Origin: Candidatus Nomurabacteria bacterium
Lineage (GTDB): Bacteria > Patescibacteriota > Minisyncoccia > Phycocordibacterales > CAIZLB01
DNA: 42,040 nucleotides
NCBI GenBank assembly: GCA_943356525.1
Contig: CALRFG010000003.1
Coordinates: forward strand, 45,709-87,748
Reading direction: 5' to 3'
Made by a program: the position numbers and the translations under genes. The notes under the pieces were generated by a model, which had not been told where the DNA came from, did not search any database, and was given only the letters and a program-made list of their open reading frames with translations. Each line of letters begins with the position of its first letter. Within the stretch, counting starts at the first letter, position 1. Positions 1 through 42,040 of the stretch are shown here, one piece after another.

Positions 1-1
1 A

Positions 2-1387
2 TATTCATACAATTGGATATTTGCATCCCTTATACTAGTCGCTTCCATACCTGGCTTTTATTTTTCATTTAACAGAAGTTTTGCTATAAGAAAAAACTTC
101 GAAAGTACTTTAGAGGAGAACAAGTACTACGGTACATATCAAGCAATGTTTAATGGTTATCAATCAATCAAAGATGCCAAAAGTTCGAATAATGCAAATA
201 AATTTATAAATAAATGGAGAAATTGGAAAAACGGATTTACAGAGAGTCAAATAAAGATCCTGAATCATTATGAAAATATTAGTTTTTTATCAACTATATT
301 AATGACTTTTATGATATTTGTGGTACAGTTTTTTGTTATAAAAGATGTGGTTGCAGGTATGATGCTTATAGGTTCTGCTACACTTGTTATAGTTCAAGTA
401 TCTAGATTGGAGACATTTATAAACAGATTATCTTCATTTTTACCAAATGAATATGAAACTGTGGTAGTTGCAAAATACCTATTTCTGCAATCTGAAACAA
501 AGGAAAATGTAGATAAAATAAATGGTCTAAAGTTTAATAAGCAAAACGATATTATTGAATTTAAAAATATATCATTCAAATATGAGGATACTCAATTCAA
601 AGAGCTTCATGCTTTAAATAAAGAAATTGATGATATTGCTACAAAATATTTTGGACTTAAAAAGCCGGAAGTAGTTAAGAAAGAAAAAGATGGATCTAAT
701 TTTAATTTAAAAATAGACAACCTGATCATAAACAAAGGTGAGAAAATAGCGGTTGTTGGAAAAAATGGAAATGGAAAAACAACATTTATACAGTTATTAT
801 TAAATCTATATCAACCTCAATCAGGTGATATATCATTGTTTGGTAATAATTTAAAAGATTTATCACAAGAATCTATAATGAATCATTTTTCAGCATTGTA
901 TCAAGATTATTCTCAACCATCATTAAAAGTAAATGAATACATCGGGCTTTCTGAGAAAAACAAAATCAACATGGACAAAGTAAAATCTTCAGCCAAAATC
1001 GCAGCGGCCGACGAGTTCATAGAAAAATGGGATGGTCAATATACGCAGCAACTCGGTGTATACATGAAAGGTGTAAAACCATCAAAAGGTCAATGGCAAA
1101 AGCTTGCACTCGCTAGAACATTTTACAAAGACTCCCCTGTTATCATACTCGATGAACCAACTGCGTCTATAGATGCACTCTCAAGTAAGAAAATTTTTCA
1201 AAACTTAGCCCAAATAGATAATGAAAAAACTCTTATCCTTATCTCACACAATATGACTGATATAGTAAACTTTGCGGATCGTATTATTGTGTTTGATAAA
1301 GGTAGAATTGTTGGTGATGGAACGCATAAAGAGTTATTGAAATCATCACTTGTTTACAAGGAGTTGTATGAGAGTGAGAGTAGATAG
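2..1387 (+). CDS. ABC transporter, fused permease/ATP-binding protein (5' end truncated by window edge)
   Basis: Frame stays open upstream of the ATG at 146 to base 2 (YSYNWIFASLILVASIPGFYFSFNRSFAIRKNF...). Walker A GKNGNGKTT, signature KGQWQKLALAR, Walker B VIILDEPTAS, H-loop SHN. Confidence 0.93.
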   Translation, partial: YSYNWIFASLILVASIPGFYFSFNRSFAIRKNFESTLEENKYYGTYQAMFNGYQSIKDAKSSNNANKFINKWRNWKNGFTESQIKILNHYENISFLSTILMTFMIFVVQFFVIKDVVAGMMLIGSATLVIVQVSRLETFINRLSSFLPNEYETVVVAKYLFLQSETKENVDKINGLKFNKQNDIIEFKNISFKYEDTQFKELHALNKEIDDIATKYFGLKKPEVVKKEKDGSNFNLKIDNLIINKGEKIAVVGKNGNGKTTFIQLLLNLYQPQSGDISLFGNNLKDLSQESIMNHFSALYQDYSQPSLKVNEYIGLSEKNKINMDKVKSSAKIAAADEFIEKWDGQYTQQLGVYMKGVKPSKGQWQKLALARTFYKDSPVIILDEPTASIDALSSKKIFQNLAQIDNEKTLILISHNMTDIVNFADRIIVFDKGRIVGDGTHKELLKSSLVYKELYESESR

Positions 1388-1409
1388 GACTTGACACATA
1401 TGTATAATA

Positions 1410-1535
1410 AAAGAGTAACAAGCAGGAAGAGACAGAGCTTCGTGTAAAGCACCCGAGTTTTGTAAAAAACTCTCACCTTCTGCGCTGGCGCCCTGTCGCA
1501 TGGAATAAAAATACCTCTAATAGGGTATTTTTATT
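1410..1535 (+). ncRNA. Candidate structured small RNA (family unknown)
   Basis: GC-rich island in AT-rich intergenic DNA. TATAAT at 1403-1408 upstream. Hairpins GAGTTTT/AAAACTC (1455-1461/1466-1472) and GCG/CGC (1482-1484/1489-1491), possible closing stem GACAG/CTGTC (1431-1435/1493-1497), then a strong terminator 1504-1535. Confidence 0.4.
1504..1535. terminator. Bidirectional intrinsic terminator
   Basis: AATAAAAATACC / GGTATTTTTATT 12-bp perfect arms, 8-nt loop. Confidence 0.75.
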
Positions 1536-2113
1536 TTATGTCTCAATAAGTCATATATGTAAGTATTATCTTTGTTTTTCTTATCAAAATAAGATCTAAT
1601 TAATCCAGCCATATAATCAGCCAACCTCAACAATGGATCATTTTTATCATTCACAAATTTTATTTTATAAACCTTGATTCCCTTATTTTTTAATACCGCT
1701 TTCAATTTATTCTCATATTTTTTTGAGCTTTCTCCGTCGATTATTATTTTGAATATATTATTCTCTGATTTTAGTAATCTATTAAAAACATTTTCCAAAG
1801 CCTTATTCTGAGAAATCGGGTTATCAAATAAAACATATTTACATTCAAAATCTTAATCTTTTAACTTTTTTGCTAACTTCATCCGAATATTCTTAGACAT
1901 ATTTACCCAATGAATATAAGAAATATTTAAATCTTTCTCAATTTTTAATATATCTTCACTAATATTAGACTGATTAAAACATTCAATATAAACAAGTACA
2001 TACACACTATGGCCTGTTTTGGATATTATTCCTGATTCGTCTATATAGATAATGTATTTTTTATAAGTATTTTCCATCTCTAAACCATAACAAAACGCAC
2101 ATAAAGTTCTCAT
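1517..2113 (-). pseudogene. DUF3800-like protein interrupted by one in-frame TAA (1853-1855)
   Basis: ORFs 1853..2113 and 1517..1798 are in the same frame; the intervening codons read DFECKYVLFDNPISQNKAL without another stop. Joined product has YIDESG near the N-terminus and DPLLRLADYMAGLI near the C-terminus, as in DUF3800. Confidence 0.75.
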
Positions 2114-2187
2114 TAAGAAACGCTAAAGAAATTATCAAGAAAACTTAAAGTTTTTCACAACCCCTCACCTATGCTAAAATACCCACC

Positions 2188-2772
2188 ATGCTTCACAAGA
2201 TATATCTCGATATAGAAACTCAAAACACATTTCAGATGGCCAACAGTAACAATCCTGTAGACTTGGACTTATCCATTATGTGTACATATGATACCAAAAC
2301 TAAAGAATATGAAAGTTATGACTTGAACACTATATCAACTTTGTGGCCAAAACTTGAGGCGACAGATATTATTGTAACTTTTAACGGTGACCATTTTGAC
2401 CTTCCTATCATGAACAAATATTATAACGGTGACTTGACCAAGTTCCGGCATGTAGACTTACTTAAAGAAGTTCAAAAATCTATCGGTCGTCGTGTAGGAC
2501 TAGATAATATAGCTCAAGCAACACTCGGTATTGGAAAAACAGGAAATGGACTTGAAGCTATAACATGGTGGAAAAATGGAGAAATTGATAAGATTATCGA
2601 ATATTGTAAAGGTGATGTAAAAGTAACAAAAGAGGTATACGAATACGCAATGAAGGAGAAAAAACTTTTTTATACTGACGGAGTAGAGAAAAAGGTTATA
2701 CCTATAGAAACAAAAGATTGGGAGAAAAGCACTGCGCATGATGGCATGTTGACATATAGTCTTCCATTTTAA
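2188..2772 (+). CDS. RNase H-like 3'-5' exonuclease (YprB-type domain)
   Basis: YLDIETQ, TFNGDHFDLP, RHVDLL, YCKGDVKVT: DEDD-type exonuclease motifs. Confidence 0.82.
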   Translation: MLHKIYLDIETQNTFQMANSNNPVDLDLSIMCTYDTKTKEYESYDLNTISTLWPKLEATDIIVTFNGDHFDLPIMNKYYNGDLTKFRHVDLLKEVQKSIGRRVGLDNIAQATLGIGKTGNGLEAITWWKNGEIDKIIEYCKGDVKVTKEVYEYAMKEKKLFYTDGVEKKVIPIETKDWEKSTAHDGMLTYSLPF

Positions 2773-2836
2773 ATTACACAACAGAAAAAAATTTTTCAAA
2801 AAAGAAAAGTAATTTATTTTTTTACTATATAATGTT

Positions 2837-3658
2837 ATGATAAATATCATGGAAAATACACATATACACAACGAAACAACTCACGCTCATTCTACCCCAC
2901 ATGTTGTTTCAAAAAAACAAAAAAATTATTCAAACCTTATAACCCCAGGTGCTATAATACTTGCTGGTATATTGATAGCTATAGCTTTGTACACAAGAGG
3001 TAATCCTGCTGAATTATCAAAAAACAATAAAGATTTGGTAAACGGTGCCTTGACTGGACCTAAAGTAGAATTTACAGATATAAAAAGTACTGATCATATA
3101 AGAGGCTCAAAAGACGCTAAGATAGTTTTTATAGAATACTCTGATATTGAATGCCCTTATTGTAAACAGTATCACGTTGAAATGAAAAAAGTTTATGATG
3201 AGCTTGGTAAAGATAAAGAAGTAGCTTGGGTATATAGACATTTCCCTATATCTTATGGAAAAAATCCAAGACACCCAAATTCAGCAAAAAAAGCTGAGGC
3301 AACTGAATGTGCTGCTGAGATAGGAGGGTCTGATATGTTTTGGAGATATTTAGATGAAATATATAGTGCATCATCAATAAACGGTGAATTAGATATATCA
3401 AAACTTCCAGAAATAGCAATTACGGTAGGTCTAGATAAAGAAAAGTTTAAAGCATGTTTAGATAGTGGAAAATATGCAGCTAAGGTTAAAGATTCATATG
3501 ATGAAGCCGTAAAAGCTGGAGCAAAAGGAACACCCTATACAGTTGTAAAATATAAAAATGAATTCATACCACTACTTGACGCCAATGGAGATGGACTAGG
3601 TGCCCTAAAATTTGAGATGTTGAAACAAATCGTTAGTGAACTATTAAGTCAAGATTAA
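2837..3658 (+). CDS. DsbA-family thioredoxin-fold membrane-anchored protein
   Basis: N-terminal TM segment; FIEYSDIECPYCKQYH (CPYC active site); GTPYTVV cis-Pro region. Likely start at 2849 (MENTHIHNE). Confidence 0.88.
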   Translation: MINIMENTHIHNETTHAHSTPHVVSKKQKNYSNLITPGAIILAGILIAIALYTRGNPAELSKNNKDLVNGALTGPKVEFTDIKSTDHIRGSKDAKIVFIEYSDIECPYCKQYHVEMKKVYDELGKDKEVAWVYRHFPISYGKNPRHPNSAKKAEATECAAEIGGSDMFWRYLDEIYSASSINGELDISKLPEIAITVGLDKEKFKACLDSGKYAAKVKDSYDEAVKAGAKGTPYTVVKYKNEFIPLLDANGDGLGALKFEMLKQIVSELLSQD

Positions 3659-3670
3659 TTTATAATTAAA

Positions 3671-4771
3671 ATGGAAAAATATTTATCGATAAGGGTTCAT
3701 ACTGCTTTATATATTTCCATTTTTTTTGTTTCCATACACCATGTTTTTGTTCTTATAACAAACTCTTCGACTTTAAGGTATATATTCGGACTTAAAACAA
3801 GTGAGGTTTTACTAGTATATGGTTTAGCTTCACTTTTTGGTATATGTGTTTATATGTTTTTATTGAAATATAGCTTGATAGATAATATAAAACGTAATAT
3901 ATACATAGCGACAGTGATAGAAATAATCTGTCTGGGTTTAATGTATTATTTTACTATAAATCAATATGTGTATATATTTATAGGACTGTTTATATTACAT
4001 CACCTTATGACACCTTATATAATGTTTAATTTAGACACATTGTTTGAATCTTATACACATATATCAGAAAGAGGTAAAGGTCGAGGGATATATTTAACTG
4101 TTTGGAATATTCCCTTTGTTGTAGTTCCACTTATGACCAGTACACTTAGTGTAAATAGTTTACCAATAGTCTACTTTATTTCATCCATATTATTATTACC
4201 TTTTTTATACCTTATATTTTATCATATTAAGAATCCAGAAATAATAAGTAATACATCTACTAACCTTTTTGAAAAATTAAAAATATTTTTTCAGGATAAG
4301 TTAGATCGTAATGCATTTATAGTACAAACACTTTTACATCTATATTATGGAACAACAATAATACTTCTACCTATATATCTTTATAGTGTATTTGGTTTTG
4401 ATTGGGATAGGATTGGTATAATATTGGCAGCAATGACAGCTCCTTTTGTTTTGATACAAATACCTCTTGGCAATATGGAGGATAAACAACATAATGAGAA
4501 AGGTTTGTTTAAAATAGGCTTAGTTATAACTATTTTCTTTACAATATTATTTTTACTAATTAGTCCTGAAACAGATAAGAATATATCATTCTTACTATTC
4601 TCATTATTTTTATTTTTAAGCCATGCAGGATGTAGTCTGATTGAGATATCAACAGAAGGAATGTTTTATAAACATATAACAGCTAGAGATCATACTGCCT
4701 TATTGATGTTCCGTATGGGACGTATACTACCCTATAGTTTAGGTATATTTGCATTGTTTTGGATTATCTAG
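3671..4771 (+). CDS. MFS-like multi-pass permease
   Basis: 366 aa with about 12 hydrophobic segments; MFS-like length and architecture. Confidence 0.7.
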   Translation: MEKYLSIRVHTALYISIFFVSIHHVFVLITNSSTLRYIFGLKTSEVLLVYGLASLFGICVYMFLLKYSLIDNIKRNIYIATVIEIICLGLMYYFTINQYVYIFIGLFILHHLMTPYIMFNLDTLFESYTHISERGKGRGIYLTVWNIPFVVVPLMTSTLSVNSLPIVYFISSILLLPFLYLIFYHIKNPEIISNTSTNLFEKLKIFFQDKLDRNAFIVQTLLHLYYGTTIILLPIYLYSVFGFDWDRIGIILAAMTAPFVLIQIPLGNMEDKQHNEKGLFKIGLVITIFFTILFLLISPETDKNISFLLFSLFLFLSHAGCSLIEISTEGMFYKHITARDHTALLMFRMGRILPYSLGIFALFWII

Positions 4772-4810
4772 AAAAACCCTCAATAAAAAACTGCTTATTT
4801 ACTTATTAAG

Positions 4811-4861
4811 CTGAGCAAAAAAAAGAGCTATCATTTATTGGACAGCGGCTTTTTTGCGAGG
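4811..4861. repeat. Copy 1 of dispersed conserved hairpin element
   Basis: CTGAGCAAAAAAAAGAGCTATCATTTATTGGACAGCGGCTTTTTTGCGAGG; homologous to 10147-10200 and 37711-37760. Confidence 0.85.
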
Positions 4862-4866
4862 CTTTT

Positions 4867-5796
4867 TTAGCCTTTAACACATATATTATATTTAGTTACA
4901 GTTTCGTTAAAATTATTGATTATAACTCTCAATTTATTTAATCTTTCATTATAGTTATTAACTATAGTATTGTAATCATTTATATATTCTTTTGTTATTG
5001 AAGGATCAGACTCTATAACGCCAGCTCTTTTCTGTAACTCTCTTTCATCAGCCTCTAAAGCAACTTTTTCTGTATTAATATTTTCCTGAACAATTGCATC
5101 TATCTCATCACATAAAGGTATAGGTTTGGCAAAATGCTGTACAGCCATCCATTGTTTTTGACCTTTATAATCTCCTATACCTACAGCAGAACCTATCTCG
5201 GTGTATTTAGGATTTAATATGTTTGCTCTATGTCCAGGACTATCCATCCAGGCTTGCACCAATAGCTTATCTGTTTGAAAAATACCTAAGGCTAAGTTCT
5301 CACCAACTATTTGAAATTTATAATTGGCCGACTTGATTAAATCTGCCGCAGTTTTACCATCGGGGGCATTATGTTCAAAATATTGTCCAGTAAACATATC
5401 GTCTGTTTTCTCTGTTGCAGAACTAGTCAGTTTTGTATTTTTGGTTAGCGGATTTAAACCAGCCTTTGTTCTTTCAATATTTGTATAATAAATAATTCCA
5501 TCAATACTTATTTTAGCTGAATTTTTAGGTTTTTCGGCAACACCTTCTTGTGCAAAAGCTTTAACCGTAGTTGCTATTTGTGAACTAGTTGTAGCACCTA
5601 AACCTCCAGTAAAATCTTGATTGTTTATTTTATTATAAATATCGTCAGTTGATATGTTTGTATCTTTACCTATACTTTTAAAAAAAATCTTTGTATTTTC
5701 AACCCTATCCTGAAACCATGAGCTATTTTTTTGTATTAAAAATAAGCCAAGCATTATCAATATAAATATGATTATGTAGCGTATTATTCTAAACAT
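4867..5796 (-). CDS. CAP/SCP-domain (PR-1-like) extracellular protein
   Basis: N-terminal TM/signal; INY..NIERTKAGLNPL, EHNAPDGKT, GENLA, WMDSPGHRANILNPKYTEIG, W.AVQHF. Confidence 0.93.
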   Translation of the reverse strand: MFRIIRYIIIFILIMLGLFLIQKNSSWFQDRVENTKIFFKSIGKDTNISTDDIYNKINNQDFTGGLGATTSSQIATTVKAFAQEGVAEKPKNSAKISIDGIIYYTNIERTKAGLNPLTKNTKLTSSATEKTDDMFTGQYFEHNAPDGKTAADLIKSANYKFQIVGENLALGIFQTDKLLVQAWMDSPGHRANILNPKYTEIGSAVGIGDYKGQKQWMAVQHFAKPIPLCDEIDAIVQENINTEKVALEADERELQKRAGVIESDPSITKEYINDYNTIVNNYNERLNKLRVIINNFNETVTKYNICVKG

Positions 5797-5820
5797 AATA
5801 TAAATATATTCTTTTTTGTC

Positions 5821-6687
5821 TTATTTAGCAATATTGACCAATTCTAAACACATAAACATAGGTATCTCCTTTCGAGCATCATCTTCTGCTTTTTGACGAC
5901 CTCCACCCTCCTCACTCTTTTTATGCGATATCCACTCTTCTATTCTTGATATAGCAAGTCCTTGTTTATTAAAAATCTTAGAAAAATATTGCAAAGGATG
6001 ATGAAATGATATTGTCTCTTCAGTCTTCTCACCCATAGCTTTAAGACCAGGATTTAGGTCTATAACGTACTTTTTATCAGTCATATAGTTAAACACTATT
6101 CTACCTTGCTTGTTTATGTTGCTATCAAACTTCCAATCACTTTCCTTTGGTATGCGAAAACTTGGGTGATTTATGATAAATAAGCACTTTCCATTTTGTT
6201 TAAGTACTCTTTTTACCTCTTTTATCACACTGTCTACATCAGCCATATTCTGCAAAGCTAAAACAGAATAGACTTTATCTATACTTTCGTCTTTTATATG
6301 TGATAATTTCGCAGCATCAGCATTTTTTAAAAAAACATTTTTATTATTAGAAAATTTTTCTTCTGCTATTTTTAAAAGTTTTGAGGATAGATCTATACCA
6401 TATATATCTACACCCATATGTTTATCAAATATTTTTTCTATAAAAAAACCTTGACCGCAACCTAAGTCTAATAAAACTTCTTTTTCTTTAATATTCAACA
6501 ATCTTAAAAGGTTTGGCAATATAACCTTATGTTGATAATTATCTTCATCCTTTAAATAGTCGTCATACCACTCGGTAACACCAGACCAACTTGTTGTTTT
6601 ATTTTGACTTTGTCTTTGCAACGGCTTTCTTGGCTGTTGCAGGTTTTGATCGTTCTCCTGATAGTAATTGGGTTTTCTTGGCTTCAT
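5821..6687 (-). CDS. Class I SAM-dependent methyltransferase
   Basis: VLLDLGCGQGFF motif I, YGIDLS, VYSVLALQNMADVDSVIKEVKRVLKQNGKC. Confidence 0.9.
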   Translation of the reverse strand: MKPRKPNYYQENDQNLQQPRKPLQRQSQNKTTSWSGVTEWYDDYLKDEDNYQHKVILPNLLRLLNIKEKEVLLDLGCGQGFFIEKIFDKHMGVDIYGIDLSSKLLKIAEEKFSNNKNVFLKNADAAKLSHIKDESIDKVYSVLALQNMADVDSVIKEVKRVLKQNGKCLFIINHPSFRIPKESDWKFDSNINKQGRIVFNYMTDKKYVIDLNPGLKAMGEKTEETISFHHPLQYFSKIFNKQGLAISRIEEWISHKKSEEGGGRQKAEDDARKEIPMFMCLELVNIAK

Positions 6688-7021
6688 CTTTTATTTTTTT
6701 CCAGTTTGATTTTAATTCTTTAGTAATTTCTGATACTTCGTCCACTGTCATACCTTTAATTTTTTGATATTTAGCAGATAGATCATCTACAATCTTTGTA
6801 TAGGTAGCTTCATCTATATTTTTAGCTTTTTCCAATTTTTCTAAAAGCTCTCCTTTCATTTTAAATGACCAACTTTTAAGATGCTTCAAACTCTTTTTAC
6901 CTTTCTCGGTGTTAAATAGAAAATGTGCACCCAATAAAGCTGAAGCAAACAGTCCGGTTATACCTGCTGCTATTGCTATATTATGGTTACTATCTTTTGT
7001 ATTTTTTGATGTATTTTTCAT
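6599..7021 (-). CDS. YtxH-like small membrane protein
   Basis: One N-terminal TM followed by a Lys-rich helical region (FNTEKGKKSLKHLKSW); TGGTATAAT extended -10 just upstream. Confidence 0.65.
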   Translation of the reverse strand: MKNTSKNTKDSNHNIAIAAGITGLFASALLGAHFLFNTEKGKKSLKHLKSWSFKMKGELLEKLEKAKNIDEATYTKIVDDLSAKYQKIKGMTVDEVSEITKELKSNWKKIKDEAKKTQLLSGERSKPATAKKAVAKTKSK

Positions 7022-7064
7022 ATATGTATATTATACCATATATTAAAAAATTAAAAGCAATAGA

Positions 7065-7328
7065 TTATTTTCTCCCTTTAGACTTCTTTTTCATGAAAAA
7101 TGAGATTATTGGGAGTATTATAGGTAAAACTATAGGTGCACCTTTTTTAACAAATTCGTTTGTCTTAATATCATCCAACATAACGTCTCCCTGTTTAACA
7201 GCTTTCACCACAAATTTATAAAATTTTATAGCTGAAAATAATAATACGGTAAACAGTATTATGAGAACAACAACTAAAATTGTTGTTACGAAAAAAAATA
7301 TATTAGCATTTTCATTTATAAAATTCAT
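7065..7328 (-). CDS. Small membrane protein of unknown function
   Basis: 87 aa, N-terminal TM, basic C-terminus (FFMKKKSKGRK); consensus promoter directly upstream. Confidence 0.65.
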   Translation of the reverse strand: MNFINENANIFFFVTTILVVVLIILFTVLLFSAIKFYKFVVKAVKQGDVMLDDIKTNEFVKKGAPIVLPIILPIISFFMKKKSKGRK

Positions 7329-7334
7329 GATTTA

Positions 7335-7363
7335 AGTATATACTTTATATTAATTTGTGACAA
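7335..7363 (-). promoter_or_regulatory. Sigma70-type promoter, likely leaderless start
   Basis: On the minus strand TTGTCA-N17-TATACT-N6-ATG. Confidence 0.7.
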
Positions 7364-7365
7364 TA

Positions 7366-8556
7366 TTATTCTTCGATAACCTCCTCAATCACCTCTATAA
7401 CCTCATCACGTTGACCATCCCTGAGCAAAGGATTATCTGTCACTTTGTTAAGCTTTTTCTTTAATACGCTATTTCTTGTCATGGCTTGCTCTATCGTATT
7501 CCCTGCTTCCACTATCTTCTTATGTGTCTTCTCAAGTATAGTTCCAAAGTTATTGAACTCTTTTTTCACTACTCCCAATATTTCCCAAACTTCTGAAGAT
7601 CTTTTTTGTATAGATAATGTTTTAAACCCCATCTGCAAACTGTTTAATATAGCCTGCACGGTTGTTGGACCTGTTATTATCACATTATATTCACGTCGCA
7701 CTGATTCAAATAGACCTGGTATACGCAACACTTCAGCATACAAACTCTCAACAGGTAAAAACAAAAGTCCGAAGTCTGTTGTATATGGAGCATCTATGTA
7801 TTTATTCTTAATATCTTTTGCCTCAGCTTTGATTCGAGTTTCTAGATTTTTTGAAAATACAACAAGGTCTTCATTACTTTCTCTTGCCTCCATCAAACGC
7901 TGATAATCCTCAAGTGGAAACTTTGCATCTATAGGTAGCCAGATATGAGCTATGTTGTCACTATTTCCTGGAAGTTTTATAGCGTACTCAACATTATCAG
8001 ACGACCCTTTTTTAGTTTTAACATTTTTCTCATATTGATCAGGTGTAAATATTTCTTCTATAAGATTACCGAGTTGGACCTCACCCCATGTACCACGAGT
8101 TTTTACATTTGATAAAATCTTCTTAAGATCTCCTACTCCAGCTGCTACTGTCTGCATTTCTCCAAGCCCTTTATGTACTTGATCAAGTCTGTCAGATACC
8201 ATTTTGAAAGATTCTCCAAAACGTCGCTCTAGAGTTGCGTGTAATTTTTCGTCCACTGTCTCTCGCATCTTATCCAACTTTTCGGAGTTATCTTTTTGTA
8301 AAATGTTCAAACGACCCTCAACTACATGAGTGATACTAGAAAAGTTTGCATTCAATGTTTTATCCAACTCCTCACGTATCTCCTTTTGCCCAGTATTATT
8401 TTCAAGACGTGAGCGCATCATTTCATCTTTCAACTGAGCCTCAAGGCGTTCTATACCAGACAAATCAACCTTAACTTCATCTTTCTTTTTAAAAACAACA
8501 ACTATCAATAAGCTTATTATTAAAATACTTTGAATTATTAATATTATTGTTACCAT
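7366..8556 (-). CDS. rmuC: DNA recombination protein RmuC
   Basis: N-terminal TM, coiled coil, core GTWGEVQLGNLIEEIFTPDQY, LPIDAKFPLEDYQRL, FLPVESLYAEVLR, GPTTVQAILNSLQMGF. Confidence 0.95.
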   Translation of the reverse strand: MVTIILIIQSILIISLLIVVVFKKKDEVKVDLSGIERLEAQLKDEMMRSRLENNTGQKEIREELDKTLNANFSSITHVVEGRLNILQKDNSEKLDKMRETVDEKLHATLERRFGESFKMVSDRLDQVHKGLGEMQTVAAGVGDLKKILSNVKTRGTWGEVQLGNLIEEIFTPDQYEKNVKTKKGSSDNVEYAIKLPGNSDNIAHIWLPIDAKFPLEDYQRLMEARESNEDLVVFSKNLETRIKAEAKDIKNKYIDAPYTTDFGLLFLPVESLYAEVLRIPGLFESVRREYNVIITGPTTVQAILNSLQMGFKTLSIQKRSSEVWEILGVVKKEFNNFGTILEKTHKKIVEAGNTIEQAMTRNSVLKKKLNKVTDNPLLRDGQRDEVIEVIEEVIEE

Positions 8557-8582
8557 GTTTATTAATAGATTATAGATAAAAA

Positions 8583-9635
8583 TTATAAATCCTGACTATG
8601 TGTTACGTTATCGATATGGGAAGACAAACCTGTTTCATTTTCCAAAGTATACTTACCTTCAAGTGCTAAAGTATTCATGTTCAGTCGATCTATAAATATT
8701 TTTCTTATACCCTCTGTATCTGCTGTGTTTTTAGAAAATGCTTCTAAAACAGGATCTTGCAGAGCACGAGAATACGAATATGTTATAGGAAATTTATAGG
8801 GTCCATGCTGCATTATCTTTGAAAGATTTAATGATGCTTCTGTTGGAGTCTGTCCACCTGACAAAAACACTACACCTCCAATATTTTCAGGTACAGTAGA
8901 TAAAAGTATATGTGATGTATCATTTGCTATATCATCTGAGCCAGCTTTTACCAATGATTGTTTACCAGACAAAGTCATAGCTGTTTTCAGAATCACGTTT
9001 TTAATATCAACTCTGTATAAAGCAAGGTCTCCAAAAAGGTGTGTTAGTACAAATGACATCTTTTCACGACACTCATCGAGAGTGTGATCTCCGTCATACA
9101 TAACTTCAGGCTCTATTATAGGAACAACTCCTGCCCCTTGTGCCAATGCTGCATATATAGCGAGGTTTCTTGAGTTCAACTCTATAATCTCGTCAGTCGA
9201 TGTTTTCACATCAACCACCATGCGCCATTTACAAAAACGTGCTCCAAGTGTAAAATATTCTTCAAATCTTTTTCTCAATCCATCTATTCCCATAGTTACT
9301 TTTTCTCCAGGAAAATTTGGAAAATCAGCAAGACCTTCATCTACTTTTATACCAGGAATGATATTATTTTCTTCACAGTACTGAGCAAAAGTTTTACCAG
9401 CCTCTATCTTTTGTCTAAAAGTCTCGTCATGAAATATAACACCACTGATATAGTTGTGCAGTTCAGGTGTTGCTATCAGAGTTTTTCTAAAGGCCAATCT
9501 ATTTTCAATAGTTTGAGGAATGTTCAAAGCCTCAAACCTTTTGTTTATAGACATCACCGACTCATCGGCAGCCAATATTCCTTTGTCTGTTGCAAATAAT
9601 TTTTGTATAGTGTTTTGTAATATTTCTGATTTCAT
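8583..9635 (-). CDS. Fructose-bisphosphate aldolase class I
   Basis: GILAADES, GIKVDEGL, ARFCKWRMVVDV, VPIIEPEVMYDGDH, GGVVFLSGGQTPTEASLNL. Confidence 0.95.
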   Translation of the reverse strand: MKSEILQNTIQKLFATDKGILAADESVMSINKRFEALNIPQTIENRLAFRKTLIATPELHNYISGVIFHDETFRQKIEAGKTFAQYCEENNIIPGIKVDEGLADFPNFPGEKVTMGIDGLRKRFEEYFTLGARFCKWRMVVDVKTSTDEIIELNSRNLAIYAALAQGAGVVPIIEPEVMYDGDHTLDECREKMSFVLTHLFGDLALYRVDIKNVILKTAMTLSGKQSLVKAGSDDIANDTSHILLSTVPENIGGVVFLSGGQTPTEASLNLSKIMQHGPYKFPITYSYSRALQDPVLEAFSKNTADTEGIRKIFIDRLNMNTLALEGKYTLENETGLSSHIDNVTHSQDL

Positions 9636-9716
9636 GTGGTTATTATGTCATATTTTAGATTTTTTTAATATTGTTTTATTGGGTTTTTGTGGGTTTTGTA
9701 AGATTTTAGGTATTGC

Positions 9717-9745
9717 TTGACTTTTAAATTGTTTTGGTGTATAAT
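9717..9745 (+). promoter_or_regulatory. Sigma70-type promoter for the 9761 lipoprotein
   Basis: TTGACT-N17-TATAAT. Confidence 0.8.
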
Positions 9746-9760
9746 TAAGTAGTAAGCAAT

Positions 9761-10060
9761 ATGAAAACAAATCAAATTCTGTCAGTCGTTCTGGGGCTTT
9801 TTTCAGCACTGTCTTTAACTTCTTGCGTAGTAGATGTACCGGTCGGTGGTGGATATCATGGACCAATATATCAACAAACAAGTGGTTATGGATACCCTCC
9901 TAGTTACAGGTCGCAGTATGGGGGACAATATCACCCTCAACATTATGTAACTCCACCAAATAACTACGGTGATGCAGCGAGTAGTAGAGTAGGAGGTTTT
10001 CCACCTTTAGGTGGATATGACCCAAATTACAAATATGGAATGGGAGGTTATCGTCACTGA
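9761..10060 (+). CDS. Small Gly/Tyr/Pro-rich putative lipoprotein
   Basis: Signal peptide with lipobox-like LTSC; GYGYPPSYRSQYGGQYHP low-complexity mature part; good promoter and terminator. Confidence 0.7.
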   Translation: MKTNQILSVVLGLFSALSLTSCVVDVPVGGGYHGPIYQQTSGYGYPPSYRSQYGGQYHPQHYVTPPNNYGDAASSRVGGFPPLGGYDPNYKYGMGGYRH

Positions 10061-10080
10061 TAACAAACATTCGATTCAAA

Positions 10081-10118
10081 AGACCGGACTCGCGCAAGCG
10101 GGCCCGGTCTCATTTTTT
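10081..10118 (+). terminator. Intrinsic terminator of the 9761 gene
   Basis: GACCGG-aCTCGC-gcaa-GCGGGc-CCGGTC stem followed by T-run. Confidence 0.9.
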
Positions 10119-10146
10119 ATATTATTTTTGTCTTTTTTTATTTCCT

Positions 10147-10200
10147 AACTTGAGTAAAAAAAGAGCTGTCATTTCTTGGACAGCGGCTTTTTTACGAAAG
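10147..10200. repeat. Copy 2 of dispersed conserved hairpin element
   Basis: AACTTGAGTAAAAAAAGAGCTGTCATTTCTTGGACAGCGGCTTTTTTACGAAAG. Confidence 0.85.
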
Positions 10201-11127
10201 TTATACCTTCAAATACTTCTTAATCGCCAAGAAGGACGATATGGCACCAAGTGCTGAACCTGCAACAACTAGTACTAGCATTATGTACAATAGATTTGAT
10301 TGATAATAGTTAAATAGGTTTATACCCGTACCCAACTTCTCTGTCCAATTTCCCGCATAATGGGTTATAGGCAAAAGTATAATAGTCGTCACAATAGCTG
10401 AAACGATGCCGTAAAGTACACCCACAGTAACAAAAGGAGCACGTATATATGTCTCACTAGCACCCACTAGACGCATAACAGAAACCTCTTCACGGAATAT
10501 ATAGATAGCAAGTCTGATTGTGTTAAATGTTATAAGTATAGAAACTATAGCAAAGAATATAGCAATCAAAACACCAAGTTTATTTGATGCGTTTATTATC
10601 CTGTTTAATGACGCAATGGCTTGTTGATTTTTCTCTGTATAGTTAATCTTATCGATAATATCATTGGCTGACATTGCAGATTCTTTTTGTTTTAAGAAAG
10701 TCACTATAGCATCGTATTTATTGGGATCTTTGGCTTTAACATTGATGCTCGCTGGTAGTGGATTGTCACCTATTTCAGTCAAAGCTTGTATAGTAGCTTC
10801 TTCGTCTTTATGCCTTTCTCTAAAATTTGCATATGCTTGTTCACTAGATATATATTTTACATCTAATATGTCGGAGTTTTTCTTAACGTCATTTGCAAAT
10901 ACTAGTATAGCCTCTTCTGAAGCACCTTTTGTAAAATAAATATCTATATCAACTTTATTTTTAATTGTTTCAAGTGTTGAAGATAAAACAACACCAGAAA
11001 ATAAAACCATAGTAATAACAGTAAGTGTAACGGTCAATATCAGTACCGAAGCTAATGAAACTGATCCATTACGCCAAAAACTTATAGCCCCTGATTTTAT
11101 TGTTCTTTTTAATTTTGTTATTATCAT
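10201..11127 (-). CDS. ftsX: Cell division protein FtsX
   Basis: N-terminal TM, extracellular domain, three C-terminal TMs, FREEVSVMRLVGAS; adjacent to ftsE. Confidence 0.95.
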   Translation of the reverse strand: MIITKLKRTIKSGAISFWRNGSVSLASVLILTVTLTVITMVLFSGVVLSSTLETIKNKVDIDIYFTKGASEEAILVFANDVKKNSDILDVKYISSEQAYANFRERHKDEEATIQALTEIGDNPLPASINVKAKDPNKYDAIVTFLKQKESAMSANDIIDKINYTEKNQQAIASLNRIINASNKLGVLIAIFFAIVSILITFNTIRLAIYIFREEVSVMRLVGASETYIRAPFVTVGVLYGIVSAIVTTIILLPITHYAGNWTEKLGTGINLFNYYQSNLLYIMLVLVVAGSALGAISSFLAIKKYLKV

Positions 11128-11190
11128 TATTTTTATTTTATTTTGATGGGATTATTTATTTAAAACTTTTTAAATTTACTTGTATTTATA

Positions 11191-11871
11191 TTATAAAATA
11201 TATTTTCCATCTGGACTATCCATGGCAACGCGACCATCTTTTATAGTGATTACACGACGTCCTACATTATCTATAACACCCACGTTGTGAGTTGTAAGAA
11301 GTATTGTAGTACCAAGATCATTCACTTTTTTTAATAACTGTATAATTTCATAAGTGTTTACAGGATCTAGGTTTCCTGTAGGCTCATCTGCAATAATCAT
11401 CTCTGGCTGATTTACAATAGCGCGCGCGATAGCAACTCTTTGTTTTTCACCGCCTGACAATTCATCTGGAAAACTGTGCATCTTATGTTTAAGTCCAACA
11501 AGGTCAAGTGCATGTGGTACGTCGTTTATAATAGCTTCATCATCCATACCAGCCGCCTCCATAGCAAAGGCTACGTTTTCATAAGCTGTTTTATCTGGCA
11601 ATAATCTAAAGTCTTGAAACACAGTTCCTACACGACGACGATATTGATTAATGTGACTTCTCTTCAATTGATGTATATCAACATTCTCAAAAGTCACCGT
11701 TCCTTCTGTTGGTTTTTCTTCTGCGAGTATAAGTTTCAAAAGTGTAGTTTTACCGGCACCTGAATGTCCCACAATAGAAACAAACTCTTTTGGTTTGATA
11801 TGTATATTTATATTTTTTACTGCAGTGTCGCCTGTATGATAAAGTTTTGTTACATCATTAAATTTAAGCAT
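11191..11871 (-). CDS. ftsE: Cell division ATP-binding protein FtsE
   Basis: GHSGAGKTTLLKL, LSGGEKQRVAIARA, MIIADEPTGNLDP; TATAAT 7 nt upstream of ATG. Confidence 0.95.
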   Translation of the reverse strand: MLKFNDVTKLYHTGDTAVKNINIHIKPKEFVSIVGHSGAGKTTLLKLILAEEKPTEGTVTFENVDIHQLKRSHINQYRRRVGTVFQDFRLLPDKTAYENVAFAMEAAGMDDEAIINDVPHALDLVGLKHKMHSFPDELSGGEKQRVAIARAIVNQPEMIIADEPTGNLDPVNTYEIIQLLKKVNDLGTTILLTTHNVGVIDNVGRRVITIKDGRVAMDSPDGKYIL

Positions 11872-11934
11872 ATACTCTATTATACAATAATATTAAGAAT
11901 TATGTTCAGTGTTTATATTTATAATTAATAAAAA

Positions 11935-12198
11935 CTATCTTTTAATATTATTTAAGTCTATACCTGAATCACTTATAAGTTTTCCTAGATGATTTTTATG
12001 ACCTTTCATCACATGCATAGTTGCCTCCATCTGACCTTTACCTTTTTTAATCTCAGATTGTATCTCATCACCTATACGTTTAAAAAACTCAGGATCTCTG
12101 TTTATAAGAGCCATGATTTTTTCTTGCTCCGCTGGCGGAACATCTTTAAGTTGTTTTTTTAATAATTGTTTTGTTAGAAATTCTTTAAAAAATGCCAT
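11935..12198 (-). CDS. Small helical protein of unknown function
   Basis: 87-aa ORF tightly spaced (5 bp) after the DUF5667-like gene, no overlap with other coding sequence. Confidence 0.6.
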   Translation of the reverse strand: MAFFKEFLTKQLLKKQLKDVPPAEQEKIMALINRDPEFFKRIGDEIQSEIKKGKGQMEATMHVMKGHKNHLGKLISDSGIDLNNIKR

Positions 12199-12202
12199 AC
12201 CT

Positions 12203-13066
12203 TTATGGTAGCAAAATAGTCTTCAACTCCGCAACTATACGGTCATACAATTGTAATGATATAATTGCATTTTCAAAATCTTTGTCTTTTAGGTATTTGT
12301 CAGATATCTCAATAGTTTTTTTGGCACTATCTATCATATCTGTTGTTGAAGCGTTTACTTCAAAATCTAGAATGTCTTTATTTGCCAAAACTAGTCTTTC
12401 AGTAAGATCAGCTTCAGTGGTTGTAGATATATTGTTTGATTCTTTTTTCTCAATGTCCACTCGTAAATCAATAGCCTCAAACACTTCCGCTTTTACACTT
12501 GTTGATACTTTATATAACTCGTCAGCCTTAAGAGCTGCTTCAAGGTCTAAGGCTACGTTTTTAGCTTCTGATATCTTGTTTTCACTAACTAGAGCAGCCA
12601 CTTGATTCCTTATCTCTTTTGAACGAGATGATAGTTGATCAGCCAATATACCAGTTTTAACAGGTTGATCTAAAAGAGCTAAAGCTTTTATCTCTTTTAT
12701 ATCTTGTTTGTTTTTAGATAAGTTGGACTTTATAGCATTATCTCTCTTAAGGTCAGATAAAGATGTTTTTATATCATCAATGTTTGATATAGCCACTTTT
12801 GATTTATCACTAAATAGACCAGCTGCTTGTGTACCAATAACAGCTATAAGCAATACAGGGATAGAATATCTCAAGTATTGAGTTAAATATGTCTTATATG
12901 TGTAAAATGGAGATTTTACAGCTTGTTTTATAACCTTCATTTCCGCTCTTTCAAAAACAGATGCCAACATATTTTCTTTTTCAGAGTATGACAAATTAAC
13001 AGACTCATTTGATGTAAATGATTTTAGAATGTTTTCTATTCTTTTGTCGTTAATAATTTTTGTCAT
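12203..13066 (-). CDS. DUF5667-like single-TM protein, putative anti-sigma factor
   Basis: Cytosolic N-terminus, one TM (YSIPVLLIAVIGTQAAG), helical extracytoplasmic domain; start overlaps the sigma gene by 17 bp. Confidence 0.7.
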   Translation of the reverse strand: MTKIINDKRIENILKSFTSNESVNLSYSEKENMLASVFERAEMKVIKQAVKSPFYTYKTYLTQYLRYSIPVLLIAVIGTQAAGLFSDKSKVAISNIDDIKTSLSDLKRDNAIKSNLSKNKQDIKEIKALALLDQPVKTGILADQLSSRSKEIRNQVAALVSENKISEAKNVALDLEAALKADELYKVSTSVKAEVFEAIDLRVDIEKKESNNISTTTEADLTERLVLANKDILDFEVNASTTDMIDSAKKTIEISDKYLKDKDFENAIISLQLYDRIVAELKTILLP

Positions 13067-13646
13067 ATCTTTGTTTTAATTTTTCTAATATACGATGAAC
13101 TTTTACAGCTATAGTGTTTTCTTTCTGTCCTGTGATTTCTGATATATCTGTAAGAGATAATCCTTCGATAAATCTCATGTAGATAAGTTCTTGAGAATCT
13201 GTGTCTAAACCCTTGATCGATTTAAGAACAGCTTTGTAATCAATATCCAGACTTGTGGCGTGTGACACATCCTCATCTGATGAATACTCAAACCCATTGT
13301 CTAACAACTCATCAAGGGACTGAGTTTGCTTCTTTCTATAATGATCGATGATAGTGTTTCTGATAGTTTTAAAAAGGTAGGCTTTGTGATTGAAATCAAC
13401 CTCATCTTCCCTCTCAATACTGTCTTCCAAATATCTAAAATATTTGAAGAATACATCTTGTACTATATCTATAGCTTTTTCTTTGTCACTTACCCTAAAG
13501 AAAGTAAAGCGATAAAGTTGGTCTATATGTTCATTGTATATATTTTCAAAGTAACTGTTGAACTCTGTTTTTGAAAGAGATTTTATAGCAGTATTTGTGT
13601 TTAGCATAGTATCTTCTTTCATAATATTAAACGTATGAGTTGACAT
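13050..13646 (-). CDS. ECF-type RNA polymerase sigma factor
   Basis: Region 2 YRFTFFRVSDKEKAIDIVQDVFFKYF; region 4 ELIYMRFIEGLSLTDISEITGQKENTIAVKVHRILEKLK. Confidence 0.92.
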   Translation of the reverse strand: MSTHTFNIMKEDTMLNTNTAIKSLSKTEFNSYFENIYNEHIDQLYRFTFFRVSDKEKAIDIVQDVFFKYFRYLEDSIEREDEVDFNHKAYLFKTIRNTIIDHYRKKQTQSLDELLDNGFEYSSDEDVSHATSLDIDYKAVLKSIKGLDTDSQELIYMRFIEGLSLTDISEITGQKENTIAVKVHRILEKLKQRYDKNY

Positions 13647-13658
13647 GATATTACAAAA

Positions 13659-13748
13659 TTAACGTGATAAATAAGTAATAAATGACAATACAACAACCAA
13701 TATAGTTACGAAGCCAGTTATGAGTTTTAAAGACGTTTTATCTATCAT
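13659..13748 (-). CDS. Unannotated 29-aa single-TM small protein upstream of the sigma factor
   Basis: MIDKTSLKLITGFVTILVVVLSFITYLSR*; not in the supplied ORF track; ends 12 bp before the sigma ATG; extended -10 TGTTATAAT at 13761-13769. Confidence 0.5.
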   Translation of the reverse strand: MIDKTSLKLITGFVTILVVVLSFITYLSR

Positions 13749-13760
13749 ATTGTGTATACC

Positions 13761-13769
13761 ATTATAACA
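13761..13769 (-). promoter_or_regulatory. Extended -10 promoter of sORF/sigma/anti-sigma operon
   Basis: TG-T-TATAAT on the minus strand, no clear -35. Confidence 0.55.
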
Positions 13770-13770
13770 C

Positions 13771-13796
13771 AAAAACCACCCGGGTGGGTGGTTTTT
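13771..13796 (-). terminator. Intrinsic terminator of surface protein gene
   Basis: AAAAACCACCC / GGGTGGTTTTT 11-bp perfect stem, 4-nt loop. Confidence 0.9.
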
Positions 13797-13847
13797 GTTG
13801 AGTCTAGTTTTAAACTAGCTTGTTTTCATCAAATATATCGATTGGGA

Positions 13848-15539
13848 TTATTTGTTGAATACAGCTGAGTTATCACTATCAAATGGCTCGAATCCACCTG
13901 GTAGAGTAAACAATGGACCTGCTGTTGAAGTTGCATAACTTACACTTTGTACAAAAGCTTTTAGGTTTGTTGTAGCAGCGATTGTAGATGATGCAAATGT
14001 AGCAGAAATTGTTACAGCTTTTGTTGCACCGTCAGCAAATATTGCTAGACCTGATTCATTTGGTGCAACGCTTACTGATGTTGTAGCAACTATAGCATTA
14101 GTTGAAGCATTTTTAAGACCGATAACTGCTGTTGTTGAAGCTACTGCAATAGATGAACCTCTAGCTGTTAAGTTAAGTCTTATATCAGCTGTAGCTGAAA
14201 CTCCAACTCCGTTTTGATTACTTGTTACAGAAACTGTAGATGAAGTTTTTGTAAACTCTGGTACAGTTGTAGCAAAGAAGTGGAATGGACCTGCAACTGT
14301 TGCTGATGCTGTTGCTGATGCTCCATCAGCTTTTTCAAATACAACTGAAGTTATACTTGTTTTAACCAAAGTTCCATTAACTGTTGTTGAAGGCATATCA
14401 GCTTTTACTGTAAATGTTACAGTCTGATCTTCGTTTACTGTTACATTTGAGTTTTCAATGTCGAATGACACAACACCTGTTCCTGCAGTAACTGTTCTAG
14501 AATCTAGAAGAGTTGAACCTTGGTATAGGTATAGGTTTGAAGGCATTGTTCCTCCTGTTGATGTAGCAGCTGTTACATTAACAGTTCTGATTTTTGAAGG
14601 ACCTGATTCTGATTTTATAGCAAATGTTGATGTAAGAACTTTTTCAGCACCGTTTGAATTTGGATTAATTCTGTAATTCAATGCGTATACTGTTGTAGCA
14701 TCTGAGTTTAGTAATACTGATGAGTTACCTGGTTTTTTGAATATATGTGTTCTATTTCCTACTGTTGAACTGTTGTATGTACTTATACCTCTACCGTCTA
14801 CAACTCTTGCTCCGTTAGAAGCAACATCTATAGATACAGTTCTGTTTGTATCAATTGAGTTTGTGTTAAAAGTTACTGTAAATGTTTTTATAGTATCTTT
14901 AGAAACTTTAGTTGATAGACCTGAGATTTGTACGTAATAGTTGTTTGTTCCTGTGTATCTTGAGAAAGTAGATGAGTTAACAGGGATTGTTGCCAATACT
15001 GTTGAACCATCTTTAACTGAGACACTGTTTATAAGTGTAGCAGGGTTTTCACTTCCTGATGTTCCTGTTACAGCAACATCTAGAGTCAATCTTTCAAATG
15101 AAACGTCTGCATTTTTAGCTTTAATTTCTATGCCATATACAGCAACATTGTTACTTACTTGTACGTTTGTATTGTTTACTGGTTGTGGTGAAAGTCTGTA
15201 TTCAGCAAATCCCTCTTGTCCGTTCAATACAACTGGTGTTGTTGTAGTTGTTCCAGGAGTAGTTCCAACTGTCTTGTTCATTTTATCTCTTGTCATTGGA
15301 CCAACGAATCCTGTTGAAGGGATCATGTTAGCAGTTTGATAAGTTTTAACTGCAGCTAAAGTCATGTTACCGAAGTAACCTGTAGCTGGAGATATACCAA
15401 GAGCAGTTTGTAGGGCTGTAACGTCAGCACCTCTCATTCCTTTCTTTAGGTTTTTTGTAAATTGATATCCTTCAGCTGAAGCACTTACAGTAACTGCAAG
15501 AGCAAGAGCAAGGATAGCTGTTTTAAATGTTGTTTTCAT
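13848..15539 (-). CDS. Secreted surface protein with N-terminal peptidoglycan-binding domain (S-layer-like candidate)
   Basis: Signal peptide; PG_binding_1-like LKKGMRGADVTALQTALGISPATGYFGNMTLAAVKTYQTANMIPSTGFVGPMTRDKMN; then long Thr/Ser/Val/Ala-rich beta region. Confidence 0.85.
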   Translation of the reverse strand: MKTTFKTAILALALAVTVSASAEGYQFTKNLKKGMRGADVTALQTALGISPATGYFGNMTLAAVKTYQTANMIPSTGFVGPMTRDKMNKTVGTTPGTTTTTPVVLNGQEGFAEYRLSPQPVNNTNVQVSNNVAVYGIEIKAKNADVSFERLTLDVAVTGTSGSENPATLINSVSVKDGSTVLATIPVNSSTFSRYTGTNNYYVQISGLSTKVSKDTIKTFTVTFNTNSIDTNRTVSIDVASNGARVVDGRGISTYNSSTVGNRTHIFKKPGNSSVLLNSDATTVYALNYRINPNSNGAEKVLTSTFAIKSESGPSKIRTVNVTAATSTGGTMPSNLYLYQGSTLLDSRTVTAGTGVVSFDIENSNVTVNEDQTVTFTVKADMPSTTVNGTLVKTSITSVVFEKADGASATASATVAGPFHFFATTVPEFTKTSSTVSVTSNQNGVGVSATADIRLNLTARGSSIAVASTTAVIGLKNASTNAIVATTSVSVAPNESGLAIFADGATKAVTISATFASSTIAATTNLKAFVQSVSYATSTAGPLFTLPGGFEPFDSDNSAVFNK

Positions 15540-15720
15540 AATAATTTGATTTAAAAGAAATATGCTTTAAATGTCTGGTTAAATAATAATTGATAATTGT
15601 CAGACGCATATTCCTCGGGCTAAATCTTTGTGAACCCGTCTTGAGTATCATATACAGTAGATAATCAAAACGGACTACCAAGAAATAACCTGTACCTATA
15701 CAAACGTATGTACCCTATCA

Positions 15721-15749
15721 ATATTACAGTTTTACTGACTATGGGTCAA
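15721..15749 (-). promoter_or_regulatory. Sigma70-type promoter of the surface protein gene
   Basis: Minus strand TTGACC-N17-TAATAT; implies about 170-nt 5' leader. Confidence 0.6.
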
Positions 15750-15758
15750 AACCTTTAT

Positions 15759-15787
15759 ATGTCCTATAGTATACACATATAGGACAT
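15759..15787. promoter_or_regulatory. Perfect 10-bp-arm inverted repeat, putative operator
   Basis: ATGTCCTATA-GTATACACA-TATAGGACAT; ends about 10 bp upstream of the -35; no U-tract. Confidence 0.5.
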
Positions 15788-16509
15788 TATTTCAATGAGT
15801 ACTTGCTCCAACGTCTTTCACCTGTCTTTTTAAGGGTTCCTGAGAGAACTAGCGATGTTAGCTCTCTTTGTATAGTCTTTGAGCTACAACCCTTGATAGA
15901 GTCTATAAACTCGTTAATAGTGACCGCCCCACGGGCTTTAACTATCTCTAATATCCTCTTTCTCCTGGACCCTATGTCCATAGATATGTTGTTTATAGTC
16001 TTTATGTTTTGAGTGTTGTTGTTAATAGTGATGTTCGGAACCTTCTTTTCCACTTTTTCTTCAACAACAATTTCTACTTTATCTTTATCTTCTATAACTA
16101 AAATCTCAGATGTAACTTTTTTAACCGTATCATCAAGATTTAAAACCTTGTCTATAGCAACTTCCTTTTTCTCATCAATGTTGTTCAGATCACTCAATTG
16201 ACTATCTATAACTCTGATCAATAAATCTGCATTCATAGTTGTTATCAAATCCATATCCCTAGACAACTTTATAAGTGAATTTAATTTTAAAAGACTACTC
16301 ATCTTATCTTCATTTTCAATAATATCTACAGCAACTCTTCTTAGAGACATCTTCAAAGGCTCAACTTCAGAAAACAAATCGGTCACCAAATAGACCGCCT
16401 TCGAAATAGCTTCAACTTGAACCTGTCTTTTAATAACCAAACTTAGTTTTTTGTTATCATTTATTGTGTCCATTAACTTGCAGTATATATAAGACAAGTA
16501 AAAATGCAA
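15787..16509 (-). CDS. Winged-helix (DeoR-like HTH) transcriptional regulator
   Basis: C-terminal RRKRILEIVKARGAVTINEFIDSIKGCSSKTIQRELTSLVLSGTLKKTGERRWSKYSLK. Likely start at 16473 (MDTINDNKK). Confidence 0.75.
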   Translation of the reverse strand: MHFYLSYIYCKLMDTINDNKKLSLVIKRQVQVEAISKAVYLVTDLFSEVEPLKMSLRRVAVDIIENEDKMSSLLKLNSLIKLSRDMDLITTMNADLLIRVIDSQLSDLNNIDEKKEVAIDKVLNLDDTVKKVTSEILVIEDKDKVEIVVEEKVEKKVPNITINNNTQNIKTINNISMDIGSRRKRILEIVKARGAVTINEFIDSIKGCSSKTIQRELTSLVLSGTLKKTGERRWSKYSLK

Positions 16510-16542
16510 GAGGAAAATCTAACTCATGATAAAATAGACAAT

Positions 16543-18885
16543 ATGTCTAAAAAGAACACAAGAAAATACACAAAAAGAAACACAAAAGATGATGTCCCTG
16601 AGAAGGTTAATAGTATTAGTGCAAAAGGGGTATTTGACACTATAAGACAAACAATCACACCCAACAATACATATGTAAAAAACACAGTACTCTCACTTGT
16701 CTTTTTTGTATTATTTCTTTTTTTAGCATTGTCAGCGATAGGTGTTGGTGGAAGTTTTGGTAACATGACATATAACGGATTTACCTATCTACTTGGTTAT
16801 GGATATTATCTACTTCCTTTACTCTTTTTAACTCAATCATATTTTTATATAACAAACAGAGAGAGCACTTCTTTTGCCAAAACCAAGATAGTTTTCTCTC
16901 TTCTATTGATACTGTCTATATTGGGTATATTGGAACTGTCTCTTACGAATGCAGGTGGTGTTTTAGGAAGTGTTATTTCTATACCTATATTGAACCTATT
17001 TGATACAGTTCTAAGTTATATATTTCTAATAGCTGTAACTTTTATATCACTGATAATACTGTTTGAATATTCTTTCAAAAACCCTACTAAAAATATTGAC
17101 GTAAATGTAGAAGAAGATGACGGTGAAATAAAGATAAAAGAAATAAAGGACAAGGAAATGAATATAGTAGGTGTTCCAAAAGAGATTGAAAATATAAAAG
17201 ACAATAGAAAGGACATAGTAAAAGACAGTAGAAAACCTAGTGAAATACAGGATGATAAAGAAATGTCCAATATAAATGATAGTCTAATAGCTTCAACAAC
17301 AATGACTTTAACAGGTAGACCGTATACACCCCCTCCACTATCATTACTTGAGCGCGATAAAGGTAAACCTGAGGTTGGTGACATAAAAGCAAATGCGAAT
17401 ATTATAAAGAGAACACTTCAAAACTTTGGTGTTCAAGTGGAAATGGATGAGATATCGGTTGGACCATCTATAACCAGATACGCTCTAAAGCCTGCTGAAG
17501 GTGTAAAACTATCAAAGATACTTGGGCTTCAAAACAACTTGTCCCTTGCCCTAGCAGCCCATCCTATACGTATAGAGGCACCTATTCCTGGTAAATCACT
17601 CGTTGGTATAGAAGTTCCAAACTCTACGAAAACTATGGTTGGTTTAGGATCTTTACTTTCACAGCCTGAGTATCAAAATTCTCCTGACCCATTGCTGATA
17701 GCGCTTGGTAAAGGTGTATCAGGTAAGATGTATTATGAAAACTTGGCTAAGATGCCTCATGCGCTTATTGCTGGTACAACCGGTTCTGGAAAATCTGTAA
17801 TGATACATAACGTAGTGACTTCTCTATTGTACAAAAACTCACCTGAAAATCTACGTTTTATTTTCATCGACCCAAAGAGAGTTGAGTTAACTCTATATAA
17901 TAAAATTCCCCATCTACTTACACCTGTTATAACTGATCCAAAGAAAGCCATATTTGCACTTAAATGGGCAGGAAAAGAAATGGCCAGAAGATATGACATA
18001 CTTGAAAAATATGCAGTACAAAACATAGATTCATATCATAAAAACATATTGGCTCCAGCTGTTGAAATTTTCAAAAAAGAAGCTAAAAAAGATGAGAAAA
18101 TGAGTCTTGATGCAATGCCATATATAGTGATAATTATCGATGAGTTGGCTGATATCATGCAAGCATATCCTCGTGAACTTGAGGCTGGTATAGTGCGTCT
18201 AGCGCAGATGTCTCGTGCAGTTGGAATACATCTTATACTCTCAACACAAAGACCATCTGTTAACGTTATAACAGGTCTTATCAAGGCAAATATACCAACA
18301 CGTCTTGCTCTTCAAGTTGCATCTCAGATAGACTCAAGAACTATACTTGATTCTCGTGGAGCTGAAGAATTACTTGGATCTGGAGATATGCTCTTTTTAA
18401 CAGGACGTATGTCTAGTGCTCAGCGTGTACAGTCCCCTAACATAACCGAAGCTGAGACTAAAAAAGTTGTAAAATACTTGATTGATAACACTGACTATAT
18501 ACCTGAAACTATACAACTTGGACCCCAGGATCAAGAGCCGAGTTCTGGTACAAATGCAATCTTTTCATCGAGCTTCAATACAGGAGGTATGGAAGATGAT
18601 GATATAGAAGATGATGATGCGTATGAAGACGCTAAAGCTGCAGTTATAGAGATAAACAAAGCTTCTACCTCATATCTACAAAGAAAGCTTCGTGTAGGTT
18701 ATTCTCGTGCTGCTCGTCTTATGGACCTGTTGGAAAAAAGAGGTGTTATTGGACCTGCTGATGGTGCAAGACCAAGAGAAATACTTCTAAAAAGCAATAC
18801 CGGAGGTGTTCAAAGTGAGGATGGTGTTGTAGTTGTTGACGAAAATTCTTTAGAAGTTTCAGATAACTCTGATAGGCAAAGCTAA
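16543..18885 (+). CDS. ftsK: DNA translocase FtsK/SpoIIIE
   Basis: N-terminal TMs; Walker A AGTTGSGKSVMIHN; FIDPKRVELTLY; IIIDELADIM; C-terminal gamma winged helix. Start chosen at 16543 because TGATAAAAT lies 7 nt upstream; the ORF track start is 16504. Confidence 0.95.
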   Translation: MSKKNTRKYTKRNTKDDVPEKVNSISAKGVFDTIRQTITPNNTYVKNTVLSLVFFVLFLFLALSAIGVGGSFGNMTYNGFTYLLGYGYYLLPLLFLTQSYFYITNRESTSFAKTKIVFSLLLILSILGILELSLTNAGGVLGSVISIPILNLFDTVLSYIFLIAVTFISLIILFEYSFKNPTKNIDVNVEEDDGEIKIKEIKDKEMNIVGVPKEIENIKDNRKDIVKDSRKPSEIQDDKEMSNINDSLIASTTMTLTGRPYTPPPLSLLERDKGKPEVGDIKANANIIKRTLQNFGVQVEMDEISVGPSITRYALKPAEGVKLSKILGLQNNLSLALAAHPIRIEAPIPGKSLVGIEVPNSTKTMVGLGSLLSQPEYQNSPDPLLIALGKGVSGKMYYENLAKMPHALIAGTTGSGKSVMIHNVVTSLLYKNSPENLRFIFIDPKRVELTLYNKIPHLLTPVITDPKKAIFALKWAGKEMARRYDILEKYAVQNIDSYHKNILAPAVEIFKKEAKKDEKMSLDAMPYIVIIIDELADIMQAYPRELEAGIVRLAQMSRAVGIHLILSTQRPSVNVITGLIKANIPTRLALQVASQIDSRTILDSRGAEELLGSGDMLFLTGRMSSAQRVQSPNITEAETKKVVKYLIDNTDYIPETIQLGPQDQEPSSGTNAIFSSSFNTGGMEDDDIEDDDAYEDAKAAVIEINKASTSYLQRKLRVGYSRAARLMDLLEKRGVIGPADGARPREILLKSNTGGVQSEDGVVVVDENSLEVSDNSDRQS

Positions 18886-18943
18886 AACGTGATATAATTA
18901 ATTTATCAAATCTTTCATAAAACTTTAACTATAATATTATAAT

Positions 18944-19321
18944 ATGACACTTGGATATACAGATGGTAAAACCAAAATAAAAATATTTTTATTGACATTT
19001 GGATTGTTAAGTATATCGGCTTTTACAGTGTTTGAGCTAAGAAAAGTTATAGGTGGACCAAAACTGACTTTAGAATGTAATTGTGATTATATTCAGAGCG
19101 ATAAAAATACATATAAACTATCTGGTAATACAAAAAATGTATCTGAAATAATCATTGGTGATAGAAAGATATATATAGACATTAAAGGTGGTTTTCAAGA
19201 AAACATACTTCTCTACCCTGGTATAAATCTTATAACAATAAAATCTTTAGACAAATTTGGTAAAGAAGTCAAGAAAGAAGTTAGTATATACTATAGTGGT
19301 AAGCTAACATTTATGAAATAA
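18944..19321 (+). CDS. Small membrane-anchored extracytoplasmic protein, unknown
   Basis: N-terminal TM then about 90-aa beta-rich domain; TATAAT 8 nt upstream of ATG. Confidence 0.65.
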   Translation: MTLGYTDGKTKIKIFLLTFGLLSISAFTVFELRKVIGGPKLTLECNCDYIQSDKNTYKLSGNTKNVSEIIIGDRKIYIDIKGGFQENILLYPGINLITIKSLDKFGKEVKKEVSIYYSGKLTFMK

Positions 19322-19364
19322 TTATAAATCTTAAAATAATAAATTAATACAATACATATTAAAC

Positions 19365-20492
19365 ATGGCAAAATTTTCAAAAAAACAAAAACCGGGTCAA
19401 AAATCAAATGAAGAGGAAGATGAATTATTAGAGGGTGAAGAAACTGAAGAAGATACGGACGAGGATGAAAAAGATTCTAAGTCAAAAAAAGCAAAAAAAG
19501 GATCAAAAGATAATGACTCTTCTATACTTGATACTATAGCTGAGATAAAAAGTCGTTTCGGTGAAGAATCCATTATGAAGCTTGGTGAGAAACCAAGATT
19601 GAACGTTGATGTTGTTTCTACTGGTTCTATAGGACTAGATGCCGCACTTGGTGTTGGTGGTTTACCTAAAGGGCGTATAGTAGAGATATTTGGTCCTGAA
19701 TCATCTGGTAAAACTACACTGGCCTTGCATGTTATTGCCGAATCTCAAAAGAAAGGTGGGGTATGTGCATATATAGACGCAGAACACGCTATGGACCCAG
19801 ACTATGCAGGTAAACTTGGTGTAAACATAAACAATCTACTTATCTCACAGCCCGATGCTGGAGAGCAGGCTTTGGAGATAACAGAGAGTCTTGTTCGTAG
19901 TGGTAAGATAGATGTTATAGTTATAGACTCTGTGGCAGCCTTAACACCCAAAGACGAGATTGAGGGTGATATGGGAGCACATCATGTTGGTAAACAAGCC
20001 AGACTGATGTCACAGGCTTTAAGAAAGCTTACAGCAATCACAGCGAAAAGTGGAACTATAGTTATCTTTATAAACCAGATTCGTATGCAGATAGGTGTGA
20101 TGTTTGGTAATCCAGAAACTACTCCAGGTGGAAAAGCTTTGAAGTTTTATACATCTGTAAGACTAGATATACGTCGTATCGCCCAGATCAAGAAAGGCGA
20201 AGATATCATGGGCGGTCGCGTGCGTGTAAAAGTTGTAAAAAATAAAGTCGCTGCCCCATTCAAACAAACAGAGTTCGATCTTATGTATAACGAAGGTATA
20301 TCACTTGAAGGCGAAATGATTGCGCTTGGTGAGAAGATGAAACTCATTACAAAAAGTGGATCATCATATAGTTATGGAGACATCAAACTTGGTCGTGGAT
20401 ATGATGCAACAAGACAATTTTTGAAAGAAAAAGAAAACAAAGAGATAAAAACTAAGATATTGAAAGAGATTAAGGATCAGCTAAAAGAGTAA
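19365..20492 (+). CDS. recA: Recombinase RecA with acidic N-terminal extension
   Basis: [66 protein letters not shown]. Confidence 0.97.
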
Positions 20493-20504
20493 GGCTCAAT
20501 AAAC

Positions 20505-20539
20505 AAAATAGTCCTCCAGGAAATGAGGACTATTTTTTT
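20505..20539 (+). terminator. recA intrinsic terminator
   Basis: AATAGTCCTC / GAGGACTATT stem plus T7. Confidence 0.9.
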
Positions 20540-20631
20540 ATTTCACCTTAAGGGACCTACTTTAGAGTGTGTTGATTTATCCAGGTTGAGTTTGTAATAA
20601 TCTAAATAGTCACCTCTTCTAAGGTGAAAAC

Positions 20632-20670
20632 AAAAAATACAGTAAGCTTTCCTTGCTTACTGTATTTTTT
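20632..20670. terminator. Bidirectional intrinsic terminator
   Basis: AAAAAATACAGTAAGC-TTTCCTT-GCTTACTGTATTTTTT perfect stem. Confidence 0.9.
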
Positions 20671-20681
20671 GTTTGAGCCGT

Positions 20682-20888
20682 CTAGCCTAAGTTGATATAT
20701 GGAGTTAAAGCCATAAATCTTGATCTTTTGATAGCTAAGCCAAGTTTTCTTTGATGTTGAGCTGTAACACCAGATCTCTTTCGTCCTATAATTCTACCGT
20801 ATTTATTAACAAATTTGTTTAATAAATCAGTATCTTTATAGTCTATATTTTTGATATTATGCTCTGTGAAATAACACTTTTTTGACAT
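20682..20888 (-). CDS. rpsR: 30S ribosomal protein bS18
   Basis: NIKNIDYKDTDLLNKFVNKYGRIIGRKRSGVTAQHQRKLGLAIKRSRFMALTPY. Confidence 0.95.
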   Translation of the reverse strand: MSKKCYFTEHNIKNIDYKDTDLLNKFVNKYGRIIGRKRSGVTAQHQRKLGLAIKRSRFMALTPYINLG

Positions 20889-20949
20889 GTTTTTAATTTA
20901 ATTTTTATTACTATTAATGATAACTTTCTTTATGACTCTAACTTTAAGA

Positions 20950-21423
20950 CTAAAAAGGTATATCTTCTGGATTTATATCTTCATCTGGGTATTGTACTTC
21001 ACCTGAGTCAGGTGTTGATTGATCCGCACCGTCATTGTTTTGAGACGGACTACTTGATGGTGTGTAAGGAGCATTTGACTGTCCTGTACCATTTTTCAAG
21101 CTTGGACCAAACTGGAAAGTGTCTAATACAACTTCTGTTCTATAGTTTTTCTTTCCATCAGTTCCATCCCATGATCTGGTTTGGATTCTACCTTCTAAGT
21201 ATATAGGGTTACCCTTTTTTACATATTGGTGGATAATCTCAGCAGTTTTACCAAAAGCAACGACATTGTGATATTCCACAACATCTTTTTTAGCTCCTGA
21301 TGCATCCTTTACTGATCTGTTTGTAGCCACAGAAAATGAATTGACATGTATACCTGATGGTAGCGATTTAAGCTCAGGATCTTTAGTTAAATTTCCATAT
21401 AATATTACCTTGTTTATGTACAT
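20950..21423 (-). CDS. ssb: Single-stranded DNA-binding protein
   Basis: OB-fold NKVILYGNLTKDPELKSLPSG...GKTAEIIHQYVKKGNPIYLEGRIQTRSW; C-terminal tip DINPEDIPF. Confidence 0.95.
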   Translation of the reverse strand: MYINKVILYGNLTKDPELKSLPSGIHVNSFSVATNRSVKDASGAKKDVVEYHNVVAFGKTAEIIHQYVKKGNPIYLEGRIQTRSWDGTDGKKNYRTEVVLDTFQFGPSLKNGTGQSNAPYTPSSSPSQNNDGADQSTPDSGEVQYPDEDINPEDIPF

Positions 21424-21520
21424 AATGTTTATTTTTTGTTTTAGTTTATAATTGTATGTTTTCGAGCTATTGAGTTAACAAATCGCCGCACTTACATACC
21501 AATAAAGCTATGAGAAATAT

Positions 21521-22012
21521 CTATTTCTCATCAGTATCTGAAACAGTTTCTTCAACAGCATCTACTACAACTTCTTCAGTTGCAACAGCTGTGTCAATAA
21601 CATCAACTTCCTTTGAGTTAACTTCGTCATCGTAGTTAGGTAAAATATCTTTAGCTACAAGTGTATTTTCTCTTACTGTTTTTACAATAAGATATCTTAG
21701 TGTATCTTCAAGCTCTTTTACGAACTTTTCAAATACAGCTAATTTACTTGAATCTAATTCAAATTTAACCCAGCCAAAATACGCAGTTTCATACCATTTC
21801 TTTTGTGCTTTTAATGTTTTTGGAATCTCATAAGCAAGATTAAACATTCGAGGTATAGACTCAGAGATAATCTCTCCATCTAATTTTTCTATGTTTGACT
21901 TGATTTTTGAAAATTCTATTTGAACATCAGCCTCAGAAAGGGACGGAAGGAGATGAATTCCTAATTCATATACCTTGAAGCCTTCTTTTGTGCTTTCTAT
22001 ATTTTCAGTCAT
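21521..22012 (-). CDS. rpsF: 30S ribosomal protein bS6
   Basis: YELGIHLLPSLSEADVQIEFSKIKSNIEKLDGEI...YFGWVKFELDSSKLAVFEKFVKELEDTLRYLIVKT; rpsF-ssb-rpsR synteny. Confidence 0.88.
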   Translation of the reverse strand: MTENIESTKEGFKVYELGIHLLPSLSEADVQIEFSKIKSNIEKLDGEIISESIPRMFNLAYEIPKTLKAQKKWYETAYFGWVKFELDSSKLAVFEKFVKELEDTLRYLIVKTVRENTLVAKDILPNYDDEVNSKEVDVIDTAVATEEVVVDAVEETVSDTDEK

Positions 22013-22072
22013 GGAGAACACTTTATCATACTACTGAGAATAATGCCAGTTCATGCTGTATTTATGGTGTTT

Positions 22073-22930
22073 TTACCTTAACCAGTGTTTTTTAGCATTG
22101 TTATATATTATATCTATCACCTCATTTATATCTATATCCTTTATCTCGGCTATCTTTTTATATATTTCCATAACATGATTCGGGTTGTTCTTTTGACCGC
22201 GAAAAGGTTTTGGCGCAACATATGGACTATCTGTTTCAGCAAACATAAGCTCTATTGGCACAAAATTGACCAATTCTCTATATGAATCTACAAAAGTTAT
22301 AACTCCTGTAAAAGATATACTGAAGCCCAAATCCAAAAACGCTTTAGCCTCTTCTATAGTACCTGCAAAAAAATGTACATTACCTTTATATTCTTTCACA
22401 ACACCGCTAAAGTTCTCATAAAGAATTTCTAAAGTTTCGCTGTAGGAATTCCGAATATGTAACATGAGAGGATAGTCATATTTTATAGAGGTTTTTATCT
22501 GGTCGATAAAGATTTTTTTCTGAAAATCTTTGATTTCGTCGAGATTTTTTTCAGATTTTTCAGGCGATGATAAATTTTTACCAGTATTATCATTTTCCAA
22601 AATTCTAAAATAATCTAGACCACATTCCCCTATACCACATATATCATTCGCTAAGTCTTTATCATTTATCAAGGTCTCTGTGTCATAAATACCTTCTGGA
22701 TATAACGGATGCAAGCCTATAGTAGACCATAAAAGTCCGGGGTTTTTCTGTGCCAGTAAAACACCTTCTCGAGAACTTTTCTCATCTACCCCTACATTTA
22801 TAGCTATGACATTATTTTTTTTCATCTCCGTAAGGATATTTTCACGATCGATATCAAAATCAGAAAACTGTAAATGAGAATGTAAATCTACGAATGGATT
22901 TTTTGTTGTTATTTCTGGGTTTTCGGTCAT
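22073..22930 (-). CDS. TatD family hydrolase/DNase
   Basis: FVDLHSHLQF, IGLHPLYP, GECGLDYF, PLMLHIRNS, HFFAGT, FAETDSPYVAP. Confidence 0.93.
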   Translation of the reverse strand: MTENPEITTKNPFVDLHSHLQFSDFDIDRENILTEMKKNNVIAINVGVDEKSSREGVLLAQKNPGLLWSTIGLHPLYPEGIYDTETLINDKDLANDICGIGECGLDYFRILENDNTGKNLSSPEKSEKNLDEIKDFQKKIFIDQIKTSIKYDYPLMLHIRNSYSETLEILYENFSGVVKEYKGNVHFFAGTIEEAKAFLDLGFSISFTGVITFVDSYRELVNFVPIELMFAETDSPYVAPKPFRGQKNNPNHVMEIYKKIAEIKDIDINEVIDIIYNNAKKHWLR

Positions 22931-22948
22931 TATGATTTATATTTATAT

Positions 22949-24451
22949 TTAGTTTATTTCCATTTCAACTTTTGGAAATAATGGTTTTTCAGGCATTTCT
23001 CTATCTTGTATATGTTTAATAATAGTAGGTACTGTTTTCGGTAAAATAGGTTCGATAAAAAGTATTATTGTGTAGAACCTAAGCAAAAGATTCTCTACAA
23101 TTTTTCTAGCCTCATCAGGATTTATTTTAAATAATTTGAAAGGCTCTTTTGTTTGTATATCGGCATCAATTGCTGATAATTCTTTCCATAAATAATTTGT
23201 ATAGGAGTTTATATCAAAATCTATCAAAGTTTTGTTCAGATTTTCATCAAGTCTTTTATAAAGATCAGTATTTTCTATACTGTCAAAATTAACAGAAACA
23301 TCATAAGATATCATCATTTTTATAAGTCTATTTGTCAGATTTCCAAGTCCATTTGAAAGATATCCGTTATAATTTGACACTATCAAATCTTCTGTAATCT
23401 CACCATCGTCAAATATAGGAATATTATTTGCGAAATAAAAACGTAAACCCTCAACACCAATTTTATTTATCATATCGACCGGACTGATTACATTTCCAAT
23501 AGTTTTACTCATCTTTCGACCACCTGATTGCATAAGACCATGTACGATTATATTTTTTGGTAATGGAATATCTGCTGCTAAAAGCATAGCTGGCCATATA
23601 AATGCATGAAATTTTAATATATCCTTACCTATAACATGTACACTTTGAGAAAGATCATTGTTCCAAAACATATTATAAAGACTTTCTGACTGCTTCTCAC
23701 CCTCTGATCCTCCATAACCTAAGGCTGATATATAATTAACCAAGGCATCTCCCCAAACATATATACCTTGAGTCTGGTCCCCTGGAACCGGTATTACATT
23801 TGCTTGACCTTTATTTGGTCTTGAAAAACTTATATCAAATAAATCATTCTCTATTATTTTTAAAGCTTCATTTTTTCTTGATTCAGGGAAAATTTTTATG
23901 GTATTATTTAAAAGAGATTCTTTTACTTTTTCCGCGTATTTTGTAAGTTTAAAAAAATAGTTTTTCTCTTTTATAAAATCTGGTTTTGTACCATGGTCTG
24001 GACATAATCCGTCAACCAAATCTTTTTCAGTTTTAAAACTTTCACAACCAACACAATAAAAACCTTCGTAAAAACCTTCGTATATGTCACCTTTTTCGAC
24101 CAAATTATTCCATAACGCTATAACACCAGTATGATGCCTTTCTTTATTTGTAGTTCTTATGTATTGATCATAAGATATGTCTAATTTCTCAAAAAGTAGT
24201 ATAACATTTTTAGCTTGGAGATCGAGATATTCTATAACATCTTGGCCCACCTCATCGGCTTTATTTTGTATCTTTAAACTATTTTCGTCAGCACCTGTTA
24301 AAAAATATGTTTGTTTACCTGCCAAACGTGCCATGCGAGCAAAAAAATCACAGATAGAAGTTGTATATGTATGTCCTATGTGTAGCTCACCGTTTGGATA
24401 GAAAATAGGTGTTGTTATGTAGAATTTTTCTTGATCTGATTGACTTTGCAT
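22949..24451 (-). CDS. metG: Methionyl-tRNA synthetase
   Basis: TTPIFYPNGELHIGHTYT (HIGH), MSKTIGN (KMSKS), WGDALVNYISALGY. Confidence 0.96.
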   Translation of the reverse strand: MQSQSDQEKFYITTPIFYPNGELHIGHTYTTSICDFFARMARLAGKQTYFLTGADENSLKIQNKADEVGQDVIEYLDLQAKNVILLFEKLDISYDQYIRTTNKERHHTGVIALWNNLVEKGDIYEGFYEGFYCVGCESFKTEKDLVDGLCPDHGTKPDFIKEKNYFFKLTKYAEKVKESLLNNTIKIFPESRKNEALKIIENDLFDISFSRPNKGQANVIPVPGDQTQGIYVWGDALVNYISALGYGGSEGEKQSESLYNMFWNNDLSQSVHVIGKDILKFHAFIWPAMLLAADIPLPKNIIVHGLMQSGGRKMSKTIGNVISPVDMINKIGVEGLRFYFANNIPIFDDGEITEDLIVSNYNGYLSNGLGNLTNRLIKMMISYDVSVNFDSIENTDLYKRLDENLNKTLIDFDINSYTNYLWKELSAIDADIQTKEPFKLFKINPDEARKIVENLLLRFYTIILFIEPILPKTVPTIIKHIQDREMPEKPLFPKVEMEIN

Positions 24452-24472
24452 TATCTCAATATATCACAAAAA

Positions 24473-25540
24473 CTAAACAGTTTCCTCTTCTATCATGTTG
24501 TCTCTTCTTGCTCTATCATCCATAAACTCTACTATCAAAACCGATATAGGAATAGACAATATAATACCTATAAACCCAGCCAACTCTATACCTGCAATAA
24601 GTGAAATGATGACCAACATAGGAGGTACTCCGATAATCTTTTTCATTACCGCTGGATATATAACATGTGCTTCTATCTGATGTATGATAGTAAAAACTAT
24701 AACAACTATAATCGCCGCAGCAAAACCTCCACTTATAAAAGTAAGTAGGAATGCTACTATAGTCGAAACGAAAGTACCTATTACCGGTATGAACTCCATA
24801 AAACCAGCTATCAAAGCTATAAGTAATATATTTTGTATTTTAACACCTAAAAATATATTTAAAACGGAGAGACTGACTAAGACGATAAGAAATACTATAC
24901 CCATAAGAACAAGTTGGCCTTGCATCCATAAACCTATTTTTTTCTGTACCCTGTCCCAAAGATCTGTTATGTATTTTTCATATTCTTTTGGTGAAATAAG
25001 TTTCAAAAACTTACCTACCCCCCTTTCTTCTATTGACATATATATTGACAATACCAGTATCAAAATAAAAGTAACAATACTGTCAAAGAATCTGCTAAAA
25101 GTATCAAAAACACCACCTGCAAAATCTGACAGCGATGAAATAATCAAAGTTGTTAAATCTTCTATTGAAATAGTTTGAGGTATTTCTGGAAATATATTTT
25201 TAGCTGTTTTATATAATCCTTTTTGTATAGGATTTAATAAGTCTGAGGTTTTAACTGTTTCTGGTAAAGAGTTTAAAGCAGTTAGCGATTCTTTTAATAA
25301 TGGAGGTAATGCGAAAAATATAAAAGATACAAATATAGCAACTAGTAACATATAAGAAGTTAAAACGGAAAACCCTCTGTTCATACCTCGTTTTTTAAAG
25401 AAAAGTACCATCGGTTCTATAAAAGAGGCTACTATGACAGCGACCAATATAGACACTATGAGTGATTTTAATTGTATCAATGCAAGAAAAGCCAATATAC
25501 CTATAGTTATTTTAAAAATATCTTTGGCTGTTATCCTCAT
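24473..25540 (-). CDS. AI-2E family transporter (PerM-like)
   Basis: Multi-TM; GVGKFLKLISPKEYEKYITDLWDRVQKKIGLWMQGQ; AGFMEFIPVIGTFVS; IHQIEAHVIYPAVM. Confidence 0.92.
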   Translation of the reverse strand: MRITAKDIFKITIGILAFLALIQLKSLIVSILVAVIVASFIEPMVLFFKKRGMNRGFSVLTSYMLLVAIFVSFIFFALPPLLKESLTALNSLPETVKTSDLLNPIQKGLYKTAKNIFPEIPQTISIEDLTTLIISSLSDFAGGVFDTFSRFFDSIVTFILILVLSIYMSIEERGVGKFLKLISPKEYEKYITDLWDRVQKKIGLWMQGQLVLMGIVFLIVLVSLSVLNIFLGVKIQNILLIALIAGFMEFIPVIGTFVSTIVAFLLTFISGGFAAAIIVVIVFTIIHQIEAHVIYPAVMKKIIGVPPMLVIISLIAGIELAGFIGIILSIPISVLIVEFMDDRARRDNMIEEETV

Positions 25541-25599
25541 AACTGTATTGTATGTTTTTTTATGAGGTTGTGCAATGGTATTTTAGTTTCTTTTATTGA

Positions 25600-26979
25600 C
25601 TACTTAAATATATTTTCCAAATCTTCAATCTTCACCACCTCCTGCTTTCCTCTATCTCTATCTCTCAAAGTCACAGTACCTTTCTCAAGACTATCAAAAT
25701 CAACAGTTAAACAAATAGGTGTTCCTATTTCATCTTGTCTTCTATATCTCTTTCCTATACTTTGTGTCTCATCATATACAATCTTTGATTTTGCTATACC
25801 ATTTTTTGTTGCGATGTTTTTAACCATTTCAAAAACCTCTTTTGCTTTATTTACTAACTCTTCTTTATTTTTCACTAATGGCAATACAGCAATTCTATAT
25901 GGGGCAATATTTTTATGTAATCTCAAAACGATTCTTTCTTCTTCACCCATATCATCCGTGGCATATGCAGTAGACAATATGGCTAATATAGTTCTATCTA
26001 GTCCAAATGATGGCTCTATACAATGTGGTATAAACCTTTCTTTTGTTTCTTCGTCAAAATATGACAAATCAACTTTTGAGCCCTCACTGTGCGCTTTTAA
26101 ATCAAAGTCAGTTCTATTTGCAAGACCAAATAATTCTTTTCTTCCTATTGGAAAATCATATTCAAAATCTATAGTTCTTGATGAATAATGAGCTCTATCT
26201 TCATCCCCTATCTCTAATTCGTGCAACTTTTCTTTGTCAAGACCAATGTCAAGTATAAATTCTTTTATTTCTTTTTGAAAGTGTGAGAAGGCCTCGTCTG
26301 CTCTTTGTGGATGAGTAAAATACTCTATCTCCATTTGCTCAAATTCTCTTACCCGAAAGACAAAATCACGGGGTGCGATCTCATTTCTGAAAGCTTTACC
26401 AATCTGGGCCATACCGAAAGGAAGTTTTGGATGGAAAGTATCTTGTATATTTTTGAAATTTACAAACATACCCTGAGCGGTTTCAGGACGAAGGTACACA
26501 ACATTGTCATCCGACTCTATGGCTCCGATATTTGTTTTGAACATCATGTTAAATTGCCTAACTTCACCAAAATCATTTCCGTCTATTGATTTTATTTTAT
26601 TTTCCTTAATCATCGTATCCATATCAGCTAATGATTTTCCAGATACATTAAAACCAGCAGCTTCTAAAACATGATCTGCTCTATATCTTTTTTTAGTTTT
26701 TAAATCTTCAACTAGAGGATCGGCAAAACCACCAACGTGACCTGACGCAATCCAAACCTTTGGATTCATAAGTATAGCAGCGTCTACACCATAAATATCA
26801 GATCTATTATCAACAAATCTCTCCCACCAAAGTCTCTTCACTTGATCCTTAATCATAAGACCCAGAGGACCATAATCCCAAGTACCAGAAAGACCTCCGT
26901 ATATATCGGAGCCTTGATATATAAAACCACGACGTTTGCACAGTGAAATAATATCTTCCAAGGTTGTTTCTTTAGCCAT
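25600..26979 (-). CDS. glyQS: Glycyl-tRNA synthetase (single-chain class II type)
   Basis: CKRRGFIYQGSDIYGGLSGTWDYGPLG; RPETAQGMFVNFKN; FGMAQIGKAFRNEI; PHCIEPSFGLDR. Confidence 0.96.
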   Translation of the reverse strand: MAKETTLEDIISLCKRRGFIYQGSDIYGGLSGTWDYGPLGLMIKDQVKRLWWERFVDNRSDIYGVDAAILMNPKVWIASGHVGGFADPLVEDLKTKKRYRADHVLEAAGFNVSGKSLADMDTMIKENKIKSIDGNDFGEVRQFNMMFKTNIGAIESDDNVVYLRPETAQGMFVNFKNIQDTFHPKLPFGMAQIGKAFRNEIAPRDFVFRVREFEQMEIEYFTHPQRADEAFSHFQKEIKEFILDIGLDKEKLHELEIGDEDRAHYSSRTIDFEYDFPIGRKELFGLANRTDFDLKAHSEGSKVDLSYFDEETKERFIPHCIEPSFGLDRTILAILSTAYATDDMGEEERIVLRLHKNIAPYRIAVLPLVKNKEELVNKAKEVFEMVKNIATKNGIAKSKIVYDETQSIGKRYRRQDEIGTPICLTVDFDSLEKGTVTLRDRDRGKQEVVKIEDLENIFK

Positions 26980-27069
26980 ATAATGTATAGGTTAACATAT
27001 TTTGATCGAAATATGAATTAGCATTATTTATAAAACTTTATGTATATTCAATTTTAATATAGACAGCAC

Positions 27070-29730
27070 CTAAATCTCATTGAAAGCTGGATTTATCCGA
27101 CAAATCACCGATTTTGGCAGTACAGCAGGATTTAAACCTGAACATGCTACGATATATTTTGTATTAACAAATAGTGGTCCAAAAGATTTAGAACCAGTAC
27201 CTTTAATTATCTCCGAGGTATCACCTCCAGAGATTGTACAGTTAGCATCTTGGGGCATATTTTTAAGGTCCCAACCTACAATACATTTTCCACCTTTATC
27301 TAAAGAAATAAGAGGTTTTTTATTAAGAATAATTTCAGGAGGAGAAGTAATTTTAGTTTCATCAACATAACAATAAGTTGTAGCGGTTTGACCATCAGAA
27401 TCTGTTAAAGATACTTCTATTTTATAAGCATCATTATTTTGTTTTGAAAAAGTTTTAACATAAGGAGATGATTTGGTTAATACAGTGCTACTTGCACCTT
27501 GTTTATAGGTTATATTACCAATAGCATTAAAAGGTCTTACTGAGAGCGTGTTTTTAGTAGATCCAATTTCAACGACACAAGAACCAAATAACTTACAGGA
27601 TACATCATTGGTTGACGTAGAGTAAATATTGTTAGTCAAACATACTTTATCTCTTTCTTTGCAGACACACCCATCGTCTTCTACGTCACATGTTGTACTA
27701 GTTTGACTTGGAATCCATTTACTATCTAAAACACATTGACTAATATTTGTTGTACGAGCTTCACAATACTTCATTAAGTCATAATTACCACCAATATTAT
27801 AAAAAATCTCTTCTTTTTTTGGTGACGTAGCTTTACAAACATCTAAAGAAAATTTTCCGACCTCAATTATTTTAACCTGTGCATGTTTATAGTCTGAAGA
27901 CTTTCCTGAATAATAACTTGATAGATTAATAGTACAATCACCGTTATATTTCGCAACTAAATTATTTGTTTTTTTTGAATATGGTGTATCTCTTAATTCA
28001 AGAGGAGTACCTTTTTTAAATTCGAATATAGCATATCGTTTAGCAATCCAATCAGAACCTTCTTTATCAGCAATCAAATAAAATGAATCATTTGCTCCTA
28101 ATCCACTTATGTTTGTACACACATCAACTGATGCTGAAACAGGACCAACCCAAGCTCTTGGGGATTCTATATTCAAAAATTTTCCACTTGATATATATCC
28201 TTCATATAATTCTTGACCAGAACAAACTATTCGATTAATTAAATTATCAGTTAAACTATAAAAAATACTAGAATTTACCCTTATTGACTTACACATGTCT
28301 GTACTTATCTTTCCGACCTCAATTATTTTAACCTGTGCATGTTTATAGTTTGAAGACTTTCCTGAATAATAACTTGATAGATTAATAGTACAATCACCGT
28401 TATATTTCGCAACTAAATTATTTGTTTTTTTTGAATATGGTGTATCTCTTAATTCAAGAGGAGTACCTTTTTTAAATTCGAATATAGCATATCGTTTAGC
28501 AATCCAATCAGAACCTTCTTTATCAGCAATCAAATAAAATGAATCATTTGCTCCTAATCCACTTATGTTTGTACACACATCAACTGATGCTGAAACAGGA
28601 CCAACCCAAGCTCTTGGGGATTCTATATTTTTAACATTTCCTGTTGAAAAAAACTTAAACACTCTCGTATTTAAAGTGTTGGAAGTATCACAGGTATCAG
28701 AAGTTTGGCACAAATTGGTTAATATTTTACTATTAACACATGTATCACTAGGTTTTATACCACAATTATGAGAAGATGCTTTAACCTTATCCACAAAAAA
28801 TGTTGTCGAAAACAACATTAATAATATTATCAAAGCTTTACTTTTTTTAAATTTTTTATTTAAAAATAGTAAAATTATCAATAATAAAACAATTAGAATA
28901 CATAATGAAAATAAAGCTATTTCAAAAGTACTATATTTGGGTACATTATTTATATACTCAATTACCTTTGTTTTTGAAATTAAAATACTATTATTTGAAT
29001 CAAGAACTTCAACTTTAAAGATTACTGGTAATTTGGAATCAATTGTTTTTAAAATATTTTCGTTTATATTAATCATTCCATATCCAGAAAAAATACGTTC
29101 TTCTTCTTTTATAAAAATTTCATTATCACCATTTAGAATGGTTATTCTAAATTTATTATTCTCTTCTTTACTTGTTTCGGGATTAAAATTACTATACATA
29201 ATATTTCCAAACAATTCATTATTTTCTATATGAACATTTATACTATCCAAGTTATATCTAGTTGATGAAACTAAAAAATCTTGACTTAATGTGTATTTTT
29301 TAGAATTAAAATCAACTGCATCAATTTTTATAATATAGGAACCTTGCGGAAAAGTTACGGGTATATTTAAAACGTATTTATTATTAATTATAGATATATT
29401 TTTTTTATCTATTGTGGTATCCAGAATATCCATGAAAAAAACAACTTCATTTTTTTCATTTATTATATTTAAAATTAACAAATTAAATTCTTCATACTCT
29501 ATTGTTCCATCAATATTTTTTATTTTAGTTAATTCAGTCGTTATCTTTAAGTCTGAATCTTTATTCAAATAAATTTTATTATCAGAATTTATAATAGATG
29601 AGTTTGTTATTATTTTAAAAACATCATCAGATTTTAAAATTATTTCATTTGCATTAACTGACACTGACATAAAGTAAAAAATAATTGAGGTAATTGCTAT
29701 TATTTTTTTAATATAATTTTTAGAAATCAT
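27070..29730 (-). CDS. Large Cys-containing surface protein with internal duplication
   Basis: Signal peptide, mid-protein TM pair, and a repeated segment IESPRAWVGPVSASVDVCTNISGLGANDSFYLIADKEGSDW. Confidence 0.75.
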   Translation of the reverse strand: MISKNYIKKIIAITSIIFYFMSVSVNANEIILKSDDVFKIITNSSIINSDNKIYLNKDSDLKITTELTKIKNIDGTIEYEEFNLLILNIINEKNEVVFFMDILDTTIDKKNISIINNKYVLNIPVTFPQGSYIIKIDAVDFNSKKYTLSQDFLVSSTRYNLDSINVHIENNELFGNIMYSNFNPETSKEENNKFRITILNGDNEIFIKEEERIFSGYGMININENILKTIDSKLPVIFKVEVLDSNNSILISKTKVIEYINNVPKYSTFEIALFSLCILIVLLLIILLFLNKKFKKSKALIILLMLFSTTFFVDKVKASSHNCGIKPSDTCVNSKILTNLCQTSDTCDTSNTLNTRVFKFFSTGNVKNIESPRAWVGPVSASVDVCTNISGLGANDSFYLIADKEGSDWIAKRYAIFEFKKGTPLELRDTPYSKKTNNLVAKYNGDCTINLSSYYSGKSSNYKHAQVKIIEVGKISTDMCKSIRVNSSIFYSLTDNLINRIVCSGQELYEGYISSGKFLNIESPRAWVGPVSASVDVCTNISGLGANDSFYLIADKEGSDWIAKRYAIFEFKKGTPLELRDTPYSKKTNNLVAKYNGDCTINLSSYYSGKSSDYKHAQVKIIEVGKFSLDVCKATSPKKEEIFYNIGGNYDLMKYCEARTTNISQCVLDSKWIPSQTSTTCDVEDDGCVCKERDKVCLTNNIYSTSTNDVSCKLFGSCVVEIGSTKNTLSVRPFNAIGNITYKQGASSTVLTKSSPYVKTFSKQNNDAYKIEVSLTDSDGQTATTYCYVDETKITSPPEIILNKKPLISLDKGGKCIVGWDLKNMPQDANCTISGGDTSEIIKGTGSKSFGPLFVNTKYIVACSGLNPAVLPKSVICRINPAFNEI
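27854..28173. repeat. 320-bp intragenic direct repeat, copy A
   Basis: Identical to 28310-28629 except C27894/T28350. Confidence 0.95.
28310..28629. repeat. 320-bp intragenic direct repeat, copy B
   Basis: Offset 456 bp from copy A. Confidence 0.95.
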
Positions 29731-29761
29731 ATCTTTATTATATACAATTTTTTCATATATG

Positions 29762-32002
29762 CTATTTCACCCTACCATCAATTTCAACATTTTTACCTAC
29801 AGTCACAGCTGACGTAAGTGCATTATTTTTTAGCTGCATTCTCTCACCTGTAAAACTATCTGTCGCAGTTAATGCTGGACTCATTATTATTTGAGGTAAT
29901 TTACCTTTTTGCGTTAGTGTAGGGGTAAAACCTATTTTAAAATAAAATTCTTTTATAGCTTTATCTATACCGACTCCTGATTCTATATCTCCAAGAGATA
30001 TTGTTATTTCACGAGTTGATTGATTATACTTAATGGCTGCTGGTGTTATATTTGGACCGTAAACACCTTTCCAAGTAGCATTTGGGGGCAACTTAGCTGT
30101 AAACTCAACCCCTTTTATTGTATTGGCTGTATTGGATATATTTCCAATATATTTATACACTGTTTCTTTGTTTATCTCAGGAGAGTAAGTACCTTTGTCA
30201 TATGCTAAGTTTGAACTAAACATTACATCTGTTTTTAGCCTTAATTGTTTTTTTGTACTAGCAACTATGTTTTCAGTTACCCTATTTTGACCCAATCTTT
30301 GTGCTTTAACGTTTATAGTTATATCCGACGTTGCACGTTTTAGTGTCTTGATAAGACTTTCATCGCTATTTATCGTAGCCAAATTGAAACTAAGTTCACG
30401 ACTTTCTCCTGGCGGTATATTTGTCAAGCTTTGATTCAAGGATTTATCCCATAGAACAATATCTCTGTTAGAGTCGTAAAATCCATCATTAGAGTTTACA
30501 CTTCGACGATCTATAAGAACACCTCCCAAAGAAACTTCTATAACTACATCAGTTATAGCATCTTTAAGGTTGTTTGTTATTACAAGATCTGATTTTAGAA
30601 TCTGACCATAGCTTACAGGATTATTTTCTGTATTATTACCATCTATTAAAAGTTTTGTAACTACAAAAGGTTTTCGTATCTCTATTAGATTATCTTGTGT
30701 TGTTAAAACCGTTAACATTTGTTTTGTTTTAGCTTCCTCAACACCTAAAATAAATCTGAAGTTTTTATCTACATTTACTTCTCCTATAAATTTTCCTTTA
30801 AGTTTTATACCTGTTGATGACAAAGATTCAATACTATCAAAAGACCAAGTATTATTATCTGAATCTGGTTTTGGACTAGCTTCCAATAATCTGTAGCCAA
30901 AAGGATATTCAACTCTCAATTGTATATTTTTTAAAGACTCTTCTGTGTTTGACTCAAGTTTTATATCAAAATTTAATTCTTGATTATTATTTATCTCTTT
31001 AACATTGTTTACGGTTATAGTTATCGGACTTCCTGCAATAAATACACCTATATCTTTATCTGTTTTAAATATAGTAGCTGAATCATTTATATTGAATTCA
31101 TATGAATATCTGATATTTTTCTTAACACTCTGTTCGCCAAAAAAGACTACAGAGTTTTTCTGTCTAATTGTTTCGCCAGGTCTGATGGTACCTACTGTTA
31201 TTCTCTCATTAGTTAAATCCTGAGTTCTGTCAGATGGAGATTTTGAGCCATCAGGATATTGAATAATTAAGTCTGAAAATATAAGATCTGTTGTATTATT
31301 ATTTGTAATATCAACTATAAAATCACTTACCTCACCACTCTTTACAGAAACCGGTCCTGTAATCTTTATATCTATCTTACTTGTTGATATAGTATTAGTA
31401 CCTTGAGAAAGACTTATATATGTGTAAAAAGCTGCACCTACAAAGAAAAAAAAGGTGAGCATGAATATAATAAAACCTAAGGTAAAATTATTTTTTTTAC
31501 CTCTGCCTTTAAGATTTTGATCTTGCATATCTGCACTATCGCCTATTTTTATAGTTTTAATATCAGGGTGATAATCAGTCTGAAAATCAGGATTAGTATT
31601 ATCAACTTTAGCTTTTGTTTCTAATGTCGGTTTTAAATTTGGATACAATGCCCTACCGCGACCCTCCAATTTAGCTTGAGCCAATTTTAATGCCATGTTT
31701 GTACGCTGTATACCACCCTCCAATTTGTTAATTCTTTCTTTTGTAAAGCTATCACCTTCAGCATTATTAAATTGCTTATTTAGAAAATCTGAAACCGATT
31801 CTTTATTTTCCCTTACTTCTGTAACTTTTTCTAAACCAGTATCTTTTATACCGTTGACATGTTGATCCCAAGAAGAAGCTACTTTTATATCATGCTTGCG
31901 TAAATTATTTAATTTTGAAGCATTATCAGACATAGACCTAGAATACAGTTTTTGCTTCAATGCTTCTATTTTTGTTCTATCATTATTATTTAAGCCGTTC
32001 AT
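29762..32002 (-). CDS. Single-TM protein with large extracytoplasmic DUF11/CARDB-like beta domains
   Basis: About 175-aa cytosolic N-terminus, TM FTLGFIIFMLTFFFFVGAAFYTYISL, then repeated beta-sandwich-like segments (PVSVKSGEVSDFIVDITNNN). Confidence 0.75.
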   Translation of the reverse strand: MNGLNNNDRTKIEALKQKLYSRSMSDNASKLNNLRKHDIKVASSWDQHVNGIKDTGLEKVTEVRENKESVSDFLNKQFNNAEGDSFTKERINKLEGGIQRTNMALKLAQAKLEGRGRALYPNLKPTLETKAKVDNTNPDFQTDYHPDIKTIKIGDSADMQDQNLKGRGKKNNFTLGFIIFMLTFFFFVGAAFYTYISLSQGTNTISTSKIDIKITGPVSVKSGEVSDFIVDITNNNTTDLIFSDLIIQYPDGSKSPSDRTQDLTNERITVGTIRPGETIRQKNSVVFFGEQSVKKNIRYSYEFNINDSATIFKTDKDIGVFIAGSPITITVNNVKEINNNQELNFDIKLESNTEESLKNIQLRVEYPFGYRLLEASPKPDSDNNTWSFDSIESLSSTGIKLKGKFIGEVNVDKNFRFILGVEEAKTKQMLTVLTTQDNLIEIRKPFVVTKLLIDGNNTENNPVSYGQILKSDLVITNNLKDAITDVVIEVSLGGVLIDRRSVNSNDGFYDSNRDIVLWDKSLNQSLTNIPPGESRELSFNLATINSDESLIKTLKRATSDITINVKAQRLGQNRVTENIVASTKKQLRLKTDVMFSSNLAYDKGTYSPEINKETVYKYIGNISNTANTIKGVEFTAKLPPNATWKGVYGPNITPAAIKYNQSTREITISLGDIESGVGIDKAIKEFYFKIGFTPTLTQKGKLPQIIMSPALTATDSFTGERMQLKNNALTSAVTVGKNVEIDGRVK

Positions 32003-32040
32003 ATAGTTATTATATGCTTATATAGAGCTTGGTGTAAAGA

Positions 32041-32622
32041 TTAAAAGTCTATTTTATTATACAAATTATTTAAATTTATTTTTTCGGTATCAAACCAAGC
32101 GGATAAATCTTTCTTTTCTTTTTTTAATACCTCTTCGATTATGATTTTATCAACAAACCCTTGTAAACCCCTAATATAAACAATAAAAAAAGTATTTATC
32201 TTATTTAGCATATCTACTTTATCAATATCATTGCTTTTAACTATATAAATAATAAATTTACATAGGTGAATAATCATATCGTATATCTCGGTATTGATAT
32301 TTTCAAAATAATCTCTTTCATCGTTGAAGAACAAACCTTCTGCCAATCTTAGAAACTGCACTATACTTTTTGATCCCGCAAAGGCAAACTTATGCTGCAC
32401 ATCAGTTAGTCTAAAAAACTCTTTACCTCTTACTACAGATATTTTATTAACCGAGAATGCTTTTATGTTTCCTTTGAGTTTAGAGCTCTCTTTTCTAAAA
32501 CTTGTTGCTATGATATTGATAACTCCAAATTTATCAGAAAAGGCTTTTATTAAAGAGTCGTTTTCTTGAATATTTTTTATATCAAATATGATGCAATTTG
32601 TCTCATATATAGTATAAACCAT
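32041..32622 (-). CDS. RecO-like DNA repair protein
   Basis: N-terminal OB-like segment, INIIATSFRKESSKLKGNIKAFSVNKISVVRGKEFFRLTDV; located just downstream of ileS. Confidence 0.65.
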   Translation of the reverse strand: MVYTIYETNCIIFDIKNIQENDSLIKAFSDKFGVINIIATSFRKESSKLKGNIKAFSVNKISVVRGKEFFRLTDVQHKFAFAGSKSIVQFLRLAEGLFFNDERDYFENINTEIYDMIIHLCKFIIYIVKSNDIDKVDMLNKINTFFIVYIRGLQGFVDKIIIEEVLKKEKKDLSAWFDTEKINLNNLYNKIDF

Positions 32623-32626
32623 TACT

Positions 32627-35600
32627 TTAAATTTTTGTTACAAATATTTCCTCTGATTCACTTTTAATTATGTCTAATTTGTCTGAGTTTACAGATGACT
32701 TTATCATATCTGTAAAAGCTATTATATTTTCTTTTGTTTTTAAGATTAGAGAAATTTTATCACTTGGCATTAAGTTAAGTTCTTTTCTTTTTGATTGTAT
32801 TTCACGAATAATATCTCGAACAACACCTTCTTGTCGCAGATATTCTGAGATATTTGTATCGATTGATATCTCTATTCCTTCTATAACAGATTTAACATTC
32901 AACTCATCCTTTATAATTTCTATATAAATATTTTCCATTATCTCTTTTTTTACAGATATAGACTCTAAAGGTTGTCTTACTTTTATACCGGCTTTATTTC
33001 GTAAGGCCAAACCTTGCTCTATAACTTGGCGAGTTTGTGTCATTTTCTCAAGTACTAAAATATCTTTTATATCTCTACTCTCAGGCCAATCTTCTAGATG
33101 AACTGATTCTTTCATATCTTTTATATTTGCAAAATCTTTAGCAAAAAGATATATCTCTTCAGCCATAAATGGTGTAAACGGAGCGATAACTTTAGACAAA
33201 GTTATGAGAACTATCAACAAGTTTTTGGTTACAATTTCATCTTCAACCCCCTTGAAACGATCACGACAACGTCTCAAATACCATGTTGAAAGCTCGTCCA
33301 CAAAATCAAGTATTGGTTTTGCAGCTCTGTCTATTTGATAAATATCTAGATTACTTGTTACCTCTTTTACAAGAGTGTTTAATTTTATCTCAATCCATGC
33401 ATCAAGCTCATTTATATTTGAAAAATTATTATTAATATCTATATCAAGATTTTTAACTCCATACATTTCTAAGAACGAGATTGTATTTGAAATCTTATTG
33501 AAGAATTTATTATTTATTTCATTTAATAACTTTTGGGAAAATGCATATTCCTCCGCGCGAGTTACGGGAGATGAAAGTAAGAAATACCTTAGAGAATCTG
33601 CGCCAAATTCTTCAACCACAGGCATTAGTTCTGCATAATTTCCTAAACTCTTTGACATCTTTTTTCCATCTTCTGCCAAAACCATACCACTAACTATCAC
33701 GTTTTTAAATGGAGCCTTATCAAATAATGCTACCGACATAAAAAGCATATAGTAAAACCAACCACGAGTTTGGTCTAAACTCTCTGCAACAAAGTCTACT
33801 GTTAAGTTTTTCACAAAATCTTTTTGTCCTGCATCATCAAAATCAAATGGATAATGAACTGATGAAAAAGGCATAGATCCTGCATCATACCAAACATCTA
33901 ACACTTCAGGTAATCTTTTATAGACCTCCCCATTTACTTCGAATATCACTTCGTCAATATAAGGTCTGTGAAAATCAAGTTCAAAATCATCATTATGTGG
34001 AATGAAGGCAAAATCTATATTTAAATAAGAGGCTGGTTCTATTATTTCATAAACTTTATTTCCTTTTATGATTTCTTCAAGATTATCACCATTTGCAACA
34101 TGTTGTAAATTGTAAACACAACCTTCATGTGTAATTATCAATATATTTTTATTTTTATACCTCTCATCTATTTCATAAAAAAACTTAGCTATACGTTTTT
34201 TTACATCAGCAAGGCTTTCTCCATTTGGAAATACTTTGATAAACTTTTCTGAATTATTTGCTGTAAACGCACTGTAACTCTTATCACTTTGTCCGTCTAA
34301 ATCACCGTATTGTTGCTCTATTAACCTATCATCTATTTTTATCTCGATATCTTTTCCTGTTTTTTCTTTTATTATTTGTTTTACTATATCTGCTGTTTCC
34401 TGGTTACGGATTATAGGTGATGAGTAAATAATATCAGGAATATTATTTTCTGTTATCATTTTCTCTACAGAAACTTTAACATCTTCCTTACCCTTAGGGG
34501 TGATGTGATGACGAGATGAAAACTCTAAACCTGAACTCATAACTGATTCTATAAGATGCGTAGCTTCACCGTGACGCATTACTGTATATGTATTTCGTCT
34601 TGTTTTATTTTTTATATCATTAACACCTCCTAAGCAAACAATTTCTCCAGTATCTTGACCTTTCCATATAGGAAGTGGTGTCCCCCAATAACGACTACGT
34701 GATACTGCCCAGTCGCGATTATTTTCAAGCCATGAATGGAGTCTTTTATGTCCTATCTCATCTGGATACCAGTTTATACCGTTGTTCACTTCTATCATTC
34801 TATCTTTCACGGCTGTAGTTTTTATAAACCATGATGAAGTAGCATAGTTTAACAAAGGTGTTTTACATCTCCAACAATGTGGGTATGCGTGGACGTATTT
34901 TTCTTTTGCAAATAAATAACCATTATGTGCTAAATACTTTATAACTTCAATATCAGCTTTTGAATGATCGTTTATTGGTTTAACCGATCCAGAAAAATCT
35001 TTCACCTCAGATATAAATTCTCCTTTGGAATCTACATGTTGTATAAAAGGTAAATGTTCACTTTTTCCCAACTTTAAATCATCATCTCCAAAAGCTGGGG
35101 CAATATGTACTACACCTGTACCGTCTGTATCTGTTACAAAATCAGCGTGATATATTTTCCAGCCAGTATTAATATCACTTATCTGAGTATCAGTACCTAT
35201 TTCATAATTAAATATTCTTTCATACATTGACCCAACCAACTCCTCTCCTTTTATTTCTTTTATAACAGAAAATTCTTCACCTTCCTTTTTGAATGTGTCA
35301 ATTTTTTCAAAAGAAGATTTTAATATGATTATTTTCCTTGTTCCTGTATCAATTTGTAAATATATAAAATCTTTATTGATTGCCAATGCAACGTTTCCCG
35401 GCAATGTCCAAGGTGTAGTTGTCCAAGCAATGATAGATGAATCTTTGTATTCACCTTCTGTTATGCGGAAATAAACATAAGCAGATAAATCGCTTATATC
35501 TTTATAACCTTCTGTTACTTCGTAGTTGGATAATACAGTCTCACAATGTGGACACCATGGCATAACCTTATACCCTTCATATACTAAACCTTTATTATAT

Positions 35601-36076
35601 AGCTCTTTAAAAGCCCAAAGATTTGACTCCATGTATGTTGCATCAAGTGTTCTATAGTCATTATCCATATCCACCCAACGCCCAAGTTTTGGAATAATTT
35701 TTTTCCAACCATCGCGAAATTTGAATACTGAAGCTCTAGCTGTTTCATTAAATTTTCCAATACCAAATTCTTCAATGTCCTTTTTACCTTTGAAACCTAA
35801 GGTTTTCTCAGCAAGACTTTCTATTGGTAAACCATGAGTATCCCAACCCCAAGAACGAGGTACTTTATACCCTCTCATGGTCTTATACCTAGGATACATA
35901 TCTTTTATTGCTGTAGGTAGGGCGTTTCCAAAGTGGGGTAAGCCTGTAGCATACGGAGGACCATCATAGTAACGAAAAGCTTCCTGATCTTTATTTTTAT
36001 CAAGACTTTTTTGAAAAATGTTGTTATCCTGCCAATATTTAAGTATTGCTGATTCACGCTCATTTGGAGTTTTCAT
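32627..36076 (-). CDS. ileS: Isoleucyl-tRNA synthetase with inserted histidine-phosphatase domain
   Basis: PHFGNAL (HIGH), WTTTPWTLPGN editing motif, DWAVSRSRYWGTPLPIW, KKMSKSLGN; inserted RHGEA domain, aa about 494-697. Confidence 0.96.
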   Translation of the reverse strand: MKTPNERESAILKYWQDNNIFQKSLDKNKDQEAFRYYDGPPYATGLPHFGNALPTAIKDMYPRYKTMRGYKVPRSWGWDTHGLPIESLAEKTLGFKGKKDIEEFGIGKFNETARASVFKFRDGWKKIIPKLGRWVDMDNDYRTLDATYMESNLWAFKELYNKGLVYEGYKVMPWCPHCETVLSNYEVTEGYKDISDLSAYVYFRITEGEYKDSSIIAWTTTPWTLPGNVALAINKDFIYLQIDTGTRKIIILKSSFEKIDTFKKEGEEFSVIKEIKGEELVGSMYERIFNYEIGTDTQISDINTGWKIYHADFVTDTDGTGVVHIAPAFGDDDLKLGKSEHLPFIQHVDSKGEFISEVKDFSGSVKPINDHSKADIEVIKYLAHNGYLFAKEKYVHAYPHCWRCKTPLLNYATSSWFIKTTAVKDRMIEVNNGINWYPDEIGHKRLHSWLENNRDWAVSRSRYWGTPLPIWKGQDTGEIVCLGGVNDIKNKTRRNTYTVMRHGEATHLIESVMSSGLEFSSRHHITPKGKEDVKVSVEKMITENNIPDIIYSSPIIRNQETADIVKQIIKEKTGKDIEIKIDDRLIEQQYGDLDGQSDKSYSAFTANNSEKFIKVFPNGESLADVKKRIAKFFYEIDERYKNKNILIITHEGCVYNLQHVANGDNLEEIIKGNKVYEIIEPASYLNIDFAFIPHNDDFELDFHRPYIDEVIFEVNGEVYKRLPEVLDVWYDAGSMPFSSVHYPFDFDDAGQKDFVKNLTVDFVAESLDQTRGWFYYMLFMSVALFDKAPFKNVIVSGMVLAEDGKKMSKSLGNYAELMPVVEEFGADSLRYFLLSSPVTRAEEYAFSQKLLNEINNKFFNKISNTISFLEMYGVKNLDIDINNNFSNINELDAWIEIKLNTLVKEVTSNLDIYQIDRAAKPILDFVDELSTWYLRRCRDRFKGVEDEIVTKNLLIVLITLSKVIAPFTPFMAEEIYLFAKDFANIKDMKESVHLEDWPESRDIKDILVLEKMTQTRQVIEQGLALRNKAGIKVRQPLESISVKKEIMENIYIEIIKDELNVKSVIEGIEISIDTNISEYLRQEGVVRDIIREIQSKRKELNLMPSDKISLILKTKENIIAFTDMIKSSVNSDKLDIIKSESEEIFVTKI
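33987..34606 (-). other. Histidine-phosphatase/PGAM-like domain inside ileS
   Basis: TYTVMRHGEAT, YSSPIIRNQETADIV, DRLIEQQYGDLDGQ, FPNGESLADVKKRI, ILIITHEGCVYNL. Confidence 0.9.
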
Positions 36077-36125
36077 GTATTGGATTATACATTATTTTAA
36101 AGGTTTTGGGAGGGGTTATAAAAAC

Positions 36126-36158
36126 AAAAATCCCAGTTTTTTTAGGGCTGGGATTTTT
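36126..36158 (-). terminator. Intrinsic terminator after slipin gene
   Basis: AAAAATCCCAG / CTGGGATTTTT stem. Confidence 0.85.
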
Positions 36159-36178
36159 GATAAGATTTTAAAAATATA

Positions 36179-36925
36179 TTATTCCTGCCCCTTCTTCATA
36201 TAACCTGTAAACGCCTGCATTATTTCAAGTGGTATTGTAAACACAACAGTATTACTTGAGTCGGATGATATGTCGTTTATTGACTGTAATGTTCTTAAAT
36301 GAAGTGCACCTGGTGTAGCTGATAAAGTCTTTGCTGCTTCAGCCATATTTTGTGATGCAGCCAACTCTCCTTCTGATGTTATGATCACAGCTCTTTTCTC
36401 TCTTTCTGCCTCAGCTTGTTTTGCGATAGTTCTTTCCATATTTTCAGGAAGCTTAACATCTTTAAGTTCTACTGATGATACATCAAGTCCCCATGAAGCA
36501 GATACTTCTTCAACAAGTGCTTCTATACGATCAGCAACTTTATCTCTACTTGCCAACAATTCATCAAGAGTAACTTCACCTACAACATTTCTCATGGTTG
36601 TTTGTGCATATTGTAGAACCGCATATCTGAAGTTTTCTATCTCAAGTATAGCTTTCTCTGCATCTGCAACTTTATAGTAAATAACAGCGTTTACGTTCAC
36701 AGGGACATTATCTTTTGTGATAGCGTTTTGATCAGGAACATCTACTGCTTTAGTTCGAAGATCTATCTTTTGATAAGATTGGATAATAGGAATAACTATT
36801 CTCCATCCAGGGTTCATTGTTTTATGAAATTTTCCAAACATAAATTTTAACCCCTTTTCATATTGGTTAATTTGGCGAATTGAGATTAAAAGTATAAGTA
36901 TGATAATAATAATTATTGTAGGCAT
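36179..36925 (-). CDS. Slipin/stomatin-like SPFH-domain protein
   Basis: RQINQYEKGLKFMFGKFHKTMNPGWRIVIPIIQSYQKIDLRTKAVDVPDQNAITKDNVPVNVNAVIYYKV; GEVTLDELLASRDKV. Confidence 0.94.
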   Translation of the reverse strand: MPTIIIIIILILLISIRQINQYEKGLKFMFGKFHKTMNPGWRIVIPIIQSYQKIDLRTKAVDVPDQNAITKDNVPVNVNAVIYYKVADAEKAILEIENFRYAVLQYAQTTMRNVVGEVTLDELLASRDKVADRIEALVEEVSASWGLDVSSVELKDVKLPENMERTIAKQAEAEREKRAVIITSEGELAASQNMAEAAKTLSATPGALHLRTLQSINDISSDSSNTVVFTIPLEIMQAFTGYMKKGQE

Positions 36926-37078
36926 ATTTTTATATTAAATTTTGATTAATTTTGATTAATAGATTATGAGAGTATTATATCATTATTTACCCAATATGTG
37001 ATTATCTTTGGAAATGACTTTATCTTTTCTTTATAAAATCTCCCGGAAAACTTTATCTACTTTATTATATAAATATAT

Positions 37079-37696
37079 ATGTCTTACAAAAACATAAAAA
37101 CAACAACAGAAAATGAAACTATGATTCCTATACATTATATAGACTCCTATAGAGATGAAGAGGTTAAGGAAATCTTTAAAAGATATAAGTTTGAAAATGC
37201 TAGAAATAGCACTTATTTACTTAATATATGTATAGATATATGTATTGGTATTATTGTAGAAAAATACTATTCTGAGCATAACCGAGAATCAAATATACTC
37301 TTTATATATCCCCCATCCACTATGTTTTATAGAAAAGAAAAAGATATAGATTCTATGAGTAATTTGATCAAGCAAACTAAGAAATATTTAAACTTTTATT
37401 TCTCTCGAAACACTAAAAAATATTATTTTAAGAACCTTTTTTCCATTAACAAAAAATATCTAAAAAATAAAAAAGCTCAGCATATAGGTGGGTCAAAAGA
37501 AATTAGGACAAAAAATCTTAATCAAAGATATTATCTGAACTTTTGGAATAGACAATTTTTACAAAAATTAACAAAAAGAAAAACCATCATCGTTATTATT
37601 GATGATGTTTCTTCGACTGGAGGAACACTCCTTGCTTGTAAAAATTGTTTGAGGGAGTTTGATGTTGAGGTTGAATTGTATTCGTTGGCGCATTAA
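37079..37696 (+). CDS. ComF-like phosphoribosyltransferase-domain protein
   Basis: PRPP-binding motif VIIDDVSSTGGTLLAC; overall length and layout ComF-like. Confidence 0.7.
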   Translation: MSYKNIKTTTENETMIPIHYIDSYRDEEVKEIFKRYKFENARNSTYLLNICIDICIGIIVEKYYSEHNRESNILFIYPPSTMFYRKEKDIDSMSNLIKQTKKYLNFYFSRNTKKYYFKNLFSINKKYLKNKKAQHIGGSKEIRTKNLNQRYYLNFWNRQFLQKLTKRKTIIVIIDDVSSTGGTLLACKNCLREFDVEVELYSLAH

Positions 37697-37710
37697 GTCC
37701 GATTTCAAAA

Positions 37711-37760
37711 CCTGAACAAAAAAAGAGCCGTCATTTCTTTGACAGCAGCTTTTTTGAGAG
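37711..37760. repeat. Copy 3 of dispersed conserved hairpin element
   Basis: CCTGAACAAAAAAAGAGCCGTCATTTCTTTGACAGCAGCTTTTTTGAGAG. Confidence 0.85.
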
Positions 37761-37767
37761 GATTTTA

Positions 37768-39378
37768 TTAAACAAACGTAAACGCCTTTCCTGTTCTACC
37801 TGCACGTCCAGCACGTCCTACACGGTGAACATAGTCATCATGAGTTTGTGGAACTGTATAGTTTATAACATGAGAGATATCTTTCACGTCAATTCCTCGA
37901 GCAGCAACATCAGTTGCAACCAATACATTCAATATACTTGTTTTAAAATGATCTAAAGTTCTTGCTCTTTCTCTTTGTCTTTTATCTCCGTGTAAATATC
38001 CAACCAAAAGTCCAGCATCTTTCAATCTGTCAGCAACTTCTTCTACTTCTCTTTTAGTTTCTACGAAGATAATAGTTTTTGTGGCTTTTTCAGTTTCCAA
38101 AAGTTTTACCAAAGTTTCAAATTTTTCTCTTTTATCAACTTTTATTATGTCTTGCTCAACTGATTTTGTAGAACCAGGAACTGTTATATCTATTGTGAAA
38201 GGATCTTTTTGGAATTTTTGTACCAAAGTTTTTATACGTGGAGGCATAGTAGCTGAGAAGAACAATGATTGTCTTTCTGGATCAAGACCTTTTAGGATCT
38301 CAGTGATGTCATCAATAAATCCCATATCTAACATGTGATCAACCTCATCAAGTACTATAGATGAGAATTGACTGTAGTCTAGACATCGTCTATGCGCCAA
38401 GTCTTTTATACGTCCAGGTGTACCTATAACAAAATGATTTATCATTCTTAGGTTTTGTATTTGTCTGAAAATCGGCATACCACCCACACATACTGTAGAA
38501 AATATTTTCAAACCAGCAGCAAACTCTTCAAACTCTTTGTTTATTTGCATAGCAAGCTCACGTGTTGGAGCTATGATCATAACTTTTTGATTTTTATCAT
38601 TCAAAATCTTTTGTATCAAAGGTAAAAGAAAAGCTGCTGTTTTTCCTGAACCAGTGTTGGCCATACCAAGGACATCTTGCCCTTTCATAGCGTGAACTAT
38701 AGTTTGATCTTGTATAGGTGTTGGTATTTCATAACCTTTTTTCTCAAGGTTTTGCATGATAATATCGTCAAACTTAAAATCAGCAAACTTGTGTTTAACT
38801 TCTATAACTTTTACCTTAACCTCTTTAGCTCCTGGTTCTGGTTTATTTATAAACTTAGAATAATCAATACGTTCTGATCTACCTCCTCCTCTAGAACCGC
38901 CTCTTCCACCACCGAAGCCACCTCCAAATCCGCCACCTCCTCGCATCGGAGGACGAGATCCAAATGTTGGACGACCACCAAATGAACGAGTTGCAGGACG
39001 ACCTACAGATCCACCTGATAAACGAGGACCTGAACTAACAAATCTCGATCTTGACGAAGGAGACGCTGATCTAAATCTAGGTGCAGAATGGGCAGAAGCA
39101 TTGTCTTCACGGTATGAAGAAGTTCTAGCACTTGCATCTGTGCGTCTTGAAGATGAACCAAATCCAGATCTATCACCATCAGAAAAACCTCCGAAATCGC
39201 TATCTCGTCTAGGTGCTCTGTTGTAAGTTAAGCTTGTTTTTTCAGTTCTTTTCTCACTACTATTAATATTATTTTTTTTTAATCCAAGGTTTTCAGTAGA
39301 ACTTTTTGCTTTTACAAATTTACTTTTATCATAAGCTCTAGATGAGTTGTCGGACTTTATTGGTTTTTTTGAGTACAT
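37768..39378 (-). CDS. DEAD-box RNA helicase with Gly/Arg-rich disordered N-terminus
   Basis: GSGKTAAFLLP, PTRELAMQI, VLDEVDHMLDMGF, FSATMP, HRVGRAGRAGRTG; N-terminal GGGGFGGGFGGGRGGSRGGGR. Confidence 0.95.
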   Translation of the reverse strand: MYSKKPIKSDNSSRAYDKSKFVKAKSSTENLGLKKNNINSSEKRTEKTSLTYNRAPRRDSDFGGFSDGDRSGFGSSSRRTDASARTSSYREDNASAHSAPRFRSASPSSRSRFVSSGPRLSGGSVGRPATRSFGGRPTFGSRPPMRGGGGFGGGFGGGRGGSRGGGRSERIDYSKFINKPEPGAKEVKVKVIEVKHKFADFKFDDIIMQNLEKKGYEIPTPIQDQTIVHAMKGQDVLGMANTGSGKTAAFLLPLIQKILNDKNQKVMIIAPTRELAMQINKEFEEFAAGLKIFSTVCVGGMPIFRQIQNLRMINHFVIGTPGRIKDLAHRRCLDYSQFSSIVLDEVDHMLDMGFIDDITEILKGLDPERQSLFFSATMPPRIKTLVQKFQKDPFTIDITVPGSTKSVEQDIIKVDKREKFETLVKLLETEKATKTIIFVETKREVEEVADRLKDAGLLVGYLHGDKRQRERARTLDHFKTSILNVLVATDVAARGIDVKDISHVINYTVPQTHDDYVHRVGRAGRAGRTGKAFTFV

Positions 39379-39463
39379 TATTTATGATACTAGCATATAT
39401 TTTTAAAATTAGCAATAGCAGTCAATCATAAATCAATACCTATTAGAAAAAAGCTATTTACTA

Positions 39464-39492
39464 TTGATATAATACCCGTAAAGCTTTATAAT
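39464..39492 (+). promoter_or_regulatory. Sigma70-type promoter with likely leaderless start
   Basis: TTGATA-N17-TATAAT-N8-ATG(39501). Confidence 0.75.
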
Positions 39493-39500
39493 CTATAGAT

Positions 39501-40124
39501 ATGCCAATAAGAAAAACAATAAAGGATATACAAATTTCAGACACTATTTCTGATGTAGTCCCTCCTAAAACTATAAAAATCAATAAGGTTAAATCCAAGA
39601 AAATTGAAAAAATTATCGAACCTTTAAAGACTGTAACCGAAGAAGCACAGGAAGATTTATTTTTACCCTTAGAGTCTACAGAACCTCCTCAAACACTATC
39701 GACGTCGTCAAATAAAAAATCAGGATATATATCGATACTAAAATCATTTTCTCAAATAAAAACTATCTATATAGTCGCTTTTGGAATAATATTTCTAGGT
39801 TTAATTTTGTTAATTTTTATACCATCAAGGGTACAAAAAGACCCTAATGAGCAATATAGAAAAGAAGCTGAGATAGTAAAAAAACAATTTGCTACACATA
39901 TAATATTGCCAGAAAATGAGCAAATAGACATTAGAAAGATAACAGATAAAATGGAAGACCCTTTCTTTAAAGATGCAGAAGTTGGAGATTATCTTATAAT
40001 TTTTTATAAAAATAGAATCGCCTATATTTATTCACTAGATAAAGATAAAATAGTAAATGCAGGAGTTGTTTTCATAGATCCTAAAACAGCTACTACTACC
40101 AATTCAACCATAATAAAAGAGTAA
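39501..40124 (+). CDS. Single-TM protein of unknown function upstream of ruvA
   Basis: 207 aa; TM TIYIVAFGIIFLGLILLIFI; stop adjacent to the ruvA start. Confidence 0.7.
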   Translation: MPIRKTIKDIQISDTISDVVPPKTIKINKVKSKKIEKIIEPLKTVTEEAQEDLFLPLESTEPPQTLSTSSNKKSGYISILKSFSQIKTIYIVAFGIIFLGLILLIFIPSRVQKDPNEQYRKEAEIVKKQFATHIILPENEQIDIRKITDKMEDPFFKDAEVGDYLIIFYKNRIAYIYSLDKDKIVNAGVVFIDPKTATTTNSTIIKE

Positions 40125-40720
40125 TGATTTCATACCTTGAAGGAACAATAAAATATATAAATCAAAAAAATATTTGCGTATTAACAAGCTCAGGGGTTGG
40201 TTATGAAGTTCAGATTGATAAAAATCAAATAGATAATTTAAAAATTAATCAAGAAATAAGCTTACATATATATAGTCACATCAAGGAAGATACTTTTGAT
40301 CTTTATGGTTTTATAAATAGATCAGAAAAGATAATGTTTGAACAATTGACCTCAATATCAGGTATAGGCCCAAGATCTGCCTTACAAATACTCTCACTGT
40401 CAGGGTCTCAAGTTCTATATGAAAATGTTATAAAAAATAATGTCGCTTATCTGACACAGATATCAGGTATAGGTAAAAAAATTGCAGAGAAAATAGTGTT
40501 GGAGTTAAAAGATAAATTACCTAAAATTGCATTTGAATTCGATAATATTAGACAAGATAATAATAACACTAACATGTCTGAAAACATGGATGTGTTTGAA
40601 GCTTTAAAATCTATGGGCTATACTCCCCGTGAAGCCAAAGAGGCTGTTGAAAAAATTACAGATGCTGGTCTAACTTTAGAACAAAAAATAAAACTAGCCT
40701 TGAAGAATGTACATAATTAG
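40124..40720 (+). CDS. ruvA: Holliday junction DNA helicase subunit RuvA
   Basis: MISYLEGTIKYI...VLTSSGVGYEVQI; HhH ISGIGPRSALQIL and ISGIGKKIAEKIVLELKDK; C-terminal EALKSMGYTPREAKEAV. Confidence 0.95.
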   Translation: MISYLEGTIKYINQKNICVLTSSGVGYEVQIDKNQIDNLKINQEISLHIYSHIKEDTFDLYGFINRSEKIMFEQLTSISGIGPRSALQILSLSGSQVLYENVIKNNVAYLTQISGIGKKIAEKIVLELKDKLPKIAFEFDNIRQDNNNTNMSENMDVFEALKSMGYTPREAKEAVEKITDAGLTLEQKIKLALKNVHN

Positions 40721-41194
40721 TCCCGCACAGACTGAGACGTTTAAGGATTCTTTATTTCCTTGCATAGGTATCTCTACAATATAGTCTGTTTTTTTGAGTA
40801 TATCTTTTTCTATCCCCTCTATTTCATTACCAAATATAATAAGTATATTTTCTATTTTTTCTAATTTTTTAATTTTAAGAAAATTTTCTAAAGTGATTGA
40901 TTTTTTATCTTGCTCAATACAGACTATTGTAAAATTTTCTTCTTTTATTATTTTTAAAAATTTATCAATTTTAGTTATATATTCCCAAGGTATATCTTTT
41001 TCTGCACCCAGAGCTGTTTTTGATATTTCTTTTTGTGCACCTGAGTTTGATCTACCAAATCGATCGATAGGAGTAGGTGTAGTTCCGTGTAGGTATATTT
41101 TCTCAACACTAAAACAATCAGCTGACCTAAATATAGATCCAACGTTGTAAGCACTACGTATATCAGGCAATAGAATATGGACTTTTGTTTTCAT
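40694..41194 (-). CDS. SpoU/TrmH-family RNA methyltransferase
   Basis: LLPDIRSAYNVGSIFRSADCFSVEKIYLHGTTP; ILIIFGNEIEGIEKDIL; IPMQGNKESLNVSVCAGLIMY. Confidence 0.93.
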   Translation of the reverse strand: MKTKVHILLPDIRSAYNVGSIFRSADCFSVEKIYLHGTTPTPIDRFGRSNSGAQKEISKTALGAEKDIPWEYITKIDKFLKIIKEENFTIVCIEQDKKSITLENFLKIKKLEKIENILIIFGNEIEGIEKDILKKTDYIVEIPMQGNKESLNVSVCAGLIMYILQG

Positions 41195-41219
41195 AAATGC
41201 TATTATACACTAATATTAT

Positions 41220-41295
41220 GCGTTCGTAGCTCAGTCGGTAGAGCACCTGCCTTTTAAGCAGAGGGTCGTAGGTTCGATTCCTACCGGACGCACCA
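41220..41295 (+). tRNA. tRNA-Lys (anticodon UUU), CCA encoded
   Basis: GCGTTCG/CGGACGC acceptor, D-arm AGCTCAGTCGGTAGAGC, anticodon loop with TTT between CTGCC and GCAG, T-arm GTAGGTTCGATTCCTAC, A-CCA. Confidence 0.97.
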
Positions 41296-41298
41296 ACA

Positions 41299-41325
41299 TA
41301 AAAAGATGCATTAAGCATTTTTTTT
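41299..41325 (+). terminator. Terminator following tRNA-Lys
   Basis: AAAAAGATGC-ATTAA-GCATTTTTTTT. Confidence 0.65.
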
Positions 41326-41329
41326 GTTT

Positions 41330-41463
41330 GTGTCCGAAGGAGCGAATAGTTTCGCTCCTGGGTTGGAATCGAAAAGCTTTACCTTATTTTCGAAGAACTT
41401 TATTCAGAGAAAATGGTAAAGGTATACTGAAGTCGTAGACTTCGATTCCTACCGGACGCACCA
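41330..41463 (+). other. tRNA-like palindromic element ending in a duplicated tRNA-Lys 3' end
   Basis: GTGTCCG (41330-41336) can pair with CGGACGC (41453-41459) followed by ACCA; 23-nt exact copy TTCGATTCCTACCGGACGCACCA at 41441-41463; several internal perfect stems. Confidence 0.75.
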
Positions 41464-41508
41464 CAGGAGTACTTTTATTTTGATAAATCAAAATATGTCG
41501 CACATGAG

Positions 41509-41536
41509 AAAAATCACACTTAATGTGTGGTTTTTT
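41509..41536 (+). terminator. Intrinsic terminator
   Basis: AAAAATCACAC-TTAAT-GTGTGGTTTTTT. Confidence 0.75.
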
Positions 41537-41566
41537 GTTGAGCAATTTAAAGAATCAAATAGTAAC

Positions 41567-41875
41567 CTACCTCACAAACTCCTCAAATATATAGTTTGAA
41601 AAATTAACTAAAAATCTCGTAGGAATATTTATAAAATCCAAAGGTCCTATAGCTCTAAAATTTTCAAATAGTTTTGGAATATATGTCGTACCTGATTGAC
41701 TAATATCATTTTCAAACATAACTAAATTAGGAGGTTGTTTAAAAATAAGCGCATTAATTTTATATTTAAAAAATTTATCTATTAAGATATTTATTTCTGA
41801 CTCATTAGCTTTTATTGCAGAAGTTATAAAAAATAATATTATTATAGATAATAAGAATAATTTACTTTTTTTCAT
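41567..41875 (-). CDS. Small secreted/membrane protein, unknown
   Basis: 102 aa with signal peptide MKKSKLFLLSIIILFFITSAIKA. Confidence 0.5.
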   Translation of the reverse strand: MKKSKLFLLSIIILFFITSAIKANESEINILIDKFFKYKINALIFKQPPNLVMFENDISQSGTTYIPKLFENFRAIGPLDFINIPTRFLVNFSNYIFEEFVR

Positions 41876-41946
41876 TATATTTATATCTTAACACAGATTT
41901 AATATATCTTATATTTTTTACGATTTTTGCAAGATAATCAACCTAT

Positions 41947-42040
41947 CTAAACCAACTTTTTATCTTATTAATCCAATTTGATATTGCACTTCTTTTAACC
42001 TCAGGTGCTACAGTAGGTACTGGTTCAACAATATTTACAT
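41947..42040 (-). CDS. C-terminal fragment of a CDS running off the window
   Basis: Minus-strand open frame reading ...NIVEPVPTVAPEVKRSAISNWINKIKSWFR* ending at 41947. Confidence 0.4.

Follow-up and report, generated by a model that had tools for sequence, protein, structure and literature searches.

Aminoacyl-tRNA synthetases carry inserted editing domains, and the question raised by this locus is what an isoleucyl-tRNA synthetase (IleRS) might do with an inserted histidine phosphatase (HP). The window, i.e., the whole analysed stretch of 42,040 nucleotides from Candidatus Nomurabacteria bacterium, contains ileS at 32627..36076 on the (-) strand, to which all features of this gene given below also belong. 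The gene encodes a protein of 1149 amino acids in one frame without internal stop, which scored 834.5 bits with the NCBIfam ileS equivalog TIGR00392 (cut-off 621.4) and is thereby a member of that family. Pfam gave tRNA-synt_1 (E 5e-126), His_Phos_1 (PF00300) nested at residues 499-666 (E 4.7e-21, 75.8 bits vs cut-off 21.7), and Anticodon_1 (PF08264) for the anticodon-binding domain at residues 892-1039 (32960..33403, E 1.1e-27). These are the three matches that the first-pass annotation, made from the letters alone, had expected for a phosphatase nested in a complete and continuous IleRS. The CP1 editing domain, at approximately residues 190-400 (34877..35509), matched PDB chains 1wk8 and 1wny. 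The synthetase motifs had been described as intact, which is correct for TTTPWTLPGN in the editing domain and for KMSKS, read from the sequence in its canonical form at residues 806-810 (33647..33661), but not for the HIGH signature. The latter reads HFGN (residues 48-51, 35924..35935), a variant common to the window protein, L032, and L041. The AlphaFold2 model of the whole protein had a pLDDT of 90.7 and a pTM of 0.85. According to PF00133 matches and frame lengths the window protein is the sole IleRS found in the 626 kb, 92%-complete source genome, and its PF00300 match is the only one there. The neighbours of ileS are a SPFH/band-7 protein upstream (36179-36925) and RecO downstream (32041-32622), while a tRNA gene is located near the window end (41220-41292). 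In three other loci, L072, L076, and L083, ileS was split into two frames in the assembly by a frameshift, stop or sequencing error.

The synthetase body resembles IleRS2. Foldseek aligned it with the structure 8c8v from P. megaterium at E 3.4e-87 and TM 0.73/0.80, and with 1ile from T. thermophilus at TM_target 0.92. The split into HXGH and GXHH types, known for IleRS2 and linked to mupirocin hyper-resistance (PMC10485003), was found here too, since the examined Patescibacterial IleRS fall into these two types. The GXHH type is the mupirocin hyper-resistance form of IleRS2, and the HFGN of the window departs from the split. In this motif the window protein differs from the listed solved IleRS matches (8c8v, 1ile, and yeast 8wnd), which are also without a described phosphatase insert. 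As one part of the joint reading set out below, we tentatively regard the host of the insert as a bacterial type-2-like IleRS, so that the only IleRS of this cell would be a predicted two-enzyme protein.

Comparison with a profile of HP-less IleRS placed the insert, a branch-1 histidine phosphatase of about 205 amino acids, at residues ~496-700 (approximately 33977..34591); the bounds proposed at first, 33987-34606, were right within a few codons. We assign it to CP3, because the segment before it, RDWAVSRSRYWG (454-465), corresponds to the linker between CP2 and CP3 in yeast IleRS, where CP3 spans 459 to 526 and the linker lines the crevice of tRNA and active site (PMC7955072). The four elements of the superfamily active site that had been recognized by eye were all recovered. 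These are the RHG motif R501-H502-G503 (34568..34576), in which H502 is the expected phosphohistidine nucleophile, the second catalytic Arg R557 in SPIIRNQET (34406..34408), the acidic residue E587 in RLIEQQYG (34316..34318), the expected proton donor, and the second catalytic His H650 in ITHEG (34127..34129). An intein or another self-removing insert was ruled out, PF00300 being the sole Pfam domain within it.

The same active-site elements are shared by branch-1 HPs such as PhoE (1h2e), phosphoserine phosphatase (4ij5), CobC, and archaeal dPGM. Those enzymes are free-standing, whereas the window HP is nested in a tRNA synthetase and falls below every curated subfamily cut-off shown. It scored 58.5 bits as alpha-ribazole phosphatase CobC (cut-off 162.9), 50.7 as dPGM (cut-off 225), and 43.5 as the phosphoserine phosphatase PspA (cut-off 350), and these identities were rejected; the substrate can thus not be read off from the family. 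Replacement of a missing glycolytic phosphoglycerate mutase was ruled out as well. The genome holds a 510-aa PF01676 metalloenzyme sized like cofactor-independent PGM, and also an enolase, so the insert is not required as the glycolytic mutase.

Conservation of the insert was assessed in 110 first-copy IleRS inserts, mostly 25-40% identical to that of the window. The Arg and His of RHG were present in 109 of them, the remaining one being truncated, the second Arg and the second His in 110/110, and Glu at the acidic position in 107/109. In the full-length alignment of 53 sequences, R501, H502, S553, R557, R628, and H650 were invariant, like core synthetase positions, and the most conserved insert positions are the catalytic residues. 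Compared with L032, its nearest relative, the window gave pN/pS values of 0.23 (insert), 0.20 (HP core), 0.20 (editing domain), and 0.16 (remaining synthetase). Hence, change in the insert is about as slow as in the editing domain, and by these ratios the insert is under purifying selection. In the full-length AlphaFold2 model residues 496-700 showed the expected order of strands and helices with pLDDT mostly 90-97, while the HP domain folded alone from its single sequence, without alignment, gave a poor model (pLDDT 41) that was set aside. The predicted catalytic competence was thus upheld: with active-site residues kept in 97-100% of the 110 inserts and a model pLDDT of ~95 over most of the domain, the nested HP is very probably competent. 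Two departures were seen elsewhere. The ValRS copy L108 has Ser aligned at the position of the second His, and in a clade of free HPs (L153, L155, L156, L165, and L166) the Arg of RHG is replaced (PHG, VHG, AHG, SHG) and the other catalytic residues are kept.

An assembly chimera, which the first-pass annotation had named as a risk, and a misread frame were ruled out by L032, an independent MAG with 81% identity over the protein and 77% over the insert, and by the more than 100 other Patescibacteria assemblies with an insert at the same point. The expectation that databases may hold similar architectures was borne out; the architecture is not peculiar to one genome, as first presented, but common in Patescibacteria. 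Using the insert and its flank as query, HP-bearing frames of IleRS size were found in 15/16 sampled genomes of the same order, in 9/15 others of the same class, and in about 30 further genomes of the phylum sample; since most loci were retrieved by a query that contained HP, the share of HP is inflated. The scan of GTDB genomes gave at least 58 loci, mostly titled Parcubacteria, Paceibacterota, Adler-, Taylor-, Wolfe-, Zambryski-, Nomura-, Yanofsky-, Colwell-, Wildermuth-, Falkow-, and Peregrinibacteria, and some just "bacterium". The only match from another phylum among the matches listed, the "Spirochaetia" locus L034, is located on a contig of 8.5 kb and clusters, with short branches, with an insert from Wolfebacteria; it was rejected as an insert outside Patescibacteria, being probably mis-binned. 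Conversely, one genome of the same class, G205, had an insert-free IleRS and no HP match, and 101/380 Patescibacteria genomes lacked an HP match at E<=1e-6, so some of these bacteria can do without the function.

The insert and its host have separate histories. The host type switched between HXGH and GXHH three times on the tree for the synthetase region preceding the insert, four times on that for the region following it, and 19-20 times on the HP tree, while a more careful HP tree had at least eight changes forced by well-supported branches. A single clade for the HPs of GXHH hosts was rejected (p-AU 2.3e-06). The same grouping was rejected for the downstream synthetase part, although less strongly (p 0.005), and therefore the contrast in the numbers of changes is our main argument. 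In family f66, picked after the trees had been seen, one clade for the synthetase bodies was rejected (p-AU 0.002), whereas the HP inserts formed one clade with support 100/99. Co-inheritance of insert and synthetase was ruled out by the host-type changes together with the f66 tests. Since the two synthetase halves agree on the host type and the insert does not, the phylogenies indicate that the insert was exchanged between IleRS types, or was retained while the surrounding synthetase was replaced.

Several arrangements absent from the first-pass annotation were found. Within IleRS, HP occupies at least four sites (model positions 485-492, 505-512, ~541-546, and 658-675), of which 505-512 adjoins the first insert and 658-675 follows KMSKS, and some IleRS carry double or triple copies. 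HP was also found inside ValRS, in L106, L107, L108, L119, L188, L189, and L190, the last three called ValRS from sequence and L190 also by a Val_tRNA-synt_C match. In G223, a genome of the window's order, both IleRS (L007) and ValRS (L188) contain HP. Five label changes are required to place the ValRS copies on the HP tree, four of them forced by well-supported branches, and the IleRS copies are spread over several lineages as well. A single origin of all HP inserts was ruled out by these trees, which are based on ~180 columns, and HP was by this evidence captured several times, at least four times in ValRS. In the unbiased PF00300 survey of 380 Patescibacteria every characterised internal insertion among the matches listed was in IleRS or ValRS. 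LeuRS with HP was not found among the matches listed, four long frames of family f83 apart. The remaining HP fusions among the matches listed were end-to-end, with VTT, MFS, dehydrogenase, and Nudix partners. Thus, in L152 and L161 (family f61) HP is joined C-terminally to a VTT/DedA-type membrane domain, and in L191-L194, read by eye, the fusions are with an MFS transporter, a 2-hydroxyacid dehydrogenase plus dPGM-like domain, and a Nudix plus dPGM-like domain.

Domains of other kinds were observed in the same enzymes. In the Patescibacterial IleRS and ValRS of L098, L100, L106, L121, and L189 there are inserts of the Nudix, HAD, RBBP9-type serine hydrolase, and GNAT families, in some cases within the CP1 editing domain, and L100 has GNAT plus HP in one synthetase. 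Two further CP1 inserts, L105 residues 257-442 and L122 residues 242-365, had no significant Pfam match. A by-eye likeness of the former, 186 aa long, to CYTH got no significant Pfam support.

HP also occurs as a free gene. In L142 it ends 6 bp upstream of ileS, whose product has only IGSTKELGVKLKDLHRPYIDK at the insert position, and L141 has the same arrangement with a 14-bp gap before an insert-free ileS; in both, the HP gene is preceded by a frame ending like argS, as read by eye. In L143 the free HP gene is located ~0.9 kb upstream of an insert-free ileS. Immediately before this ileS there is a small HD-domain hydrolase gene (about 4870-5500), and a T-box leader suspected there by eye was not confirmed by Rfam. 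The free HPs of L141, L142, and L143 nest within the insert clade and thus look like released inserts. Another free HP of this clade, L139 in G174, is located away from ileS, and other free HPs were found in G257 and G282. Free Nudix-like (by eye), HP, and serine-hydrolase genes, families also found as inserts, are close together in L168 (1809-4220). Given the free HPs of several genomes and their lack in G205, the function is usually, not always, kept, and fusion is not obligatory. The occurrence in ValRS, in tandem, at other sites, and beside ileS speaks in favour of a module that can be separated, and against one that has to act through the IleRS active site.

The explanation we favour, with confidence just short of even, is that a complete, working, and separable HP module in CP3 is in the service of branched-chain aminoacylation. 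By the mechanism of the family, H502 would take the phosphate from a phosphomonoester, held by R501, R557, and H650, and E587 would protonate the leaving group. In this manner HP would clear away, close to the synthetase, a by-product or inhibitor that is small, phosphorylated, and probably nucleotide-like, an action which would need no covalent join to the synthetase. The substrate, including its tie to the charging of Ile and Val, is our guess. Service to branched-chain aminoacylation is favoured by the recurrence in IleRS and ValRS and by the free gene adjoining ileS, and the further inserts of such synthetases (Nudix, HAD, serine hydrolase, and GNAT) hint at the clearance of small compounds that are reactive or inhibitory. 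Points against are the genomes that do without HP, the free HP of G174, which belongs to the insert clade and is not beside ileS, the end-to-end fusions of HP with unrelated partners, the Ser of L108, and the MutT1 result given below.

The main rival is parking of a metabolic phosphatase. HP would then perform an ordinary metabolic dephosphorylation that has nothing to do with tRNA charging, and would only ride on a protein that is abundant and essential, with insertion-tolerant loops of IleRS and ValRS used as the site. This is possible, though we doubt it. Loops of class I synthetases do tolerate inserts, as the Nudix, GNAT, HAD, and serine-hydrolase domains landing there illustrate, free copies can stand apart from ileS, and the fusions with unrelated partners show HP to be fusion-prone in the phylum, so some couplings may be meaningless. 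On the other hand, the internal insertions among the matches listed are confined to IleRS and ValRS, at several sites and through several captures, while chance should also have reached LeuRS, MetRS, and others, none of which is among those matches; moreover, the free HP gene adjoins ileS in two genomes.

Distinctly less likely is repair or defence, in which toxins, phages or competitors would bring about phosphorylation or pyrophosphorylation of the synthetase, e.g., at the serine of KMSKS, or of the tRNA end, and HP would undo it. A position in CP3, next to the linker along the crevice (PMC7955072), and a separable, exchanged cassette would suit such an arms race, but the closest families are small-molecule phosphatases, and there is no reason why it should be restricted to the Ile and Val enzymes. 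Alarmone or starvation control, with HP degrading a signal nucleotide when branched-chain amino acids are scarce, is very improbable. The Nudix inserts that other IleRS of the phylum carry and the HD-domain gene of L143, which also has a free HP, point this way, but HP has no alarmone hydrolase signature, and the basis is one neighbourhood plus family analogy. A dead HP fold kept only as a structural spacer, for which the location in a connective peptide might speak, is close to refuted by the catalytic nature of the most conserved insert positions.

Returning to the favoured service to aminoacylation, the nearest precedents differ in their construction. Mycobacterial MutT1 likewise joins HP to another enzyme that handles nucleotides, a Nudix, but end-to-end and with a hydrolase, whereas the window HP is inserted in a synthetase (PMC11784022). 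In the reported assays the RHG domain of MutT1 lacked a phosphatase activity of its own (PMC11784022). An IleRS with an added enzyme domain is already catalogued as ileS_w_GNAT (NF040702); the enzyme there is an N-acetyltransferase, not HP, and the window protein is not a member (306 vs cut-off 1999 bits). No description of an HP insert in IleRS was found in a search of open-access PMC papers.

Overall, the nested, intact PF00300 domain and its predicted competence stood, while the intact HIGH and the view of the architecture as a feature of one genome did not. The capture by both IleRS and ValRS, the neighbour-gene form, and the exchange between IleRS types make chance fusion unlikely, and the insert appears to do a real job. 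A recurrent, catalytically conserved predicted phosphatase within the only IleRS of bacteria whose genomes are very small is undescribed in the open-access literature searched, and the module offers a direct, testable entry to chemistry tied to branched-chain aminoacylation. A wider reading, which we consider rather unlikely, is that an exchangeable phosphatase cassette, repeatedly placed on, in or beside the Ile and Val synthetases, destroys a specific phosphorylated compound made by or aimed at them. If true, such a cassette system, so far undescribed, would add a new layer to aminoacylation in Patescibacteria, one of quality control or of self-protection.

What the first reader, a model, noticed from the sequence alone, without database searches (positions are those of the whole stretch)
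41220..41463. tRNA-Lys followed by a palindromic tRNA-like element ending in an exact copy of the tRNA 3' end with CCA
Seen directly: TTCGATTCCTACCGGACGCACCA occurs at 41273-41295 (tRNA) and 41441-41463. The preceding GTCGTAG is also duplicated. The intervening DNA contains GTGTCCG (41330-41336), which can pair with CGGACGC of the second copy like a 7-bp acceptor stem ending in ACCA. Internal stems: GGAGCGAA/TTCGCTCC (41339-41346/41351-41358), GGAATCGAA/TTCGATTCC (41365-41373/41441-41449), CTTTACC/GGTAAAG (41377-41383/41415-41421), ATTTTC/GAAAAT (41386-41391/41409-41414) and GAAGTC-gta-GACTTC (41429-41443). No canonical D or anticodon arm. From general knowledge, 3'-tRNA duplications mark integrase att sites, but there is no integrase here and the insert is only about 168 bp. 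It could instead be a tRNA-derived repeat, a tRNA-mimic RNA recognised by CCA-binding enzymes or RNase P/Z, or an att scar.
Basis: partly seen in the sequence, partly recalled or inferred. Interest (0 to 1): 0.7.

Follow-up and report, generated by a model that had tools for sequence, protein, structure and literature searches.

The report
tRNA-tail elements with tRNA-matched arms
The odd palindrome behind this tRNA gene is one copy of an apparently undescribed family of about 150-base folded DNA elements that sit directly behind tRNA genes throughout one order of tiny (Patescibacteria) bacteria, duplicate the end of the tRNA they follow, and carry a second, reversed copy of it, so each copy matches its own tRNA although the rest of the element moves between tRNAs.

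Summary
The unit at 41300-41463 belongs to a non-coding repeat family: 10 copies in this genome, up to 41 in relatives, and at least one in 155 of 247 sampled genomes of the order. 110 of 150 mapped copies lie within 150 nt downstream of a tRNA or tmRNA gene on the same strand; others are tandem second copies or copies displaced by islands. All 41 modelled base pairs show double changes. Anatomy: tRNA, terminator-like hairpin, left arm (reverse complement of that tRNA's acceptor and T-stem/T-loop, interrupted by a 22-nt hairpin), core hairpin, GTRTACTG, GTA-loop hairpin, right arm (direct copy of that tRNA's last ~18 nt). Arms match their own tRNA far above shuffles. Cores can be identical behind different tRNAs of one genome while the arms differ. 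Orthologous sites with and without the element show an insertion between tRNA and native terminator. CCA is not general, so a CCA-tailed tRNA mimic is unlikely. Reverse transcriptase, Y1, IS110, TnpB and extra tyrosine integrases do not track it. Best reading: a structured non-autonomous mobile element targeting tRNA 3' ends whose arms are refitted at each new tRNA. Mechanism and enzyme are unknown.

The parts
41220..41295 (+). tRNA-Lys(TTT), host gene; its tail R57-C74 (from 41276) is the duplicated stretch
   Evidence: ARAGORN; Rfam tRNA 73.4 bits
41300..41324 (+). terminator-like hairpin inserted between tRNA and left arm; its stem continues into the tRNA acceptor / left arm pairing
   Evidence: fold of 41273-41360; the same part lies in the insertion at the tRNA-Leu(TAG) site
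41330..41336 (+). left arm, part 1: complement of the tRNA-Lys acceptor 3' strand (GTGTCCG)
   Evidence: sequence; pairing with own tRNA 5.96/7 vs 4.44 (sd 0.10) shuffled over 82 copies
41338..41359 (+). hairpin H1 (9-bp stem, 4-nt loop), at the place of the D/anticodon arms; sequence hypervariable, pairing kept
   Evidence: covariation; not derived from own tRNA
41362..41373 (+). left arm, part 2: complement of the tRNA-Lys T-stem/T-loop (GTTGGAATCGAA)
   Evidence: pairing with own tRNA 8.13/9 vs 6.61 (sd 0.09) shuffled
41377..41421 (+). core hairpin P1/P2 (CTTTACC...GGTAAAG with inner ATTTTC/GAAAAT)
   Evidence: covariance model R1, all pairs with double changes
41422..41429 (+). conserved linker GTATACTG (family GTRTACTG), shown unpaired in the consensus
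   Evidence: alignments A1, A2
41429..41443 (+). GTA-triloop hairpin GAAGTC-GTA-GACTTC; stem covaries, loop conserved
41444..41463 (+). right arm: direct copy of the tRNA-Lys tail from T-loop base 57 to the 3' end

Best explanation
The unit is one copy of a family of ~145-190-bp non-coding, structured mobile elements of one order of Patescibacteria (Paceibacteria/Parcubacteria). They insert exactly at the 3' end of tRNA and tmRNA genes, between the gene and its native terminator. Insertion leaves a second copy of the tRNA tail (T-loop base 57 to base 73/74, ~18 nt) at the element's right end. The left arm is the reverse complement of the same tail, split at the T-stem/acceptor boundary by hairpin H1, so the sense strand folds into a tRNA-like acceptor+T-stem rod with H1 in place of the D/anticodon arms and the conserved core in place of the T-loop. 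SHOWN: family, position, structure, covariation of arms with the adjacent tRNA, tail duplication, occupied and empty orthologous sites, near-identical cores behind different tRNAs of one genome. INFERRED: that the folded sense strand (RNA or single-stranded DNA) is what the machinery recognises; that movement is driven in trans by an unidentified enzyme; that both arms are rewritten from the new target's tail during or soon after insertion, by copying of the target strand or template-switch correction of the quasi-palindrome.
For: Copies behind Lys, Leu, Arg, Val, Ser, Phe and tmRNA genes in this genome and behind nearly every tRNA species in relatives. Covariation: 149 sequences, 93.7% of cells paired, score 0.642 vs 0.157 shuffled. 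Arms fit own tRNA. Empty vs occupied tRNA-Leu(TAG), Leu(CAA) and Met sites between congeners. Cores 97-100% identical behind Trp/Pro/Tyr/tmRNA in G027 (one pair 93%) and identical behind Arg/Glu in G001, with different arms; nearest core is in the same genome behind a different tRNA for 53 of 112 copies vs 9.7 expected, and behind the same tRNA in another genome for only 4. Tandem copies use the right-arm tail as the next target. Patchy copy number: none confident in G004, 5-8 in its congeners, 41 in G035. Wobble cells in H1/P2 are G-T (81) far more than A-C (15), pointing to the tRNA-sense strand.
Against: No mobilising enzyme found: Y1, tyrosine integrase, RT, IS110 and TnpB do not track carriers. 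H1 and the GTA stem differ even between copies with near-identical cores, which simple copying does not explain. Probable orthologous copies keep pairing through double changes, including one with a truncated right arm (Val, G000/G001, read by eye), which suggests selection in place. No transposition event was observed; absence could also be precise deletion between the two tails. Nearly all genomes are metagenome-assembled.
Confidence: 0.62

Rival explanations
1. Host-beneficial tRNA-linked element: a structured RNA or DNA element kept behind tRNA genes for a cis role (trailer processing, termination, blocking integration at the tail), with cores homogenised within a genome by gene conversion.
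For: Order-wide presence (155/247 genomes); 41 copies in a genome with 40 tRNA matches; compensatory changes at probable orthologous loci; each element brings its own terminator-like hairpin.
Against: Very uneven copy number among congeners, none confident in G004; many orthologous tRNAs lack it; it lies behind a terminator-like hairpin, so co-transcription with the tRNA should be weak; precise 75-nt gene conversion sparing arms and H1 is unlikely.
Confidence: 0.2
2. Distal attachment site of tRNA-integrating gene islands or an integron-like cassette array: element = recombination site, tRNA tail = primary site, short copies = empty cassettes.
For: Some elements are separated by genes (L141, L030, L010, L129); elements lie at the far side of a 16-kb island at tRNA-Ser(gct) and a 1.6-kb insertion at tmRNA.
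Against: Most copies have no gene between tRNA and element; the 16-kb island has its own serine recombinase and a separate 38-bp direct repeat, so it more likely displaced the element; most carriers hold no integrase beyond the one Xer-like protein that non-carriers also have.
Confidence: 0.08
3. SINE-like retroposon: element RNA with a mature tRNA 3' end reverse transcribed next to tRNA genes.
For: tRNA-like ends, sense orientation, wobble asymmetry towards the sense strand.
Against: CCA is not part of the duplicated end (8 of 57); RT absent from complete carriers G027, G172, G288, G304 and from G035 (96% complete).
Confidence: 0.05
4. Chance palindrome or simple att scar of a lost integrative element.
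For: A tail duplication alone is the usual mark of tRNA integration (one search shows the duplication).
Against: Conserved structured interior at >100 tRNA loci with massive covariation.
Confidence: 0.01

Closest known systems
MITEs and other non-autonomous palindromic insertion elements
   Same: Short, non-coding, multi-copy, inverted arms, direct duplication at the insertion
   Different: A MITE's terminal inverted repeats are fixed and match its parent transposase; here both arms match the target tRNA and change at each site; no parent found
REP/BIME-RAYT and IS200/IS605 hairpin ends
   Same: Single-strand hairpins with strictly kept pairing and variable stems
   Different: Not placed by tRNA tails; Y1 (TnpA/RAYT) genes absent from carriers G000, G003, G008 and G172
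Integron attC sites
   Same: Structure conserved, sequence variable, palindromic recombination sites, occasional tandem arrays
   Different: No integron integrase, mostly no cassettes, arms equal the tRNA tail; different junction layout
tRNA-tail integrative elements (genomic islands, tycheposons)
   Same: tRNA 3' ends as target with tail duplication
   Different: ~150 bp, no integrase, inverted second copy of the tail inside the element, conserved folded core
Plant mitochondrial t-elements and tRNA-like structures (from memory)
   Same: Acceptor/T-stem mimic without full cloverleaf, could attract RNase P/Z
   Different: Here the mimic copies the adjacent tRNA's own tail and is a repeat family
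Double-hairpin elements of fungal mitochondria (from memory)
   Same: Ultra-short mobile hairpin elements without known enzyme
   Different: No tRNA-matched arms

Membership tests
MITE | target-site duplication | tested here: met
   tail 57-73/74 present on both sides; empty site in congener
MITE | fixed terminal inverted repeats shared by copies | tested here: not met
   arms follow the tRNA, not the family
MITE | parent transposon with the same ends in the genome | tested here: inconclusive
   none found among five enzyme families searched
IS200/IS605 or REP-RAYT | Y1 transposase in carriers | tested here: not met
   absent from G000, G003, G008, G172
Integron attC | integron integrase in carriers | tested here: not met
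   one Xer-like protein in most carriers and non-carriers alike
Integron attC | gene cassettes between sites | tested here: inconclusive
   few ORF-sized gaps, most tandem gaps 8-50 nt
IS110 bridge RNA element | DEDD transposase | tested here: not met
   0 of 28 genomes
TnpB/IscB omega-RNA element | TnpB-type nuclease in carriers | tested here: not met
   TnpB domain PF07282: no match over cut-off in 28 genomes; IscB not tested
SINE-like retroposon | reverse transcriptase available | tested here: not met
   absent from several complete carriers
SINE-like retroposon | copy ends in post-transcriptional CCA | tested here: not met
   8 of 57 copies
Known Rfam RNA family | match to a curated covariance model | tested here: not met
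   no match over the element in Rfam 15 above gathering score; only marginal sub-threshold overlaps near its 5' end, best 19.6 bits against a cut-off of 50
tRNA-integrating island | tRNA-tail direct repeats | tested here: met
tRNA-integrating island | own integrase or cargo | tested here: not met
   no room in ~150 bp; nothing in the window unit

The most novel reading that the evidence does not exclude
A new kind of mobile element with self-refitting target arms: a folded RNA or single-stranded DNA recognises tRNA 3' ends by base pairing of both arms to the two strands of the tail, and each insertion rewrites the arms from the new target, so one core spreads over all tRNA genes of a genome.
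Probability: 0.3. Interest if true: 0.9.

Novelty: categorically new. Interest (0 to 1): 0.78.

Why it matters
If correct, this is an order-wide mobile element that works with no coding capacity and keeps its recognition arms matched to whichever tRNA it lies behind, something fixed-end transposons do not do. It points to an unknown nucleic-acid-guided insertion or repair activity in very small genomes, gives a direct handle on tRNA-tail hot spots in Patescibacteria, and supplies a covariance model (R1) with which the activity can be sought. If it turns out to be a host element instead, it is a new tRNA-linked structure present behind many tRNA genes of these bacteria.

Tried and rejected
Enzyme families as movers: Y1_Tnp, Phage_integrase, RVT_1, IS110, TnpB do not track carriers. 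H1 as a copy of part of the tRNA: no (own 4.24 vs other 4.42 shared letters; same-tRNA H1 no more alike than same-genome H1). Scarcity of G-U as proof of a DNA structure: dropped, because tRNA stems of the same genomes are also poor in G-U (3.4-4.4%). CCA-end mimicry: dropped. Phages, plasmids and viral contigs: no match. Gene-content comparison with element-free G004: 199 G000 ORFs lack a match, with no obvious candidate. Cassette idea at tRNA-Glu of G001: the NUDIX neighbour is lineage-specific, inconclusive. Literature: nine searches of an open-licence library gave nothing relevant; most subscription papers and preprints are not covered.

Full report
Observation. The element strand 41325-41460 folds at -54.0 kcal/mol (z -6.6) as RNA, and the tRNA tail plus left arm form an alternative hairpin with z -8.8. 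A BLASTN of the unit against its own genome found further places; five of them follow tRNA-Leu(TAG), Arg(TCT), Val(TAC), Arg(GCG) or lie alone. A covariance model (R1, 22 sequences, 143 positions, 41 pairs) finds 10 copies in the 626-kb genome, one in the window at 41322-41464 (139.7 bits).

Distribution. Within the order, 155 of 247 sampled genomes and 102 of 149 genera carry it; in an even phylum sample 11 of 287 genomes, mostly this order. An exact-pattern scan of 84,980 species genomes gave 30 stretches; those with informative titles are Patescibacteria (Kaiser-, Zambryski-, Nomura-, Taylorbacteria and others), the rest are unnamed bins. No viral contig, phage or plasmid matched. Rfam 15 has no family for it.

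Position. Of 150 mapped copies 110 start less than 150 nt downstream of an annotated tRNA or tmRNA on the same strand, 15 more are close tandem copies; nearly all tRNA species occur. Copies far from a tRNA that I examined in this genome are displaced by other insertions: the one at C5:16190 carries arms of tRNA-Ser(gct), which stands 16 kb upstream across an island with its own serine recombinase and 38-bp direct repeats; the one at C1:10414 carries tmRNA arms and lies 1.7 kb behind tmRNA.

Structure. On 149 distinct sequences 93.7% of cells pair, all 41 pairs have changes on both sides, covariation score 0.642 vs 0.157 shuffled and at most 0.093 when slid (the alignment was fitted to the model, and related copies are not independent). 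The unfitted 22-sequence alignment already gave 32 of 41 pairs with double changes. Wobble cells in H1 and P2 are G-T 81 times and A-C 15 times, so the structured strand is probably the tRNA-sense strand; RNA and single-stranded DNA cannot be told apart here.

Arms. With 82 copies whose H1 could be located, the stretch just before H1 pairs with the 7-nt acceptor 3' strand of the adjacent tRNA at 5.96/7 (shuffled 4.44, sd 0.10, maximum of 1000: 4.79), and the stretch just after H1 pairs with 9 nt of its T-loop/T-stem at 8.13/9 (shuffled 6.61, sd 0.09). The right arm matches the own tRNA tail better than every other tRNA's tail in 59% of copies; in 57 copies with a near-exact right arm the duplication usually stops at base 73/74. 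Example: tRNA-Glu of G027 ends TTCGATTCCCGGTAGGGTCAAAAAT and the left arm reads ATTTTTGACCCTA-H1-CCGGGAATCGAA.

Movement. Congeners G000/G002 share the tRNA-Leu(TAG) locus: G002 has tail then native terminator, G000 has tail, element, second tail, then the same native terminator; tRNA-Leu(CAA) and tRNA-Met give similar pictures. Cores are identical or nearly so behind different tRNAs of one genome while arms and H1 differ (Trp, Pro, Tyr, tmRNA in G027; Arg, Glu in G001). The nearest relative of a core is in the same genome behind another tRNA in 53 of 112 cases (9.7 expected) and behind the same tRNA species in another genome in only 4. This is the behaviour of a mobile core whose arms are refitted.

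Tension. H1 and the GTA stem change fast but keep pairing even between probable orthologues (tRNA-Val in G000/G001, same terminator hairpin, same truncated right arm; tRNA-Lys in G000/G002; read by eye). That speaks for constraint in place, or for template-switch repair of quasi-palindromes, and keeps a host function alive as the main rival.

Machinery. Y1 transposase, tyrosine integrase, reverse transcriptase, IS110 and TnpB do not track carriers. Comparison with G004, a congener of carriers with no confident copy (best sub-threshold match 21 bits), left 199 ORFs without an obvious candidate. The enzyme, if any, is unknown.

Verdict. A real, apparently undescribed, order-wide family of structured elements targeting tRNA 3' ends, with target-matched inverted arms. 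I rate it categorically new because no known kind tested here has that property, while the mechanism remains inferred. The literature search covered open-licence papers only.

Noticed in passing
window 41462-41503: A second short hairpin repeat (CACAGGAGTACTTTTATTTTGATAAATCAAAATATGTCGCAC) directly behind the right arm; near copies follow tRNA tails in G001 and G002 (L008, L022) and one sits inverted inside the core of the element in L025.
   Followed up: partly
L202 (G000:C5) 116-16433: 16.3-kb island at tRNA-Ser(gct) bounded by a 38-bp direct repeat, with a large serine recombinase, Eco57I-type methylase plus SNF2/PLD helicase, DNA methylases and a reverse transcriptase: looks like a mobile defence island in a 626-kb genome.
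   Followed up: partly
G000 contig ends C1:1, C1:174515, C6:2, C6:68496: Four contig ends coincide, to within 1 nt, with tRNA 3' ends, as if the population differs in what follows these tRNAs.
   Followed up: no
L006 about 1627-1700; L136 upstream of the element at 7542-7680: A third hairpin-like repeat (AATAAGGAACGYAGNGACTATATT) near tRNA-Ser elements of G000, also in G001 (L026).
   Followed up: no
L070, L080, L088, L089 (G090, G150): A distant variant of the family outside the order with linker GGTGGCCAGAAA and a longer second hairpin.
   Followed up: no
L125 946-1125 (G027:C10): A family match not behind a tRNA, flanked by a long inverted repeat (GTGAATTACGAAACTCTCTTTTTGACAC).
   Followed up: no
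L009 902-1035, L028, L136 944-1080, L157: A subtype that lacks the acceptor complement and has a short AAAAAATCCGGAGGATTTTT hairpin instead of H1.
   Followed up: no
window 41567-41875 (-): 102-aa ORF with a signal-like N-terminus and no Pfam match directly behind the element.
   Followed up: no
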